64,000 bases of DNA from Candidatus Faecicola pullistercoris (GTDB lineage Bacteria; Bacillota; Clostridia; Christensenellales; CAG-917). Made by a program: the position numbers and the translations under genes. The notes beneath the pieces are model-generated. The model made no database searches. It was not told the origin of the DNA and saw nothing but the letters and a program-made list of their open reading frames with translations. Where the stretch lies: NCBI GenBank assembly GCA_018714105.1, contig DVNW01000024.1, positions 62,001 through 126,000 of the forward strand, in the 5' to 3' direction. Shown in pieces: positions 1-64,000 of the stretch (positions are counted from its first letter, which is position 1; the number at the start of each line of letters is the position of its first letter).

Positions 1-188
1 GCTTTCACGATTATCGCATTGCTTCGGGCAAGTTCGGCATAGCACGACAATTCGCCCGACGAAAGGGCGTATTCGCGCGTCAGCATACTTGCCAGAAAAA
101 GCACGGCCGCCATTAATACCGTCAGGAAAATATTGCCGAACGGGAATTTTGACAGTAGCAGTTTTACGATGATAGCCGTGTTACGCAT
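1..188 (-). CDS. Membrane protein fragment, probable FtsX/MacB-type permease partner (cut by window edge)
   Basis: Only the first 62 codons are inside the window. The start ATG lies within the last codons of the preceding gene, so the two overlap by 8 bases (ATGCGTAA), which suggests translational coupling. The visible protein starts with a short basic segment (MRNTAIIVKLLLSK), followed by one hydrophobic stretch at about residues 18-36 that should be a membrane anchor, then a polar extracytoplasmic start. This is how an FtsX-like permease subunit usually begins. The neighbouring gene has the same plan, so the two may form a heterodimeric exporter or a mechanotransmission pair. The family assignment rests on architecture and context only. 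Confidence 0.6.
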   Translation of the reverse strand, partial: MRNTAIIVKLLLSKFPFGNIFLTVLMAAVLFLASMLTREYALSSGELSCYAELARSNAIIVK

Positions 189-1161
189 AAGACGTCACCG
201 CCTTTGACTGTCCGATTAACGCGGCAACCGCAACCATCGATATTTCCGCTATCGCCGTAAGCGGGTAATCCGCCAAATAAAACGGACCTATGAAAAACAC
301 GTTGTCCGACATGCAGAACAGAAGATAAAACAAAGCCGTACCCGTTGCGGACAGGAGCAGCGCGGCTATAAAACAAATACAGGTCATGGGCAAATATCTT
401 TCCGCGCGGCCGTAACCCAGCAGATAAAGCGTTTTGTAGTAGGTGCGGGATTTTATATTAATCCAATAAACGGCAAACGAAACGACAACTACGGTTAAAG
501 CAAAAAACGCCACGTTCAATACGATAAAGGATTCTCCTTTAAGCGAGGGTTTACGGGCAGGGGTGCCGATTGTGAGATATCCGTCCGGCCCGTCGGCAGC
601 GAAAACCGCGTTAAGAGCGTCGCATTCCTCTACGGTCAGCGGACGGTAAAACCTTATCGCGACGCGCTCGACCGAGGTATTTTGCGGCAGGGACGAAACG
701 TCGATCTGAACGATATCGGTTTCAAGCGTTTTTCCTACCGTCAACGCCTTAGGCATACCCGCAACCGAGTCGCCTTTTTCATACGAATTTTCGGGCGAAA
801 CCGCTGCGGCATTGCCGAAATCTCTGAATACGGAATTGTGATAATACTCCGGCATCAGATATACGGGGTTTCCGAAGGAGTCTTCGCCGTAATAGGCCAG
901 CAGAACGAAATCGTCTTTATCGCAGCATTTCAAGGCTGCGTCGTTAATCGCCGGAAGGTCGGCCAGCGTCATATCGTTCTTCACGACGGTATAGCAGAAA
1001 TCGGCCGATTCAAGCGAGCAGTCGTAAGCCAGGTACCTGTAAAAAGTCAGTGTATACTGCAAAAATGCCGTGCCGACTACCATCAGTACCGCCGGCACAA
1101 TCCACATTATATAATTGTTTTTGAAAACGGCGCGTAAACCCGTTTTGAACAAAACATACAT
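181..1161 (-). CDS. FtsX-like membrane protein (ABC-type permease architecture)
   Basis: A protein of 326 residues with one membrane helix at about 17-38, a polar extracytoplasmic domain at about 40-215, and three hydrophobic segments at about 216-238, 262-284 and 290-315. This N-in, one-plus-three topology is that of FtsX/MacB permeases. The cytoplasmic loop after the second helix (KTLYLLGYGRAERYL) resembles the FtsX coupling loop that contacts the ATPase. The start is fixed by a TGATG stop-start overlap with the upstream gene, and its end overlaps the next gene by 8 bases, so the three genes are translated as a chain from the promoter near 1750. No ATPase gene is visible, although one could lie beyond the left edge. 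Substrate unknown. Confidence 0.6.
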   Translation of the reverse strand: MYVLFKTGLRAVFKNNYIMWIVPAVLMVVGTAFLQYTLTFYRYLAYDCSLESADFCYTVVKNDMTLADLPAINDAALKCCDKDDFVLLAYYGEDSFGNPVYLMPEYYHNSVFRDFGNAAAVSPENSYEKGDSVAGMPKALTVGKTLETDIVQIDVSSLPQNTSVERVAIRFYRPLTVEECDALNAVFAADGPDGYLTIGTPARKPSLKGESFIVLNVAFFALTVVVVSFAVYWINIKSRTYYKTLYLLGYGRAERYLPMTCICFIAALLLSATGTALFYLLFCMSDNVFFIGPFYLADYPLTAIAEISMVAVAALIGQSKAVTSYA

Positions 1162-1687
1162 CAGTAATAATTATAGGTAAACAGATGCAGGTGATTTTCT
1201 CTCCCGCCGTAACGGTCGTAACGGTATGAGGTATCGCAATCAAAATATTCGGCGCACATCATTGTCGGTTGTCTGTTGACTGAGGAGTACGAGGCCGTTA
1301 CTTCAATATGAGTTATGTAATTAAAATTTGCGATTTTAATATCATAATTTTGGGCATTACCCTTACTTTCAAAAGCTGTTACGCCCATTAGGTTATTACC
1401 GGAGTAACCTTTATCCGCCCTGACGTCTAATTTTCTGCACAGGAGATAGTTTTTTCGGTATTGAATTTCAAAATTGACCGTATCGAAAGAAACGCCTTCA
1501 TAACGAATATCCAAAGTAAGATTATCCGTAAAATCAGTATCTCCGCTCCAATTATTTGTTCCCGAGGTAACGTCCTGACTGACATTATTTGTATTATTTA
1601 GTACAAATTCAGACGCAAGCGCACCGCTTTTTGCGAAAAAAAGCATGCCAATCAATATTAAAACGGAAATAAAAAAAGTTTTTTCAT
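1161..1687 (-). CDS. Small secreted protein of unknown function with a frame-broken signal peptide
   Basis: The open frame reads from an internal ATG (1655) for 164 residues. The only good ribosome site (GGAGGG, 1691-1696) sits in front of another ATG at 1687, in a different frame, which stops after nine codons. Adding one base in the A6 (1679-1684) or T7 (1671-1677) run joins the two and gives MKKTFFISVLILIGMLFF followed by AKSGALASE, a clear Sec signal peptide. So the gene was probably built to start at 1687 and carries a one-base deletion, real or from sequencing. The mature part is rich in Asn, Asp, Tyr and Thr, looks beta-rich, and has three Cys; I do not recognise it. It is the first gene of a minus-strand operon with FtsX-like proteins, so it may be an exported partner. 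Confidence 0.5.
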
Positions 1688-1736
1688 AATCCCTCCTTAT
1701 GCGTTCGGTTTAAAAACCTCACGCGTTTATACGATA

Positions 1737-1765
1737 ATTATACGACGGTTGTTTTCGGTTGTCAA
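1737..1765 (-). promoter_or_regulatory. Sigma-A promoter of the FtsX-like cluster
   Basis: On the minus strand TTGACA (1765-1760) and TATAAT (1742-1737) are separated by 17 bases: a perfect consensus promoter. Transcription should begin near 1730 and read the ribosome site at 1696-1691. Confidence 0.85.
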
Positions 1766-1950
1766 TATATTAAAAATGTTCGTATTTGCCAGCGGCAAAT
1801 GTTCGGTAAGCGTCTGACTGATACAAGACGTTATCCGATTGCCCCATACGGATCACAGCACAGATACCCGGGCCGAAGAGTTTTACGCGAACGCCGGCTA
1901 AAACACCGTAATCAAATTGTTTTTTAATTGATACTGCATTGCAAAGCAAA
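1766..1950. other. Intergenic stretch without a recognisable gene
   Basis: Between the promoter near 1750 and the terminator at 1951 I see no reading frame with a ribosome site or recognisable product. It separates two minus-strand transcription units. Confidence 0.6.
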
Positions 1951-1984
1951 AAAACCGCGGCTGAAGCCGCGGTTTTCAATATGG
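1951..1984 (-). terminator. Intrinsic terminator of the DUF308-like gene
   Basis: An 11-base stem, AAAACCGCGGC / GCCGCGGTTTT, with a TGAA loop on the plus strand. On the minus strand it is followed by more T residues. It lies just beyond the stop codon at 1996. Confidence 0.85.
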
Positions 1985-1995
1985 TTCGATGCGTA

Positions 1996-2502
1996 TCAGG
2001 CGATAGCTTTTTTAGCCACTATCATCGCGCCCGCGCCGAGCGAGAAGGCGCCTGCGGCGATATAAACGTCGCTGCTTACGCTGGCGGCGTAAGCTACTAT
2101 AAGCAGAATACCCGCAACGAGGGCAAACAAAATGGTAAGGATAATAACTACTTTTTTAAGGGTAAGTTTGCCGCCGGTCAGGGAGCCCCAGTAGATAAAG
2201 AGGAAGTAGAGGGCGTACAGGCACAAAGCAATGCCCAGTACGAGGGTAGCAACGTCGGGGGCCAGTGCGGCCACCAGAATAAGGGCGATACCTACAACGA
2301 TTTCGCATATGGCCACAACAAGATTTTTATTGATAAGTTCGAGCACGCCGAGCGTGAGTATAACCACGCCGAAAACGACGACGGCAAGTTCTATGACGCT
2401 GAGCGACTGTTCGGCCACGAGTATTGTGCCGAGGATGATAAAGGCCAGCGCCGCCATAACGGTATCGCTGTGCTTGTTGACGGTAGTAACTTTTTTTGCC
2501 AT
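1996..2502 (-). CDS. HdeD/DUF308-like small integral membrane protein
   Basis: A protein of 168 residues starting MAKKVTTVNKH at 2502, chosen because GGAGGG (2516-2511) lies ten bases upstream; a longer frame to 2580 has no ribosome site and would contain the promoter. After a short cytoplasmic tail there are about six closely spaced hydrophobic segments arranged as pairs (for example AALAFIILGTILVAE and LAVVVFGVVILTLGVLELI), the pattern of HdeD/DUF308 proteins. These are conserved but poorly understood, and linked to acid or envelope stress in enterobacteria. It is a single-gene transcription unit with its own promoter and terminator. The family call is by topology and composition, so another small multi-helix family is possible. 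Confidence 0.6.
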   Translation of the reverse strand: MAKKVTTVNKHSDTVMAALAFIILGTILVAEQSLSVIELAVVVFGVVILTLGVLELINKNLVVAICEIVVGIALILVAALAPDVATLVLGIALCLYALYFLFIYWGSLTGGKLTLKKVVIILTILFALVAGILLIVAYAASVSSDVYIAAGAFSLGAGAMIVAKKAIA

Positions 2503-2545
2503 AACGATATTCCCTCCGAAAATAAATAATAAGGATTGTGATAAT

Positions 2546-2574
2546 ATTATACTCTTTCGCTTTGCAAAAAACAA
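2546..2574 (-). promoter_or_regulatory. Probable sigma-A promoter of the DUF308-like gene
   Basis: TATAAT (2551-2546) is perfect; TTGTTT (2574-2569), 17 bases upstream, is a weak -35 match. It lies about 45 bases before the start codon. Confidence 0.6.
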
Positions 2575-2684
2575 GTACAAACCCGAATTAATTTTATTTG
2601 GATTTTCCGAAGCGGTAAACAGGCCGTTTTCGCGCGGTCAAAGCGCGAAAAAATATCGAGGCGCTGTATATAGGTCAAAAAGAG

Positions 2685-2713
2685 TTGAACTGGCGGACCG
2701 TATATTATATAAT
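2685..2713 (+). promoter_or_regulatory. Sigma-A promoter of the GH18 lipoprotein gene
   Basis: TTGAAC (2685-2690), a 17-base spacer and TATAAT (2708-2713), 34 bases before the ATG at 2748. No terminator is visible before the two-component genes, so it may drive them as well. Confidence 0.8.
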
Positions 2714-2747
2714 AAGAATAACACGGTAAAAGGCAGGACAGGGAAAC

Positions 2748-4145
2748 ATGAAAAGCAAATTGTTGATAGCAGTAATATGTGCGGCGATACTTTTTCCGCT
2801 GATATTGACGGGCTGTGCGGATAAGACGCCCGAAGCGATAAGTTCGCGCTTTGAAAACCTTGCCGAAGGCGGAAAATTCGTAAAATCGGAGGGCAAGGCG
2901 GGCGAAAGCGCGGTATACGAGCTGGGAGGACAAAAGACTTTCAATACGCTGGTATTGAAGGAAAAAGGCGACAGCATAACGAAATTCCGTTTGTATGCCG
3001 ACGACGGCGCCGAGCCTTTTTACGGCAACGATTTCGTGGACGGATACAGATATTGTTCGTTCGGCGAGGTAACGGCGTCCGAGATACGAATAGAGGTTCA
3101 GGCGGCCGAGGGCGAATGGAAGCTGGCGGCTGTCGAGGCATATCTTGCCGCAGGCGTTCCCGACGGGTTCGAGGTAATGAGTTACATTCAAGCGGACGCG
3201 GCGTATTCGCTTACGGCGGAGCAGGCAGTCATAGCGCGCAACGTAACCGATTTCAATCTGTTCGGCGCGATATATCTCAACAAAGACGGCGGTCTCGAGC
3301 TTACGGAATACGAGATAAACGGAGAGGTTTTAGGCGGGGAGGAGGTTCTTCGCGAGGCGGTAAAAGTGCTTAAAGGAGTACGTCCCGACGCGACGGTCGT
3401 GGCTACGGTACTTGGCAACAAGGACTTCGGCGACGGGCTTGCTGTCAACGAGCGGCACGGCAGCGCGATGGGCGAGAACGGGGATAAACTCATAGCCAAC
3501 ATCAACGCGCTTATACAAAAAACCGGTCTCGACGGCATTTCTTTCGATTACGAATATCCCAGAACCATAAAAGATTTCAACATATACGCAAAGTTTGCCG
3601 AGAAGCTGAAATCCGCCATGCCCGCCGGCAAACGGCTTACGGCGGCTTTGGCGTTATGGAACATAAGCCTGACCTTTATGCAGGCGAAGGAACTGGAGCC
3701 GTTCGACAGGATTGAAATGATGGCATACGACATGTTCGACAAAAGAGGCAACCATTCGACCTTTTACGATTCGGCATACGAAATCGTGAAGCAGCTTGAC
3801 AAAAAGGGCGTGGATTTAAAAAAGGTTAACCTGGGACTGCCGTTTTATTCGAGGCCTGTGAACGCGGATTCGTACTGGGGCAATTACTACGACGTAGCTG
3901 ACAAACTGGGCAGATACGACAACACCTACGTGGAAGCATATACCGATCTCGACGGGAAAGAGCATCCCGAACTGGCCAATTATTACAACGGCAGGCAGAT
4001 GATATACGACAAGACGAGTTACGCGATAGACTGCGGGCTGGGCGGAGTGATGATATGGCATTTCGGCACGGATTCGTTTGATCCGGATTTGTCGCTCATA
4101 AACGAAATCAACGCGGCAATAACCGCCCGCGGCGCAAAAGGTTGA
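2748..4145 (+). CDS. GH18-family glycoside hydrolase lipoprotein
   Basis: A protein of 465 residues. It opens with a lipoprotein signal ending in LTGC (Cys23), so it is exported and lipid-anchored. Residues about 35-135 look like a galactose-binding, discoidin-type beta sandwich (…TASEIRIEVQA…). The rest is a GH18 TIM barrel with the DGxxxDxE signature at 262-269 (DGISFDYE); Glu269 is the expected proton donor and Asp267 its helper. The late barrel strand GVMIWHFGTD also fits GH18. The family includes chitinases, endo-N-acetylglucosaminidases and peptidoglycan hydrolases, all cleaving beta-1,4 bonds next to GlcNAc by substrate-assisted catalysis; the exact substrate cannot be read here. A sensor kinase system follows 54 bases downstream and may be co-transcribed, and the GlcNAc-type operon at 36.9 kb could use its products. 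Confidence 0.85.
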   Translation: MKSKLLIAVICAAILFPLILTGCADKTPEAISSRFENLAEGGKFVKSEGKAGESAVYELGGQKTFNTLVLKEKGDSITKFRLYADDGAEPFYGNDFVDGYRYCSFGEVTASEIRIEVQAAEGEWKLAAVEAYLAAGVPDGFEVMSYIQADAAYSLTAEQAVIARNVTDFNLFGAIYLNKDGGLELTEYEINGEVLGGEEVLREAVKVLKGVRPDATVVATVLGNKDFGDGLAVNERHGSAMGENGDKLIANINALIQKTGLDGISFDYEYPRTIKDFNIYAKFAEKLKSAMPAGKRLTAALALWNISLTFMQAKELEPFDRIEMMAYDMFDKRGNHSTFYDSAYEIVKQLDKKGVDLKKVNLGLPFYSRPVNADSYWGNYYDVADKLGRYDNTYVEAYTDLDGKEHPELANYYNGRQMIYDKTSYAIDCGLGGVMIWHFGTDSFDPDLSLINEINAAITARGAKG

Positions 4146-4199
4146 CAGCCCGTGGCGGATATGGCAATATAAAATAAATTTAGCGTAAAGGAAAGGGTT

Positions 4200-4850
4200 A
4201 TGGAAAAACTCGTATACGTGCTCGAAGACGACGAAGGTATATGCGACCTTGTCCGTTGCAGTCTGGAACTTAACGAAATAGGTTGCGAGACGTACGGCAG
4301 CGTAGCCGAATTCAGAGCGGCGCTTGAAAACAGACGACCTCTTATAGCCGTCCTTGACATAATGCTCGGCGACGGCAACGGACTTGACGTGCTAAGTGAG
4401 GTAAAGAAGCGTTATCCCGAGGTATATTGCATAATGCTTTCGGCTCTGGGAAAGGAGACGGACAAGGTAAAAGGTCTCAATTCGGGGGCGGACGATTATA
4501 TATCAAAGCCGTTCGGCATACTCGAATTCACCGCAAAGATAGCGGCCGTACTCAGGCGTATAAAGGGCAATTCGGCCGAGCTGCGTGCGGGCGAAGTAGT
4601 GATGGACACCGAAAAGATGAGAGTAACGCTCGCGGGCAAAGAAATAAGTCTGTCCGGCAAGGAATTCAAACTGCTGAAGTACTCCATGGAAAATGCCGAG
4701 TCCGTACTTACCAGGGAGGACTTGCTTACCAGAGTGTGGGGATACGACGCGGGCGAAACGCGCACGGTAGACAATTACGTAAGCCATTTACGCAAACTCG
4801 GTTTCAATTACGAAACGGTATTCGGGGTAGGATACAGGTTCAGGCCATAA
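4200..4850 (+). CDS. OmpR/PhoB-family DNA-binding response regulator
   Basis: A protein of 216 residues. Receiver domain at about 1-118 with the acidic pair (Asp10, Asp11), phospho-acceptor Asp53 (VLDIML), Ser81 as switch residue and Lys103 in SKPF. The C-terminal winged helix at about 125-215 has the usual GKEFKLL, TREDLLTRVWGYD and RTVDNYVSHLRKL segments and ends with the FGVGYRF beta hairpin. It should bind direct repeats upstream of its targets when phosphorylated by the kinase encoded next to it. The stop TAA touches the ATG of the kinase gene with no gap, so the two are translationally coupled. Targets are not evident. Confidence 0.93.
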   Translation: MEKLVYVLEDDEGICDLVRCSLELNEIGCETYGSVAEFRAALENRRPLIAVLDIMLGDGNGLDVLSEVKKRYPEVYCIMLSALGKETDKVKGLNSGADDYISKPFGILEFTAKIAAVLRRIKGNSAELRAGEVVMDTEKMRVTLAGKEISLSGKEFKLLKYSMENAESVLTREDLLTRVWGYDAGETRTVDNYVSHLRKLGFNYETVFGVGYRFRP

Positions 4851-6197
4851 ATGAAAAAACGAATTTTAATTGCCACTTTAATCATAACGCTGGCAGGGCT
4901 GACCGTTTACACGGCGGCAAGCGTGGCGTTGTCTTACGACGCGCTTATAAAAAGCAGTATAAACTTTCTGAAAGGGCAGATAAACGTATACGAAGCGGAG
5001 CGTTTTGAAAACAACGACGCGGGCGCAGAGGAAATGAGCGGCCTTCTTGGCGGGCTGCGGGTAACGTTTATAGGGCGCGACGGAGTAGTGACGGGCGACA
5101 GCGGGGGCGCGGGCACGGGTATCGACCACGGCGACAGGGAGGAGATAACCGAGGCAATCGGGACGGGCGCTGGCAGTGCGGTAAGGCGTTCAGACACCAT
5201 AGAAACGGTCATGATATATTATTGTAAAGATTTCGGCGACAGGCTGGTAAGGATAGCGGCGCCGGCGTCGTCGGAATGGAGCATACTTGCGGACGCTCTG
5301 CCTCTTACGGCAGGGATTATGATAGTCGACGTAGCGCTTTGTTTTCTGTTTTCCTATCTGGTAACGGGTTACGCCTTAAAACCCGTAAGGAAGTTGGCGG
5401 AAGATTCGTCGTCCGCAAGCATAAAGACGGGGTATAAAGAACTCGAACCCATAGCCGAAATACTTGAAAGAAAGAACCGCGAGATAAGCAGTCAGCTCGA
5501 ACTTATACGTCTCGAACAGTCCCGCGCGGAAGCGGCGAGGGCGTCCAAGGACGAATTCATCGCCAACGTAACCCACGAGATGAACACGCCCTTGACCAGC
5601 ATAAAAGGTTTTGCCGAGCTCATGGAAAGCGGCGGTCTTGACGAAAAGACGGAAGAAAAGGCCGTGCATATAATAAAATCGCAGGCAGAAAGGCTGACGG
5701 GGCTGATAGCCTGCATAATAAATTACAGCGAACTCGACAGCGACGATCTGCCCCGATACGAATGCGACGCGTGCGAGACGGCCTGCGAAGTAGCCGAATC
5801 GCTGAGGGCGGATATCGAAAGCAAGGGGCTGACGCTGGACGTCGTCACAGACGGCAAAGCCCTCGTGATAAGCCGTCGCGAATATCTGACCGAGGTATTC
5901 GGCAACCTCATACGCAACGCCACAAAATACAATAAAGAGGGCGGAGGCATAACCGTAAGGGTAAAGGGCGGCGACGGGGCGTACGCCGAGATAAGCGATA
6001 CCGGCATAGGCATAGCCGAAGAGAACAGGGAAAAAATATTCAGCAGATTTTTCACGGTGGACAAATCTCACGGCGGCAAACACGGCGGTTTCGGGCTGGG
6101 GCTTGCCGTAGTAAAAAAACTTTGCGACAAAGAGGGCTGGAAACTGTCGGTCGAAAGCGTACTGGGCGAGGGAACGACGTTCAGGATAGAGTTTTGA
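4851..6197 (+). CDS. Membrane sensor histidine kinase (PhoR-like)
   Basis: A protein of 448 residues. A first membrane helix at about 5-27, an extracytoplasmic sensor of about 120 residues, and a second helix at about 149-175 are followed by a short linker in place of an obvious HAMP and a helical stretch. The HisKA dimerisation domain carries His242 (NVTHEMNTPL). The ATPase domain has the N box (Asn352 and Asn356, NLIRNATKYN), the G1 box beginning at Asp383 (DTGIGI), an F box (IFSRFF) and a G2 box (GFGLGLAVV). It phosphorylates the response regulator encoded immediately upstream. The sensor domain has no motif I recognise. The gene lacks its own ribosome site and depends on coupling; a terminator follows the stop by about 20 bases. 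Confidence 0.93.
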   Translation: MKKRILIATLIITLAGLTVYTAASVALSYDALIKSSINFLKGQINVYEAERFENNDAGAEEMSGLLGGLRVTFIGRDGVVTGDSGGAGTGIDHGDREEITEAIGTGAGSAVRRSDTIETVMIYYCKDFGDRLVRIAAPASSEWSILADALPLTAGIMIVDVALCFLFSYLVTGYALKPVRKLAEDSSSASIKTGYKELEPIAEILERKNREISSQLELIRLEQSRAEAARASKDEFIANVTHEMNTPLTSIKGFAELMESGGLDEKTEEKAVHIIKSQAERLTGLIACIINYSELDSDDLPRYECDACETACEVAESLRADIESKGLTLDVVTDGKALVISRREYLTEVFGNLIRNATKYNKEGGGITVRVKGGDGAYAEISDTGIGIAEENREKIFSRFFTVDKSHGGKHGGFGLGLAVVKKLCDKEGWKLSVESVLGEGTTFRIEF

Positions 6198-6219
6198 CCG
6201 AGGAGCGGACGAGTAAAAG

Positions 6220-6243
6220 ACGCGCTTAGCGCGTTTTTTATTT
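6220..6243 (+). terminator. Intrinsic terminator after the sensor kinase
   Basis: A stem ACGCGC / GCGCGT with a TTA loop (6220-6234) followed by TTTTTATTTT. Confidence 0.75.
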
Positions 6244-6397
6244 TAGGCAAATTACTGCGATTTTACCTTATAAACCCTAAAAATCTGCCTCAAAACGGCA
6301 TTTTACAATTTTTTTACAATTGCGTTACACCTTTCGGGGAAATTAACAGGCGGGACAATTTATAATTATCTCGAACAGAAACGAACAGGAGAAAGGT

Positions 6398-6682
6398 ATG
6401 AAAAAATCTGAAGCCGTTTTAAGAGCAAAGCCTCGCGAGGGCATAAAAATCAATATCGCTCGTGCGCTGAATTTTGCAGGCGGATTGTCGATGCTGGTAA
6501 CGGGCGCGGCGTCGCTGGCGTTCGGGTTCTGGCAGATAGCCGTAAAGCAAAAGGAACTGGGGTATATAAACGTACTTATTGGGCTCGCACTGGCGGCGGG
6601 TATAAGTCTTGCCGTAGCGGGCACGGTATCGGTTATACGGAACGCGCGCGCGGCGGCAAGCGGCGACGGGAAGGCCGAGTAA
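6398..6682 (+). CDS. Small two-helix membrane protein
   Basis: A protein of 94 residues with a basic start (MKKSEAVLRAKPREG), two hydrophobic segments at about 22-46 and 57-80, and a polar tail. I recognise no family. A ribosome site (AGGAGAAAGGT) sits right in front of the ATG. The stop overlaps the next start by one base (TAATG), so it is translated together with the sugar symporter, and it may be a small accessory subunit of that transporter. A TATAAT at 6361-6366 lies a fitting distance upstream, but I see no convincing -35 box, so the promoter is uncertain. Confidence 0.75.
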   Translation: MKKSEAVLRAKPREGIKINIARALNFAGGLSMLVTGAASLAFGFWQIAVKQKELGYINVLIGLALAAGISLAVAGTVSVIRNARAAASGDGKAE

Positions 6683-8079
6683 TGGAAAAATCGGTAAAAG
6701 GCAAGGAAAAATTCGCCTACGGGTTTGCCGCCGTGGGCAGCTACATGGTAGCCAACATCGTTTCGTCGTATTTCAATTATTATCTTACCGACATAATACT
6801 CGTAAGTCCGGTGTTCATACTCGCCCTTATGATAACGGGGCGCGTGATTGACATGATAACCGACCCGCTGATGGGCATAGTGGTGGACAAAACGCACAGT
6901 CCCGAGGGCAAGATGCGCCCTTACGTACGGATAGGAGCCTATATCATAGGACTTATTACCTTTTTCATGTACTATCCGGTAGAGGGAAGCCTGGTATGGC
7001 GCAGCATATTCGGGGCGTTCATGTATATAGGCTTCGGGCTTGCGTATACCTTTGTGGACGTTCCGGCCATGGGTATGCTCAGCGTTGCTACACGGGACAA
7101 GGACGAGCGCGCGGCCTTGCTGTCGTATTACGTGACGGTAGGTTCGATAGGCGGTCTTTTGCCTGCGGCCATGCTGTTCGTATTGCAGCTTTTCGTGCCC
7201 GAGAAGTGGGTATATTTCGTAATATCGGCCGTTGTAGGAGTTATAACCTTTGCGGCGTACGGCTATCTTTACAGGCACAGCGTCGAGCGGTTTTCCACCA
7301 AGACCGAGCACATCGGAATCAGGGACATGATAAAGGTAGTGGTGCAGAACAAACCCATGACTCTCGCCCTGCTTACTTCGATGCTGGCCTCGCCGAGATA
7401 CATGATAATGGTAGTGGCAATGTATATAGCAACCTACGTGATAGTAATACCGGGGCTTACCTCGGGCACGGTATTGCTTATTCTGTACGTAATAGTGGGC
7501 GCGGGTATGTTCGGCGGGATACTGCTTACGCCCGTGGCCTACAAGCGCATAGGCTATAAAAAAACGGGCTTGCTGTTCGGCGCGGCGGGAGCGGTGTTTC
7601 TCGCGGCCGCCTTTTTCGTGGGGCTGATAAACCTTTACGCGGCGTTGCCCTTCATGATGCTGGGCGGCCTCGGGCTGGGCGCATACAACACTTTGCCCTA
7701 TCCCATGGTCGGAGACAGCCTCGATTATCTCGAATGGAAGACGGGGGAAAGAATGGAGGGCATATGTTTCAGTCTCAACTCGTTCGTAACCAAGTTCAAC
7801 AACGCGGTAGGAGCGTTCGGAGTAATGCTGGGGCTTATAGTAATAAATTTCGTGCAGCCTTCGGTATCGGGGGTGGCCGAGCCTCAATCCGAAGCCACCG
7901 TACGGGGTATGTACGCGCTTGCCACCCTGATACCGGCAATAGGTTTTCTGCTGTCGCTGATACCCATGGCCTTGTACGGCTACACGGGCAAACGCCGCGA
8001 GAGTATACTTTGCGAACTCGAAGCGAGGCGCGCCGCGAAAATGGCACAGGCGTCGGATGAAACTGAACATGAAAATTGA
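6682..8079 (+). CDS. GPH-family sugar/cation symporter (MelB-like, MFS fold)
   Basis: A protein of 465 residues with about twelve membrane helices. The early segment GRVIDMITDPLMGIVVDKT is the glycoside-pentoside-hexuronide family signature, in which an Asp pair coordinates the coupling cation and sugar. The first helix region (YGFAAVGSYMVANIVSSYF) and the central loop also fit the family. It should take up a glycoside or oligosaccharide with Na+ or H+; the sugar cannot be told. It lies in an operon with a small membrane protein, a phosphoesterase, a HAD phosphatase and an EamA permease, none of which points to one substrate. Its last 23 bases overlap the next gene. Confidence 0.9.
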   Translation: MEKSVKGKEKFAYGFAAVGSYMVANIVSSYFNYYLTDIILVSPVFILALMITGRVIDMITDPLMGIVVDKTHSPEGKMRPYVRIGAYIIGLITFFMYYPVEGSLVWRSIFGAFMYIGFGLAYTFVDVPAMGMLSVATRDKDERAALLSYYVTVGSIGGLLPAAMLFVLQLFVPEKWVYFVISAVVGVITFAAYGYLYRHSVERFSTKTEHIGIRDMIKVVVQNKPMTLALLTSMLASPRYMIMVVAMYIATYVIVIPGLTSGTVLLILYVIVGAGMFGGILLTPVAYKRIGYKKTGLLFGAAGAVFLAAAFFVGLINLYAALPFMMLGGLGLGAYNTLPYPMVGDSLDYLEWKTGERMEGICFSLNSFVTKFNNAVGAFGVMLGLIVINFVQPSVSGVAEPQSEATVRGMYALATLIPAIGFLLSLIPMALYGYTGKRRESILCELEARRAAKMAQASDETEHEN

Positions 8080-9304
8080 AACTGCGGTCAGAAAGTTCGA
8101 CGTCGGCCGAAAACTGCGCGTGGGAGTAATGTCCGATTCGCAGCTGTCCTCATTAAGATTTTTAAAAAGCGACACTTTTGAAAAAAACACGGCGGCCGCA
8201 TTCAAAACGTTTGCAAAACTCGGATGCAATATGATATTATTTGCGGGAGATATCTGCAACAGCGCGGGCGCGTCGGGATATAAAAAATTCAGAAGCTGCA
8301 TCTTTGCGGCATACGGCGACAATCCTCCGCTCATTCAGTGCATAATGGGCAACCACGATTATTATCTGAGGCCTTTCGCGCGCAGGCTGTTCGAGCGTAT
8401 GCTGGGGCAGAGTCCTTTCACGCATTACGAGGTCAACGGATTTCACTTTATAGGCGCCTCGCCCGATTCGGGAAGCATGCGCAACGGTTACAGGCACACG
8501 GCCGAATGGCTTGACGGCGAACTGAAAAAGGCCTGCGCGTCCGCTTCGGCGCGACCCGTGTTCGTAATGACGCACAACGCGGCGGAAAATACCGTTTACG
8601 GCAGCGAGGACTGGGGCGACGTAAATCTAGGAAAAACGCTGTCAAAATGGCCCTGCGTAATAAACTTTTCAGGGCACACCCATTATTCGCTTTTGGACGA
8701 ACGCAGCGTTTATGCAGGCGATTACATAGCTTTAAATACGCAATCGGTATCTTATATCGAACTTGAAAAGGGCAAACAGAACGGAAGCGTACCCCCTCTT
8801 GCGTACACCGCCCCCATGGGCTACGTACTTGATTTCGATGACGGCACCATAGCCGTGAAACGGATAAATCTGCTTGACGGCGCCGAGCTTATGCCCGACC
8901 GCCGTATAAACATAAAATACGGAGCAGGCGGCATAAAGCTTATGCGGCCCGAGCCCTACCTGCCTCCCGAAACAGCCCCTGTCGAAGGTAAATATTTTAC
9001 CGAGGGGTCCCGAGTGTTTCTCACTTTCAGCGCGCCCTGCGAAGGAGCATTCGTACACTCCTACAAAGCGGTATTTTCCGACGGGACGGAGCAGAGATAT
9101 TTTTCCTCGTTTTATCTGGGAAAAGGCGCGGAAAGGCAGACCGTACTTCCCGTGTACGGCAAGAAGGCGGGGACTTACGACGTCAGGATTTATCCGACAG
9201 ATTCGCAGGGCAGACAAAGCGCGGAATGCGTAACGGTAAAAGACGTTACCGTCCCCCGCAGGATAAAATACCGCCGCATACTCGCTCCGGAGATAAAATA
9301 TTGA
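8057..9304 (+). CDS. Calcineurin-like metallophosphoesterase
   Basis: A protein of 415 residues, no signal peptide, cytoplasmic. Metal-site motifs run in the usual order: motif I reads MSDSQ (Asp27, Gln29) in place of the normal DxH; motif II is AGD (Asp65); motif III is GNHD (98-101); then MTHNAA and SGHTHYS supply the late His ligands. Gln in place of the first His is unusual and may change metal preference. After about residue 270 there is a C-terminal beta-rich region (…YFTEGSRVFLTFSAPCEGAF…) resembling a fibronectin-type domain. ATG at 8057 overlaps the symporter gene by 23 bases; ATG at 8069 is an alternative. The substrate could be a sugar phosphate, nucleotide or phosphodiester. Confidence 0.8.
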   Translation: MKLNMKIETAVRKFDVGRKLRVGVMSDSQLSSLRFLKSDTFEKNTAAAFKTFAKLGCNMILFAGDICNSAGASGYKKFRSCIFAAYGDNPPLIQCIMGNHDYYLRPFARRLFERMLGQSPFTHYEVNGFHFIGASPDSGSMRNGYRHTAEWLDGELKKACASASARPVFVMTHNAAENTVYGSEDWGDVNLGKTLSKWPCVINFSGHTHYSLLDERSVYAGDYIALNTQSVSYIELEKGKQNGSVPPLAYTAPMGYVLDFDDGTIAVKRINLLDGAELMPDRRINIKYGAGGIKLMRPEPYLPPETAPVEGKYFTEGSRVFLTFSAPCEGAFVHSYKAVFSDGTEQRYFSSFYLGKGAERQTVLPVYGKKAGTYDVRIYPTDSQGRQSAECVTVKDVTVPRRIKYRRILAPEIKY

Positions 9305-9951
9305 AAGGGTTTGAATCAAAAAAAGGATACATATTCGACCTTGACGGCACTCTTCTCGAATCCATGGGCCTTTGGGAAGACGTTTACCGCGGGACTTTCG
9401 CCTTTTACGGCAAAACCGTACCCGACGGCTATGTCGGGGAGGTAAACCATCTCGGTTGCGCCGACGGGGCGGAACACACTCACGCAAAATACGGACTCGG
9501 CCGTTCGGCCTCGGAAATAAAGGGGCTGTGGAAAAAGCTGTCGTCGGAAGCATACGATTTCAGGGTTGAACTTAAACCTTACGCTTTCCGGCTTCTGGAA
9601 AAGCTCTGCAAAGAGGGAAAACTTCTCGGCGTGGCCACGGCTCTTGACAGGGGCTCTTTCGAAATGTGTCTGAAAAGGCTGGGCGTTTACGGTTTTTTCC
9701 GTTCCTTTACCTCTGTCGGCGAAACGGGCAAGGACAAAAGCAGCCCCGACGTCTATCTTAAAGCCGCGCGGAAACTGGGTTTGAAGCCCGAGGAATGCGT
9801 AGTCGTCGAGGACGGGGAAAAAGGCGCGGGAGCTGCCAAAGACGGCGGATTTTACGTTGTCGGCGTATACGACGCGGCTTCGGCGGACAGTCGGGAAGCG
9901 ATGATGCGGATCTGCGATATGTACGTTGAAGATTTATCGGTATTGCTTTAA
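9301..9951 (+). CDS. HAD-superfamily phosphatase/phosphomutase (beta-phosphoglucomutase-like)
   Basis: A protein of 216 residues. I start it at TTG 9301, which overlaps the preceding stop (TTGA) and has GGAG at 9289-9292 with an eight-base gap; an upstream ATG at 9226 would add 25 residues inside the previous gene. Motif I is FDLDGT (Asp13 nucleophile, Asp15 acid/base), followed by a helical cap of about 70 residues, motif II in ATAL, the Lys of motif III in KDKSSPD, and motif IV VVEDGEKGAGAAK. This is the subfamily of phosphoglycolate phosphatases and beta-phosphoglucomutases. Next to a sugar symporter it could dephosphorylate or isomerise a sugar phosphate, but the substrate is not determined. 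Confidence 0.85.
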   Translation: MKGFESKKGYIFDLDGTLLESMGLWEDVYRGTFAFYGKTVPDGYVGEVNHLGCADGAEHTHAKYGLGRSASEIKGLWKKLSSEAYDFRVELKPYAFRLLEKLCKEGKLLGVATALDRGSFEMCLKRLGVYGFFRSFTSVGETGKDKSSPDVYLKAARKLGLKPEECVVVEDGEKGAGAAKDGGFYVVGVYDAASADSREAMMRICDMYVEDLSVLL

Positions 9952-9957
9952 GGAGAA

Positions 9958-10875
9958 GTGCGGATTTTGGAAACGACCGCGGCAAAGGAAAGAATACCCA
10001 AAATAATTTTACTGCTCACCACGATAATATGGGGCAGTACTTTTTTCATAATCAAAAACACGCTCGACGAAGTGCCGCCGTATTTCCTTTTGGCGGTCAG
10101 GTTTTTCTTTTCGGCCGTTATACTCGGCGCTTTGTGCGGAAAGAAGTGGAAACTGTTCAATAAAAATTATGCGGTGCAGGGAGGTCTGACGGGCGTATTT
10201 CTGGCGCTTGCGTACATATTTCAGACTTTAGGTCTTCAGAACACCGCACCCGGGACCAACGCCTTTCTTACAACGGTTTACTGCATACTCGTTCCCTTCG
10301 TGTTCTGGGCGTGGGGCGGCCGAAAGCCGGGCGCATACAATCTTGTTGCGGCGGCCGTATGCGTGGCGGGGATAGGCCTTGTCTGCCTTGACGGCGGGGG
10401 CGTGAAATTCGATTTCCGAGGCGAGGGCTACACTCTGATCTGCGGAGTGTTTTTTGCGTTGCAGATAGTTGCGGTAGGAATATACGGCGATAAACTCGAC
10501 CTTATGCTTTACACCGCGATACAGTTTTTCACGGCCTTTCTGATTTGCGGTTTTATGAGTCTTCTCACCGAGCAGATACCCGAAAGTTTGACGCCGGCGG
10601 GGGCGGGTTCGCTTGCTTATATAACGGTAATGGCCACCTGTCTGTGTTTCGTTATGATGAACTACGGCATAAAGCGGACCCGTCCCGCGCCCGCAGCTCT
10701 TATACTCAGCCTCGAAGCGGTATTCGGGGTGATATTTTCCATGGCGTTTTACCGCGAGCGTCCGGGGGTACAGACGTGGATAGGTTTTGCCTTGATATTC
10801 GCGGCAATAACGGTGGGCGAGGTCGTGCCTCATTTCAAGCCGAAGCGCAAGCCCGACGAAGACGTAAATTCCTGA
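9958..10875 (+). CDS. EamA/DMT-family permease
   Basis: A protein of up to 305 residues with ten hydrophobic helices arranged as two EamA repeats (about 15-145 and 160-290). The opening IPKIILLLTTIIWGSTFFI and the late ATCLCFVMMNYGIKRTRPAPAALILSLEAVFG are typical of drug/metabolite transporters. The start is ambiguous: GTG 9958 lies only two bases after AGGAG (9951-9955), while TTG 9967 lies eleven bases after it. It is the last gene of the operon and ends at a terminator. It probably exports a metabolite; the substrate is unknown. Confidence 0.85.
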   Translation: MRILETTAAKERIPKIILLLTTIIWGSTFFIIKNTLDEVPPYFLLAVRFFFSAVILGALCGKKWKLFNKNYAVQGGLTGVFLALAYIFQTLGLQNTAPGTNAFLTTVYCILVPFVFWAWGGRKPGAYNLVAAAVCVAGIGLVCLDGGGVKFDFRGEGYTLICGVFFALQIVAVGIYGDKLDLMLYTAIQFFTAFLICGFMSLLTEQIPESLTPAGAGSLAYITVMATCLCFVMMNYGIKRTRPAPAALILSLEAVFGVIFSMAFYRERPGVQTWIGFALIFAAITVGEVVPHFKPKRKPDEDVNS

Positions 10876-10876
10876 G

Positions 10877-10919
10877 CCGCCCCCTGCTGAGCGCAAACGC
10901 TCTTTGACGGCGGTTTTTT
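10877..10919 (+). terminator. Intrinsic terminator ending the symporter operon
   Basis: A nested structure: outer CCGCC / GGCGG, inner GAGCG-CAAA-CGCTC, followed by TTTTTT. Confidence 0.75.
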
Positions 10920-10927
10920 CAATAATG

Positions 10928-10957
10928 TTTACAAACCGGTTTCATACGTGTTATAAT
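10928..10957 (+). promoter_or_regulatory. Sigma-A promoter of the fucosidase gene with a LacI-type operator in the spacer
   Basis: TTTACA (10928-10933) and TATAAT (10952-10957) with an 18-base spacer. The spacer holds the perfect ten-base palindrome AAACCGGTTT (10933-10942), which with its flanks (ACAAACCGGTTTCA) fits the centre-CG operator of LacI-family sugar repressors. A repressor bound there would block RNA polymerase. No LacI-family gene is in the window. Confidence 0.7.
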
Positions 10958-11007
10958 TGCACGCGTAACACAGTTTAAAAATTATAATATAATCGAGAGG
11001 GTAAATT

Positions 11008-12585
11008 ATGAAAACAAGTCATAAAGCAGTGGGTATTGCCTTAACGCTGTTAATGATTTCCGCGGTTTTCGGCGGTTGCGGCAAGGGGAAATACGGTTAT
11101 TACGAAGTTCCCGAAAAGACGTACGAGGCCGGGCACGAATTCGAACAAGGATGGTCCAACCATAACAACGGTTACGAAAAAGACGGCCCTGAAGTGGAAA
11201 GGCTGACAAGCGTCAAGCCCGGCGCGAATCAGCTTGAATATCTTGAAATGGAATATTACAATTTCATACATTTCGGCATGAACACGATGACGGGCCGCGA
11301 ATGGGGCAAGGGCACGGAATCCCCGTCCGATTTCAATCCCGAAAAACTGGACACCGATCAGTGGTGCGAGGTACTCAAAGCGTCGGGAAGCAAGGGAATA
11401 ATATTCACGGCAAAGCATCACGACGGTTTTTGTCTGTGGCAGACTCAGACCACGGAGCACAGCATAAAGAACAGCCCTTATAAAAACGGCAAGGGGGACA
11501 TAGTCGGAGAGCTGGCCGCCAGTTGCCAAAAATACGGTCTTAAACTCGGGATATATCTTTCGCCGTGGGACATGAACTGTGAAGTTTACGGCACTAATGC
11601 TTACAACGATTTTTACAAGGCTCAGCTTACCGAACTGCTTGACGGACGATACGGGGATATATTCTGTCTATGGATGGACGGCGCGCTTGGCGAAGACGCC
11701 GAGCTGGACGCTGATTTCGAGTACGATTTCGAAGGTTACGAAGAACTGATGCGCAGTCTGCAGCCCGGGTGCGTGGCGGCCATACAGGGCAGCGACGTCC
11801 GTTGGGTAGGCAACGAAGCGGGCATCTCGCGCGAGAGCGAGTGGAGCGTGGTTAGCGTATCCAATGCCGCTTCCGACAATTTTCAGACCAGCGAGGACGG
11901 CGCCGACGAATTGCAGACGGTTTCGCCCGAGGCCGAAGACATCGGCAGCCGTGAACTGCTTAAAAACTATAAGGATTTAAAATTTTATCCCGCCGAGGTT
12001 GACGTAAGTATACGCAAGGGTTGGTTTTATCATTGGTACCAAAGGCCGAAGAGTCTGGATCATCTTTTGCAAATCTATTATACGTCGGTAGGCGGAAACA
12101 GTTCGCTGCTGCTTAACGTACCGCCCGATAAAAACGGCTTGATAGCCGAAAAGGACGCCGAGCTTTTAAAGGCTTTCGGAGAAGCGGTAAGAGCAAGCAC
12201 GGCAAAGGAAGCGTCCGTAATAAAAATAGAAGCGGGAGACTCCGTAACCATGACCGAGCGTCCCGAACTGTACGCCTTGTGCAACGACGACAGGGACGGA
12301 TATACCATGGGGGATAACGAATACGTCCTGGATTTTCGGCTTGAAAGCAAAATTTCTCTCGGACGGATAGATCTGCGCGAAGATTTACGCAGTTCTCAGC
12401 GGGTGGAAGAATTCGAAGTATGGATAAAAACGTCGGACGGCTGGACGCTTATAGGCGACAGTACGGTTATAGGCAACAGACGCATACTAATGTTTGAAAA
12501 CGCGCCCGAAAGCGACCATGTCAGAATAGTCATAAAGCAATCGCGCGGCGCGCCCGTACTCAGAAGCGTGCGGCTTTACGATTGA
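11008..12585 (+). CDS. GH29 alpha-L-fucosidase lipoprotein
   Basis: A protein of 525 residues with a lipoprotein signal ending GGC (Cys24), so it is exported and membrane-anchored. The catalytic barrel begins with the family markers FIHFGMNTMTGREWG, then FTAKHHDGFCLW and IYLSPWD; the nucleophile is Asp224 in LWMDGA, and VGGNSSLLLNVPPDKNG is the usual late-barrel segment. The acid/base residue is less conserved in GH29 and I do not name it. The last 120 residues look like a discoidin-type carbohydrate-binding sandwich. It would release alpha-linked fucose from host mucin or plant glycans outside the membrane. It is a single gene behind a promoter with a sugar-repressor palindrome; no fucose catabolic gene is nearby. 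Confidence 0.9.
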   Translation: MKTSHKAVGIALTLLMISAVFGGCGKGKYGYYEVPEKTYEAGHEFEQGWSNHNNGYEKDGPEVERLTSVKPGANQLEYLEMEYYNFIHFGMNTMTGREWGKGTESPSDFNPEKLDTDQWCEVLKASGSKGIIFTAKHHDGFCLWQTQTTEHSIKNSPYKNGKGDIVGELAASCQKYGLKLGIYLSPWDMNCEVYGTNAYNDFYKAQLTELLDGRYGDIFCLWMDGALGEDAELDADFEYDFEGYEELMRSLQPGCVAAIQGSDVRWVGNEAGISRESEWSVVSVSNAASDNFQTSEDGADELQTVSPEAEDIGSRELLKNYKDLKFYPAEVDVSIRKGWFYHWYQRPKSLDHLLQIYYTSVGGNSSLLLNVPPDKNGLIAEKDAELLKAFGEAVRASTAKEASVIKIEAGDSVTMTERPELYALCNDDRDGYTMGDNEYVLDFRLESKISLGRIDLREDLRSSQRVEEFEVWIKTSDGWTLIGDSTVIGNRRILMFENAPESDHVRIVIKQSRGAPVLRSVRLYD

Positions 12586-12587
12586 GT

Positions 12588-13955
12588 TCACGGCGAGGCG
12601 GGGTAGCAAATAAGTTTTTTCCAGCGCGCAACCAAAAAACACGCAACGCCTACGCCTGCGGCTATAACCCAGCCTATGGGCCAGCTCCACCAGATGCCGA
12701 GGTAAGAGCCGCCCATTGCGTCGAACAGCGCGTAGGAGAGTGCCACTCTCAGCAGGAGGTCGGCGAAGGTCGAAAGCATAAATCCCAACATATCTCCGCA
12801 ACCTTTCAGGAAGCCGTCCACTGAGATTTTTGCCGCGACGAAGAAGTAAAACGGCACAACGATATATAAAAAGTCCGAACCTATGGTAATGATATCGGGG
12901 TTAGCCTCTTCGTTAAGGAAAGCCCTGATAAATATTTTAGCCAGAGGCAGGCAAACGGCGCACGCAAGGGCGGCCACGGATATATTAATCGCAAAACCCG
13001 CTTTAAGGCCTTTTTTGAGGTTTTCGTACTTGGCGGCGCCGGCGTTCTGAGCGGTATAGTTTGCGATGGCGTTTGACAGCGTGGAGAAGATGTAAATCAC
13101 GAACATATTGATTTTGAAAGCTGCGCCGTAAGCGGCCAGAACGTATTCGCCGCAGCTGTTAATCAGGGACTGTACGAACAGCTGTCCGACCGAAACTATG
13201 GATTGCTGAATTATGCTGGGCACGGCGACTGCGGCGAGAGCTTTAAGCAATCTGAACGAGAAAAAGGAAAAGTCCTCCGTATTAATGTCTTTCGGCATGG
13301 ATTTAAGCGTCCTGAAAAGCAGAAACAGCGAAAGCACGCAGCTTATTCCCTGCGCGATAAGGGTAGCGATGGCGAGGCCTTTTACGCCCATATCGGCGGC
13401 GGTGACCAGCACTATATCCAGAATAATATTGAAAACCGAGGAAAAAACCAGCAGATAGAGCGGAGTTTTGGAATTGCCCAGAGCCTGAAAAGCCGAGGAG
13501 CAGGCATTGTAAACAAACAGGAAAAACAGCCCGTAAATATAAATATCCAGATAGCTTTTCGCGTCGTCGAAGGTAGATGCGGGGGTATTCATGAGCGTAA
13601 GAGCCGACGAAGAAACGGCCACTCCGACTACGGTGCATGCGGCGGCAAGCACGGAAACCGAGATAAGCGCGGTGGAAACCGTGGCGCGCACTTTGGAATA
13701 TTTTCCCTGACCGAAGAATTTGGAAATAACTACGCCGCAGCCCACGCCGCCGCCGACGCCGATTGCGATAAAAATCATCGTAATAGGATAACCGGCAGTA
13801 ATTGCGGCAAGCGCGAAATCGCTTACGAATCTGCCGGCTATAAGGCTGTCCGCCAGGTTGTAAAACTGTTGAAAGCAAACGCTTATGACCATGGGCAGGG
13901 CAAAGGCCAGAAGCCTTTTGAAAGGAGAACCTGCCGATAAATCGGATGTCGTCAT
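12588..13955 (-). CDS. MATE-family multidrug/cation antiporter
   Basis: A protein of 455 residues with about twelve membrane helices in two related halves. The opening GSPFKRLLAFALPMVISVCFQQFYNLADSLIAGRFV is typical of MATE exporters. I start it at ATG 13955, preceded by GAGG; a longer frame to 14075 includes the promoter region. It should exchange Na+ or H+ for cationic drugs or metabolites. It converges with the fucosidase gene: the two stop codons are two bases apart and I see no terminator between them. Confidence 0.92.
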   Translation of the reverse strand: MTTSDLSAGSPFKRLLAFALPMVISVCFQQFYNLADSLIAGRFVSDFALAAITAGYPITMIFIAIGVGGGVGCGVVISKFFGQGKYSKVRATVSTALISVSVLAAACTVVGVAVSSSALTLMNTPASTFDDAKSYLDIYIYGLFFLFVYNACSSAFQALGNSKTPLYLLVFSSVFNIILDIVLVTAADMGVKGLAIATLIAQGISCVLSLFLLFRTLKSMPKDINTEDFSFFSFRLLKALAAVAVPSIIQQSIVSVGQLFVQSLINSCGEYVLAAYGAAFKINMFVIYIFSTLSNAIANYTAQNAGAAKYENLKKGLKAGFAINISVAALACAVCLPLAKIFIRAFLNEEANPDIITIGSDFLYIVVPFYFFVAAKISVDGFLKGCGDMLGFMLSTFADLLLRVALSYALFDAMGGSYLGIWWSWPIGWVIAAGVGVACFLVARWKKLICYPASP

Positions 13956-13995
13956 AAATACCTCTTTACGCTTCCCCCTGCGGTTGCGGTAATAT

Positions 13996-14022
13996 ATTAT
14001 ATCACTTCGCCCGAAAAAGCAA
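13996..14022 (-). promoter_or_regulatory. Possible promoter of the MATE gene
   Basis: TATAAT (14001-13996) is perfect. The best -35, TTGCTT (14022-14017), has only a 15-base spacer, so strength is doubtful. Confidence 0.4.
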
Positions 14023-14209
14023 CCGAAACGCGCGCATTGAGCGCATATAATGTCAAAAATTTTATCGGCAATCAAAGTTTTGCCCGAAAACGGACTTTAA
14101 ACCGTAAAACCGCAATGTTAACAGCGTTTTAAGCAAATTTATTTATTTTAAAAATTTTATAAAATGTTAAAATAAAATACCTCAAAATATATCTAAAAAG
14201 CAAAAAATG

Positions 14210-14218
14210 TGGTATAAT
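14210..14218 (+). promoter_or_regulatory. Extended -10 promoter of the kinase-like pair
   Basis: TGGTATAAT (TGn plus a perfect -10) ends 25 bases before the ATG at 14244. The -35 region is A/T-rich without a consensus box. Confidence 0.5.
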
Positions 14219-14243
14219 TAAAAAAACGGTCTGCGGTGCGGTA

Positions 14244-14672
14244 ATGTATAAAAGCGTATTGGTAACGGGAACGGATAGTAAAATCACGGCGGAGTATGCC
14301 GAGGCGCTGGCCGAAGCGGTCGGTTTGTTTTATCTGTCGTTCACCGATTTTATATGTTATACGGGCTGCAGGGGCAGCAAAGAGGAAATCAGAAGCGAAG
14401 GCGCCGACGTTTACGCCAAAATCGCGGGAATATGCGTCAGGGAAGCCGCGACATACGAGCGCAGCGTGATAGCAGCCGAGGCCGAGGACGTTACCGAAGC
14501 AATGAAAAAGGCCTTTGAGAAAGGCAGTTACAAAATATATGTGGAGACGGAGCGCGGCGGATATCAGTGGCAGAGATTCGGCCGTTACGTAAACGAATAC
14601 GTCAGGCTCGAAGGCGAGTCGGTCGTCCGGGCGGCGGAGCACACCGCGCGCAAACTCGCCGACATGATATAA
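14244..14672 (+). CDS. Degenerate shikimate-kinase-like protein lacking the P-loop
   Basis: A protein of 142 residues. Its opening, VLVTGTDSKITAEYAEALAEAVGLFYLSFTDFI cut into its parts, follows the plan of shikimate kinase: strand, loop, helix with a LAE-GL motif, then a strand ending in an acidic motif (SFTDFI, where the enzyme has DxDxxI). The Walker A loop GxxGxGK[ST] is replaced by GTDSKITA, so the phosphate-binding Gly and Lys are missing and ATP use is unlikely. A helix (IAGICVREAATYERSVI) and a late strand (KIYVET) also fit the fold. The resemblance is by eye and modest. A glutamate-5-kinase-like gene begins 14 bases downstream, so this may be a regulatory or scaffolding partner. The ribosome site is weak. 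Confidence 0.55.
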   Translation: MYKSVLVTGTDSKITAEYAEALAEAVGLFYLSFTDFICYTGCRGSKEEIRSEGADVYAKIAGICVREAATYERSVIAAEAEDVTEAMKKAFEKGSYKIYVETERGGYQWQRFGRYVNEYVRLEGESVVRAAEHTARKLADMI

Positions 14673-14686
14673 TTGAGGAGAGAAAT

Positions 14687-15511
14687 ATGAAATTCGACGT
14701 CGAACTAGTGGGCAAAATAGGTTCCATGGCGCTTATAAACAAGGAATACGGCGATATAAATTACAACATTATCGCCCGTCTGTCCAGGGAATTGCGTCCC
14801 GGATATATCTGGGTGACAAGCGGCGCTACCGAAATAGGCAGGCTGGACTACATAAAACGCCGCGGACAAGAGCTGAGCGGGCCCGACTGCGACAATAAAA
14901 CGGATTATTCGGCCGAAGGGCAAAGCATACTTATGGGCTGTTACAGGCAATACGTGGACAGCCGTTACGCCATACGTCAGATACTTGTCGAGCATCAGCA
15001 TTTCAACGACGAGGCAAAGCGCGAGCATCTCAGGGAGATGCTGTTAAGATGTCCCGCGCAGCAGGCCATACCCATAATCAACTATAACGACGCCGTCAGC
15101 TACGAGGAAAACCGCAAGATGGAGATACAGGCCATCAAAAACAAAAAGGGCCGTGCGGTCGAATGCGTGGACAACGACGAAACGGCGGCCCAGATAGCCT
15201 GTCTTGTAAAAAGCGAGAAACTGCTCATACTGACCAGCGTGGACGGAATATACGACGACGTCAACGACGAAAGCACTCTTGTCAGCGAGATAAGCGGCCG
15301 CAATACCGAGGAACTTCTTGCCAATATAGCCGAACATCAGGCTCATTGTCAGGGGGCGAGCCGTCGGGGGGCGGGCGGAGCGCGCGCAAAACTCGAATAT
15401 ATCAAGGCGCCGGTTATGAACGGAACCGAGGTCATTATAGCCGGAAGCAGGCACAGCATCAAAGACATACTGGGAGGCAAGGCACCCTGCACGCGGATAA
15501 GAGTAAGATAA
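14687..15511 (+). CDS. Amino-acid-kinase-family protein resembling glutamate 5-kinase
   Basis: A protein of 274 residues, started at ATG 14687 behind GAGGAG. Markers of the amino acid kinase fold: VGKIGS near the start for phosphate binding, WVTSGATEIG (ProB has VSSGA), IPIINYNDAV (ProB has NEND, so Glu is Tyr here), VDNDETAAQIA (ProB has GDND), LTSVDGIYD, and GGARAKLEYIK with a late VIIAGSR. The order and spacing match bacterial ProB without the PUA domain. ProB makes glutamyl-5-phosphate for proline synthesis, but no proA or proC is nearby and a substrate-site motif is altered, so another acidic substrate is possible. The partner is the degenerate kinase-like protein just upstream. A terminator follows the stop. 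Confidence 0.7.
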   Translation: MKFDVELVGKIGSMALINKEYGDINYNIIARLSRELRPGYIWVTSGATEIGRLDYIKRRGQELSGPDCDNKTDYSAEGQSILMGCYRQYVDSRYAIRQILVEHQHFNDEAKREHLREMLLRCPAQQAIPIINYNDAVSYEENRKMEIQAIKNKKGRAVECVDNDETAAQIACLVKSEKLLILTSVDGIYDDVNDESTLVSEISGRNTEELLANIAEHQAHCQGASRRGAGGARAKLEYIKAPVMNGTEVIIAGSRHSIKDILGGKAPCTRIRVR

Positions 15512-15517
15512 ATAGGT

Positions 15518-15546
15518 AAAAGGACGGAATATTCCGTCCTTTTAAT
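15518..15546 (+). terminator. Intrinsic terminator, perfect 26-base palindrome
   Basis: AAAAGGACGGAAT and its exact complement at 15518-15543; T-rich ends on both strands. Confidence 0.8.
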
Positions 15547-15615
15547 ATCCGTAAGCGGACTTTGGGAAAAATCGACGCAATAAAACATAAATTTAATAAA
15601 AAGTTTATTTTAGTA

Positions 15616-15644
15616 TTGAAAAAGCGGTTAAAATTTGATACAAT
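15616..15644 (+). promoter_or_regulatory. Sigma-A promoter of the glycogen operon
   Basis: TTGAAA (15616-15621), a 17-base spacer and TACAAT (15639-15644), 36 bases before glgB. I see no further good promoter until after the GH13 gene, so it may drive all six genes. Confidence 0.75.
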
Positions 15645-15680
15645 CAAAAAGTAATCATAAGACCAACAACGGAGAAAAGT

Positions 15681-17570
15681 ATGAAGAGAAAGCAAACCGA
15701 CCTGCCCGTATATCTGTTTCACGAGGGTACCAATTACGAGGCGCATAAACTTTTCAGTCCTTCGGAAGGAGTAAAAGGCGGCCGCAAAGGCTGGACTTTC
15801 AGGCTCTGGGCGCCGCATGCGGACGCAGTCAGTCTTGTAGGCGATTTCAACGGCTGGCAGGAAGGGGTTACTCCTCTTGCGCGCATTTCGGACGGTATAT
15901 GGGAAGTTTTCGTTCCCGGTCTCAAACAGTACGACGTATACAAATACGCGGTTACGCACGCGGGCAGAACCATGCTTAAAACCGATCCTTACGGTCTGCA
16001 TTTCGAAACCGCCCCCGCCAACGGCAGCAAACTTTACAGGCTGGGGCAATACAAGTGGACGGACGGCGAATGGCTCAGAAAGAGGGAAAAAACGGATACT
16101 TACTCTTCGCCGATGAATATTTACGAAGTTCATCCGGGCAGCTGGAAGCGTTACGAAGACGGCAATCCTTATAATTACCGCAAACTCGCCGACGAGCTTG
16201 TCGGATACGTCAAGAAAATGAATTATACGCATATAGAACTGATGCCCGTAACCGAATATCCTTACGACGGTTCGTGGGGGTATCAGGTAACGGGGATGTT
16301 CGCGCCTACGTCGAGGTACGGCACTCCCGACGACTTTATGTATTTCGTGGACAAGTGTCACGGCGCGGGGATAGGCGTAATACTCGATTTCGTACTCGCT
16401 CATTTTCCCAAGGACGAACACGGGCTGGCCATGTTCGACGGCACTCCTACTTACGAATACGAGGAGGGCTGGAAGGCCGAGCATAAGGAATGGGGCACCA
16501 AGGTATACGATTACGGCAAAACCGAGGTAAGGAGCTTTCTCATAAGTTCCGCGGCATTCTGGATAGAAGAATATCATATCGACGGAATACGTTGCGACGC
16601 CGTCGCGTCCATGCTGTATCTCGATTACGGCAGAAAGCACGGCGAGTGGCGCACCAACGCGTTCGGCGGCAATTACAACCTCGAAGCCAAGGATTTTCTG
16701 CAACAGATGAACACCGCCCTGCTTAGCAGGTTCAAGGGCATAGTAACCATAGCCGAGGAATCCACCGCGTATCCGCTTATAACCAAACCCGCTTACGACG
16801 GCGGCTTAGGTTTCAATTACAAGTGGAATATGGGCTGGATGAACGACAGCCTCGAATATCTTTCAGCCAATCCGTTTTACCGTAAGGATATGCACGACAA
16901 GCTGACGTTTTCCATAACGTACGCCTATTCGGAAAATTACATACTGCCGCTTTCTCACGACGAAGTCGTACACGGCAAACGCTCGCTTATAGGGCGCGTT
17001 CCCGAGGATTACGACGGCAAATTCGAGGGGCTGAAAGCCTTTTTGGGGTATCACATGGCCCATCCCGGCAAAAAGCTGATGTTCATGGGCGGCGAATTCG
17101 GCCAGTTCATCGAGTGGAAATACGATGCCGAACTCGACTGGTTGCTTCTGGGGTACGACAAACACCGCAGGCTTCACGACTTTGTCAGGGACCTCAATGC
17201 GTTCTATCTGGCAAATCCGGCGATGTGGCAGCAGGACTGCAAGTGGGAAGGGTTTTCGTGGAGCAGCGTAAACGACAATACTCAGAACGTTATTTCCTTC
17301 ATGCGGTTCGCCGAGGACGGCGACTGCGTGCTCGCAGTGATTAACTTTTCGCCCGTCGCCCGTAAGGATTACGCCATGGGCGTGGCTCTTCCCGGGAAGT
17401 ACGAAACGGTACTGTCTTCGGCCATGAAAAAGTACGGCGGTACGGAAACCCGCAGGCAGAAGGCCCTTGCCTCCGAAAAGGGAATGCACGGGCACAAATA
17501 CAGCATAAAACTCGATATACCCGCTAACAGCGTCATGTTTTTAAAAGTAAGCAAGGAAAGGGAGGAATAA
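15681..17570 (+). CDS. glgB: 1,4-alpha-glucan branching enzyme
   Basis: A protein of 629 residues, normal length. It cuts alpha-1,4 chains and rejoins them by alpha-1,6 bonds, creating the branches of glycogen. An N-terminal CBM48 domain ([20 protein letters not shown]) is followed by a GH13 barrel with EVHPGSWKR, nucleophile Asp306 (GIRCDAV), acid/base Glu359 (IAEEST) and Asp427 (SHDEV), then an all-beta C-terminal domain. First gene of the glycogen operon; glgC starts two bases after its stop, behind AGGGAGG inside the glgB end. Confidence 0.97.
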
Positions 17571-17572
17571 AA

Positions 17573-18766
17573 ATGCAAACCAAAAAAGAATGTCTCGCAA
17601 TGCTGCTTGCAGGCGGACAGGGCACAAGGCTCGGCGTTCTTACCGAGGACGTGGCCAAACCCGCCGTACCTTTCGGAGGGAAGTACAGAATCATCGACTT
17701 TCCCATATCCAACTGCGTAAACTCGGGCATCGACACAATCGGCGTTCTTACGCAGTACAGGCCGTTCGAACTTCATCAGTATATAGGCAACGGGCAGCCG
17801 TGGGATCTGGACAGGCTTAACGGAGGCATATTCGTACTGCCGCCGTTCATGCGGGCGAAGTCGGGCGAGTGGTATAAGGGCACGGCCAACGCCATTTATC
17901 AGAATATAGACTTTATCGACCGTTTTAATCCCGATTACGTGCTTATTTTGTCAGGCGACCATATTTACAAGATGGATTACGACAAGATGCTCGAAAACCA
18001 TAAAAAGAACGCGGCCGATTGTACCATAGCCGTACTCAACGTGCCGCTTGAAGAGGCAAGCAGGTTCGGCATCATGGAAACGGACGCCGAAAACAGGATA
18101 ATAGATTTCGAGGAAAAGCCCAAACAGCCCAAAAGCACAAAGGCTTCCATGGGTATATACATATTCACCTGGGACAAACTCAGACGCTATCTCATCGAGG
18201 ACGAAGCCGACAAACAAAGCAGCAACGATTTCGGCAAAAACGTAATTCCCGCGATGCTCAGGGACAGACAGAGGATGTTCGCATACGAATTCGACGGATA
18301 CTGGAAGGACGTGGGTACCATATCCTCGCTCTGGGAGGCCAACATGGATTTGCTCAACGAGCGTTCCGGCCTGAATATGAACGACCATAATTGGCGCATA
18401 TATGCGCGAAACAGCGCGGAGCCGCCGCATTTCATTGCCGACGGCGCCAAAGTTTACCAGTCCATAATAAGCGAGGGCTGCGTAATCGAGGGCAGCGTAG
18501 GCAATTCGGTAATATCGCACGGTTGCCAGGTAGGCAAAGGCGCGGTGATAGAGGGCAGTATACTTATGCCGGGCGCCACAGTAGAGGAAGGAGCCGAAGT
18601 AAGCTATTCCATAGTGGGCTGGGAAGCAGTCATAGGTTCGGGCGCCACGATAGGCGAGAGGCAGAAAGCGGCCGGCGAAGGCGAATGGAAAATAGCCGTG
18701 GTCGGGCCCGAATGCCGTATACAGGCGGGCGGCAAGGTAGCTGCCGGCGAAATGGTATCCAAATAA
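17573..18766 (+). CDS. glgC: Glucose-1-phosphate adenylyltransferase, catalytic subunit
   Basis: A protein of 397 residues making ADP-glucose from ATP and glucose 1-phosphate, the committed step of glycogen synthesis. The nucleotide loop LAGGQGTRL (12-20) is intact, followed by [35 protein letters not shown] and FEEKPKQP. The C-terminal third is a left-handed beta helix of hexapeptide repeats ([15 protein letters not shown]…) used for oligomerisation and allosteric control. The GlgD-type partner is encoded 13 bases downstream, as in bacilli and clostridia, where a GlgC-GlgD complex is the active form. Confidence 0.97.
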
Positions 18767-18779
18767 GGAGGGAAGAGAA

Positions 18780-19895
18780 ATGGCCAACAATACGATGAGC
18801 ATATTATTCGCAAGCGACAGCGAAGGTCATCTTAACGAGCTGACTATACACAGGACCACCGCGTCCGTACCTTACGGCGGCAGGTACAGGTTTATAGATT
18901 TTGCCCTGTCCAATCTCGTAAACGGGGGTGTAACCACGATAGGCGTGGTAACGCGCAGCAATTACAATTCCCTCATGGACCATATCAGAATGGGCCGCGA
19001 CTGGAATCTCAGCCGTAAATACGGCGGTCTGACGGTATTTCCGCCTTACGGTCTCAACACCCTGCACGAGGTATACAGGGGCAAAATAGAAGCGCTGTAT
19101 TCTCTTCGTAACTTCATAAGCAGCAAGAAAGAAGAGTACATTATCGTTTCCAATGCAAACATAGTGTGCAACGTGGATCTTGAAAGCATAATAGACGAGC
19201 ACATAGCCGCGGGCACCGACATAACGGTATTCACCTATCTTACAGACGAAATCAATTCCCGCAGGACGATAATCACGGCAGACGCCGACGGACGCATAAC
19301 CGATCTGAGGTTTGCGGTAGGCTCGGACAAGCGCGAGCAGCTTGTAAACATGCAGATATATCTGTGCAAGAAAGATTTGCTTCTGAATCTCGTAGAAAAC
19401 GCCTATGCGCGCGGATACGTGGATTTTGAAAAGGACATACTTTTAAGCAAACTCGACAGCCTCGATATACGTTCGCGCCGTATCGACAGCTACGTGGCAA
19501 CGATAGACGACATTACCGGCTATTACAAGCACAGCATGGATTTACTTGACGCCGACGTGCGGAACGAGCTGTTTTACAGTCACGGCAGCATACTTACCAA
19601 GGTAAAGGACAGCGTTCCCACCAGGTATCTCGAAAACGCGAAGGTGAAGAACAGCCTTATCGCGGACGGATGCGAAATCGACGGCACGGTGGAGAACTCG
19701 ATATTATTCCGCGGCGTAAAAGTGGCCAAGGGCGCGAAGGTGATAAATTCCATAGTAATGGAAAATGGCGAGATAATGGAAAACGCCGAAATCAAATATA
19801 CTATAACGGATAAAAACGTCAAAGTGCAGAAAGAGCGCAGGCTTGCGGGGTACGAGAGTTATCCCATAGTAATAGTAAAGGACAAAATAGTATAG
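18780..19895 (+). CDS. glgD: Glucose-1-phosphate adenylyltransferase, regulatory subunit GlgD
   Basis: A protein of 371 residues homologous to GlgC but with the catalytic nucleotide loop lost: the N-terminus reads MSILFASDSEGHLNEL where GlgC has LAGGQGTRL. The sugar-nucleotide core markers remain in part (VPYGGRYRFIDFALSNLVNGG), and the left-handed beta helix is present (SLIADGCEIDGTVENSILF). That is the normal condition of GlgD, which is inactive alone and stimulates GlgC. Preceded by AAGGAGGGAAGAGAA; glgA begins 49 bases after its stop. Confidence 0.95.
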   Translation: MANNTMSILFASDSEGHLNELTIHRTTASVPYGGRYRFIDFALSNLVNGGVTTIGVVTRSNYNSLMDHIRMGRDWNLSRKYGGLTVFPPYGLNTLHEVYRGKIEALYSLRNFISSKKEEYIIVSNANIVCNVDLESIIDEHIAAGTDITVFTYLTDEINSRRTIITADADGRITDLRFAVGSDKREQLVNMQIYLCKKDLLLNLVENAYARGYVDFEKDILLSKLDSLDIRSRRIDSYVATIDDITGYYKHSMDLLDADVRNELFYSHGSILTKVKDSVPTRYLENAKVKNSLIADGCEIDGTVENSILFRGVKVAKGAKVINSIVMENGEIMENAEIKYTITDKNVKVQKERRLAGYESYPIVIVKDKIV

Positions 19896-19944
19896 ACGAA
19901 GCGCGGCAACGCGCATGCGGCAAGCGCCGCGAAGGAGGATGGAA

Positions 19945-21399
19945 ATGGCTAAAACTCAAAACAAAGCGCAGAAATGCGGCAAGAAAATACTGTTTGCCAC
20001 GTCGGAGGCCATGCCGTTCATAAGAACGGGAGGACTGGGCGACGTAGCCGGCGCTTTGCCCAAGAGTCTTAACGGACTGGGGTACGACTGCAGGGTGATA
20101 ATGCCCTTGTACGGCGGCATAAGCGGCGAATTCAGGCAGACGATGGAGTTTATCGGATCGACCTACGTGCGGCTTGCGTGGCGCAACCAGTACTGCGGCG
20201 TATTCAGAAGCAGTTACAACGGCGTGACCTACTATTTTATCGACAACGAATATTATTTCAAGCGCGGCGGGCTGTACGGACATTTCGACGACGGGGAGCG
20301 TTTTGCCTTTTTCAGCAAAGCGGTACTCGAAAGCGCGCAGATAACGGGCTTTTATCCCGACGTAATACACAGCAACGACTGGCAGACTGCGCTGATACCC
20401 GTATTTTTAGACGTATTTTACAGGGGCATGGACGGTTACCGTGACAGCCGGACGGTACTGACCATACACAATATCGAATTTCAGGGGCAATACGATCCTT
20501 TTGTGATAGGCGACATACTGGGCATTCCTTCGGACTGGAATCCTATCATGATGTGGGGGGAGGCCGCCAATTATCTTAAAGGCGGCATAGAGCGTGCCAA
20601 CGTGGTAACCACGGTATCCGAAACCTATGCCGAAGAACTCGGCAATCCGTTCTACTCGTACGGGCTGGGAGAGATAATATCTCAGCGCAGGTACAAAGTC
20701 AAGGGCGTTGTAAACGGCATAGACACCGAGCTTTACAATCCCGAAACTGACGAAAACCTAAAAACGAGGTACAACGTCAAAACGGTTGCCGGCAAGGAAG
20801 AAAACAAGAAGGAACTTTGCGAACTTCTCGATTTGCCTTACGCCGAAAACAGGGCGATGATAGGCATAGTATCCAGGCTTACCGAGCAAAAGGGACTGGA
20901 TCTGATAGCTCCCGTACTCGACGAGATGCTGGCGGCGGACATACAGCTGGTCGTGCTGGGCACGGGCGACTGGAAGTACGAAACTCTGCTCAGAAACGCC
21001 GAAAACAATTACCACAACAAGGTAAGGGCAATCATCAATTTCAACTCGGGACTGGCGCAGAAGATATACGGCGGCGCGGATTTGTTCCTGATGCCGTCCA
21101 AATACGAGCCCTGCGGCCTGGGACAGATGATAGCCATGCGGTACGGCACCGTGCCTATCGTAAGGGAGACGGGCGGACTGAAAGACACGGTCGAGCCCTT
21201 CAACCCGCAAACGGGCAAAGGCACGGGCTTTACTTTCAAGACGTATCATCCTTACGACATGCTCGACGCAGTATGGCGCGCGCTGGGCATATACTTTGAC
21301 AAAGGCTTGTACAAAAAAGTACAGTCCAACTGTATGAAAAGCGATTTCAGCTGGACGGCTTCGGCTAAAAAATACGCCGACATTTACAATTCGCTGTAA
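19945..21399 (+). CDS. glgA: Glycogen synthase (ADP-glucose dependent, GT5)
   Basis: A protein of 484 residues extending alpha-1,4-glucan chains with ADP-glucose. I start it at MAKTQNK (19945), six bases after GGAGG; earlier ATGs at 19915 and 19939 lack this spacing. The donor loop near the start reads FIRTGGLGDVAG, with Arg27 where most GT5 enzymes have Lys in KTGGL; a conservative swap. The second Rossmann domain carries VSRLTEQKGLDL and the nucleotide-binding PSKYEPCGLGQMIAMRYG. Length and order are normal. Followed by a short stem-loop and then glgP. Confidence 0.95.
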   Translation: MAKTQNKAQKCGKKILFATSEAMPFIRTGGLGDVAGALPKSLNGLGYDCRVIMPLYGGISGEFRQTMEFIGSTYVRLAWRNQYCGVFRSSYNGVTYYFIDNEYYFKRGGLYGHFDDGERFAFFSKAVLESAQITGFYPDVIHSNDWQTALIPVFLDVFYRGMDGYRDSRTVLTIHNIEFQGQYDPFVIGDILGIPSDWNPIMMWGEAANYLKGGIERANVVTTVSETYAEELGNPFYSYGLGEIISQRRYKVKGVVNGIDTELYNPETDENLKTRYNVKTVAGKEENKKELCELLDLPYAENRAMIGIVSRLTEQKGLDLIAPVLDEMLAADIQLVVLGTGDWKYETLLRNAENNYHNKVRAIINFNSGLAQKIYGGADLFLMPSKYEPCGLGQMIAMRYGTVPIVRETGGLKDTVEPFNPQTGKGTGFTFKTYHPYDMLDAVWRALGIYFDKGLYKKVQSNCMKSDFSWTASAKKYADIYNSL

Positions 21400-21403
21400 A
21401 ACT

Positions 21404-21421
21404 TTCGGGCGTCCGCCCGAA
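21404..21421 (+). other. Intercistronic stem-loop between glgA and glgP
   Basis: A perfect eight-base stem TTCGGGCG / CGCCCGAA with a TC loop just after the glgA stop. It lacks a following T run, so it is more likely an mRNA-stabilising or processing hairpin, or a leaky terminator, than a full stop. Confidence 0.6.
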
Positions 21422-21468
21422 TAGAATAATATTACGACAGAAAATCTAATCATAGGAGACAGAATTTA

Positions 21469-23907
21469 ATGGACTACACAAAAATCACCTCTTCCGAGTA
21501 CAAAAAACTCATCAAGGAAAAAGTAGAAAAAAGTTTCGGCATCAGGGCGGAAGAGGCAGGCGCAGGCCAGATGTATCAGGCGGTATGTTTCGTAATAAGG
21601 GATATACTTACGCAGGCAAGGCTGGAATTCAAGAAGAAAGTACGCGAGAAAAACGCTAAACACGTATATTATATGTCGATGGAGTTTCTGCTCGGTCGTT
21701 CGTTAAAAAACCATATTTATAATATGGGCGTCGAAAAGCAGGTAATACAGGCGGTTAAGGAACTCGGATACGACATCGATGACTTATACGCCTTAGAGCC
21801 GGACGCCGGTCTCGGAAACGGCGGCTTAGGGCGTCTTGCGGCGGCCTATCTCGACAGCCTGACCAGCTGCGGATACGTGGCCAGCGGTTTTTCCATAATG
21901 TACGATTACGGCATATTCAAACAGAAGATAGTGGACGGATTTCAGATAGAAATGCCCGACGAATGGTTGCAGGGCGGTTCGGTATGGCTCAATCCCCGAA
22001 TCGAGGATACGTTCGAAGTACACTTCGGCGGTACGGTAAACCAGACCTGGAACGACGGCAAACTCACGGTAGAGCATAAGGACTATACCACCGTTCTCGC
22101 CGTACCGTACGATATGAACATAAGCGGTATAAAAACGGGCGTGGTCAACAGACTTAGGCTGTGGTCGTCCAAGGCTGCCAGCGACTTCGATATGGCGCTT
22201 TTCAGCAAAGGACAATACGTCAAAGCCATGGAAGCCAAGGCCATGGCCGAAAGCATATCCAAAGTACTGTATCCCGCCGACGACCATATGGAGGGCAAGT
22301 CGTTGAGGCTTAAACAGCAGTATTTCTTCGTGTCCGCGTCCATGCAGTCCATAATAAAAAGACATTTGCAGACCAACGACAGTCTCGACAATCTTGCCGA
22401 ACAGGCGGCAATACACATCAACGACACGCACCCCGCTCTTTGCATACCCGAGCTGATGAGAATACTACTCGACGATTACGGCTACGGCTGGGACAAGGCG
22501 TGGGAAATCACCTGCGACACCGTTTCTTATACCAACCACACGGTTATGGCGGAAGCGCTTGAAAAATGGCCTCAGCAGCTGTTCAGCACGCTGCTGCCCA
22601 GGATATATCAGATAGTGGCCGAAATCAATCAACGCTACTGCGGCGAGCTGTGGCAGCATTTCCCGGACAATTACGCCAAGGTATCCGAAAACGCCATACT
22701 CGAACACAATCAGATAAAAATGGCTACTCTGTGCCTGGTTGCGTCGCACACGGTAAACGGCGTTTCCGAACTTCACAGCGACATACTCAAGAGGGATATA
22801 TTTGCCGATTATTACCGCATGCACCCGACCAAATTCACCAACGTAACCAACGGCATAACCTATCGCAGATGGCTTACGCAGGCCAATCCCGGGCTTGCCG
22901 CTCTTGTCGAGGACCTTATCGGGCACAAGTATTATTACGACGCAAGCCGTCTTAAAGAACTGGAAATGTTCAAGGGGAACAAGGACGTTCTTTCCAGGCT
23001 TGCCGCAATCAAGAGGGAAAACAAGGAGCGTCTGGCGTCGTATATAGCGGGAGCAAACGGAATAATCGTCGATCCCGACTCCATTTTCGACGTACAGGTA
23101 AAAAGGCTTCACGAATACAAGCGTCAGCTTCTCAACGCCTTCAACATACTCGATTTGTATTACAGGCTTAAAGACAACCCCGATCTCGATATAACGCCCC
23201 GTACTTTCATTTTCGGAGCAAAGGCTGCGTCGAGCTATTTTATGGCCAAGCAGATTATCAGGCTCATATACGTTATGGGCGAGCTTATCAACAACGATAA
23301 AAGCATAAAGGGCAAAATAAAAGTGGTATTTCTCGAAAACTATCGGGTAAGCCTTGCCGAAATAATAATGCCGGCCGCCGAAATAAGCCAGCAGATATCG
23401 GTAGCGGGCAAGGAAGCGTCAGGCACGGGTAACATGAAGTTCATGATTAACGGCGCGGTAACTCTGGGCACGATGGACGGTGCCAATATCGAAATTCATC
23501 AGAACGTGGGCGACGAAAACATCTTCCTGTTCGGCCTTCTTGCAAACGAGGTTGAGGAGCTTTGCAGCAGGGGATACAACCCCACCCATTATTATATGAA
23601 CGATTCCCGCATCAAACGCATAATCGACAATCTCAGAAGCGGCATAAACGGCGTAAGATTCAACGAGCTTGCCGACAGCCTTACCATCGGCAGAGGTTCG
23701 GCGGCCGATCCTTATATGGTTCTTGCCGATTTCGACAGCTACGTCAAGGCGCAGAACAACGTAGACCTGACTTACAAAGATGCCGAAAAATTCAACAGAA
23801 TGTCGCTCATGAACATCGCAAATTCGGGATTCTTCTCGGCGGACAGATCGGTTAAGGAATACGCCGACAGAATCTGGAATCTCGTTCCTCTCGACAAAAT
23901 GAAATAA
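21469..23907 (+). CDS. glgP: Glycogen/alpha-glucan phosphorylase (GT35)
   Basis: A protein of 812 residues, normal length. It releases glucose 1-phosphate from glycogen chain ends using phosphate and pyridoxal phosphate. Family markers: YYMSMEFLLGR near the start, LEPDAGLGNGGLGRLAAAYLDS, INDTHPAL, NVTNGITYRRWL, VKRLHEYKRQLLN, and EASGTGNMKF whose Lys657 carries the cofactor. Preceded by AGGAGACAG. It provides the breakdown arm of the locus, and GH13 follows after nine bases. Confidence 0.97.
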   Translation: MDYTKITSSEYKKLIKEKVEKSFGIRAEEAGAGQMYQAVCFVIRDILTQARLEFKKKVREKNAKHVYYMSMEFLLGRSLKNHIYNMGVEKQVIQAVKELGYDIDDLYALEPDAGLGNGGLGRLAAAYLDSLTSCGYVASGFSIMYDYGIFKQKIVDGFQIEMPDEWLQGGSVWLNPRIEDTFEVHFGGTVNQTWNDGKLTVEHKDYTTVLAVPYDMNISGIKTGVVNRLRLWSSKAASDFDMALFSKGQYVKAMEAKAMAESISKVLYPADDHMEGKSLRLKQQYFFVSASMQSIIKRHLQTNDSLDNLAEQAAIHINDTHPALCIPELMRILLDDYGYGWDKAWEITCDTVSYTNHTVMAEALEKWPQQLFSTLLPRIYQIVAEINQRYCGELWQHFPDNYAKVSENAILEHNQIKMATLCLVASHTVNGVSELHSDILKRDIFADYYRMHPTKFTNVTNGITYRRWLTQANPGLAALVEDLIGHKYYYDASRLKELEMFKGNKDVLSRLAAIKRENKERLASYIAGANGIIVDPDSIFDVQVKRLHEYKRQLLNAFNILDLYYRLKDNPDLDITPRTFIFGAKAASSYFMAKQIIRLIYVMGELINNDKSIKGKIKVVFLENYRVSLAEIIMPAAEISQQISVAGKEASGTGNMKFMINGAVTLGTMDGANIEIHQNVGDENIFLFGLLANEVEELCSRGYNPTHYYMNDSRIKRIIDNLRSGINGVRFNELADSLTIGRGSAADPYMVLADFDSYVKAQNNVDLTYKDAEKFNRMSLMNIANSGFFSADRSVKEYADRIWNLVPLDKMK

Positions 23908-23916
23908 AGGATAAAA

Positions 23917-25740
23917 ATGGTATTTAATTCACGCAACGAAAAGTTCAAAACGCCTTACGGCGCGGTCGCTACGGAACAGGAATTCACTATCAACTTTCCT
24001 TTGCCCGGATGGGTTAAGGTAAACGAGGTACTCCTTGTACTCCGCAAAAAAGAGCAGAACTTCTATACTATGAGCTTCTCCGGCAGCGAGGGCGGCTATA
24101 ACGTATACTCAGTTACCATGTCGCTTAAAAAGGAGGGCATATATTATTACTCGTTCCGCGTATTTAACGAGTTCGGTATGTTCAATTACGGGCGTGACAG
24201 GTTTATGAACGCCGTCTGCGGCGAAAATCTGCCCGAATGGCAGCTCACCGTGTACAATAAAAACTATAAAACGCCCGACGAGTTCAAAGGCGGAATTATC
24301 TACCATATCTTTGCGGACAGGTTCAACAGGGCCGAGGGCGTCAACGTAACCCGTACATACCGCATGCACGAGGACTGGTACGAAAATCCCGTAGCAATCG
24401 AAAACGACGGCAGTTACCGCGCCGACGACTTTTTCGGCGGCAATTTAAAGGGCATAACCCAAAAACTCGACTATCTCAAAGAGCTGGGCGTTACCCTTAT
24501 TTATCTGTCGCCGATTTTCCGTTCGTCCAGCAACCACCGTTACGACACGGGCGACTATATGCAGATAGACGAACTTCTCGGTACGGAAGAGGACTTTGAC
24601 GAGCTTATCTCGGAGGCCGGCAAACGCGGTATGGGAATTATGCTCGACGGCGTGTTCAATCATACCGGCGCGGACAGCATATATTTCAATAAATTCGGTA
24701 ATTATGACAGTCTGGGCGCCTACCAGTCCAAAAAGTCGCCTTACTATAAATGGTATACGTTTCAGCATTATCCCGATACGTATACCTGCTGGTGGGGCGT
24801 GACCGTTACGCCTACCGTAGCGCACAATAATCGCAGCTACCGCAACTTTATCATGGGCGACGGCGGCGTAATCGAAAAGTGGACAAAAAAAGGTATCAAA
24901 GGCTGGCGCCTCGACGTTGTGGACGAACTGCCCATAGAATTCGTCGACGGCCTCAGAAAAAAAATAAAGGAGCTCAATCCCTCCGCGCTTATTATGGGCG
25001 AGGTTTGGGAAGACGCCTCCAACAAAGTAAGTTACGACCTTTTAAGACCCTATCTGCTGGGAAGTCAGCTTGACGGAGTCATGAATTATCCTTTCCGCAC
25101 GGCCATACTCGATTACGTTATGTGGGGCGATATAAACGAGTTCAAACTCCGTATATGGGAAATTACCGAAAACTATCCGCGTCAGACCATCGACTGTCTG
25201 ATGAACGTGATAGACACTCACGATACCGTCAGGGCTATAAACAGGCTTTCCACCAAAGACATCACGGGTACGACAAAAGCGCGGCGCATGGAAATCATGC
25301 TCAGCCCTATCGAATACAATTTCGCAAAGCAAAGGCTTTGTCTTGCGGTAATGCTGCAATTTACCTTGCCCGGCATACCTTCGATATACTACGGCGACGA
25401 GGCCGGCGTACAGGGCTATGAAGATCCTATTAACCGCCGTACCTATCCGTGGGGCAGAGAGGACGTCAAACTGCTTGAATACTATAAAAAAATTGCCGCA
25501 ATACGTACGGCAAACAGAGATATGTTTACGGGCGAGTTCAGAATACTCGACAATTACGATATTCTTGCATATACCTGGACCAAGGGCGACAGAAAACTTC
25601 TTATAGTAAGCAACAACAGTCCGGGGTACGTCAATATGGAAATTCCCGCCGACGGCGTGAATCTTCTGGACGGCAAACAGATTTACAAGGGCGACTATGC
25701 ATTTGCGCCGTACGAGTTTTCGATAATCTCGATAAGCTGA
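23917..25740 (+). CDS. GH13 alpha-glucan hydrolase (neopullulanase/amylopullulanase-like)
   Basis: A protein of 607 residues without signal peptide, so it acts in the cytoplasm. The first 130 residues look like a CBM34-type sandwich (GIYYYSFRVFNEFGMFNYG), then the GH13 barrel: DGVFNHTGADS, GWRLDVVDELP with nucleophile Asp333, IMGEVWED with acid Glu362, and NVIDTHDT with Asp436. A beta C-terminal domain follows. This arrangement is that of neopullulanases and maltogenic amylases, which cut alpha-1,4 and some alpha-1,6 bonds. As last gene of the glycogen operon it probably processes the limit dextrins left by GlgP or imported maltodextrins. No separate GlgX-type debranching enzyme is seen. Confidence 0.92.
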   Translation: MVFNSRNEKFKTPYGAVATEQEFTINFPLPGWVKVNEVLLVLRKKEQNFYTMSFSGSEGGYNVYSVTMSLKKEGIYYYSFRVFNEFGMFNYGRDRFMNAVCGENLPEWQLTVYNKNYKTPDEFKGGIIYHIFADRFNRAEGVNVTRTYRMHEDWYENPVAIENDGSYRADDFFGGNLKGITQKLDYLKELGVTLIYLSPIFRSSSNHRYDTGDYMQIDELLGTEEDFDELISEAGKRGMGIMLDGVFNHTGADSIYFNKFGNYDSLGAYQSKKSPYYKWYTFQHYPDTYTCWWGVTVTPTVAHNNRSYRNFIMGDGGVIEKWTKKGIKGWRLDVVDELPIEFVDGLRKKIKELNPSALIMGEVWEDASNKVSYDLLRPYLLGSQLDGVMNYPFRTAILDYVMWGDINEFKLRIWEITENYPRQTIDCLMNVIDTHDTVRAINRLSTKDITGTTKARRMEIMLSPIEYNFAKQRLCLAVMLQFTLPGIPSIYYGDEAGVQGYEDPINRRTYPWGREDVKLLEYYKKIAAIRTANRDMFTGEFRILDNYDILAYTWTKGDRKLLIVSNNSPGYVNMEIPADGVNLLDGKQIYKGDYAFAPYEFSIISIS

Positions 25741-25876
25741 TTTATTGTATTTTTTTGCAAACGCGGCTGCGGGAAGCATCATAATCGGCGTCTTGCGGCC
25801 GGGGAATTTTGAAAAATCCCCGACGGAAATATTTTTTGCAGGCGACCCGAATTTCAGTTCGTCTCGATTAGCAGGC

Positions 25877-25908
25877 AAAAGGCCGTTTTGAAACGGCCTT
25901 TTAATTTT
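25877..25908 (+). terminator. Intrinsic terminator of the glycogen operon
   Basis: AAAAGGCCGTTT / AAACGGCCTTTT (25877-25902) with a two- to four-base loop and a following TTAATTTT. It lies 137 bases after the last stop. Confidence 0.8.
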
Positions 25909-26289
25909 ACTCCGTCCTTATTTCCGACGGACGGCGCAATGTACGCTTGCCTTGCCAATGCTTATTGATTATCATTTTTTGCGAGTTGCTTTTCGCTGAC
26001 GACTTTTCCGAAAGGCGCCGCTTGTGCGCATATTCCCGCCTGCCGCGCGCGTGCGGTTAATATTCGGATTTATTATATAATACTTCCGTATATTAAAAAT
26101 ACGGCTTATCCGTGACGGTAACTGACGGCAGTTTGTGCGTGTTATACCTAATCGATAAAATATGCCACTTTCACGCGATTTAAATAGAGTTCAATAGATT
26201 ATGTAAACCGTTTTTAAAAGCTAACCGTTTTCTTTTCCCGACAAACACTTTTAAACTTCCATAAATCTTTCCATCTATTATTGCCATAA
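25909..26289. other. Intergenic stretch without a recognisable gene
   Basis: A/T-rich spacer between the glycogen terminator and the GC repeat patch. No reading frame here has a ribosome site or a recognisable product. Confidence 0.6.
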
Positions 26290-26402
26290 CCCCCGCGCCG
26301 CGCCCGCACCGCACACCGCGCCCGCACCGCACACCGCGCCGCGCTCCGCACACCGCGCCGCACCGCGCTCCGCACACTGCGCCGCACCGCGCCGCACCCG
26401 CG
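26290..26402. repeat. GC-rich degenerate tandem repeat (CCGCGC / CCGCAC units)
   Basis: About 110 bases composed almost only of C, G and A, built from CCGCGC, CCGCACA, CGCACC and CTCCGCACA words. One 18-base unit, CCGCGCCCGCACCGCACA, is repeated directly; later copies are diverged. It stands out sharply from the A/T-rich bases on both sides. Frames through it on either strand give only Ala/Arg/Cys-rich low-complexity peptides, so I do not call a gene. It lacks the regular unique spacers of CRISPR. Confidence 0.75.
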
Positions 26403-26483
26403 TGCCAAACATACCGGCGTGCTTCGCTTTTATAGAAGTAAAACCTCATTGTTTTTTTGCTGCAAAAACCAAATTAAAAACAG

Positions 26484-26511
26484 TTGACAAAAATATTTTT
26501 TGTGGTATAAT
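26484..26511 (+). promoter_or_regulatory. Sigma-A promoter of the PerR-like/rubrerythrin genes
   Basis: TTGACA (26484-26489) and TATAAT (26506-26511) with a 16-base spacer, both boxes perfect. Transcription should start near 26518, just before two operator-like dyads. Confidence 0.85.
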
Positions 26512-26522
26512 TTAATTGTTAT

Positions 26523-26537
26523 TAGGAATTATTCCTA
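26523..26537 (+). promoter_or_regulatory. Fur/PerR-type 7-1-7 operator
   Basis: TAGGAAT-T-ATTCCTA, a perfect dyad with the 7-1-7 geometry of Fur-family boxes, placed over the start of transcription. The first gene of the unit encodes a PerR-like protein, so autoregulation is the simple reading. The bases differ from the Bacillus PerR consensus. Confidence 0.7.
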
Positions 26538-26541
26538 TTAA

Positions 26542-26567
26542 TAGCACTCAAAGTAGATGAGTGCTAA
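26542..26567 (+). promoter_or_regulatory. CIRCE element (HrcA operator)
   Basis: TAGCACTC, nine bases, GAGTGCTAA: this matches the conserved CIRCE inverted repeat (TTAGCACTC-N9-GAGTGCTAA) at all positions except the outermost one. HrcA repressor binds this at heat-shock operons such as groESL and dnaK. Here it lies about 25-50 bases downstream of the start of transcription of an oxidative-stress operon. Confidence 0.88.
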
Positions 26568-26616
26568 CGCCGAAACCGGCAAATTCACTCATAGAGGGGT
26601 GTGATTCCGGCAAGGC

Positions 26617-26638
26617 CCGCAGGCGTTTCCGCCTGCGG
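26617..26638 (+). other. Leader hairpin upstream of the PerR-like gene
   Basis: A nine-base perfect stem CCGCAGGCG / CGCCTGCGG with loop TTTC in the 165-base leader. An A-rich tract rather than a T run follows, so it is not a normal terminator. Upstream, CCGGC…CCGG flanking CACTC…GGGGTG may add a second helix. Confidence 0.5.
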
Positions 26639-26682
26639 CGAATTAAAAATCAAAGCGCCGCCGCGCGCATAAAGGAAATAGA

Positions 26683-27078
26683 ATGAGGGCAACAAGGCAA
26701 AGGGCCGAGATACTCGAAGTTTTAAAAAATACAAAGTGCCATCCTACGGCCGAATGGATTTATAACGAGGTTAAAAAGGAGATACCCGACGTTTCGGTTT
26801 CCACCGTGTACCGCAATCTAGATATATTGGAAAAAAGCGGCGAAATCATAAAAATCAGAGGCGTTTACGGTAAAGACAGGTACGACGGAGACACTACCGA
26901 GCACGCGCATTTAGTGTGTACCAACTGCCACGGAGTATCCGACGTCCCCATACCGTTCGAACTGGGCGAGGCGGTAAAAGAGTTTTGCCCGTCCACGGTG
27001 GAAGGCTTTGCGCTGACGTATTACGGGTTGTGCGCCGATTGCGCCCGAAAACTTATTAATAACAAAAACAATAGTTAA
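26683..27078 (+). CDS. perR: Fur-family regulator, PerR-like
   Basis: A protein of 131 residues. An N-terminal winged helix (VSVSTVYRNLDILEKSGEI) is followed by the dimerisation domain with two CxxC zinc pairs (Cys79/Cys82 and Cys117/Cys120). The regulatory metal residues of PerR are all in place: His20 (CHPTAE), Asp68 (RYD), His74 and His76 (EHAHLVC), and Asp87. Asp rather than Glu at position 68 favours peroxide sensing over iron sensing, by analogy with Bacillus PerR. It would repress the rubrerythrin 45 bases downstream until its Fe-bound His are oxidised. A matching dyad overlaps its own promoter. Confidence 0.82.
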   Translation: MRATRQRAEILEVLKNTKCHPTAEWIYNEVKKEIPDVSVSTVYRNLDILEKSGEIIKIRGVYGKDRYDGDTTEHAHLVCTNCHGVSDVPIPFELGEAVKEFCPSTVEGFALTYYGLCADCARKLINNKNNS

Positions 27079-27123
27079 AATACACAATAGCATAAATAAA
27101 ACATTTATTTGGAGGAATTTAAA

Positions 27124-27666
27124 ATGAAAAAATTTGTTTGCACGATATGCGGATACGTTCACGAAGGCGATGCGGCACCCGAGAGATGCCCCCAGTGTAA
27201 AGCTCCCGCTTCCAAGTTTGTCGAGCAGGCCGAAGGCAGAAGCTGGGCCGCCGAACACGTTGTAGGCGTAGCCAAAGGCGTAGATCCCGAAATTATAGAA
27301 GGCCTCAGAATGAACTTTAACGGCGAATGCACCGAAGTAGGCATGTATCTCGCCATGGCCAGGGTTGCTCACCGCGAAGGTTATCCCGAAATAGGTCTGT
27401 ATTGGGAAAAGGCCGCTTACGAAGAGGCCGAGCACGCCGCTAAATTTGCCGAACTGCTGGGCGAAGTCGTAACCGACAGCACCAAAAAGAATCTTGAAAT
27501 GCGCGTAGAGGCCGAAAACGGAGCTACTCAGGGCAAATTCGACCTTGCAAAGCGTGCAAAAGAACTCAACCTCGACGCTATACACGATACCGTACACGAA
27601 ATGGCAAGGGACGAGGCCCGTCACGGCAAGGCATTCGAAGGTCTTTTAAACCGCTATTTCAAGTAA
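27124..27666 (+). CDS. rbr: Reverse rubrerythrin (rubredoxin domain first)
   Basis: A protein of 180 residues started at [11 protein letters not shown], eight bases after GGAGG; an upstream ATG at 27109 is less suitable. The rubredoxin-type iron site is Cys6, Cys9, Cys22 and Cys25 (CTICG…CPQC). The ferritin-like four-helix domain follows with diiron ligands in [23 protein letters not shown] and [10 protein letters not shown]. Domain order is opposite to classical rubrerythrin; this form is the oxygen- and heat-inducible Hsp21 of Clostridium acetobutylicum, where PerR controls it. It reduces hydrogen peroxide with electrons from NAD(P)H via rubredoxin reductase. Encoded downstream of the PerR-like gene and under the Fur/CIRCE promoter. 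Confidence 0.93.
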
Positions 27667-27730
27667 AATAACGGCCGAATTTTTGCAAAACGTCAAGGTT
27701 TTGCCTGAACGTCCTTAAAACCTCACAATA

Positions 27731-27757
27731 AAAACGCCGCAATTCAGCGGCGTTTTT
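27731..27757. terminator. Bidirectional intrinsic terminator
   Basis: AAAACGCCGC / GCGGCGTTTT around AATTCA. It serves both the rubrerythrin unit (plus) and the phosphoglycerate mutase unit (minus). Confidence 0.85.
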
Positions 27758-27816
27758 AATCTGCATTTAAAACCGCGGGTAAACGCGCAAAAGGCGTTTG
27801 CGGCAGAAAGGGCGGT

Positions 27817-29016
27817 CTATTTCAGAAAATCTTTCATAAGAAGAGGCGCAGAGTCGTAGCGGTTTCCGCTTGCTGCGGCCTTTTCCTCGTCGAAACCGTC
27901 GAAACTGCCGAGAACTTTGTCGCTCTGGTACATCAGATAGGGCACGGGGTCGGAAACGTGCGTCCGCACGGATACGGGAGTGGGATGGTCGGGCAGGAAC
28001 AGAATTCTGAACGGTTCGCCCTTTTGTTTAAGGGCGTTATAAAGGGGAGTGAGCACTTTTTCGTCCAGAAGTTCTATAGCTTTTATTTTGCTTTGCAGAT
28101 CGCCCTGATGCCCGCACTCGTCGGGAGCTTCGATATGGACGTAGCAGAAGTCGTTGCCGTCGAGCACTTTGAGCGCGGCGCTTACTTTGGCTGCGTAATC
28201 GGTGTCAATCGTACCCGTAGCGCCTTTGACGTCGGGAACTTCCATCATGGCGGCCTTGCCTATGCCCTTCAAGAGGTCGACGGCCGAAATCACGCCGCCA
28301 GTTTTGCCGAATTTAGATTTGAAGCTGTCAAGTGCCGGCCTGCGGCCTTCGCCCCACAGCCATATCGAGTTTGCCGTATTGAGGCCGCGATTTCTGCGGC
28401 TGACGTTTACCGGGTGATCCTTAAGAAGGGCGGCGCTTTTTTTATACATTTCGACAAAGGCATCGCCGTATACGCCTTTGGGCAGATAATCGGCTATCTT
28501 TTTGCCGGTGATGTCGTGAGGCGGAGTAAGCGAGGTCCCCGCAACGCCGTGTCTGATTATAAGGCAATGGCGGTAACTGAAGCCCGTGTAAAAGGTCATC
28601 GTATCGCTGTTGAAAGCCGATTTTACAGCTTCCATAAGCTCGGCGGCTTCCTCGGGAGTGATTTCACCCGCGCTGTAATCTATCATGGTTTTGTCGGCGT
28701 AGTTGTCCTCGTCGGACAGCGTGAGAAGATTGCAGCGTAAAGCAAGATCGTCGTCGTCCATTTTTATACCCAGACTGTACGCCTCCAGCGGAGAGCGGCC
28801 CGTATAATACTTTTGCGGTTCGTAACCCATTACGGAGAGGTTTGCCGTGTCGCTGCCGGGCTTGAATCCTTCGGGTACGGTTTTTACCAGACCTATTGTT
28901 CCGCGTTTTGCGAGAGCGTCGGCCATGGGTTTACGCGCAACCGACAGAGGCGTGCCTTTGATTTGTTCGATATAGTAATCGGCCATTCCGTCGCCGAGTA
29001 TAACAAGATATTTCAT
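27817..29016 (-). CDS. apgM: Cofactor-independent phosphoglycerate mutase, archaeal type
   Basis: A protein of 399 residues of the alkaline-phosphatase superfamily. Metal-site segments: VILGDGMADYY at the start, GSDTANLSVMGY (nucleophile Ser), and HIEAPDECGHQGD and LFLPDHPTP late in the chain. Residues about 60-160 contain the usual inserted domain. It interconverts 3- and 2-phosphoglycerate. A close subgroup has been proposed to act as homoserine kinase (TIGR02535-like), and I cannot separate the two by eye. It has its own promoter; the O-antigen-ligase-like gene ends 43 bases upstream. Confidence 0.85.
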   Translation of the reverse strand: MKYLVILGDGMADYYIEQIKGTPLSVARKPMADALAKRGTIGLVKTVPEGFKPGSDTANLSVMGYEPQKYYTGRSPLEAYSLGIKMDDDDLALRCNLLTLSDEDNYADKTMIDYSAGEITPEEAAELMEAVKSAFNSDTMTFYTGFSYRHCLIIRHGVAGTSLTPPHDITGKKIADYLPKGVYGDAFVEMYKKSAALLKDHPVNVSRRNRGLNTANSIWLWGEGRRPALDSFKSKFGKTGGVISAVDLLKGIGKAAMMEVPDVKGATGTIDTDYAAKVSAALKVLDGNDFCYVHIEAPDECGHQGDLQSKIKAIELLDEKVLTPLYNALKQKGEPFRILFLPDHPTPVSVRTHVSDPVPYLMYQSDKVLGSFDGFDEEKAAASGNRYDSAPLLMKDFLK

Positions 29017-29038
29017 AAAGACCTCGTGAGTTTTTTAC

Positions 29039-29047
29039 ATTATACCA
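29039..29047 (-). promoter_or_regulatory. Extended -10 promoter of apgM
   Basis: TGGTATAAT on the minus strand (29047-29039), 22 bases before the start codon. The -35 region (near 29065) has no good match. Confidence 0.55.
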
Positions 29048-29059
29048 CGTTCTGAAAAA

Positions 29060-30460
29060 TTATGCCACAGTTATCCGAGGCTGTTTTTTAAGTTTGGTAA
29101 CGGGGACGAGCAGTTCGTTTTCGGGAAGCTTCAGAGTATTGAAGTATTCAACGTAGGCGAACATAAGGGTCAGGTTCATGACAAAGGGGACAGGAACGAA
29201 GTCGCCGGGATTTACGAGAGCGAGAAGTTCAAATCCGACAAAGGCTATAAGAAGTGCGTAATTGATTGCGTTGCGTCCGGTAAGCAGGACTTTGAGCCTT
29301 ACGAAAAACTGGTAAGTATATGCTATTATTCCCACCGTGCCCATACTGCCTATAATCTGGAAAGGAGTGGAATGATACCAGTACATCGCGCCTTCCTGCG
29401 GGTGATAGAAATCGCCGTAAAAACCTATGCCCGTTCCGAATACGGGGAATTTTTTAAAGTTGGCTATGGCAAGTTTGAACATGTTTACCCGGGCTTCGTT
29501 CGGGCTTATTTTAAGAGCCTCCGCAAGGGCGTCGAATTCCCTGATTACCGCGCAGACGGCAGCTATAAAGCAGAAGGCCGAAACGGCGGTCAGAATGAGA
29601 GAAACCTTTTTGCTTTTGCAGAATACTATCGAGAAAATCGCGCTTACGGCCACTATAAAGGTGGAATACAGCATGCCGCCGCGGCTGAGCGTAAAGAAAG
29701 TGGCCAGATAAAACAATACGCCTGTTATAAAATACAGTACCTTGCGCTCGTATTTCACGACGTAATAGAACGGTACGGGCAGCGCAAAAGCCATAAAAGC
29801 GGAAAGATTGTTGCTCCATTGTATGGAATAACTTTCTCCCGTCAGTACTGCGGGAATCGCGGCGCTTGCGGTCATTATTACTCCCGTTACGCCTATAAAG
29901 AACAGGCTGTCGGTGAATATGCGCATGACGTCGATGCCCTCGTCCGCACCGATACAGCTGCGACCTAGAATATAGATGGCCACCATACCCACGCTGAGCC
30001 CTAAAACGTAAAACAGCGCGGTGGGCTTGAAATATGCCTCGGCCGATATACTGAAAAGCCCGCCGAAGATAAGAGCTACGCTTACCGCGATATGCGCCCA
30101 CAGCAGTTTGCCGCTTCTGAAACTCTTTTTGTACATTACGAAGTGCGCGATAAAGCATATAACCAACACGCACAGCAGGGGAATGACGTGGAAAAAGTCG
30201 TGCGGTTTTGCGCCGTACAGTTTGAGCAGAGTCATCCACATTACGTTAAAATGCAGAAAGGTGGGCGTAAATTCCTTATAAATCAGAAAACATATTCCGA
30301 TCAGCGTAAGAAATATCCAAAGAGATACGTGTGCCAGGTTGAATATAAAAAGTACGCCCGCAAGCACGGAAATAAACAACATATACGGGCGGCTTACCAT
30401 TAGTTTACGCAACCCTTCGCGCACGGCGAGAAGGTTGGATTTTATCTGTTCTTTGTCCAT
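29060..30460 (-). CDS. O-antigen-ligase/Wzy-like polytopic membrane protein
   Basis: A protein of 466 residues with about twelve membrane helices. The segment FFTLSRGGMLYS and, after a long extracytoplasmic loop, NEARVNMFKLAIANFKKFPVFGTGIGFYG are the Wzy_C signature of O-antigen ligases and polymerases, which transfer lipid-linked glycans. In a Gram-positive cell it would act in surface polysaccharide or glycolipid assembly. No glycosyltransferase or flippase is nearby. ATG 30460 lies only four to five bases after the predicted transcription start and has no ribosome site; ATG 30400 (MVSRPYML) behind AAGGG is an alternative start that removes 20 polar residues. Confidence 0.82.
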   Translation of the reverse strand: MDKEQIKSNLLAVREGLRKLMVSRPYMLFISVLAGVLFIFNLAHVSLWIFLTLIGICFLIYKEFTPTFLHFNVMWMTLLKLYGAKPHDFFHVIPLLCVLVICFIAHFVMYKKSFRSGKLLWAHIAVSVALIFGGLFSISAEAYFKPTALFYVLGLSVGMVAIYILGRSCIGADEGIDVMRIFTDSLFFIGVTGVIMTASAAIPAVLTGESYSIQWSNNLSAFMAFALPVPFYYVVKYERKVLYFITGVLFYLATFFTLSRGGMLYSTFIVAVSAIFSIVFCKSKKVSLILTAVSAFCFIAAVCAVIREFDALAEALKISPNEARVNMFKLAIANFKKFPVFGTGIGFYGDFYHPQEGAMYWYHSTPFQIIGSMGTVGIIAYTYQFFVRLKVLLTGRNAINYALLIAFVGFELLALVNPGDFVPVPFVMNLTLMFAYVEYFNTLKLPENELLVPVTKLKKQPRITVA

Positions 30461-30470
30461 ATTGATTTAG

Positions 30471-30498
30471 ATTATATCATACATAAATATTTTGTCAA
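30471..30498 (-). promoter_or_regulatory. Sigma-A promoter of the O-antigen-ligase-like gene
   Basis: TTGACA (30498-30493) and TATAAT (30476-30471) on the minus strand with a 16-base spacer. The start of transcription should fall near 30464, nearly on the ATG at 30460. Confidence 0.85.
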
Positions 30499-30510
30499 CC
30501 GCTTGAAAGC

Positions 30511-30535
30511 CCCGATACTATTTTGCTCTATCGGG
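30511..30535. promoter_or_regulatory. Inverted repeat between divergent promoters, possible operator
   Basis: CCCGATA (30511-30517) and TATCGGG (30529-30535), separated by 11 bases, directly against the -35 box of the GH127 promoter and 13 bases from that of the divergent gene. It is suited to a dimeric regulator acting on both. Confidence 0.5.
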
Positions 30536-30564
30536 TTGAAAAAAAAGCGGCGATGGGATATAAT
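30536..30564 (+). promoter_or_regulatory. Sigma-A promoter of the GH127-GH2 operon
   Basis: TTGAAA (30536-30541), a 17-base spacer and TATAAT (30559-30564), 28 bases before the ATG. Confidence 0.8.
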
Positions 30565-30592
30565 ACTAATAATAGATTCGACGAGGTGCTTA

Positions 30593-32566
30593 ATGAAACA
30601 GACTATATCCGGATATAAAATGCTCCCCGTAGGGAAAATAAGGCCCGAGGGCTGGCTCAGAAAACAGCTGGAATTACAGGCCGCGGGCATTACGGGGCAA
30701 CTGGACAAAGTATGGACGGAAGTTTCGGACAAGTCGGCATGGCTGGGCGGCAAGGGTGAAGCGTGGGAACTGGGCCCGTATTATATGGACGGCCTCGTCC
30801 ATCTTGCCTATATTCTCGACGACGCCGCGCTTATAGCCAAAAGCGAAAAATGGATTTCGGCCGTTCTGGCGTCCGAAAGAGATGACGGAGATTTCGGGCC
30901 GACGCGTACGCGCGACTGGTGGCCGAAAGCTCCCGCGACAAAAGCACTGGTAGGTTATTACGAGGCGACCGAGGACCCGCGTATACCCGTGTTTTTAAGG
31001 AAGTTTTTTAAGTTTATGTACAATACCATAGACGAAAATCCGCCTAAACTGTGGGCGGCGGCCAGAATGTACGAGTTTCTGTTTCCCATAAAGTTTCTTA
31101 AAAATCTGACCGGCGATTTCTTTTTGGACGAACTGGTAGAAAAAATCAAGTTTTACGCCATGGATTGGTTTAAATTTTTCGACAACCTTAAATTCCGCCG
31201 TCCGGCCAAGACTTATCTCAACAGGACGCTTTTGAGGATAGGCGTAGGGCTTATGGCTAAAAGAGACTATAAAAACAAACACGGGGTTAAACCTCTCAAA
31301 ACCCAGCCTGCCGGCAAGATACTAAGATTCAACCGCAGAAGAATTGTCAAAAAACATATGTATTCGCACGGAGTGAACGTGGCCATGGCTTTAAAATATC
31401 CCGTGCTGATGGCAGAGTATTTTGACGATAACACACTTTTAAACTATACAAAAAAGGGTTTAAACTCGCTGCTTAAATATCACGGCACCGCTTTGGGCAT
31501 ATTCACGTGCGACGAACACCTGGACGGAACGAGTCCTTCCAAAGGTATCGAACTTTGCGCTGTGGCCGAATATATGCTGTCGCTCGAAACGGCCATGCGC
31601 ATTACGGGTGACGGCGGCTATGCCGACCTTCTCGAACTTTCGGCTTTTAACGCGTACCCTGCCATGATGACGCCCGATATGTGCTGTCATCAGTACGTAC
31701 AGCAGGTGAATCAGATTTCGTCCACCGAAGACAAAAGGGATTTCTTCGACGTCGGCAGAGAGGGCAACGTGTTCGCGCTCAGTCCGAATTACAGTTGCTG
31801 CACGGCCAATTTGGGGCAGGCTATGCCCAAATTCACTCAGAATCTGTGTTATACCGCTTCGGACGACGAACTGGTTTTCATGACTTACGCGCCTTGCTCG
31901 GTCAGCGCAAAAATCGGAAATTCAGAAATTACCGTTAAGGAATCCACCTCCTATCCTTTCGACAACGTTATCGATTTCGATTTTGCTTTCAGGGGCAACG
32001 GGCCCGAAATAAAACTCGTTTTCCGCGTGCCCGAAAAAAGCGCGCTGACCGTTTTTCTTAACGGCAAGAAAATCGCGTCGGAATCCAAAGGTTTTATCCG
32101 TATTCAGCGTACGTTGAAACAGGGCGATAACGTCAGACTGGTCATCGATAACGAACCCGTTGCCGTTATCAACCCCGACAAAACGGTCAGCATAAGAAAA
32201 GGCCCCTTGCTTATGGCTTATAAACTTAAAGAAAAAGTTTCCGTTACGGGAGGCAAAGCCCCGTTTAATTCGTACAATATTCTGACTCAGACGCAGTGGC
32301 GCGTTATGCCCGAACTCGATTCCGGTAAACCGCAGATATTGGAAACCGTCACCAGAGAAATTCCCGAAAAGCCTTTCGATACCGCATTACCGCCTTTGGA
32401 AATACACGTCAAGGGAAGGCTGGTCACCAACTGGAACGAAGTCAAGTCGTCGGCCGACGTCCCGCCAGTCAAGCCCGTCGTGGGGGACGCGGTGGTAAGG
32501 CTCGTGCTGGTGCCTTACGGATGTACGAATATAAGAATGGCACAGTTTCCCGTCAAACATAAATAA
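30593..32566 (+). CDS. GH127-family beta-L-arabinofuranosidase-like enzyme (DUF1680)
   Basis: A protein of 657 residues started at MKQTISGYKML behind GAGGTG; no signal peptide, so cytoplasmic. The family architecture is an (alpha/alpha)6 barrel followed by beta sandwiches. The Zn-thiolate site of GH127 is recognisable: Glu320 and Cys322 (GIELCAVAEYM) and the Cys402-Cys403 pair in YSCCTANLGQ; in the Bifidobacterium enzyme HypBA1 the first of the two Cys is the nucleophile. The family releases beta-L-arabinofuranose from plant hydroxyproline-rich glycoproteins, but related families act on other sugars. A GH2 enzyme follows 15 bases downstream, suggesting stepwise breakdown of an imported plant oligosaccharide. 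Confidence 0.88.
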   Translation: MKQTISGYKMLPVGKIRPEGWLRKQLELQAAGITGQLDKVWTEVSDKSAWLGGKGEAWELGPYYMDGLVHLAYILDDAALIAKSEKWISAVLASERDDGDFGPTRTRDWWPKAPATKALVGYYEATEDPRIPVFLRKFFKFMYNTIDENPPKLWAAARMYEFLFPIKFLKNLTGDFFLDELVEKIKFYAMDWFKFFDNLKFRRPAKTYLNRTLLRIGVGLMAKRDYKNKHGVKPLKTQPAGKILRFNRRRIVKKHMYSHGVNVAMALKYPVLMAEYFDDNTLLNYTKKGLNSLLKYHGTALGIFTCDEHLDGTSPSKGIELCAVAEYMLSLETAMRITGDGGYADLLELSAFNAYPAMMTPDMCCHQYVQQVNQISSTEDKRDFFDVGREGNVFALSPNYSCCTANLGQAMPKFTQNLCYTASDDELVFMTYAPCSVSAKIGNSEITVKESTSYPFDNVIDFDFAFRGNGPEIKLVFRVPEKSALTVFLNGKKIASESKGFIRIQRTLKQGDNVRLVIDNEPVAVINPDKTVSIRKGPLLMAYKLKEKVSVTGGKAPFNSYNILTQTQWRVMPELDSGKPQILETVTREIPEKPFDTALPPLEIHVKGRLVTNWNEVKSSADVPPVKPVVGDAVVRLVLVPYGCTNIRMAQFPVKHK

Positions 32567-32581
32567 TTTAAGGAGGAAATT

Positions 32582-34312
32582 ATGAAACTTTATACCGTTT
32601 GGGGCGAAAAGCTCGATAAGAACAATCCTCTTTCCGAATATCCGCGTCCGCAACTCGTACGGGACAGTTATTTCAATCTTAACGGACAATGGAATTACAG
32701 GATTTCGCAAACCGCGCAAGGAGAGGGATACGACGGAACCATTACCGTTCCTTTCAGCCCCGAATGCCTGCTTTCGGGCGTGGGACGCGTGCTTATGCCC
32801 GAAGAAACGCTGGTTTATAACAGGACTTTTAATCTGCCCGAGGGATTTATCAAAGACAAAACTTTTCTGCACTTCGGCGCAGTGGACTATATCTGTAAAG
32901 TTACCCTGAACGGCGTGGACGTGGGAGGACACCGCGGCGGTTATACGCCATTTTCGCTGGACGTTTCTTCGGCGGTCAGAGAGGGCGAAAACACTGTTAC
33001 CGTTTCCGTTACCGACCCGTCGGACACGGGAGTTCAGAGCAGGGGAAAGCAGAAACTGAATGCCGGTACGGGAATATGGTATACCCCGCAGAGCGGAATC
33101 TGGCAGACCGTGTGGCTTGAGAGCGTAAACGCCGATTACGTACATAAAGTGCGTTTCACGCCCGATATAGACAACGGCAGGGTTTGTATCGAGATTTTTG
33201 CCGGTAATTATTCGGAAAAGGCTTTTACCGTTATAAAACTCAAAGATAAAACCGTGTTTGAGTCCGAAACGCCCGTAAACGAACCCTTCTTTGCCGATAT
33301 ACCCGACCAGCAGCTGTGGTCCCCTGAAAACCCCGTGCTGTACGACGTTTTCGTGACGATCGGAGAGGATACCGTTATGAGTTACTTCGGTATGCGCAAG
33401 TTTTCGCAGGGGCGAGACAAGGACGGTAATTTCAGGCTTATGCTCAATAACGAGCCCTATTTTTACAACGGTTTGCTCGATCAGGGATACTGGAGCGACG
33501 GTATGTATACCCCGCCTTCGGACGAGGCTATGATTTACGATATCGAGCTTGCCAAAAAACTGGGCTTCAACATGCTCAGAAAACATATCAAAATAGAGCC
33601 GCTGAGATGGTATTATCACTGCGACAGGCTGGGTATGATCTGCTGGCAGGACATGATTAACGGGGGCGGTCAGTATAAATTCTCGCGCATTGCCACTCTG
33701 CCTTTCCTGGGGTTAGGGTGCGACGACTCGCAATACGCGAAATTCGCGCGGGAGGATAAAGCGGGCAGGGACGAATATTATCGGGACCTTGCCGATATGA
33801 TCGATACCCTTTACAATTCGGTATGTATTTCGCTATGGACGATTTTCAACGAGGCATGGGGTCAGTTTGACAGCAAAAAAGTTTACGAGTTCGTAAGAAG
33901 TCTGGATTGCACCCGCACCGTCGACCCCGCCAGCGGCTGGTACGATCAGAAAGGCATGGATATTAAAAGCGTGCATAAGTATTTCGTAAAATACCGCTAT
34001 AAAAAAGACAGTTTCAGGCCGCTTGCGCTGTCCGAATTCGGCGGATACAGCATTCAGGTCAAGGACCACGTCTTTACCGATAAAATTTTCGGGTATAAGG
34101 TTTTCAGAGATAAGGACAAGTTCATGAAAGCCTTCGGAAAACTGTATCTCGGACAGATCGTACCCGCCATGAAAAAAGGTCTGGCCGCCTGCGTTTACAC
34201 TCAGCTGTCGGACGTCGAATCCGAAATAAACGGGCTGGTTACATACGACAGAAAGGTGGTTAAAGTCGATCCCGTCAAGACGGCGGAAATCTGCAAACTG
34301 TTGAAACTGTGA
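32582..34312 (+). CDS. GH2-family glycoside hydrolase (beta-galactosidase/glucuronidase-like)
   Basis: A protein of 576 residues, without signal peptide. An N-terminal jelly roll (FNLNGQWNYRIS … VGGHRGGYTPFSLDV) is followed by an Ig-like domain and a TIM barrel. The acid/base is Glu424 (IFNEAWGQ) and the nucleophile Glu485 (LSEFGGY). RKHIKIEPLRWYYHCDRLGMICWQD fits the family. It is shorter than LacZ and nearer to compact GH2 enzymes; the sugar released (Gal, GlcA, Man or Ara) cannot be told. Ribosome site AGGAGG directly in front. Second gene of the operon with GH127, ending at a terminator. Confidence 0.9.
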   Translation: MKLYTVWGEKLDKNNPLSEYPRPQLVRDSYFNLNGQWNYRISQTAQGEGYDGTITVPFSPECLLSGVGRVLMPEETLVYNRTFNLPEGFIKDKTFLHFGAVDYICKVTLNGVDVGGHRGGYTPFSLDVSSAVREGENTVTVSVTDPSDTGVQSRGKQKLNAGTGIWYTPQSGIWQTVWLESVNADYVHKVRFTPDIDNGRVCIEIFAGNYSEKAFTVIKLKDKTVFESETPVNEPFFADIPDQQLWSPENPVLYDVFVTIGEDTVMSYFGMRKFSQGRDKDGNFRLMLNNEPYFYNGLLDQGYWSDGMYTPPSDEAMIYDIELAKKLGFNMLRKHIKIEPLRWYYHCDRLGMICWQDMINGGGQYKFSRIATLPFLGLGCDDSQYAKFAREDKAGRDEYYRDLADMIDTLYNSVCISLWTIFNEAWGQFDSKKVYEFVRSLDCTRTVDPASGWYDQKGMDIKSVHKYFVKYRYKKDSFRPLALSEFGGYSIQVKDHVFTDKIFGYKVFRDKDKFMKAFGKLYLGQIVPAMKKGLAACVYTQLSDVESEINGLVTYDRKVVKVDPVKTAEICKLLKL

Positions 34313-34319
34313 ATTTTTT

Positions 34320-34350
34320 GCCGTAAACGCCTTCGCTTACGGCTATTTTT
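34320..34350 (+). terminator. Intrinsic terminator after the GH2 gene
   Basis: GCCGTAA / TTACGGC with a short inner CG/CG helix, then TATTTTT. Confidence 0.75.
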
Positions 34351-34353
34351 GGT

Positions 34354-34381
34354 TTGACATTTTACACTTTTGTATGATAAT
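34354..34381 (+). promoter_or_regulatory. Sigma-A promoter of the bPH gene
   Basis: TTGACA (34354-34359), 16 bases, GATAAT (34376-34381); 36 bases before the ATG. Confidence 0.7.
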
Positions 34382-34417
34382 ATTATTTTATCGTATACGG
34401 ATACGGAGGTTATTTAT

Positions 34418-35092
34418 ATGAGTTATCTCGACAGACACCTCAACAGCAACGAAAAATCTTTGGCCAAAGCAAATAAAACCGCTTGGATTTTTGCACGTGA
34501 GCTTTTCTTTGCTCTGATTACGGCCGCGGCTTATTTCCTGTTGCAAAGATTTTTACCCGATTATCCCGCCGTGGCTACCTACGTTACCATAGGCCTCGCC
34601 GCCGTTACCGTATTGCTGCTTATCCACCATATTTTCGAATTCGTATCCACTTCCATTATGCTGACCAACAAAAAACTCTGCAGTACGCAGGGCGTTATAA
34701 GCATTTCCACCATGGACGTTATGCTTAAAAATATCGACTGTCTGCAGGTTAAATTCAGTGTTCTGGGAAGGTTGCTGGGCTACGGCACCCTTATTGTGGT
34801 CACCGACAGCAAGGAATTCGTTTACAAGAAAATTTCCAAACCTCAGAAGTTTACCAAAAAAATAAACAGACAGATCGTCAGAGCTACGAAAATACGCAAC
34901 CCACAACCTCAGATTATAGAGACGCAACCCAAGAAAATGACTATTACTTTCGGCGTTACTCCCTCGCAGCAGAAGCTTGCCGCACTCTATCTCGACAGAC
35001 AGAAGAACGCGCCTAAGCCCGTTGCGGTTAAAGCAGCGCCCCGTAAACAGTCAACCGTATCCGCTTCTTCGGAAACGGCGGTACAGCAGTAA
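34418..35092 (+). CDS. Bacterial PH-domain (YdbS/YdbT-like) membrane protein
   Basis: A protein of 224 residues started at MSYLDRHL behind CGGAGGT. Two membrane helices at about 24-43 and 52-72 are followed by a bPH2 domain (STSIMLTNKKLCSTQGVISISTMDVMLKNIDCLQVKFSVLGRLLGYGTLIV), whose pattern of I-x-L-T-N-x-R followed by L-x-x-I and LGR-LLGYG is highly typical. The last 65 residues are a polar, Pro/Lys/Gln-rich tail. Function unknown; such proteins are often found with transporters or in membrane stress settings. It is alone in its unit, closed by a terminator. Confidence 0.85.
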   Translation: MSYLDRHLNSNEKSLAKANKTAWIFARELFFALITAAAYFLLQRFLPDYPAVATYVTIGLAAVTVLLLIHHIFEFVSTSIMLTNKKLCSTQGVISISTMDVMLKNIDCLQVKFSVLGRLLGYGTLIVVTDSKEFVYKKISKPQKFTKKINRQIVRATKIRNPQPQIIETQPKKMTITFGVTPSQQKLAALYLDRQKNAPKPVAVKAAPRKQSTVSASSETAVQQ

Positions 35093-35096
35093 TTTC

Positions 35097-35122
35097 CGCC
35101 CTCGGCAACGAGGGTGTTTTTT
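35097..35122 (+). terminator. Intrinsic terminator after the bPH gene
   Basis: CGCCCTCG-GCAA-CGAGGGTG (GNRA loop) followed by six T. It ends ten bases before the thioesterase start. Confidence 0.85.
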
Positions 35123-35132
35123 CGGTCGAAAA

Positions 35133-35636
35133 ATGATTGTAAACAGAAAACAGCCCAACAGCAAAAAATGCATAATCTGCGGAGTGGACAATCCTTACGG
35201 ACTGGCCGCTCCTTTTTACGAGCTTTCAGACGGCAGCGTGGTTACGCGTTTCCGGTACAGAGAGCTGCATCAGAGTTACCCCGGGCGCGCCCACGGGGGC
35301 ATGATTACGTGCATGCTCGACGAACTCGCGGGCAGAGCAATATGGGTTTCCGAGCCCGACGCGCTTGCGGTTACCACGACTATTTCGGTAAAATTCAGAA
35401 AGCCCGTGCCTTACGACGCGGAACTGTTCGGGAGAGGAATTATTGTTTCAAACTCCCGCAGAGGATTTCAGGCGATAGCCAGAATTTTCGACAGAGAAGG
35501 CCATGTGCTGGCCGAAGCCGACGTGACTTATCTGAAACTGCCTTCCGCCACGATTACGGACGCGGATATGCACGAAGAACTTGACGTAAATATTCCCGAC
35601 GGCGTTCGGGAATGGCCGGACGAACTCGTGATCTGA
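35133..35636 (+). CDS. PaaI-type hotdog thioesterase
   Basis: A protein of 167 residues. The hotdog-fold marker is RAHGGMITCMLDELAGRAIW, with the Gly-Gly loop and the acidic residue (Asp-Glu) on the central helix, then TTTISVKFRKPVPYDAEL. The N-terminus CIICGVDNPYGL is the CxxCGxxNPxGL element common in this thioesterase group. It should hydrolyse an acyl-CoA. The start ATG lies only ten bases after the T run of a terminator and has no clear ribosome site; no promoter is visible, so expression may depend on read-through. Confidence 0.85.
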   Translation: MIVNRKQPNSKKCIICGVDNPYGLAAPFYELSDGSVVTRFRYRELHQSYPGRAHGGMITCMLDELAGRAIWVSEPDALAVTTTISVKFRKPVPYDAELFGRGIIVSNSRRGFQAIARIFDREGHVLAEADVTYLKLPSATITDADMHEELDVNIPDGVREWPDELVI

Positions 35637-35645
35637 CAAATATTT

Positions 35646-35672
35646 AAAAAAACACGCCGACGGCGTGTTTTT
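35646..35672. terminator. Bidirectional intrinsic terminator
   Basis: AAAAAACACGCC / GGCGTGTTTTTT with a GAC loop, between convergent genes. Confidence 0.85.
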
Positions 35673-35687
35673 TGTATGAAACCGTTT

Positions 35688-36182
35688 TTATCTGCGGCGT
35701 CGGCCGCCTTTTTTTGATTCGCGCCGCAAAAAGGTCAAAGCTCCGTAACGCTCGCGGTAGACGTCGTAATGAGTGGAGTATTCGTAAATTATCAAATCGG
35801 GATTGCTTCGACTGCGGTATACTTCGGGCTGCTCGGGTTTGTACGATTTGCCGCGCCAGGAATAGGCGCGCGCGGTAAAAAATTCCTTTATCTTGTGCGA
35901 GGGAGTGATTATTAAATTGCGTACGAATATCAGCAAAGTGCAAAGTATGCATACGCACAGGCCGAGTATATAAAGCATGGAATCGGTGCTTAAATCAAAA
36001 GGATTAAACCCCGCTATCCACCATAACAATCCGCCGTATAACAGGTAAAATACCGGCACGTAAAGCCCCGTAAACACAAGCAGGGAGGCCAGGGTTTTAA
36101 GTATGCCATTTACGAAAAATGCGGCCGCCTTGACCGCAAACCCGGATATTACCCCTATTGCCGAAAACAGACAGCCTTTCAT
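35688..36182 (-). CDS. Small membrane protein of unknown function
   Basis: A protein of 164 residues with hydrophobic segments at about 5-24, 27-60 and 67-90, and a C-terminal cytoplasmic half rich in Arg, Lys, Ser and Tyr ending KKGGRRRR. I recognise no family. The start overlaps the stop of the TetR gene by four bases (ATGA), so it is translated with its likely regulator, a common arrangement for a repressor and the membrane protein it controls. Confidence 0.75.
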   Translation of the reverse strand: MKGCLFSAIGVISGFAVKAAAFFVNGILKTLASLLVFTGLYVPVFYLLYGGLLWWIAGFNPFDLSTDSMLYILGLCVCILCTLLIFVRNLIITPSHKIKEFFTARAYSWRGKSYKPEQPEVYRSRSNPDLIIYEYSTHYDVYRERYGALTFLRRESKKGGRRRR

Positions 36183-36751
36183 TTTTCTTTGAGAGGATTA
36201 AGGTAGGGTACGATGTCTTTGGTTTCTATACCGCTTATCCCTACCAGATCCTGTATTATGAGTCCGTCGACGACTATCAGAAACAGCTCGGCCAGTATGT
36301 CTGCTTCGCGCGAGTCTTCCTCGGGTAAACGCTCGGCTATTCTTGCGCGGATATTGTTTTTCCACTCGGCGTATTTGCTGCGGAATACCTCGATAAGGTG
36401 CTTGTCGCTGGATACGGCTTTGTTGATGAGATATACGTGCAGTTTGCTGCGTTCGCTTCCTCTTGCACCGAAATCGATTATATATTTTGCCATTCTGTGA
36501 TAGGACGTGTCCTTTTTGCTGTCCGTAATCCACTCGTCGAAGCGCTCGTACAAATCGTTGAGATAGCGGTAGGTGATTTCCATGAATATCAGGTCTTTGC
36601 TGTTGTAATAGTAAAACAGCGTGCCCTTGGTTATTCCCGCGGCTTCCGCTATGTCGGACAGGGAAATTTCCTCGGCGTTTCTGTGTCCTATCAGCTTCAT
36701 CGTGCTGTCGATAATCAGCTGTTTTGTATTGGTTTTTAACGTTTTTGCCAC
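36179..36751 (-). CDS. TetR-family transcriptional regulator
   Basis: A protein of 190 residues beginning with GTG (36751), seven bases after GAGG. The N-terminal helix-turn-helix (about 10-56) has the usual ISLSDIAEAAGITKGTLFYYYNSKDLIF. The ligand domain carries no distinctive motif. It probably represses its own operon, which includes the membrane protein downstream. Confidence 0.92.
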   Translation of the reverse strand: MAKTLKTNTKQLIIDSTMKLIGHRNAEEISLSDIAEAAGITKGTLFYYYNSKDLIFMEITYRYLNDLYERFDEWITDSKKDTSYHRMAKYIIDFGARGSERSKLHVYLINKAVSSDKHLIEVFRSKYAEWKNNIRARIAERLPEEDSREADILAELFLIVVDGLIIQDLVGISGIETKDIVPYLNPLKEK

Positions 36752-36775
36752 GTGCGTACCTCGCTTTACTAATTT

Positions 36776-36804
36776 ATTTTAACATAAATATCACGCTATG
36801 ACAA
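36776..36804 (-). promoter_or_regulatory. Sigma-A promoter of the TetR gene
   Basis: TTGTCA (36804-36799) and TAAAAT (36781-36776) on the minus strand, 17-base spacer. Confidence 0.65.
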
Positions 36805-36843
36805 ACCTTTTTTTCCGACGCGTTTTTATTTTGAGATTTGCCC

Positions 36844-36887
36844 TTGCTTTTGACTGCCCTGTATGTTATAATTCTTTTTAGAATTAT
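36844..36887 (+). promoter_or_regulatory. Promoter of the amino-sugar operon with an overlapping inverted repeat
   Basis: TTGCTT (36844-36849), 17 bases, TATAAT (36867-36872). The dyad ATAATTC-TTTTTA-GAATTAT (36868-36887) overlaps the -10 box and the start of transcription, where a dimeric repressor would block initiation. Confidence 0.65.
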
Positions 36888-36898
36888 CGGAGGATTTT

Positions 36899-38440
36899 AT
36901 GATTATTCCCACACCGCATTCCGTCAAATACACCGGCGGCTGCCTGGACCTTTCGGGCGGGCTTTATACGTCTACGGGGATACCGTCGCTGTCCAAAGCC
37001 TTTCACAAATACTTTCCCGAACACGGCAGTAACGCGGTATGCGTGGAATTTTTACTTTATAACCCCTCAATCGGCGAAGAAGGTTACGTCATCGACGTCA
37101 ATTCCGAAAAAATTACGGTTTCGGGCGATACCGAAAAAGGTCTGTTTTACGGATTGCAGTCCGTAGTGCAGATGTTCGACTACGCCGCGAAAAGGAATTT
37201 CATGCTGGATTGTTGCTCGGTAAAGGATTTTCCCGAATTCGGATACAGGGGATTTATGCTGGATTGCTCGCGCCATTTTTTCGATACGGACGTAATTAAA
37301 AAACTTCTGGACGCCTGCGCTCTTCTAAAAATAAACGTGTTTCATTGGCATCTTACCGACGACCAGGGGTGGCGGTTCGAGTCGGATAAATATCCTCTGC
37401 TTACCGAAAAAGGCTCGGAACGGGCCTGTACGAGAGGAGACGGCATACCCGTAAAAGGTTATTACACCAAGGCGCAGATGAAAGAAATAGTGGCTTATGC
37501 CGCGGATAATTTCATAGAGGTGATACCCGAATTCGATATGCCCGGGCATTCCGTTGCCGCAATAGCATGCTATCCCGAACTTTCCTGCACGGACGAACGG
37601 ACCGAGGTCAAAACCCGCTTCGGCATAGACCCGCTTATCATGTGCGCGGGGAAAGAAAGCTCTTACGAGTTTGCGCGGGCCGTACTCGGCGAGGCTGCCG
37701 GGATTTTTACCTCGGATAAAGTACATATAGGCGGAGACGAAGCCCCTAAGGCCAGATGGAAAGACTGCCCCCGTTGCGCCGAAGTAATGAAAAAAATGAA
37801 CCTCGAAAACTTCGAGCAGTTACAGGCCGTTTTTACAAATAAGATAATTGATATGCTTAAAGAGTTAGGTAAAACCGCGATTGTGTGGAATGACAGTATG
37901 CAATACGCAGATATAGACAAATCCGCGGTGATGCAGTACTGGCGCGCGAAAGAGGGCGAAAAGAAGATTGCCCAAATGATAAACGGCGGCAGGAAAACAA
38001 TAGTTTCCAAATTTACGCCGTGCTATCTGGACTATCCTTACGGCATGCATCCGATGAAAGCTCTTTACTCGTTCAGCCCCGTTCTGAAAGGAGTAACCGA
38101 TAGCGGCAAAGCCAACGTGCTGGGAATGGAAGTCCCGTTATGGACGGAATACGTGGCGGACGAAAAAAAACTGCATTTCATGGCTTTCCCCAGGCTTGTT
38201 GCGGCCGCCGACGTCGCCTGGGCGCACGGCCGAAACAGAAAATACCGCGCTTTTTTACGCAATCTTGAAAATCTGTACGACAGGCTCGGATCGCTCGGTA
38301 TCGAACCCGCTCCGATGCACGAGGCTAAAAAAGGAAGGCTGACGGGCTGGCCCGACGTGATTAAGTTTTTCGCGAACGCTTACGACAAACAGTCCGCAGC
38401 GGAATTCGTGGCGGCGCAGAAGGAAAGCAAAACCAAATGA
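36899..38440 (+). CDS. GH20 beta-N-acetylhexosaminidase
   Basis: A protein of 513 residues without signal peptide, so cytoplasmic. A short N-terminal alpha/beta domain (GYVIDVNSEKITVSGDTEKGLFYGLQSV) is followed by the GH20 barrel: GYRGFMLDCSRHFF, NVFHWHLTDDQGWRFE, EVIPEFDMPGH, and the catalytic pair Asp280-Glu281 in HIGGDEAPK. It removes terminal GlcNAc or GalNAc by substrate-assisted catalysis. First gene of an operon with a DUF4380-like protein, a ROK protein and a PIG-L deacetylase. Ribosome site CGGAGG. Confidence 0.94.
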   Translation: MIIPTPHSVKYTGGCLDLSGGLYTSTGIPSLSKAFHKYFPEHGSNAVCVEFLLYNPSIGEEGYVIDVNSEKITVSGDTEKGLFYGLQSVVQMFDYAAKRNFMLDCCSVKDFPEFGYRGFMLDCSRHFFDTDVIKKLLDACALLKINVFHWHLTDDQGWRFESDKYPLLTEKGSERACTRGDGIPVKGYYTKAQMKEIVAYAADNFIEVIPEFDMPGHSVAAIACYPELSCTDERTEVKTRFGIDPLIMCAGKESSYEFARAVLGEAAGIFTSDKVHIGGDEAPKARWKDCPRCAEVMKKMNLENFEQLQAVFTNKIIDMLKELGKTAIVWNDSMQYADIDKSAVMQYWRAKEGEKKIAQMINGGRKTIVSKFTPCYLDYPYGMHPMKALYSFSPVLKGVTDSGKANVLGMEVPLWTEYVADEKKLHFMAFPRLVAAADVAWAHGRNRKYRAFLRNLENLYDRLGSLGIEPAPMHEAKKGRLTGWPDVIKFFANAYDKQSAAEFVAAQKESKTK

Positions 38441-38469
38441 TAACCGACTTGAAATAAGGAGGCTGCTTT

Positions 38470-39390
38470 ATGATAAGTAAACGATACAAAAAGTACAAGA
38501 ATTTCGGCAAGTGTCTTGAAATTTCCAACGGCACCGTAAAGGCGCTGGTTACCGTCGACGTCGGCCCGAGAATAATATTTTACGGATTCAAAGGCTTTAA
38601 CTTCATGTTCGAGGACACGGAAAGACAGATTTTTCAGGAGGGCGAATTTTTCGACCGTAATTACAGGCCCGGCGAAAAATGGTTTATTTACGGCGGCCAT
38701 CGGTTATGGAAAGCGCCCGAAGACTGGGCCAGCTATACTCCCGACAACTATCCCGTAAAAGTAGTCAGACTGGAAAACGGCGCCGAGTTTTATTCAAGAA
38801 CCAACGAGGTTACGGGCCTTATAGCCGGGATGAAAGTACTGATGGACGAGGACGGTTCGCTTGAGATTACTCATTCCTTCAAAAACGTGGGAGAGGAGCC
38901 CGTCAGACTTTCGCTATGGGCCTTATCCGTTCTCAGGCCGGGAGGCACGGAGGTCATCCCCATGAATTGCGAGGATACGGGCTTTCTTCCCAATAAAAAT
39001 CTGGTGATTTGGCCGTATAACGACCTTAAAGACAAGAGATTTTCTCTGCGGGAAAGGTTCTCCTTGCTTAAACAGAGTAAAAAAGCCGACAGACCTTTCA
39101 AAATCGGAATGAATAACCTTCACGGCTGGGCGGCTTATTTTGCAGGCGGAAACCTGTTTGTTAAAAAGTTCCCCGTGGAAGAAGGAATTTATCAGGATAT
39201 GCACTGCAATTTCGAGACATACACGAGTAATCTGATGCTCGAAAGCGAAAGCCTTTCGGCAGAGAGAACGGTTTTGCCCGGAGAGCGCACGGAATATGTC
39301 GAAAACATGTACGTTTTCAAAGACGTTCAGACCGACCTGTCCGACGAAAGCGCCATTGCGGCTACTATGAAAAGTCTTAATTTGTTTTGA
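38470..39390 (+). CDS. DUF4380-like protein (galactose-mutarotase-type fold)
   Basis: A protein of 306 residues. The start VTVDVGPRIIFYGFKGFNFMF and the block GEKWFIYGGHRLWKAPE are what I know from DUF4380/aldose-epimerase-like proteins; the rest alternates beta strands, as in the mutarotase supersandwich (LEITHSFKNVGEEPVRLSLWAL). No enzyme activity is established for the family. Between a hexosaminidase and a sugar-kinase-like gene, a role in sugar anomer conversion or binding is plausible. Ribosome site AAGGAGG; 29 bases after the GH20 stop. Confidence 0.7.
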   Translation: MISKRYKKYKNFGKCLEISNGTVKALVTVDVGPRIIFYGFKGFNFMFEDTERQIFQEGEFFDRNYRPGEKWFIYGGHRLWKAPEDWASYTPDNYPVKVVRLENGAEFYSRTNEVTGLIAGMKVLMDEDGSLEITHSFKNVGEEPVRLSLWALSVLRPGGTEVIPMNCEDTGFLPNKNLVIWPYNDLKDKRFSLRERFSLLKQSKKADRPFKIGMNNLHGWAAYFAGGNLFVKKFPVEEGIYQDMHCNFETYTSNLMLESESLSAERTVLPGERTEYVENMYVFKDVQTDLSDESAIAATMKSLNLF

Positions 39391-39397
39391 TTGAATT

Positions 39398-40729
39398 ATG
39401 TTGATAGATAAGAATTTTAAACCGATATATTTGTTTTTCAGACAGTTCGAGGCCGACGTCAGATCTGCCCAAAACCTTCCTTTTAACGTTGCGGTTGAAA
39501 GAAACTGCGGCTATACCTACGTTTACCGTTCGTTTGTGTTTGCAGACCAAAATATGGCGGAAACAAGCTTTAAGTATGCGGAAAGGCTTGTTAAAACCTT
39601 AATTTGGCTTGTAGGCGGATATAAAATCTATATTGACGCACCGTCGTGGCTGTTTGAAAGGCTCAAAGCCGAATTTTCCGAACACGGCAAAAGAGCTTTT
39701 GACGCCGCCACGATGAAACGGGTATACGAACACGAGTTCGAGATAGCCGGAGTCGACGGCGGACGTTTCCCTGCCGAGAAAAAACAGTTAATTGCTTGCC
39801 GCACCGACCTCACCGGCGCAAAAATAGGCTTTGACGCCGGAGGAAGCGACAGAAAAATCGCGGCCGTGCTGGACGGGAAGGTGCTTTTCAGCGCCGAAAC
39901 CGTATGGCATCCCAAACTTAACGACGATCCCGATTATCATTACGCTCTTATAAAAAGCGATATGCTGAAAGCCGCGTCTTATCTTCCGCGCATCGATAAA
40001 ATAGGCGTAAGTTCGGCGGGAATTTACGTCGATAACAAAATCATGCTTGCGTCGCTGTTTATTAAAGTGCCCGACGACTTGTTCGAGAATAAGGTCAAAA
40101 ATATGTATATCGATATTGCGCGCGAACTCAACGCTCCCGTTACGGTTGCCAACGACGGCGACGTGGCCGCTCTGGCGGGTGCTATGGAGGCCGGTGAAGG
40201 AAATATTCTGGGTATTGCCATGGGCACGAGCGAAGCCGCGGGCTTTATCGACGCCGACAATAATCTTTGGGGATGGCTTAACGAGCTGGCTTTCGTACCC
40301 GTGGATTTGAACGAAAGCGCCGCCGTAGACGAATGGAGCGGAGATATAGGCACGGGGGTTAAATACCTGTCGCAGGACGCCGTTATCAAACTCGCGGAAG
40401 CGGTCGGCCTTACATTGGACGGCGACTCGCCCGCTCAAAAACTTAAATCGGCTCAGGAATTTGTTAGGGAAGGCAACCCGAAGGCCGTTGCCGTTTTTAC
40501 CGATATCGGCGAGTATCTCGCTTACGCCCTTTTGTATTACCGTGTTTTTTACGGCTTTAAAAACGTGCTGCTTATGGGGCGCGTGGCCAGCGGCAGAGGC
40601 GGCGAAATCATTTTGGATACGGCAAAAGCCGTTCTGCGGCAGTTCGAGGACGGCAGAGATATCGTTTTGAGTCTTCCGGACGAGGCAAAAAGAAGAGTCG
40701 GTCAGGCTGTAGCGGCCGCCGCATTGTAA
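39398..40729 (+). CDS. ROK-family protein with an extra N-terminal domain
   Basis: A protein of 443 residues. The first 135 residues (VERNCGYTYVYRSFVFADQN…) are an alpha/beta region that is not the usual helix-turn-helix of ROK repressors. After it lies a ROK/ASKHA core: phosphate loop IGFDAGGSDRKIAAV (DxGG), GVSSAG, catalytic-type NDGDVAALAG, and GIAMGTSEAAGFID. The ExCxCGxxGCxE zinc motif of classic ROK kinases is missing. It may phosphorylate the hexosamine released by GH20, or be a sugar-binding non-enzyme. It begins seven bases after the DUF4380 stop and has no clear ribosome site, so coupling is likely. Confidence 0.75.
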   Translation: MLIDKNFKPIYLFFRQFEADVRSAQNLPFNVAVERNCGYTYVYRSFVFADQNMAETSFKYAERLVKTLIWLVGGYKIYIDAPSWLFERLKAEFSEHGKRAFDAATMKRVYEHEFEIAGVDGGRFPAEKKQLIACRTDLTGAKIGFDAGGSDRKIAAVLDGKVLFSAETVWHPKLNDDPDYHYALIKSDMLKAASYLPRIDKIGVSSAGIYVDNKIMLASLFIKVPDDLFENKVKNMYIDIARELNAPVTVANDGDVAALAGAMEAGEGNILGIAMGTSEAAGFIDADNNLWGWLNELAFVPVDLNESAAVDEWSGDIGTGVKYLSQDAVIKLAEAVGLTLDGDSPAQKLKSAQEFVREGNPKAVAVFTDIGEYLAYALLYYRVFYGFKNVLLMGRVASGRGGEIILDTAKAVLRQFEDGRDIVLSLPDEAKRRVGQAVAAAAL

Positions 40730-40761
40730 TTATATATTTTAAATTTAAAGAGGTGTATGTT

Positions 40762-41589
40762 ATGGTTTTCAAAAACAGTAAGGCTATTGTTTACAATCCT
40801 GCTTGCGCTAATCCCGCGCCCCCGAAGTTTATGGCGGTGTCGGCACATCACGACGATATCGAAATTATGGCTGCCGACGGTATAGGCAAAGGTTACGATA
40901 ATCCCGAGGCAAGTTTTTACGCCGTTGTCACCACGGACGGCGGAGGCAGTGCAAGAAGCGGGCCTTACGCCGATTACACCGACGAACAGATGAAAGCCGT
41001 TCGGATCAAAGAGCAGCAACAGGCGGCCGAAATAGGCAGATATCACCGACTGGTCCTGCTCAATTATACCAGTGCGGACGTCAAGAATAAGGCAGATACC
41101 GATATAACGGACGATTACGTACAAATTCTGAAAGAAGTAAGGCCGGAAATAGTTTATACTCATAACATTTGCGACAAACACCCTACCCACGTAGGCGTGG
41201 TACTTAAAATGATCGAGGCTTGCAGAAGGCTTCCCGCAGAGCTGCGCCCTGCAAAGCTGTACGGCTGCGAAGTCTGGCGCGATTTGGATTGGCTTGACGA
41301 CGGCGATAAAGTTTTGTTCGATCTGAGCGGCCAGGTAGAACTGACCGACAAACTTCTTACCGTATTCGACAGCCAGGTCGCAGGGGGAAAAAGATATGAC
41401 CTTGCCACGGCAGGACGAAGACGCGCCAACGCCACTTACGCCCAAAGTCATGCCGTTGATACGGTTACGGCTATGGGATACGCCATGGATCTTACTCCCC
41501 TGATAAAAGATCCCGACGCGGATATTGCCGAGTTTGCCGCGGCGCATATCGATAAATTTAAAGCCGACGTAATGAAAAATCTGAAATAA
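40762..41589 (+). CDS. PIG-L/LmbE-family N-deacetylase
   Basis: A protein of 275 residues, started at ATG 40762 eight bases after AGAGG (GTG 40753 is possible). The zinc motif near the start is SAHHDDIEIMA (AHxDD), and the second is THNICDKHPTHVG (HxxxDxHxxH). The family removes acetyl groups from GlcNAc-type sugars (GlcNAc-PI, GlcNAc-malate, diacetylchitobiose). As last gene of a unit that starts with a hexosaminidase, it probably deacetylates GlcNAc or a GlcNAc conjugate in the cytoplasm. A terminator follows. Confidence 0.88.
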   Translation: MVFKNSKAIVYNPACANPAPPKFMAVSAHHDDIEIMAADGIGKGYDNPEASFYAVVTTDGGGSARSGPYADYTDEQMKAVRIKEQQQAAEIGRYHRLVLLNYTSADVKNKADTDITDDYVQILKEVRPEIVYTHNICDKHPTHVGVVLKMIEACRRLPAELRPAKLYGCEVWRDLDWLDDGDKVLFDLSGQVELTDKLLTVFDSQVAGGKRYDLATAGRRRANATYAQSHAVDTVTAMGYAMDLTPLIKDPDADIAEFAAAHIDKFKADVMKNLK

Positions 41590-41596
41590 GAAACCG

Positions 41597-41626
41597 CAAA
41601 AGCGCCGTTAGGCGCTTTTGTTTTAT
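41597..41626 (+). terminator. Intrinsic terminator of the amino-sugar operon
   Basis: CAAAAGCGCC-GTTA-GGCGCTTTTG followed by TTTTAT. Confidence 0.85.
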
Positions 41627-42849
41627 CCGCCTGCTGTCAAAATGTATGTAAACGCTGTCAAATGTAATAATTCAAAAACAAAAAAGTATATGCTAAAACA
41701 GTCTTCAAGACGTATTATATGACAGCTTTAAATCATGCAAAGAGGCCGAAACATTACGAGACGCACAAAGCAAGAGACGAGAGTGTGCTTCTTGCGGCTA
41801 ACAGACGCATGAGGAGAGCAATTAAAACAACCGAGGTAAGTCGTTAATTTTGACACAACATTGCGGAGTGAAGATAGAAAATATCGATAACAAGAAAATT
41901 GTAATTTAGAAAAAATTTGAGAAAAATTTGCGGAAAAATTGCGAAATAACAACTGAAAAAAGGCAAGAAAAGCAAAATTTAGCCGAATTAAAGCAGATAC
42001 GCAGTGAAAATAAAAGAATAACGGCAAAAGTCCGAAAAGCATAGCGACAGCGATAAAAATTCCTAATCAAGGTAAGTTATCGAAAAGCATATAAGGCAAA
42101 GGGACGGGGAATACGACACGGCAAGACGGGCTGTCTGAATCGAGCGGAAAAGCGAAGTCCGGGCGGCGGGGGCGCGGCGCCGGCATCGACGGATTATCAG
42201 TAACGACGGCGGGCAAAAGCAGTGCCGCCGTATATATATTCCGGGAAGTCGGCAAAAACGAATCGGAGGTTTTGTTTAAGGCGAGGAATGTATTGAACGG
42301 TTGTTTGCAGACTGCTGCGGCGCGGGCTTGATCGGAGTGCGTGCAGAGGGTGCGGGCGGGTTGAAACAGGCTTTTTAAAGAGGGAACGGGTTAAACGGTT
42401 TCTTTCGGTCTGTTGTCAATACGGCTTAAAACGTAACGTCTGTTCGGGGCGATACGGGTTAAAAATGCGTTACGCTAAAACTTTCGCGGCGATAAACGCG
42501 TCCTGAGGCAAGTTAGCTGTGCGCCGCAAGGCAGACGGCGCACACCGGAAAGCGGAATTGAAAGGCCGAGGCAAAAAATTCTTACACCGATATTAAAAAT
42601 GCGGGAATTTTGATGATAAGACAGAGGGCGGACAGAGGGAGCTGCGCCTGCGCTTGCCGGCCGAAGTAATAATACGGTGCATGAGGGGCATAATAAAGAT
42701 CTTTTTAGGCATAGAAAAGCACGTCCTTTTACCGTCGGACTATTTTGTAAATTATTGATTGTTTTTATTTGCGGTAGCCAATTTTTTCCTATAAACAGCT
42801 TGTCCGGACCTTTTTTTAGGTTTTTTTAACTTTTTTTATGCCGTTTTTA
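41627..42849. other. Gene-poor 1.2-kb region upstream of the giant gene
   Basis: No convincing gene. The plus strand is strongly purine-rich between about 41750 and 42060. A 42-codon frame (41719-41847, MTALNHAKRPKHYETHKARD…, basic) is open but lacks a ribosome site. Minus-strand frames of up to 104 codons (41728-42042) look like by-products of the purine bias. It may be decayed DNA, a long regulatory region or an unrecognised RNA. Confidence 0.6.
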
Positions 42850-42879
42850 TTGACGGCAAAGTGCCGCGTAGGTTAAAAT
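42850..42879 (+). promoter_or_regulatory. Probable promoter of the giant lipoprotein gene
   Basis: TTGACG (42850-42855), an 18-base spacer and TAAAAT (42874-42879), 87 bases before the start codon. Confidence 0.55.
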
Positions 42880-42900
42880 TGAATAGAATTATAGTAATAT

Positions 42901-42949
42901 GAGTGGGCGTCCACTCGTACGGGCGTATGCGTAAGAGCATCTGAGCCCG
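42901..42949 (+). promoter_or_regulatory. Two leader hairpins in front of the giant gene
   Basis: First hairpin GAGTGG-GCGT-CCACTC (42901-42916). Second: CGGGC (42920-42924) with GCCCG (42945-42949) around inner ATGC/GCAT. They end just before the AAGGAGG ribosome site (42953-42959). They may protect the mRNA or control its translation; I do not recognise a riboswitch class. Confidence 0.5.
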
Positions 42950-42966
42950 GTTAAGGAGGCTAAACT

Positions 42967-45900
42967 ATGAAATCTAAAAGGGTTGACTTGAAAAAGTTGT
43001 TGCTGGTAGCGGTTATGGCCGTACTGGTACTCGTACTCTTTGCGGCGTGCGGCGATAAGGCAGGCACGGGCTCCGTAAGCGGCGGTACCAACAATGCCGG
43101 CGGCGACAGTTCGGGAGCGGGTTCCACCTCCGTCGTCATGCGAAACGGCGACGCGTTGGAAATGCTTTTCGACGCCATGATTGAGTCTAAAAACAGCGGG
43201 TATCTGGACGAAAAGTTTATGAATTTCGAGTTCAGCACCTTCTTCATTCTCGAAAGAGAAATGGTGTACAAGACTTATTACGTGGACTTCAAAGGCGCTC
43301 TCGACATTCAGAACGGTAAGGACAGTAAATTGTCCATCGTTATCAGAGAGGACGATAACGGCACCGATAAAGTCATTATGGGTATCTACGGCGAGGGCGG
43401 CAATATTTACATAGACACTCGCAACGTTTCCGATACCGGCGTGCAGGTGCTTAAGATAGACGACTTCGACCTCGAATGGTTCGTGGAAGTGCTTGACAGC
43501 CTGTTTACCGAACTCGACCTCGGCGGTTTTATGGAAGGGCTTAACCCCTCCGAACTTATAGGCGGACTGCTGGGCGATCTCGGTTCGATAGGCGGCATGA
43601 TAGAAGGCCTTCTGGGTACTTCGCTGAGCGCTACGTTAGTTACTTTGGCCGGCGACGGTCAGGAAACAGTGGTTACCACCGACGCGTCGGGCGTTACCAC
43701 TATGAGTATTCCGCTGAGCACGCTTAACGGCCTGTTGCCGATAGCTCTCGGTATGATTCCCACGCTGGCGGGCGACATAATGGGCGATATTTACGATATC
43801 GCCGAAATTGCTTTCGGCTGGGATCTTAATACCATTCTCGGATCTATAGGCAAGGACATAGGCGCGGGCCTCGTCATTAACGGCGAGCTCATCGACGGAC
43901 GCTTTAACGGCATGGATTTCGAAGTCAGGATTTCCGACAACAGACCGGAAGGCTCCATGGGAGAAGATTCCGCTCCGTTCGATCCGCTGTCTCTGCGCCT
44001 CGGGGCAAACAACTTCTCGATAGGCAGTACGCCTTCGTTCGAAATTCCCGATTTCTCTAATATGTTGGTAGAAGATTTCAGCCTCACTACTATCAACGCC
44101 GACGTCGAAATAGAAATCAACGCGAAAGAACACACTTATACCCTTAACGGCCTCGATACCGCTATGGGTAATATCATTTCTTCCCTTTTGGATTTGGATA
44201 AATATACCGAGCTCGCAAACATGCCCATAGCCGTGGACGACACCGTTTTCAGACTGTGGGTTAAAATAAGAGCCGAAATAGACCTTAAAGACAACAGAAA
44301 CACTCAGGGCCTTGTCGAAATTTACGGAGGAGAGAACAACTCGCTTCGCGCCGGGCTTTATTACAGCGGCGCCAACGAGGCCGTTTACGTGGATTTGTCG
44401 GGCATGGGCGGCGGACGTTACAAGATAGGTTCGTACGTCAAGACTACGGAACAGACGGTTACCACAAAGAACACGTCCGGTCAGTACATACTCATGCAGG
44501 ACGGATATTTCGAGGTTTACGATCCGTCTAATTCCGCGCATGTCAAGAGGGGTAACGAATACCGTTACGATCTGACCAACGTTACGACTTCGTCCAACGA
44601 GTCCATTAACCTTAACAATATCATAAAGGATTCTCTGCTCGACCTTATTAAGGCAGAAGTTCCTTCGCTTATGAGGCTTATAGGAAGCCTTACCGGCGAT
44701 AATTCGCCCATAATCAAGGGCGAGGGAGCGGCCTCGGCAGACGATATAGCGGCGGCCGCAGCCATTGCGGAAGCCGTAAACGAAGGTCGCATCGTTATTC
44801 CCAGATATTACGGCAGCGACGCGTTCGCTCAGGCTACCGTGGAAACCTCGGTCGACACCATGGCTCTTATTAAACAGATTCTGGCAAATATCGAGATTAT
44901 CAGGGGCGAAGAAAGACTCGAATTCGACAAAATCATGCTCGATTTGTCCGGCTCCGTTCTGGATACCATTCTTTCCATGGTTCAGCCCGGACTGGTTCTG
45001 CCCGTCACCAGGGCCGACGTGGTTATCGATTCCGAGGACATGTTCGGCATAAACGGCATATTCATCGACCTGGCTCTCGGCACGGCGGAAGAACCCGATC
45101 TGTTTACGCTCAGCCTGCCCATTACTTTGAGCTACGGCACGCATATCGACGATTGGCAGATGCCCAACTTCAACGATTCGTCCAAACCTTTTATAGACAT
45201 TTCGCTCAATACCGACGAAAACGGCAATATGGAAAGTTTTTCCACAATCGCGCTTTCGCTGTCGGGCGAAATCAAGCTGTCCGCTGCGCAGACCAACTGG
45301 GAGCTTACCCAGCTCGAAAGTCTGCTGTACGGACTGCTGCTTACTCTTAATATCGAAAACGACATAGAACTGCACTACGGCTTTACCGTTGACGTTAACC
45401 TCGATATTACCAAAATTTCGACGGATACCATTAACGCCATTTCCGCCAAAGTGCAGCTTATCAAGAATCCCGATATCAATTCCGAGGCGACCATTTCCAT
45501 CTACTTTGTAGAAGGAAAACTGTACCTCGACGCGCAGAAAGCGGGCATTCCTCCCGTCATGATAGACGTTTCGAGTCTGATGAACGGCGTGGACTTTGCG
45601 GGGCTGCTGTTCTCCAAAGATCCCACGGCGGGCGGACAGGCGACGGCTACTGCCGATCCCGCGGACAATACGGGAGATACTACGGGAGATACTTCGGGCG
45701 GCGAGGGATCTTCCATAGACGCTCTTGCCCTTATCGGCGCGCTTATCAAAGGAGTGAATATCAACTCCGGCGGACTTGAAGTGCTGATTGCCACCAACTT
45801 TATACAGAAACTTATTGAAGTTATAGGAGCGGAGAGCCTGGACCAGAACCTGATTGACTTTATGGAAAGTTTCCAGATTACCGAAGGTTCGGGTATTGCC

Positions 45901-48900
45901 ATTCAGTTCGAAGGTCTTAACCTCAGTCAGCTCTGGATTGCCGCGAATATAGGAGTTTCCTCGGGCGACGATTTTGCGCTCGACCTCGGACTCGGACTCG
46001 GACATATTCTGGTCGGCCTCGAACCCATTAACGTAACTCCCGTCAACGCGGGCGATTTTGCCGATATTATGAGCACGCTCAAATTCGGGCTCAACATGTC
46101 CGCTCAGGTAGATATATCGGCTTCCAAAAACGATATAGAGCTTGCCGAAATGCTGGGAGCACTGTTCGGCAGTATCGCGCTTAACCTTAATATAGAGGAA
46201 GATATTAATCCCGGTATAGAAGTTAATCTCAGCGCGAATCTGGACCTCGGCACCGTGCCCGAATACAACGAGACTCAGCTTAAACTGGAAATCTACGGAG
46301 TTTCCAGCGGTAAACTGCTTGCGGGTATTTATTATTCGGAAGGAATGCTCTACGCCGATATAGGACTGCTCGGCGTCGAGAAATTCTATATGCCGCTCGA
46401 TATAATCACGCTTATTCAGGGCGCTATTGCCGATGCGGGCACCGATAATCCCGATTCCGCGGGCGCTTCCGTCGACATTGCTGCGGCTCTCGACGGACTC
46501 GACGTTCTGGTTATGCTGTCAAATCAGCATCTGCAGGTCGAAGTTGCGGGAGGAATTACGGCCGCTCTGCTGTCCATAGTTGTAGACGCCATAGAGGGCG
46601 ACGGGACGTCTTCCTCGATTACGCCCGAAATGCTCGACCTCATCAACAGGCAGATAGCTTACCTTAAAGGCGAGGGCGAACCCGTTGACGGTTTCGACAT
46701 TCCCGATATAGGACTTTCGGCGGAAATTACCTGGAAAGACGACAACAACTCACCGCTTCTTAATGCGCTCGGTCTTGACGTTAACCTTTACATACTCGAC
46801 GACGCCGGCGCAAAAGCGGCGAATATCGCGATAGGCGTGCACGATATAGGCATTTCCTTCAAGTGCGTCGATCTGCTCGCGGGGATAGATCTCGGTCAGT
46901 TTACATACGCTCCTCTCATAACCATAGGCGATAACAACGAAATAGGCGTAAATCTCGAAAACGTATACTTCCAGACCATAGGTTATATCTATCTCGCGGC
47001 TTTCGAGACCGGCGCGGAGGATAACAGCGTACGCCTGGGCGATTATCTCACTCAGTTCTTTGAAACCGACGGCGACGGCAATATCGTTAACAACGAAAAC
47101 GCCGATATTTTCAATGCAATAGTCGATTTGTGCCTGAGATTCAGAGTTTACAACAGTATCGACGCTTATGCCGGATTCAGGATTGCCGCAAACCTCAATC
47201 TCGATCCCTTGATTAACAAGGGCGAGAACGACGCGGTAGACGTCGCGGCCATACTTTCCGGGTCCGAACTCGCCCTTGAAATCTTCAACGGTAAGTATTC
47301 GGAAGAAAACGATCCGCTTATCAGCCTGTATTTGCAGAACGGTATTGCTTATCTGCGTCTTGCCGGCGACGCCGCTAACGACGTAAGACTAAAAGTCAAT
47401 CTGTTCAATACGGGTCTTCTCGACCTTATTTCGGGGGCTTCGGCCGCTGCCGACGGGGAGGGTACTCAAGGCGGAACAACTACCGAACCCGCGGAAGAAC
47501 CCATGGATATTCAGTCGATTATGAAGATTATCGACGGCGTTCTCAGCAGTATCTCGGTTAACAGAACGGAAATATCCGTAAACCTTGCCGCAAACCTTCT
47601 CGGCACGGTAATCGATCTTATACTCGAAAAAGAGGGCACCGTTCTGCCCGAACTCAACGAGGAGAACAGCAAACTCTGGTTTGCACTCGACGATAACGGC
47701 AATATCGCGCTTAACCTTATGCTGGGTATCGACCCCATAGCGATAGGACTGTCTCTCGGCAATCTCTCGATAGGCTTCTCCGAAGGCACCGTTGTGCCCG
47801 TAAGCGAGGAAATGCGTTTTGAAAGCGACTACAAGTCTCTTGCGGACCTGTCGCAGCTTTCGCTTTCGGCTCAGGCCGGTATAAACGTTAACTTCTATCA
47901 GAGCGAACTGCCCGTGGGCGATATAATCAGTTCGTTCGTTTCCGACCTGGCGTTTGCGCTCGACCTCGATATCGAGGAGGACGTCGAACTCGCTCTGTAT
48001 GCGAATCTGTCGGCTAATCTCGATTTTGCAAGCGTGGACAATACTCAGATAGCGCTTGAAATTTATCTCGAAAGGGAAACGAGCGATATTATGGTTCTCG
48101 GCGCCTATATCGACGGCGCGGATATTTACCTCAATTTCCCCGCACTGAATATTTCCGCGGTCAAGATTACCAATATTTCGGCTCTTGAAGAGGTTATGTC
48201 GGATATTTATAACTCCATTTCCGGCCTGCTCGGTCAGATCGAGGGAGGCGGCGCCGCCATGGCTACCGCCGACGGCGACGTGCAGGACGCCATGGACGCT
48301 ATATTTATATTGTCCGATAACTATATTAAAATACAAATTACTAACCAACTTATTGTAGGCGTGCTTCGCATGCTGCCTACTTTCGGCGTTTCCATGGAAA
48401 GCTCGCTTGTGGATTCGCTGGTAGGTTTGATTGAAATGCTCGGCCTCGAAGTCAACCTCGGTTACGATACCGACGATTTCGTACTCGACGTGGCCATAGA
48501 AACCGCATACCTCGGCCTCGGCATCTGGCTGGGCAATCCGGTTATCTCGGTAGAGAGGTTCGACGATCTGCTCGCGCCCGTTGAGGCAAACCCCGGCATT
48601 TATACCGAATTCTCGACCGAAGGTAACGTGTACGTCGAACTCGAATTCGCCATAAGGTACGCTCTCGCTCAGGGAGAAACCGATCTGTCGCCTTTGCTCG
48701 ACAGTATTCTGAGCACGGTTAATATCGAAGGATTCGATCTTAAAGGCTTACTTAACGGCCTGCTTATCAGACTTGCCACTACCAGCGACGCGAAAGGACA
48801 GCTCGGCGTCAAGGTTATGGCGAACGCCAACGTCATGAACATGATTAACAACGCCGACAGCGGCGACATTGCTTCGCTGATACTCGATAATATCGAAGCG

Positions 48901-51900
48901 GGTATAGAAATTTCGGTAGGCTCCAAAAAGGCTTACGTGATGCTGACTCAGTTCGATCCTGCCGGCGGCGACAATACCAGCGCTTATCTCTTCTTTAAAC
49001 TCGACGAGATAGGCGCACCCAACTTCAAACTCAATCTTACCGAACTTATCGGTTCGGCAGGTAACCTCGATGCGGGCGACGGAGCTTCTTCTACCGAAGC
49101 CGCGGCGGCGGGCGACACTGTTTCCGACCCCGAAACCGAAGATACCACCTTGCAGATGATTAGCAAACTGCTTAATCTCGAAGGCAACGGTATCGCACTG
49201 GGCGGAAGAGGTCTCGAAATTACCCTTGCGCGCGAAATCATCGCCGTTCTGCTCAGCCAGTTCATCGACGGCTTCGTCGTATACGATGAAAACGGCGAAC
49301 TCACGGACGCTGCGCTTGCTTTGACCTTTGTAGACGAAACTAAGGACGACAGCGCGTTCAAAACCGTTGAAACCGCAGAGGATTCCGAAATAGCCGACAA
49401 CCGTCCTTACGTCAAAATCGACGGCACTTACGTGCTTTTCGAATCCGATAACCCCGCTCACGCAGGTCTGCAGCAGTACTATAAGGTAAGAAGCACCGGC
49501 ATTACCTTCAAAACCGACGATCCCAGAAACGGCGGTAAGGCTTCCTTCAATATCGACCTTGCGCTTAACCTCGGCCTCGATATCGGTATAAGTATTTACG
49601 GTTATGCCGTAGGTTTCGGCAGCGATAACCTGTATATCCCGCTCGGAGACAAGAACAGTTATGCCGACATCAACAATATAATGCAGGATAAACTGTACGT
49701 TTCCATAGACGGATACTTCGATTTGTCCGCCGTAAGAGACGAGGATTACAATCTTTCGCCTTTAATAGGCGGTCTGCTGGGCGATAACGAGATGGTTTCC
49801 GGCCTGGCAGATTTGCTGACCGTGCTCTCGCTTAAAGAGTTCCAGAACCTCGTTCAGTTCCGCATTTCGGCTTCCCTCACGCTGGGCGACCTCATAGGCG
49901 GCGAAACCGATCTCAGCAGAATGGAAGCTTCCATAGTTATTTTCAGGACGCTCGAAACGCTGGAAGAAGAAATATTAATAGGTTTATATTTAAGAGACAA
50001 TAATCTTTATATAGATGCAAGAGGCTTCAAACAGGATCCCGATTATCCCGTTCTCAGGGTTGCCGACTTCACGGACGGCCTCATGAACATTATCGGTTCT
50101 CTCTCTACGGGCACCGATGAAGCAAGCACTCTTTCCACCGAAGACGACGGTGCGCAAGGTTCGGCCGACGGAGACGAACTCGGACTTGCTCTTGACATCG
50201 TTCTCGGCAGTGCGGGTCTCGGAGTAGTGGTTTACGAAGACCTCGTATACGCCCTTATAGCCATGCTGGCGCCTTCGCTCGACCTCGACCTCAGCGTATT
50301 CGGCGACATCAATCTTTCGGTTATGCTTAACTTCAACGAAGCCGAATCTCTGCGCGATATAAGCCTCGACATAGGTTTGGGTATCGGAGCGCTTAACCTC
50401 GGCCTCGGTATAGGCAACGTGGTTATTGACATCAACTCCGAAAACGTTATAGTTCCCGACGAAGTCGTGGAAAACAGCAGAAACATCGTTGAAATGCCTC
50501 TGTCGCTCGGACTCGTGCTTCAGGTTGAACTGTCGGCCGATCAGGGTGTTCTCGACGTCGGAACCTTGCTTTCCGATTTCATACCCGGACTTAATCTCGA
50601 AGTAAACGTGCCCGACAACGGCGGTACCGCGATGCTTTTAGAGATAGCTATCGACGTTACCGTCAACCTCGGCGACTTCAATACTCTCGAGGCGGCGGTT
50701 ACCGTTACCAACAAGAGCACGCACAATAACGACGTATTGCTTAAAGTAATTTACTCCGGCGGCGTGATTTACGTCGACGGCAGCGGCCTCGGTATATCCA
50801 AAGTCAGCATTACCGGCCTCGATCTCGGCGGCTTGCTCGAAGACAAACTGGGCGGCATGCTCGGCCACGAGACGGCAGACGGAGCGGCCATCGCTTCCGC
50901 CGAAGCTTTCGATCCTTCCGCGGCGGCCATTCTCGTATTGCTTGACGGCCATAAGATAGGTATCGAAATAGGTATGGACCTCATCAGGTGGGTACTGGAT
51001 ATCCCCGCAATAAAAGAACAGGTAGATATCAATAAGTATCTGCCCGACGGATTGGATATTTCGGCTTTCTTCGATATCAATTACTTAAACGACGACGGCT
51101 TGCTCGATCTGTCCATATTCCTTAAAGCGCAGATAGCAAATCTGCTGGGAATAGGTTTCGGCCTGTCCGATATTCTGATTGACTTCGAGCCCAAAACCCT
51201 CAACGATATTCAGGATACCTCGGAATACGTCGAGATAATGTCGCTTACTCTTACAGAGGACGCAGAAGGCAATATCGCAATCGAGCCCGAAATAAAACTC
51301 GAATACGTAGGTCTCGGACTCGAACTCAGCGTAGAATCGGTAATGTCGGGCGGCAACGGCGGCGCGGACGATCCCGACGGACAGGGCGGAGTACTGGATA
51401 TGTCCACTTTGTTCTCGCCTCTCTTCCCGGCGGTCGAAAACCTTATGACGCAGATTAAACTGCCCGAAGACGTACTTAACCACATTATAGTGTCCATAGA
51501 CGCTAACGTGAGATTGCTCGACCTTATCGACCTGCTCTCCGGCGACGAGGAAATAAGTATCGAAACCCTCGACTTCGGCGCGCTTCTCGAAATGGTGGAA
51601 CTTTCCATTGAAATCTATAACGAAATAGAACAGGAAATACTCGTAGGACTTTACCTCAAGGGCGGTAACGTTTATATCTATCTCCAGGGTATAGGCTTGC
51701 AGAACATAGTAATAGAAAAATCCTTTATTATAAATATTATCGACGCCGTTATGCCCGCTTCGGGCGCGGCCGGCAGCTCTATGGCCGCTATGGCTTCGGA
51801 CGGAACCGATGATACGTCGGCAATTCTCGGTACCGTAGCCACTATCGTCAATACTTTCATTACGGGCCTCGATATTACGGGACAGACGCTTGTTCTCGTT

Positions 51901-54900
51901 ATAGAGAATTCCTACCTTGTAGATCTTATCCATCTTGTATTCCCCGATATGAACATGGGACAGATTCCCGAACTCGATATCGGTAAGAATTCCATTTCGA
52001 TCAATATGCACAGAGGACACTTCGTCAAGTACGCCGAAGCGAGCGAATACGAACTCTTCTATGCAAAAGACATGACGGGTAAATACGTGTTCGTGAACGG
52101 CGCTCCCGCGGTTTACGACGAGAACGAGCCCGATCACAGGGGCCTTGCAAGATACAATCTGTACGTATTGCAGGGCGAGGAATATATCGAATACGATATT
52201 AACAACGCCGAACATCAGGGGCTTGATATTTATATCTTCCCGCAGAGAAACGGCCTCCTCGAAGTCGACCTCAGCTTCTACACGAGCACGTTGGGAATTT
52301 ATCTGCCCGCGCCCGAGATATCGCTGACGGGTATCGAAATTGAATTGCCCGTCGGTACATGGGTAAGCGCGACCGACGTAAGAGGCGTTTCGCTCGAACT
52401 GCGCGGCACTATGGGTGTAGATACCGCAGACACTACGGGTAAAGAAGGCTTCACCGCCGGAAATATCCTGGGAGGCATTCTCGGAGATCTCGAAGCCCCC
52501 TTGCTGCTTGACGGATTCAGCGCAAGCGTTGAGTACGAAATCTGCGCGTATATCGGTTTCGATTATTCGCTGGCTCCCACTAAGTCGTTCAGTCTTACCG
52601 ATCTCGACCTGTCCATAAGGCTCGGCAAGACCGCTTACGACGAGAGCGGCAATATCATAAGCCAGTCGCCTCAGATTACCATTGTTTACAGCAGCGCTAC
52701 GCAGACGGCTTATCTTGACCTTGCTTTCTTCGGTCTGCCTAAACTGTCCCTCGGCGGTATCAGCCTTACCACGCTTCTCAACGACGTTCTGGGCGACGCA
52801 ATGAAAGGCGACGCGGACGGCAGTGCGGTAACTACCGACGGCATAGAGGGCGAGGCTACCGAAAATATCTTCACCAAATATCCTTCCGTGATTGCGATAA
52901 TGCAGCCCAATATGCTGGCTGCGGGTATTTCGGCTAAGTTTATCATAGCTCTTGTCGAAGTTATCGCGGGCGAAAAGGCGGACGATATAGTTAAGTATTT
53001 CCCCAACGTAGGCCTGGAAATAGACGCTACTTCTTATCCGCTTTCGCTGGGACTCATACTTCAATTGCAGAATGCAGACTGCCAGAAGGTGGTTGATCTG
53101 TTCCTGACTTTCAACGGATTCGATTACGACGAATTCGGTATGGCAAACGGTTCGGATATACGCTTCTATACTCAGGGCGAGTATAACGGGGAATATATTA
53201 TCGTCGACCCCAACGAGTTTACCTCGGTAGGCAATATCAATATCGACGCGGATACCAGTATCGGCGAGGAAGTATTCGATTTCAACCTTGAAAAACTTGC
53301 TCTCGAACTGCAAATCAGCCTCGATTTCATAGCGCCTGAAGAAATAAAAGACTGGTCTGAATACTTTACTGCCATATTCGGTATGTCCGACGAGGAGTTC
53401 GATATGCTGATAGCCGTTCTCGAAAAGGACAGCAACAGCAGCATAACTCTGACTTTGCAGGCCAACGTCAATCTGGCCGGTCTTATCAACGGCTTCGATC
53501 TCAACGGTACGGAAATACTGCTTGCGCTCGACATCAAGTCGGATATTTCGTCTCAGGCCAATATGCGCTTCGCCATTACCGTGGCAGGTAAAGAAAACGG
53601 AGTTGCTTCCGTATACATCGACCTTTCGGGCTGGCGCAACAAAGGGCAGTATAAGTTAGACCTCAACATAGGTTCGCTCCTCAGCGGCGCCATCGGCGGA
53701 GCTTCGGCTCAGAATATCGCGGGGGCCACGGCAGAGCCCAATTACGGCTTGCTGCCCGAGAACATATTCAGCATCATTAACGGTATATTCGGCTATCTGC
53801 AATTCAGCGACAGCACGATTACCGTAGGATTTAACAATCAGATTATTTCGGCGATATTCGACTTGCTGCTCGCCAATAACCCCAACTTCGAACAGGGTAT
53901 GGAAATGCCCACGGTAGAAGGCGGACTCAGCATAGATACCACCAACTGGACCGTTTCGCTTAACATGAAGTTCGACAGCAACATGGATATCAAGCTGGGC
54001 ATCAAGAACATCAAAGTGGGCACTTCTCCCAGTGAGGCGGTACCCGGTTCGGGCAGCCTGCTTCCCGAAAACGCCGACAGCTTTACCGATATTATGGATA
54101 TGAGACTGCTTGTGGAACTTATCGGCTCCATGAGCTACCAGGCTACGCAGTCCAGCGAAACCAACCCTGCCGTAGACCTCAGCGGTATTCTCTCGCTCAT
54201 AACGAACGAAAGCGGACTCCCGCTTATTCAGAACCCGCAGCTTCAGATCCGTATCGGCGAAGATATAAGCATGGAACATGCCATCAATACCCGTCTGTAC
54301 GTGGATACGGCCGACTTCATGAATTTGAAGGTTGCTATCGAAATATTCAAGAATAAGGCCGACGCTCAGGTTCCCGGAGCTACCCCGCAGATAGGCATTT
54401 ACCTTGACGGCAGCGATATTTTCGTTGACCTCGGAGGCCTCGGCATACCCAAACTCCATATAGCAAACGTAAACCTCGGTAAGATTATCAACGACGCTAT
54501 AGACAGCGTGGATATTCTCGCCGAACTCGGTATTGTGAGAGGAGGCGCGTCCGCAAGTTCGGATGCTACCGCAAGCGTGGACAGCTGGTGGGGCGAAACG
54601 GCTATCGAAAACGCCGCCAGCGCTTATCTCGCGCTCATCTTCGCGCCCGAGAAATTTGCCATAGGCGTTAACGTTGCGATGATCGACGCCATTGTTCAGA
54701 TCGTAATGAGAAGCCGCGGCGAAGTCGTTGAGGAGGGAACTCAGCTTCTGCCCAACTTCGGCGAACTCGGCCTCGAAATAGATTCCACTTCCGGTAAGCC
54801 TCTGCCCGCAATGAGACTTAAACTGCTTAACGCGGCGGGCGGCACCAGCCTCGAAGGCGTATTCAAACTCGACGATATCGTGCTTAACGCAAGCGACTTC

Positions 54901-57900
54901 TCGGCGGGATATACCTACGGCAGCTGGGCCAATACCTCTACCGGACAGTACGGCTTTGTAGGAGATACTTCCAGAACAACCACGTATAACGGATTTATGG
55001 AGCACGTTTACTCGGCTATGGAAGCAGGAGAATACTCGACCGTATACGACCTCGAATCCGGCAAGATTCTGCTGGATAAGATTGCTATCGGCGCCGATCT
55101 GACTTTCTCGCTCAATACCAAAGAGGGCGTTAACGATATCAATTCCGGCAATTACAAGAGCAGTTTGCAGTATTATCTGTCTAAACTTATCAATTCCTTC
55201 CTCGGCGACGCTGACGACCCCGACTTCCTTAGCAAGTTTGCCGTTGTCGCCGGCGAGAATAAGGAAATGATTTATACCGTTTCTATAAGAATCGTAGTCA
55301 ACGTCGGCTCTCTGATTACCGACTCCGGCTTTGATATTATGGGTATCCTCGACAGCGAAATGTCAATCGAGGCCTATATCGGCGGTCAGTACAATAAGAA
55401 GATTCTCGGACTGTATAAGCTCGAAAACGACTCCACGATTTACGCCGATCTGTCCGGCCTCGGACTGCCCAAGATTCAGCTGTTCGGCCTTGACGCCATT
55501 ATGGGTATGCTGCCGGCCTTGGGCGCGGCTTCGGATAACGCTATGAGCACGGCGGTATTTGCCGCCGCCGATACGGACGCAGAGGTCGCCTTTGCCGAAC
55601 TCGTACTGCAGGACGGCCTTATCGGTATTAACATCGAGCCCGAGTTTATCTATCAGATACTCGAATACGCGGGATATGAGGTCGGATCTTCTTCCGACGG
55701 CTACAAGACGATGGAATACGTTACCGAAGACAATAAGGTTATGCAGGTTCCTCTGCCCAACGCGCAGTCGGTAAGCATTACGCTTAATATTCTCGACAAG
55801 CTCGAGTCGCTTGACCTTACCGTGTTTGCCGACCAGCTCGGTACAACCCTGTCGTTCGGACTCAGCAATCTGCAACTTACTACGGATACCGACGGCTTTA
55901 TCCCCGATTCCATGAAACCCGTTACCGACGAGTACGGCGCTTTGCAACTCGCGAGCGGCGGCGAACTCAGCCTTACCAATATTCTGTCTTCCGTACTCGA
56001 AGCGCACGACCTCAACCTCGGTATTACTTATGCTAAGAATAATACTACTTCACAGGGCAGTAACCGTAAGTCGCAGACCGTTATTACCATCAGAACCACC
56101 AAAAACGGCGACACCAGTCAGTCCGGCGGTATAAATCACGGTAACAACAAGCTGAACGCGGCGCTTAATATCAATACGCCCGCGAATACGAATAACAAGA
56201 TCGATATTTACCTGTATAACAACAAGATAAGCGGCGATATTTCGGGCGCGTTCACTAAGGGTATTGTCGGCGGCGTGCTGAACCTCAATACCTTTAAAGA
56301 TATGGAATTTGCCGACCTCAACATAATCGAGCTTATCGGCAATCTGGGCAGCGCTTCGGCAAGCGCTAACGTCGCTACCTCTTCCGCCGACGGCACCGAA
56401 GGCGATACCTCGGGCGGACTTCTGGGCGATATGACCATCAACGACATACTCAAAGGTATTAAAGTCAACTGGTGGTACGGTAACGTTCATAACAACCTCA
56501 CGCCCAACGAAAGGTATTCGACCATACGTATCGAGCTCGGTACTCAGCTTATCAACACTCTGATGATTCTGGTAAATAACCTTATTTACGGGTTTGCCAC
56601 CGACCAGACAGATGAGCAGAAAGCCGCGTTCGACGCCCTTAGTTACGAGGAAAAACTTGCGGTTGTAAGAGGTTACGTGAACAATCTTGACGAATTGCTG
56701 TATAACTTTGTCGTAGACATGCTCTCAGACCTTGCGGGTATCAACATCGGTACGGTTTTGGGTATAGTTCCTCAGACCCGGCAGGAAATCAAAAACCTTA
56801 TCGAAAGCCTGCTGCCGTTGCCTATACTCAACGACGGGCAGAAGGCCTATATAGATATTACCCTCGATAAGGGCACGATAGGCTCCGGCGACATGGCGCT
56901 CGTACACGAAATAGGCATTTACCTCGGCTGTGAAAAGGGTACAGCTTACGGCAGTCTGCCCTCGAACTCTGCGTTTATAGTTATCAACAACAACGGCATC
57001 AACATCAAGAACGCAGTAAGCGCACAGTGGGCTAATTCGAACGAGGCAGCTACTCTTATGAATAATACCTACTCGGTAACCAACCCCTTCGACCCGTGGG
57101 AACTTTCGGCAAGCGCGCTTACCGACGCTTCCAGACTCCCGCAGAGAGCTTACCTCTTCTTCGGCGACGGCACGAATAACATGAATACTCAGGCCAGCGG
57201 CGGAAATACCACTGAATTTACCGGCCTTTCCGGTAGCGCGGTTGTTTGGGATTCGTCTTCCGTTAACCTCGTGCCCGGCACAACAAGTACCATGTACGGC
57301 TATGCGGGTAATCAGAGACTGGGCAGCATTACCGTTCAGGTTTCCAATACCTACGGTATGAAGTCGCTGTACGGCTATCTCGATGCCGATAACAACTTTA
57401 TCAGGAGTACTTCGCTGGTTATCGACGCGACGGGAACAACGCCTAACAGCCTTGCTTCCATGCCTAAGACCATTGTAATTGTTCTTAACAACGGTTACTA
57501 TCAGGTTCTTACCATGCAGGAGAGCATCCTCGACAATACCGAGCAGACCAAACCCGTTATCCCGGGTATCACCGATAAGGCAACCACGCTTTACGGTAAC
57601 TTCGGTCTGTTGTCGGATATTCCCGACAGCCTCGACGACGAGAGCGGAAACTACGAAATCGAATTCTGGTATCAGTATCTCCGCTCGGGTACTATCCAAA
57701 GCAAGTTCAACCTTACTCTGGTAAACCGTAAGGTAAGCGAAATAGTATTGCCGGTTTCGGCTAAACTTGCCGACGGCAGCGTGGTTACGGATAAATACAA
57801 CTTTGTGGGCGATTCGTCTACGTTCGACGTATTTAACCTTAAACCTTATAACTACGACATAGGCGCAAGCCTTGCCGAACTTACCACCGTAGACGTTGTG

Positions 57901-60900
57901 TTTGCGGACGGTTCTACCGGCAGAATTAGCGCCGATTGGAGTGCGGCGGTCGCAAAACTCAACCGTTACTACAACAAAGACGCGGCCTATAAGGGAGTTG
58001 ACGTTACTCTTGACGTGTCTGTCGGCGGCGCCGAAGGTATAGCCCAGACCGTTCCTCTGCGCGTTTACGTAGAGTCCAAAGTCGTAAAGGGCCTTACCAA
58101 GACGGACGGCGCGTCCAGAACATTTAACTATAATCCTTACGAAGAATACAATATCCAGAGTATTCTCAAAGGAAGCAACGTTTACTTCGATATAGAAGTC
58201 GGAGGCGCCGATGCGGTATCCACGGCTATTTCCAACCTCCACGTAAATCTGCCCGAACTGTCGGCGGAAGATAAGTCGTTTGACGGTAAAGGTTCATTCA
58301 TCATAACCTTCCTTATCGGCGGCGTGGAAGTTACCGATTCCGAAGGAAACGTTACCGTTGTCGGAGCGCAGGAGGCCAAAGCAAGGGTTTACGTAAACGC
58401 TAAGATTCTGTCTTCCGCAACCGTTCAGGTAGACGATATTGCAAATGCTCTTAACCTGATAGGAAATAACAATAACGGCACCTCGGGATTTGACGTTCTG
58501 CCTTATATTTCAAATACGGTTAACGCCAAATTCGCCGACGGTACGTCGACATTGCTTAAGGTTAAATCCGCAAATATGGCAAGCGAGGTTAAGGTTACTA
58601 ACGCCGGCGGCGTATTTACCGCAGATATAGTTGTGGGAAGTCTCTACGATCAGGACAACGTCAACGATCAGAGCATAAGGGCTAACCTGATTGTTCCCAG
58701 AATCAATATTATGGAAGTCAGAGCCGTTCAGAGCGGATTTACGTCCGATTCTCCCGTTTACGTAACTTACAACAAGGGCGGACAGACGGTTACTACCATA
58801 GAATATACGGATTTCTGGGCAAGTGTAGGCAACGTCTCCGCACTCGTTAACGGCGTGGCTTCTGCCGCGATAGGCGAGGTGGCCGGCTCGGTTAAAATCG
58901 GTTCCGAGCAGTTTGACGTAGTCGTTACCGATACAAAACCCGAACTCGGAAGTTCGTATACGAGAGGTGCGTTAGGCAGTGCGCTCACGGTTTCGGCCAT
59001 GAGCGCGGCCGATGACCTCGCTGTGGCTTCTGCAGACGGATTTCTGGACGGTTTCGTGGAAATTACCGACGTTGAATGGCGCAGCATCACTTTCGACCCC
59101 ATGACCGATAAGCAGGTGTATTACCCCGAGCAGATTGAGGTTACGCTCTCCGACGGTTCTACCAAAATAGTAGGAGCGGAGTTCTATTCCTTTACCGAGG
59201 GAGCCAAGAACGGGCTTGAAATACTCAGATATAGGACCCTTAATTTGCAGGACGGCTACGGTAACCTTATCGAAAACAGAATGTACGAGGCCGCTTATTA
59301 CGCTACCGCTCAAGTCAGACTGTATGAAGGCGTGGACGAAAAGTTCGTTACGGTACCCGTTACCGTACCCGGCAGAGTGGTTGTGGGCGATACGGTAAGC
59401 ACTCAGGTTACCATTGTCAATCCATATTCTTATACATACGATCCCGCTTCCGCATTTTTCAGTCTGCAAAAGACGGCTACCGTTACTTTTGACGGCGGCG
59501 ATTACCGTAACTTTACTTTGCACTGGAATCAGAGCGATATAGCGATACCCGTTATCGCGGAGAACGGCGCTACTTTCTCCGCCAGGGTTACTTACGGCGA
59601 AGGATTGCAGACCTTTACTCAGGCAGTCAGCATTGTGGTAAGGCCTTATATTCTCACTCCCGAAAAACTTTCGGCAGTGCAGGACGCGCTTGACGCCAAA
59701 ACTTTCTATGCTTACGACCTCAGCGGTACGGGTGATAACAATCCGTACAACATAGCAAATTATCCCTCGGAAGTTACTTTTGCCATAGGTCTTACGGGCA
59801 GCGAAACGCTCAGCCTCAGATGGGATTTGTCCGCTTTGAAATTCAATTACGAGGGCGGCGTCCGCGATATTACGGTCTTGGCGGGCAACGATATGTACGG
59901 TTATCAGGACGTCGTGCTTAAAATCGACATCAAACCGTGTATAATCGAAAGCATAAACATAGCGGAAATGCTTCCCGCTCAGTTTGTCAATTACGCGACA
60001 GGGCTGGATATTCTTACAGTCGGAAGAAAAACGCCGGCCGAGGTAAGCGCTTCGGCGGCAACCGCAAACGTCAAATTCCGTGGCATTGACGGAGTTTACT
60101 CCGAAAGCGTTCTCTGGACGATAGAAGGCCTCGACACGCTTGATTTTTCGGGCGGCAGCAAAAACGCGGTTATTACTATCCGCGACAGGGATATTGCCGG
60201 CGCGCAGAAGTATAATATGACTTTCGTTTATACTCCTCTAGGTATTACCGAAGTGCGTAACGTAGGCGGAGGCAATATCTTCAACAATCTGACCATTAAC
60301 CCCTACGAATCCTCCGTTCTGAATACGCCGGATTCGGTTGAGGCCGTATTTACCGATAACAGGACGATAGTTTTCAATACAGCGGGAACAAACGGCTATA
60401 AACTTATCTGGGACAGGTCCGGTTACAATACTTCCTACAACAGTACCGAATGCTACGTAAACGCCAAGCTAAACTTTGACGGTATCACTTATTCGCAGAA
60501 GTTTGAATTTAACGTAATCAATTACAGGGCGAACAAAATATCCTGGGGCGGCACCGAGTATAACGTTGTTGACGGAAAGGTTACCGGGTATACTTATCAG
60601 CTCGATCCGTTTGATCCGAACAATCAGGCCGTAAACAAAAACGTAACCGTCAGATTTACAGCGGATACGGGCGAGAGTATGACAAAATCCTTTACTGCAA
60701 ACGTTTCCATGCTGGACGGATTCAAGCTTACTACCGCGGGCGGCAATTACAGGGCTGCGCTTAAAGTAGGCAATAACGAAACCATTTACGTTGACGTCTA
60801 CGTCGTCAACAGGACCATTACTATCGGCGGAAAGGACGTCGCCGCAGCGTCAAACGATGAACTTAAAGCAATTGCCAGCATAGCAGGAAGCTATTCGTTG

Positions 60901-61575
60901 GGCGCAGGACTTACGTTGCCTTCGAGCACGAGCGAACTCAGCCTGAGCGGAAGTATGCCTGCGGGCGTTACCGCTTACAACAACATTTACTGGAAGGTTG
61001 AGAAGTACAATTACTCGACTCTTACCACCAACGTAAACGTCATGACTTTCAGCGGCAACGACTTTACCGGTAATTACACCGGCACGAAGAACGTGGTTTA
61101 CAATAAAGACAGCGTGGTTTACAGCCTGTCGCAGATAAATAACACGTCGGCTGCACCCACGAGAACGCTGGATACCTCCGAGCCCTGTAAATACGTGCTT
61201 ACCGCTTATATCGGAAGAGTTTATCAGAACGGCGGCAACATAGTCGTATGGGGCGAACAGGCCTCCGTTCAGTACACTGTTCTCGTGGGCGGCTATCAGG
61301 AAACTTCGATTACCGAATCCTTTATGGGAGCATGGAGATCGGACGATAATCAGTATAACTATATCGTCTTCGACGCCAACACGGCGAGAACGGGCAGGTT
61401 TATTACGTCAAGCAGTCAGGCCTTTACGTATACTTACACCAAAGACGAGACTACCGGCCTTGCCACTATTACCACGAGTACCGGCCTGACCATCACTCAG
61501 ACGGCTAACGGTCAGTTGAAGTGCAGTAACGGCATTACTTTTGTGCCTTACGATTTGCAGACAGCCGTTGTATGA
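42967..61575 (+). CDS. Giant modular lipoprotein, 6,202 residues, function unknown
   Basis: One open frame of 18.6 kb without interruption, behind AAGGAGG. The N-terminus is a lipoprotein signal (basic start, hydrophobic core, FAAC with Cys28), so the protein should be lipid-anchored on the outer face of the cytoplasmic membrane. Residues about 85-4660 hold some 15 diverged beta-rich modules, each centred on a strand-turn-strand like GIYxxGGxIYVDLSGLGLPKLxI and followed by an Ala/Asp/Ser/Gly/Thr-rich linker in most copies. Residues about 4660-5960 form Ig-like repeats with NPYxYD and FADGS motifs. The last 90 residues are a separate small domain (ESFMGAWRSDDNQYNYIVF…). Cys is almost absent after the anchor, and there is no LPXTG or C-terminal membrane helix. 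It could be a surface fibre, an adhesin, or a lipid- or hydrophobe-binding bridge across the wall; nothing in it names a function. Confidence 0.9.
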   Translation: MKSKRVDLKKLLLVAVMAVLVLVLFAACGDKAGTGSVSGGTNNAGGDSSGAGSTSVVMRNGDALEMLFDAMIESKNSGYLDEKFMNFEFSTFFILEREMVYKTYYVDFKGALDIQNGKDSKLSIVIREDDNGTDKVIMGIYGEGGNIYIDTRNVSDTGVQVLKIDDFDLEWFVEVLDSLFTELDLGGFMEGLNPSELIGGLLGDLGSIGGMIEGLLGTSLSATLVTLAGDGQETVVTTDASGVTTMSIPLSTLNGLLPIALGMIPTLAGDIMGDIYDIAEIAFGWDLNTILGSIGKDIGAGLVINGELIDGRFNGMDFEVRISDNRPEGSMGEDSAPFDPLSLRLGANNFSIGSTPSFEIPDFSNMLVEDFSLTTINADVEIEINAKEHTYTLNGLDTAMGNIISSLLDLDKYTELANMPIAVDDTVFRLWVKIRAEIDLKDNRNTQGLVEIYGGENNSLRAGLYYSGANEAVYVDLSGMGGGRYKIGSYVKTTEQTVTTKNTSGQYILMQDGYFEVYDPSNSAHVKRGNEYRYDLTNVTTSSNESINLNNIIKDSLLDLIKAEVPSLMRLIGSLTGDNSPIIKGEGAASADDIAAAAAIAEAVNEGRIVIPRYYGSDAFAQATVETSVDTMALIKQILANIEIIRGEERLEFDKIMLDLSGSVLDTILSMVQPGLVLPVTRADVVIDSEDMFGINGIFIDLALGTAEEPDLFTLSLPITLSYGTHIDDWQMPNFNDSSKPFIDISLNTDENGNMESFSTIALSLSGEIKLSAAQTNWELTQLESLLYGLLLTLNIENDIELHYGFTVDVNLDITKISTDTINAISAKVQLIKNPDINSEATISIYFVEGKLYLDAQKAGIPPVMIDVSSLMNGVDFAGLLFSKDPTAGGQATATADPADNTGDTTGDTSGGEGSSIDALALIGALIKGVNINSGGLEVLIATNFIQKLIEVIGAESLDQNLIDFMESFQITEGSGIAIQFEGLNLSQLWIAANIGVSSGDDFALDLGLGLGHILVGLEPINVTPVNAGDFADIMSTLKFGLNMSAQVDISASKNDIELAEMLGALFGSIALNLNIEEDINPGIEVNLSANLDLGTVPEYNETQLKLEIYGVSSGKLLAGIYYSEGMLYADIGLLGVEKFYMPLDIITLIQGAIADAGTDNPDSAGASVDIAAALDGLDVLVMLSNQHLQVEVAGGITAALLSIVVDAIEGDGTSSSITPEMLDLINRQIAYLKGEGEPVDGFDIPDIGLSAEITWKDDNNSPLLNALGLDVNLYILDDAGAKAANIAIGVHDIGISFKCVDLLAGIDLGQFTYAPLITIGDNNEIGVNLENVYFQTIGYIYLAAFETGAEDNSVRLGDYLTQFFETDGDGNIVNNENADIFNAIVDLCLRFRVYNSIDAYAGFRIAANLNLDPLINKGENDAVDVAAILSGSELALEIFNGKYSEENDPLISLYLQNGIAYLRLAGDAANDVRLKVNLFNTGLLDLISGASAAADGEGTQGGTTTEPAEEPMDIQSIMKIIDGVLSSISVNRTEISVNLAANLLGTVIDLILEKEGTVLPELNEENSKLWFALDDNGNIALNLMLGIDPIAIGLSLGNLSIGFSEGTVVPVSEEMRFESDYKSLADLSQLSLSAQAGINVNFYQSELPVGDIISSFVSDLAFALDLDIEEDVELALYANLSANLDFASVDNTQIALEIYLERETSDIMVLGAYIDGADIYLNFPALNISAVKITNISALEEVMSDIYNSISGLLGQIEGGGAAMATADGDVQDAMDAIFILSDNYIKIQITNQLIVGVLRMLPTFGVSMESSLVDSLVGLIEMLGLEVNLGYDTDDFVLDVAIETAYLGLGIWLGNPVISVERFDDLLAPVEANPGIYTEFSTEGNVYVELEFAIRYALAQGETDLSPLLDSILSTVNIEGFDLKGLLNGLLIRLATTSDAKGQLGVKVMANANVMNMINNADSGDIASLILDNIEAGIEISVGSKKAYVMLTQFDPAGGDNTSAYLFFKLDEIGAPNFKLNLTELIGSAGNLDAGDGASSTEAAAAGDTVSDPETEDTTLQMISKLLNLEGNGIALGGRGLEITLAREIIAVLLSQFIDGFVVYDENGELTDAALALTFVDETKDDSAFKTVETAEDSEIADNRPYVKIDGTYVLFESDNPAHAGLQQYYKVRSTGITFKTDDPRNGGKASFNIDLALNLGLDIGISIYGYAVGFGSDNLYIPLGDKNSYADINNIMQDKLYVSIDGYFDLSAVRDEDYNLSPLIGGLLGDNEMVSGLADLLTVLSLKEFQNLVQFRISASLTLGDLIGGETDLSRMEASIVIFRTLETLEEEILIGLYLRDNNLYIDARGFKQDPDYPVLRVADFTDGLMNIIGSLSTGTDEASTLSTEDDGAQGSADGDELGLALDIVLGSAGLGVVVYEDLVYALIAMLAPSLDLDLSVFGDINLSVMLNFNEAESLRDISLDIGLGIGALNLGLGIGNVVIDINSENVIVPDEVVENSRNIVEMPLSLGLVLQVELSADQGVLDVGTLLSDFIPGLNLEVNVPDNGGTAMLLEIAIDVTVNLGDFNTLEAAVTVTNKSTHNNDVLLKVIYSGGVIYVDGSGLGISKVSITGLDLGGLLEDKLGGMLGHETADGAAIASAEAFDPSAAAILVLLDGHKIGIEIGMDLIRWVLDIPAIKEQVDINKYLPDGLDISAFFDINYLNDDGLLDLSIFLKAQIANLLGIGFGLSDILIDFEPKTLNDIQDTSEYVEIMSLTLTEDAEGNIAIEPEIKLEYVGLGLELSVESVMSGGNGGADDPDGQGGVLDMSTLFSPLFPAVENLMTQIKLPEDVLNHIIVSIDANVRLLDLIDLLSGDEEISIETLDFGALLEMVELSIEIYNEIEQEILVGLYLKGGNVYIYLQGIGLQNIVIEKSFIINIIDAVMPASGAAGSSMAAMASDGTDDTSAILGTVATIVNTFITGLDITGQTLVLVIENSYLVDLIHLVFPDMNMGQIPELDIGKNSISINMHRGHFVKYAEASEYELFYAKDMTGKYVFVNGAPAVYDENEPDHRGLARYNLYVLQGEEYIEYDINNAEHQGLDIYIFPQRNGLLEVDLSFYTSTLGIYLPAPEISLTGIEIELPVGTWVSATDVRGVSLELRGTMGVDTADTTGKEGFTAGNILGGILGDLEAPLLLDGFSASVEYEICAYIGFDYSLAPTKSFSLTDLDLSIRLGKTAYDESGNIISQSPQITIVYSSATQTAYLDLAFFGLPKLSLGGISLTTLLNDVLGDAMKGDADGSAVTTDGIEGEATENIFTKYPSVIAIMQPNMLAAGISAKFIIALVEVIAGEKADDIVKYFPNVGLEIDATSYPLSLGLILQLQNADCQKVVDLFLTFNGFDYDEFGMANGSDIRFYTQGEYNGEYIIVDPNEFTSVGNINIDADTSIGEEVFDFNLEKLALELQISLDFIAPEEIKDWSEYFTAIFGMSDEEFDMLIAVLEKDSNSSITLTLQANVNLAGLINGFDLNGTEILLALDIKSDISSQANMRFAITVAGKENGVASVYIDLSGWRNKGQYKLDLNIGSLLSGAIGGASAQNIAGATAEPNYGLLPENIFSIINGIFGYLQFSDSTITVGFNNQIISAIFDLLLANNPNFEQGMEMPTVEGGLSIDTTNWTVSLNMKFDSNMDIKLGIKNIKVGTSPSEAVPGSGSLLPENADSFTDIMDMRLLVELIGSMSYQATQSSETNPAVDLSGILSLITNESGLPLIQNPQLQIRIGEDISMEHAINTRLYVDTADFMNLKVAIEIFKNKADAQVPGATPQIGIYLDGSDIFVDLGGLGIPKLHIANVNLGKIINDAIDSVDILAELGIVRGGASASSDATASVDSWWGETAIENAASAYLALIFAPEKFAIGVNVAMIDAIVQIVMRSRGEVVEEGTQLLPNFGELGLEIDSTSGKPLPAMRLKLLNAAGGTSLEGVFKLDDIVLNASDFSAGYTYGSWANTSTGQYGFVGDTSRTTTYNGFMEHVYSAMEAGEYSTVYDLESGKILLDKIAIGADLTFSLNTKEGVNDINSGNYKSSLQYYLSKLINSFLGDADDPDFLSKFAVVAGENKEMIYTVSIRIVVNVGSLITDSGFDIMGILDSEMSIEAYIGGQYNKKILGLYKLENDSTIYADLSGLGLPKIQLFGLDAIMGMLPALGAASDNAMSTAVFAAADTDAEVAFAELVLQDGLIGINIEPEFIYQILEYAGYEVGSSSDGYKTMEYVTEDNKVMQVPLPNAQSVSITLNILDKLESLDLTVFADQLGTTLSFGLSNLQLTTDTDGFIPDSMKPVTDEYGALQLASGGELSLTNILSSVLEAHDLNLGITYAKNNTTSQGSNRKSQTVITIRTTKNGDTSQSGGINHGNNKLNAALNINTPANTNNKIDIYLYNNKISGDISGAFTKGIVGGVLNLNTFKDMEFADLNIIELIGNLGSASASANVATSSADGTEGDTSGGLLGDMTINDILKGIKVNWWYGNVHNNLTPNERYSTIRIELGTQLINTLMILVNNLIYGFATDQTDEQKAAFDALSYEEKLAVVRGYVNNLDELLYNFVVDMLSDLAGINIGTVLGIVPQTRQEIKNLIESLLPLPILNDGQKAYIDITLDKGTIGSGDMALVHEIGIYLGCEKGTAYGSLPSNSAFIVINNNGINIKNAVSAQWANSNEAATLMNNTYSVTNPFDPWELSASALTDASRLPQRAYLFFGDGTNNMNTQASGGNTTEFTGLSGSAVVWDSSSVNLVPGTTSTMYGYAGNQRLGSITVQVSNTYGMKSLYGYLDADNNFIRSTSLVIDATGTTPNSLASMPKTIVIVLNNGYYQVLTMQESILDNTEQTKPVIPGITDKATTLYGNFGLLSDIPDSLDDESGNYEIEFWYQYLRSGTIQSKFNLTLVNRKVSEIVLPVSAKLADGSVVTDKYNFVGDSSTFDVFNLKPYNYDIGASLAELTTVDVVFADGSTGRISADWSAAVAKLNRYYNKDAAYKGVDVTLDVSVGGAEGIAQTVPLRVYVESKVVKGLTKTDGASRTFNYNPYEEYNIQSILKGSNVYFDIEVGGADAVSTAISNLHVNLPELSAEDKSFDGKGSFIITFLIGGVEVTDSEGNVTVVGAQEAKARVYVNAKILSSATVQVDDIANALNLIGNNNNGTSGFDVLPYISNTVNAKFADGTSTLLKVKSANMASEVKVTNAGGVFTADIVVGSLYDQDNVNDQSIRANLIVPRINIMEVRAVQSGFTSDSPVYVTYNKGGQTVTTIEYTDFWASVGNVSALVNGVASAAIGEVAGSVKIGSEQFDVVVTDTKPELGSSYTRGALGSALTVSAMSAADDLAVASADGFLDGFVEITDVEWRSITFDPMTDKQVYYPEQIEVTLSDGSTKIVGAEFYSFTEGAKNGLEILRYRTLNLQDGYGNLIENRMYEAAYYATAQVRLYEGVDEKFVTVPVTVPGRVVVGDTVSTQVTIVNPYSYTYDPASAFFSLQKTATVTFDGGDYRNFTLHWNQSDIAIPVIAENGATFSARVTYGEGLQTFTQAVSIVVRPYILTPEKLSAVQDALDAKTFYAYDLSGTGDNNPYNIANYPSEVTFAIGLTGSETLSLRWDLSALKFNYEGGVRDITVLAGNDMYGYQDVVLKIDIKPCIIESINIAEMLPAQFVNYATGLDILTVGRKTPAEVSASAATANVKFRGIDGVYSESVLWTIEGLDTLDFSGGSKNAVITIRDRDIAGAQKYNMTFVYTPLGITEVRNVGGGNIFNNLTINPYESSVLNTPDSVEAVFTDNRTIVFNTAGTNGYKLIWDRSGYNTSYNSTECYVNAKLNFDGITYSQKFEFNVINYRANKISWGGTEYNVVDGKVTGYTYQLDPFDPNNQAVNKNVTVRFTADTGESMTKSFTANVSMLDGFKLTTAGGNYRAALKVGNNETIYVDVYVVNRTITIGGKDVAAASNDELKAIASIAGSYSLGAGLTLPSSTSELSLSGSMPAGVTAYNNIYWKVEKYNYSTLTTNVNVMTFSGNDFTGNYTGTKNVVYNKDSVVYSLSQINNTSAAPTRTLDTSEPCKYVLTAYIGRVYQNGGNIVVWGEQASVQYTVLVGGYQETSITESFMGAWRSDDNQYNYIVFDANTARTGRFITSSSQAFTYTYTKDETTGLATITTSTGLTITQTANGQLKCSNGITFVPYDLQTAVV
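44479..44574 (+). repeat. Embedded small repeat, copy 1 (residues about 505-536)
   Basis: GQYILMQDGYFEVYDPSNSA then HVKRGNEYRY. It is inserted between modules 2 and 3 and shares the plan GxYVxxxGxxxxYDxxNPxHxGLxxY with copies at 49402 and 52078. Confidence 0.6.
49402..49488 (+). repeat. Embedded small repeat, copy 2 (residues about 2146-2174)
   Basis: RPYVKIDGTYVLFESDNPAH then AGLQQYYKV, the clearest copy of the NPxHxGLxxY ending. Confidence 0.65.
52078..52239 (+). repeat. Embedded small repeat, double copy 3 (residues about 3038-3091)
   Basis: Two units in a row: GKYVFVNGAPAVYDENEPDH-RGLARY, then GEEYIEYDINNAEHQGLDIY. Both keep the aromatic-acidic (YD/YD) pair and the PxH/AEH-xGL ending. 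Confidence 0.65.
57540..60840 (+). repeat. C-terminal Ig-like repeat stalk of the giant protein
   Basis: About nine to eleven beta-sandwich-like units of 75-120 residues. Recurring motifs are NPYxYD or a variant (LKPYNYD, YNPYEEY, VNPYSYTYD, INPYESS, LDPFDPN), then VxVxFADGS or a variant (VVFADGSTG, AKFADGTST, VTFDGGDYR, AVFTDNRTI), an aromatic W-D pair, and a closing strand before the next unit. This is the behaviour of bacterial Ig-like stalk domains, which hold a functional head away from the cell. Here the lipid anchor is at the other end of the chain, so the stalk would be the membrane-distal part. Confidence 0.65.
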
Positions 61576-61584
61576 CGATAAAAC

Positions 61585-61612
61585 AAAAGGCCGCCTTCGG
61601 GCGGTCTTTTTT
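61585..61612 (+). terminator. Intrinsic terminator of the giant gene
   Basis: GGCCGCC-TTCG-GGCGGTC (stable TTCG loop) followed by TTTTTTA, ten bases after the stop. Confidence 0.9.
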
Positions 61613-61642
61613 ATACCTTTCAGTACGTTGTTTTAAAATCTA

Positions 61643-61671
61643 TTGTAAATATTTTTCTGCTGTGATATAAT
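61643..61671 (+). promoter_or_regulatory. Sigma-A promoter of the SPFH/zinc-ribbon genes
   Basis: TTGTAA (61643-61648), 17 bases, TATAAT (61666-61671), 37 bases before the ATG. Confidence 0.8.
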
Positions 61672-61708
61672 ATGGTATATATGCGACGACAACAAAAAGG
61701 AGATCGTT

Positions 61709-62758
61709 ATGGGTTTTATTAAAAGACAACTTCTTAAAGTTATAGAATGGCTTGACGAAAGCAGCGATACCATCGTTTACAGGTACGACGTACCCGACAG
61801 ATACGCGATTATGAAGGGTTCTCAGCTTACGGTAAGAGAATCGCAGGTCGCCGTGTTTGTGGTGGAAGGCAAAATCGCGGACGTATTTACGCCCGGAAGA
61901 TACAGGCTGTCTACCGAAAACCTGCCTATACTTACCTGGCTCTGTTCCTGGAAATACGCCTTTGAAACCCCGTTTACCGGAGAGGTTTATTTTGTAAATA
62001 CAAAACAGTTTATCGACCAGAAATGGGGGACGGCTAACCCCGTTATGATGCGCGACGCCGATTTCGGAGTTATCAGGCTGAGGGGCTACGGCATTTATTC
62101 GTTCAGAGTGCAGGACGCAGGAAAGCTGATGAAAGAACTTTCCAGCACCAACAAGGTGTTCAAAACCGAGGACGTTTCCGACCAGCTCAGGAAAATGATA
62201 GTTTCCAACATCACCGACGTTATAGCCGAGGCTAAAATCCCCGCGCTCGATCTGGCCATGCACTATACCGAACTTTCCGAAATGACAATGAAGGAACTCG
62301 GAGGAAAGTTCGAGGAGTACGGTATCGAACTGACGGGCTTTTACATAGAAAATCTTTCGCTCCCGCCCGAAGTGGAGAAAATGCTGGACGAAAGGACTTC
62401 TATGGGCGTTATCGGGGACAAAATAGGTACTTATACGCAGTTTCAGGCGGCTCAGGCCATGCGTGAGGCCGCGAACAATCCTTCGGGAGGACTGGCCGGC
62501 GCGGGCGTAGGTCTGGGCGCGGGACTGGGTATGGCGGGTATTTTTACAGAAGCCATTAAAAACGCGAAGGACGCACCTTCCAAACCTGCCGCAAACGCCG
62601 CCGCAAGCTGTCCTAAATGCGGAGCCGCCGTGAGCGCGAAGGCAAAATTCTGCCCCGAATGCGGAGAAAAACTAGCGGCTAAAAAGTTCTGTCCCGAATG
62701 CGGACACGAGTGCAAGGCTTCGGCTAAATTCTGTCCCGAATGCGGAACTAAATTCTGA
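61709..62758 (+). CDS. SPFH-domain protein with C-terminal double zinc ribbon (YdjI-like)
   Basis: A protein of 349 residues. Residues about 25-240 form an SPFH/band-7 domain (ESQVAVFVVEGKIADVFTPGRYRLSTENLP … FGVIRLRGYGIYSFRVQDAG … IENLSLPPEVEKMLDERTSMG, shown in parts). A Gly/Ala-rich stretch at about 260-280 is followed by two zinc ribbons with four CPxCG pairs at the C-terminus. This is the plan of Bacillus subtilis YdjI, which with YdjG and YdjH places PspA at the membrane under stress. The next gene fits YdjG, eight bases downstream. No PspA gene is in the window. Start behind AAGGAGATCGTT. Confidence 0.85.
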   Translation: MGFIKRQLLKVIEWLDESSDTIVYRYDVPDRYAIMKGSQLTVRESQVAVFVVEGKIADVFTPGRYRLSTENLPILTWLCSWKYAFETPFTGEVYFVNTKQFIDQKWGTANPVMMRDADFGVIRLRGYGIYSFRVQDAGKLMKELSSTNKVFKTEDVSDQLRKMIVSNITDVIAEAKIPALDLAMHYTELSEMTMKELGGKFEEYGIELTGFYIENLSLPPEVEKMLDERTSMGVIGDKIGTYTQFQAAQAMREAANNPSGGLAGAGVGLGAGLGMAGIFTEAIKNAKDAPSKPAANAAASCPKCGAAVSAKAKFCPECGEKLAAKKFCPECGHECKASAKFCPECGTKF

Positions 62759-62766
62759 TTATTGAT

Positions 62767-63843
62767 ATGGCAGAAGATGTAGTCAACGGCCAAATCAGCC
62801 GTACAGACGTAGTTAAATGTTCCGCTTGCGGCGCCGATATGATTTTCGACGTCGAGTCGGGCAAGCTCAAATGCCCCTATTGCGGCACCTCGGACGACGT
62901 AGAAGCTAACGCTTTCGAAAACGAAAGGGATTTTAACTCTTTCGACGAGTCCCTGATAAGCAAGGAAGAGGGAACGGTTACTTACAGATGCCCGAACTGC
63001 CATGCCGAAACCGTTATGCGGGAGTTCGGCGCGTCGGCAAAATGTCCTTTCTGCGGGGCTACCAATATTATTGCGCTGGAGGATATGCCCGGGCTTAAAC
63101 CGGACGCCATTCTGCCTTTCAAAGTTACAAAGGATGAGGCCTCGGCACGAAGCAAAAAATGGGTAAGAGGTAAGCTGTTCGCTCCCTCTTCGCTTAAAAA
63201 AATATTCGCGCCCGATAAGATGGAACCCGTCTATCAGCCCGCTTTTTCTTTCGATTCGGACACTGTGTCGAGATACGACGGCAGGCTTGGCGAGGACTAT
63301 ACCGTTACCGTGGGCACGGGTAAAAACAGGCGTACGGAAACCCGTACCAGATGGTACTACGTTCACGGAAACCATCTTAAAAATTTCACGAACTTGGTTA
63401 TAGAGGCCAGCCCGCATCTCGATCAGAAACAGATGGACAAAATAGGCCCGTTCGATATCTTTAATTCGGTGGAATACAACAAGGAATTCCTCGCGGGGTT
63501 CATGGCCGAACGCCACGATATTTCGGTAAACGACGGCTTCGCCGTGGCAAAAAACAAAATGGACGCCGAAATAAGAAGCGAAATTATCGCACAGTACAAC
63601 GCGGACAGGGTAGACTATCTGAACGTGGATACCAAGCATACGCGTACAGCATTCAAGAATATGCTTCTTCCCGTGTATTGCTGCACTTTTAAATTCAAAA
63701 GCAAGGTGTATAACTATTTCGTCAACGGCCGTACGGGCAGGGTCAACGGGAAAACGCCCCTTTCGCCCTGGAAAGTCGGTATCGCCGTCGTTATCGGAAT
63801 CGCTTTGCTGTTCGGAATTTATAAAATACTTACCGGTAACTAA
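62767..63843 (+). CDS. TFIIB-type zinc-ribbon membrane protein (YdjG-like)
   Basis: A protein of 358 residues. Two N-terminal zinc ribbons: CSACGADM…CPYCG and CPNCHAET…CPFCG. A central domain of about 220 residues (LPFKVTKDEASARSKKWVRG … YYVHGNHLKNFTNLVIEASPHLD, in parts) precedes one membrane helix near the C-terminus (VGIAVVIGIALLFGIYKIL). The match to the YdjG group of membrane-stress proteins is by architecture and by its neighbour, the SPFH protein. The central domain has no catalytic motif I can name; annotation of such proteins as primosomal helicases is a domain-naming artefact. Confidence 0.8.
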   Translation: MAEDVVNGQISRTDVVKCSACGADMIFDVESGKLKCPYCGTSDDVEANAFENERDFNSFDESLISKEEGTVTYRCPNCHAETVMREFGASAKCPFCGATNIIALEDMPGLKPDAILPFKVTKDEASARSKKWVRGKLFAPSSLKKIFAPDKMEPVYQPAFSFDSDTVSRYDGRLGEDYTVTVGTGKNRRTETRTRWYYVHGNHLKNFTNLVIEASPHLDQKQMDKIGPFDIFNSVEYNKEFLAGFMAERHDISVNDGFAVAKNKMDAEIRSEIIAQYNADRVDYLNVDTKHTRTAFKNMLLPVYCCTFKFKSKVYNYFVNGRTGRVNGKTPLSPWKVGIAVVIGIALLFGIYKILTGN

Positions 63844-63869
63844 AATTTCATATAAAGGAGACTTTTATT

Positions 63870-64000
63870 ATGGCTAAAATTTCAAAAGAAATGCTCATCG
63901 CAGACGCTTTGAAGGCCGCTAAAAACCCCGAAGCTCTCGCTGACGTTCTGTTTTCTTACGGTATGCATTGTCTGGGTTGCGCGCTCGCTCACGGAGAAAC
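63870..64000 (+). CDS. DUF1858 redox-disulfide protein (cut by window edge)
   Basis: The first 43 codons are visible, starting MAKISKEMLIADAL behind AAGGAG with nine bases spacing. The segment SYGMHCLGCALAHGET is the signature of the DUF1858 or hybrid-cluster-protein-associated redox-disulfide family, with a CxxC pair on a small helical domain. Such proteins are about 65-75 residues long and are thought to act in anaerobic redox or nitrosative stress handling. It follows the YdjG-like gene by 26 bases. Confidence 0.82.
   Translation, partial: MAKISKEMLIADALKAAKNPEALADVLFSYGMHCLGCALAHGE

Follow-up and report, generated by a model that had tools for sequence, protein, structure and literature searches.

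The giant lipoprotein gene in the stretch of DNA analysed here (64,000 nucleotides, hereafter the window) encodes a protein, P0001, whose body consists of 15 divergent tandem copies of a single domain of about 290 residues. Each copy is predicted by structural modelling to fold as a LolA/LprG-type clam with a curved sheet of 10-11 strands, and we tentatively favour the view that this lipid-anchored chain of 15 clams hands (glyco)lipids from the membrane through the wall. In the titles and abstracts that we searched, which took in few subscription papers and no preprints, no published description of this giant-lipoprotein family was found, in keeping with its earlier designation as a candidate for an undescribed system.

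The frame is 18.6 kb long and runs from its ATG over 6,202 residues with no internal stop, as a sequence-only reading of this DNA had reported, and the ribosome site, the gene's own promoter (here termed promoter-like) and the UUCG terminator described in that reading were all recovered (Table 1); a consensus terminator scan reported the UUCG hairpin for the minus strand only. GC3 along the frame is even (0.54-0.64) and drops to 0.45 in the final piece. The signal peptide ends in ...VLFAA/C28, with an F at -3 that is slightly off the classical lipobox, and the corresponding boxes of relatives read LVAC, LVGC or LIAC, with L at -3 in several. Despite this -3 Phe, the lipoprotein signal claimed for the protein is borne out by an alignment of nine orthologues in which C28 is invariant, and P0001 possesses the lipobox cysteine of bacterial lipoproteins. 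The precursor has 10 cysteines, of which Cys28 is the first, and the mature protein has a mass of about 661.5 kDa and a pI of 4.08.

Table 1. Features of the giant lipoprotein locus. Positions refer to the window and residue numbers (in brackets) to P0001; all borders of D1-D15 are approximate and placed in the LolA-like register.
Feature	Position	Strand	Basis or remark
GH20, 306-aa ORF, 443-aa ORF, PIG-L deacetylase (upstream genes)	36899..41589	+	Pfam
Promoter-like site TTGACG-18-TAAAAT	42850..42879	+	10/12 consensus; mean 0.4 in shuffles
Ribosome-binding site AAGGAGG	42953..42959	+	ends 7 nt 5' of ATG; read from sequence
Giant lipoprotein gene (protein P0001)	42967..61575	+	open frame, 6,202 codons plus stop, ATG start
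Signal peptide (1-27) and lipobox Cys28	42967..43050	+	sequence; C28 invariance; LspA in genome
D1 (about 57-362)	43135..44052	+	repeat copy 97-187
D2 (about 366-735)	44062..45171	+	repeat copy 421-489
D3 (about 744-1022)	45196..46032	+	repeat copy 797-895
D4 (about 1028-1328)	46048..46950	+	repeat copy 1077-1167; 11 predicted strands; 13/24 LolA-type rows
D5 (about 1331-1606)	46957..47784	+	repeat copy 1397-1520; 11 predicted strands; 7/24 LolA-type rows
D6 (about 1612-1872)	47800..48582	+	repeat copy 1670-1770; 10 predicted strands; 4/24 LolA-type rows
D7 (about 1887-2232)	48625..49662	+	repeat copy 1940-2068
D8 (about 2236-2495)	49672..50451	+	repeat copy 2297-2395
D9 (about 2503-2745)	50473..51201	+	repeat copy 2551-2647
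D10 (about 2762-3118), Tyr-rich insert	51250..52320	+	repeat copy 2835-2949
D11 (about 3138-3388)	52378..53130	+	repeat copy 3207-3293
D12 (about 3425-3690)	53239..54036	+	repeat copy 3486-3590
D13 (about 3696-3990)	54052..54936	+	repeat copy 3765-3854
D14 (about 4022-4310)	55030..55896	+	repeat copy 4096-4204
D15 (about 4320-4700)	55924..57066	+	repeat copy 4388-4473, E 0.0076; second half suggestive
Tail of putative Ig-like repeats (4791-6202)	57337..61572	+	internal similarity; Big_4 in relatives
Intrinsic terminator, UUCG loop then T run	61585..61610	+	-17.6 kcal/mol, z -4.3
SPFH/Band-7 protein, zinc-ribbon protein (downstream genes)	61709..63843	+	Pfam

To exclude that the frame is a misassembled or collapsed repeat, a possibility that the sequence-only reading had itself raised against its claim, we considered both the DNA and its relatives, and no sign of misassembly was found: long DNA repeats were not detected, homologues of similar size exist on other contigs and the listed matches are stop-free. 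Specifically, direct or inverted DNA repeats of at least 30 bases were not found in the gene (seed 14), a database search with residues 1-4600 returned 51 homologous proteins of 6,207-7,935 aa (one 99% identical to P0001, the others 24-42%), and no stops occur within the listed matches of the 32 genomes of the same bacterial family that carry the gene. These 32 (own genome included) were recovered among 43 with a profile of one region; 21 of the 25 good-quality genomes match, leaving 11 non-matching genomes of which four are good. The gene-bearing records are named as uncultured Clostridia, Candidatus Limadaptatus stercoripullorum, Christensenella sp. UBA1262 and a Bacillota MAG.

At the level of the order, probably the Christensenellales, 67 of 297 sampled genomes match, distributed over six families with 19 in the gene's own family; many of the 48 matches outside that family are weak, and copies were identified with the repeat or unit model in all of eight genomes taken from outside it. 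The shortest of the corresponding open frames stay below 1,000 codons, some being truncated at contig ends, and the longest, in G275, has 13,589; family members in the order extend from about 1.65 to about 13.6 thousand codons. Inside this order, the statement that lipoproteins of this size are very rare thus fails. At the level of the class, only two of 391 sampled genomes match, both from the gene's own family, and nothing was detected beyond the order at this sensitivity. The longest frames, of 13,589, 12,531 and 11,348 codons (L066/L067 on G275:C2, L068/L069 on G172:C50 and L070/L071 on G111:C9), belong to another family of the order, have their domain copies spaced by longer inserts and are among the longest bacterial lipoproteins that we know of. 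At the other end, family f5 contains a subfamily whose members are only about 1,650 aa long (L060, L061, L064 and P0053-P0087; 35 proteins with L060 as query, one being a 994-aa piece), which has an Ig-like tail and two to four copies by model (four by eye in L060) and offers a convenient small model for experiments. Two longer f5 members of 3.0-3.4 kaa (L062 and L063) carry, directly after the lipobox, a repeat that we take to resemble InlB B-repeats. When a 1,158-aa stretch was searched alone, 7,990 candidates were scored and none reached E <= 0.001; we suspect that common Leu/Gly words fill this candidate list.

In a self-BLAST of the whole protein a second alignment was absent; the repeats were exposed by BLAST of protein pieces, which along with a motif resembling G-x-Y..G.LY-[VI]-D-L..LG..K gave 14 anchors lying 255-381 residues apart. 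In profile-profile comparisons the homologous units span residues 55 to 4520 and every one of the 15 has a counterpart among the others at 92% or above (the best pair reaching 99.5%, E 9e-23), with not every pair scoring; the stretch 4521-4790, as cut in this comparison, matched no unit. We then trained a repeat model for the conserved half-unit with 106 segments, taken at the 14 anchors in the nine proteins. At E <= 0.02 it retrieved 15 copies each from P0001, P0003, P0006, P0007 and P0008 and 14 copies each from P0021, P0022, P0047 and P0048, and no copy at E <= 1 from two reversed sequences. Because the model was trained on these same nine proteins, the independent part of this result is the fifteenth copy, which lies beyond the training anchors (E 2e-11 in P0007; for P0001 see Table 1), along with the hits in other family members: seven copies each in L062 and L063 (one at E 0.03), four in P0079 (one at E 0.16), three in L061, three in P0086 (two of them weak) and two in P0053. 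For the second half of D15, alignments were partly in register at probabilities of 0.1-3.3% (0.2-1.5% in another attempt), which is no more than suggestive.

The nine orthologues align collinearly from end to end with pairwise identities of 21-45%, the order of the units is kept and their number is nearly fixed (14-15), and size differences lie mostly within units and tail and not in additional units. Such ordered homologous units rule out an anonymous low-complexity protein. By eye, some domains of P0006, P0007 and P0047 harbour Tyr-rich repeated inserts (like KYV..NGAYV..TAANAEQY...KYYK), as does P0001 at residues about 500-540, 2130-2180 and 3020-3090; these inserts seem to explain much of the size difference among orthologues and look like a separate expanding repeat. 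Neither Pfam (hmmscan of the whole protein at E <= 1, hits far below cut-off only) nor NCBIfam has a family for the repeats and no PDB sequence matches them, so that the protein is still of no known family at the profile level, and a clear hit to a characterised family, the other outcome against which its novelty had been staked, did not appear.

Beyond the body, the three sections of the tail are mutually alike at 61-79% and resemble body units at no more than 1% in profile-profile comparison. Big_4 (PF07532) is precomputed for P0003 and other relatives and was recovered in L064 (E 8.7e-5, 22.4 bits versus a cut-off of 22.1), with no Pfam hit of note in P0001's own tail, which we regard as putatively Ig-like by its relatives. 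Conservation is higher in the body than in the tail: in steps of 100 residues, identity to P0001 averages 0.17-0.41 in the body and 0.10-0.23 in the tail.

For the fold we relied on an AlphaFold model of four units, of low confidence, that was compared with 980 solved chains, the best 50 rows being considered. Scores were weak, and 24 of these 50 rows are LolA-type (LolA 11, LolB 5, LprG 4, RseB 3 and LppX 1), as are 12 of the top 14. The LolA-type rows fall on three successive domains and start at the same strand in each (P0001 residues about 1040, 1332 and 1624; strand counts in Table 1), and barrel rows fall on the same spans. The Ala/Ser/Thr/Asp-rich linker coincides with the lid position of the LolA fold, and the repeat model has the array open with the half that would begin a LolA domain. 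As far as the consulted part of PMC6363788 goes, the superfamily core has 11 strands, LprG and LolB have short-helix lids and members share very low sequence similarity with one another. The Ala/Ser/Thr/Asp-rich segment is predicted to be a flexible lid loop inside the domain instead of an inter-domain linker. A single-unit model cut from linker to linker reached a pLDDT of 76.7, better than the four-unit model, and LolB aligned with it over beta6-beta11 (67 residues, 3.0 A) in the register of the four-unit model; a full-length match of this single unit to a solved LolA or LprG chain was not found. The linker-to-linker unit was rejected as the folding domain, as no clear fold emerged in two comparisons in which apoB and porins came first, and we think that this cut splits the domains wrongly, in the manner of a circular shift.

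At the profile level, LolA, LppX_LprAFG and DUF6612 gave no hit with the whole protein at E <= 1 or with D1 and D4 at E <= 10, and in a profile-profile comparison the signal of DUF6612 (profile from four proteins, L072-L075, of six loci, with L076 and L077 yielding no usable frame) did not exceed that of reversed or shuffled controls. Among 149 genomes from the phylum, three match PF03548, with a single match above the cut-off, and the absence of PF07161 is uninformative because it matched nowhere, controls included. One could ask if the copies adopt a novel repeat fold, rich in beta structure and without kinship to LolA, the LolA-type rows reflecting a widespread arrangement of curved antiparallel sheets in a poor model. 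We consider this hardly probable: the top rows concentrate on one superfamily, on three separate domains and in one register, and strand number and lid position fit the LolA superfamily. The apolipoprotein B beta belt is an amphipathic antiparallel sheet, and this eukaryotic protein headed the structural rows of the single-unit model, within the chance band, and was absent for the four-unit model. A lipid reservoir or scavenger is another conceivable role, in which either the clams or an amphipathic sheet like that of apoB would bind lipids or other hydrophobic compounds from the environment for uptake or detoxification, with no hand-over; we deem it improbable.

The envelope in which the protein resides was judged from the genome (98% complete), in which Omp85 (PF01103) has no match, compared to matches in 7 of 14 control genomes. 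The organism therefore likely has no outer membrane, and we take the cell to be bounded by one membrane. As LspA, the lipoprotein signal peptidase, is encoded and an Omp85 match is absent, the protein could plausibly form a long structure on the surface that extends into the wall or across it. To this extent the earlier proposal of an extended surface structure, perhaps through or beyond the wall, holds up, and it needs amending in that the structure is not amorphous but made of 15 copies of one domain and a putatively Ig-like tail. In the hand-over chain that we tentatively favour, the signal and Cys28 would tether the protein to the membrane, each clam may hold acyl chains, adjacent clams would swap lipids in a bucket brigade and not along one continuous groove, and the tail would end at or beyond the wall surface. 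A single clam, LprG, can move triacylglycerides between vesicles (PMC10576003, in the part consulted).

Alternatively, the clams or other beta domains could be a mechanical stalk, a spacer that holds the Ig-like tail off the cell for adhesion. The tail is Ig-like in relatives and internally repeated, surface proteins of giant size (3,000-8,000 aa) that contain elongated repeats are found in the monoderm Apilactobacillus kunkeei (consulted part of PMC12863079), and LolA-type domains need not carry lipid, as in Bacillus, where an RseB-like domain affects the shape of the spore according to the source excerpts available. On the other hand, the body outconserves the tail, the opposite of what is expected of a passive spacer with an adhesive tip and in favour of a working body. 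Spacers often vary in length; here copies are constant at 14-15 in a kept order, which suggests selection on the reach of the chain. We therefore rate the stalk as unlikely.

The gene neighbourhood provides a hint at the cargo of the proposed hand-over chain. Upstream lie, in addition to the genes in Table 1, those for GH127, GH2 and a PH-like protein (Pfam), and the 306-aa ORF is weakly DUF4380-like (E 0.045). When the upstream side was compared in six relatives (G004, G006, G008, G014, G026 and G027), GH20 and PIG-L were present in five (the exception being G026) and the 306-aa ORF in four, likewise GH127 and the PH-like gene, and the 443-aa ORF had no match. Downstream, SPFH and zinc ribbon are both encoded in 6 of 12 relatives with sequence there: among ten loci with at least 3 kb downstream they occur in L033, L035, L037, L038, L040 and L043 (L033 and L035 being the contigs of G027 and G008, respectively) and not in L036, L039, L041 or L042, nor in the stretches of G006 and G026. 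GH20, the 306-aa ORF and PIG-L, plus SPFH and zinc ribbon in half of the relatives, thus accompany the giant gene across genera. These conserved neighbours hint at N-acetylhexosamine glycolipid metabolism, and on account of GH20 and PIG-L upstream and of SPFH downstream in half of the relatives, an N-acetylhexosamine glycolipid may perhaps be the cargo; since the giant gene is flanked by a promoter-like site and a terminator of its own, a function shared with its neighbours is a hint only. Elsewhere in the window (15681-25740) lies a glycogen cluster encoding a branching enzyme, two GlgC/GlgD-like nucleotidyl transferases, glycogen synthase, phosphorylase and amylase.

If the prediction holds, a known fold is found here in an architecture and a setting not known for it. 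P0001 would share with LolA, LolB, RseB, LprG and LppX the curved sheet of 10-11 strands and helical lid segments, both predicted, and shares with LprG and LppX the lipoprotein anchor. By contrast, members of the superfamily have one clam each in the sources as far as consulted (RseB adds a second, different domain) whereas P0001 has 15, sequence similarity was not detected and the genome of P0001 lacks an Omp85 match. The AsmA-like proteins TamB, YhdP and YdbH are long envelope proteins implicated in lipid movement across the diderm envelope (PMC8912898, in the part consulted), and by analogy they may work like the role proposed for P0001. Unlike them, P0001 has a lipid anchor and separate domains with predicted lids instead of a single groove, no AsmA/TamB-type family was found in it at E <= 1 (Pfam), and the outer membrane of their diderm hosts is not indicated here, given no Omp85 match. 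Giant1-5 of Apilactobacillus kunkeei are likewise giant repeat proteins of a monoderm, conserved within their lineage, and are the nearest giant monoderm proteins that we found; they are described in the consulted part of PMC12863079 as helical repeats or arrays of beta domains, beta-solenoids and DUF5776. P0001 appears to be built differently, combining predicted clams with a lipobox and a putatively Ig-like tail, and DUF5776 is absent from Pfam hits at E <= 5 to residues 4678-6202. Finally, SsdC (YdcC) of Bacillus subtilis, another monoderm Firmicute, has an extra-membrane RseB-like (LolA-type) domain, but only one and no chain; in the source excerpts it is tied to spore shape with no known lipid, which warns against inferring transport from fold.

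At minimum, P0001 represents an undescribed family with members among the longest bacterial lipoproteins. To our knowledge, little is settled about how monoderms move lipids or lipoglycans across a wall tens of nanometres thick, and a conserved giant lipoprotein with a near-fixed number of predicted clams is a concrete, testable candidate for wall-crossing lipid transport, for which the spread of member lengths (about 1.65 to 13.6 thousand codons) offers a natural experiment in chain length. The family also bears on the diderm ancestry of monoderm Firmicutes, a debate into which, according to the partial sources at hand, a Bacillus protein resembling RseB has previously been brought. It is possible, though we hold it with considerable doubt, that the protein is a one-polypeptide lipid conduit of a one-membrane cell, in which fifteen serial clams of LolA type (and, elsewhere in the order, longer chains with open frames up to 13,589 codons) carry lipids or lipoglycans through the Gram-positive wall as a tethered bucket brigade. 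If true, this conduit would be a lipid-transport system without a described counterpart that arose via serial duplication of a carrier used singly by diderm cells, perhaps as a relic of a diderm ancestor repurposed as a wall-spanning device.
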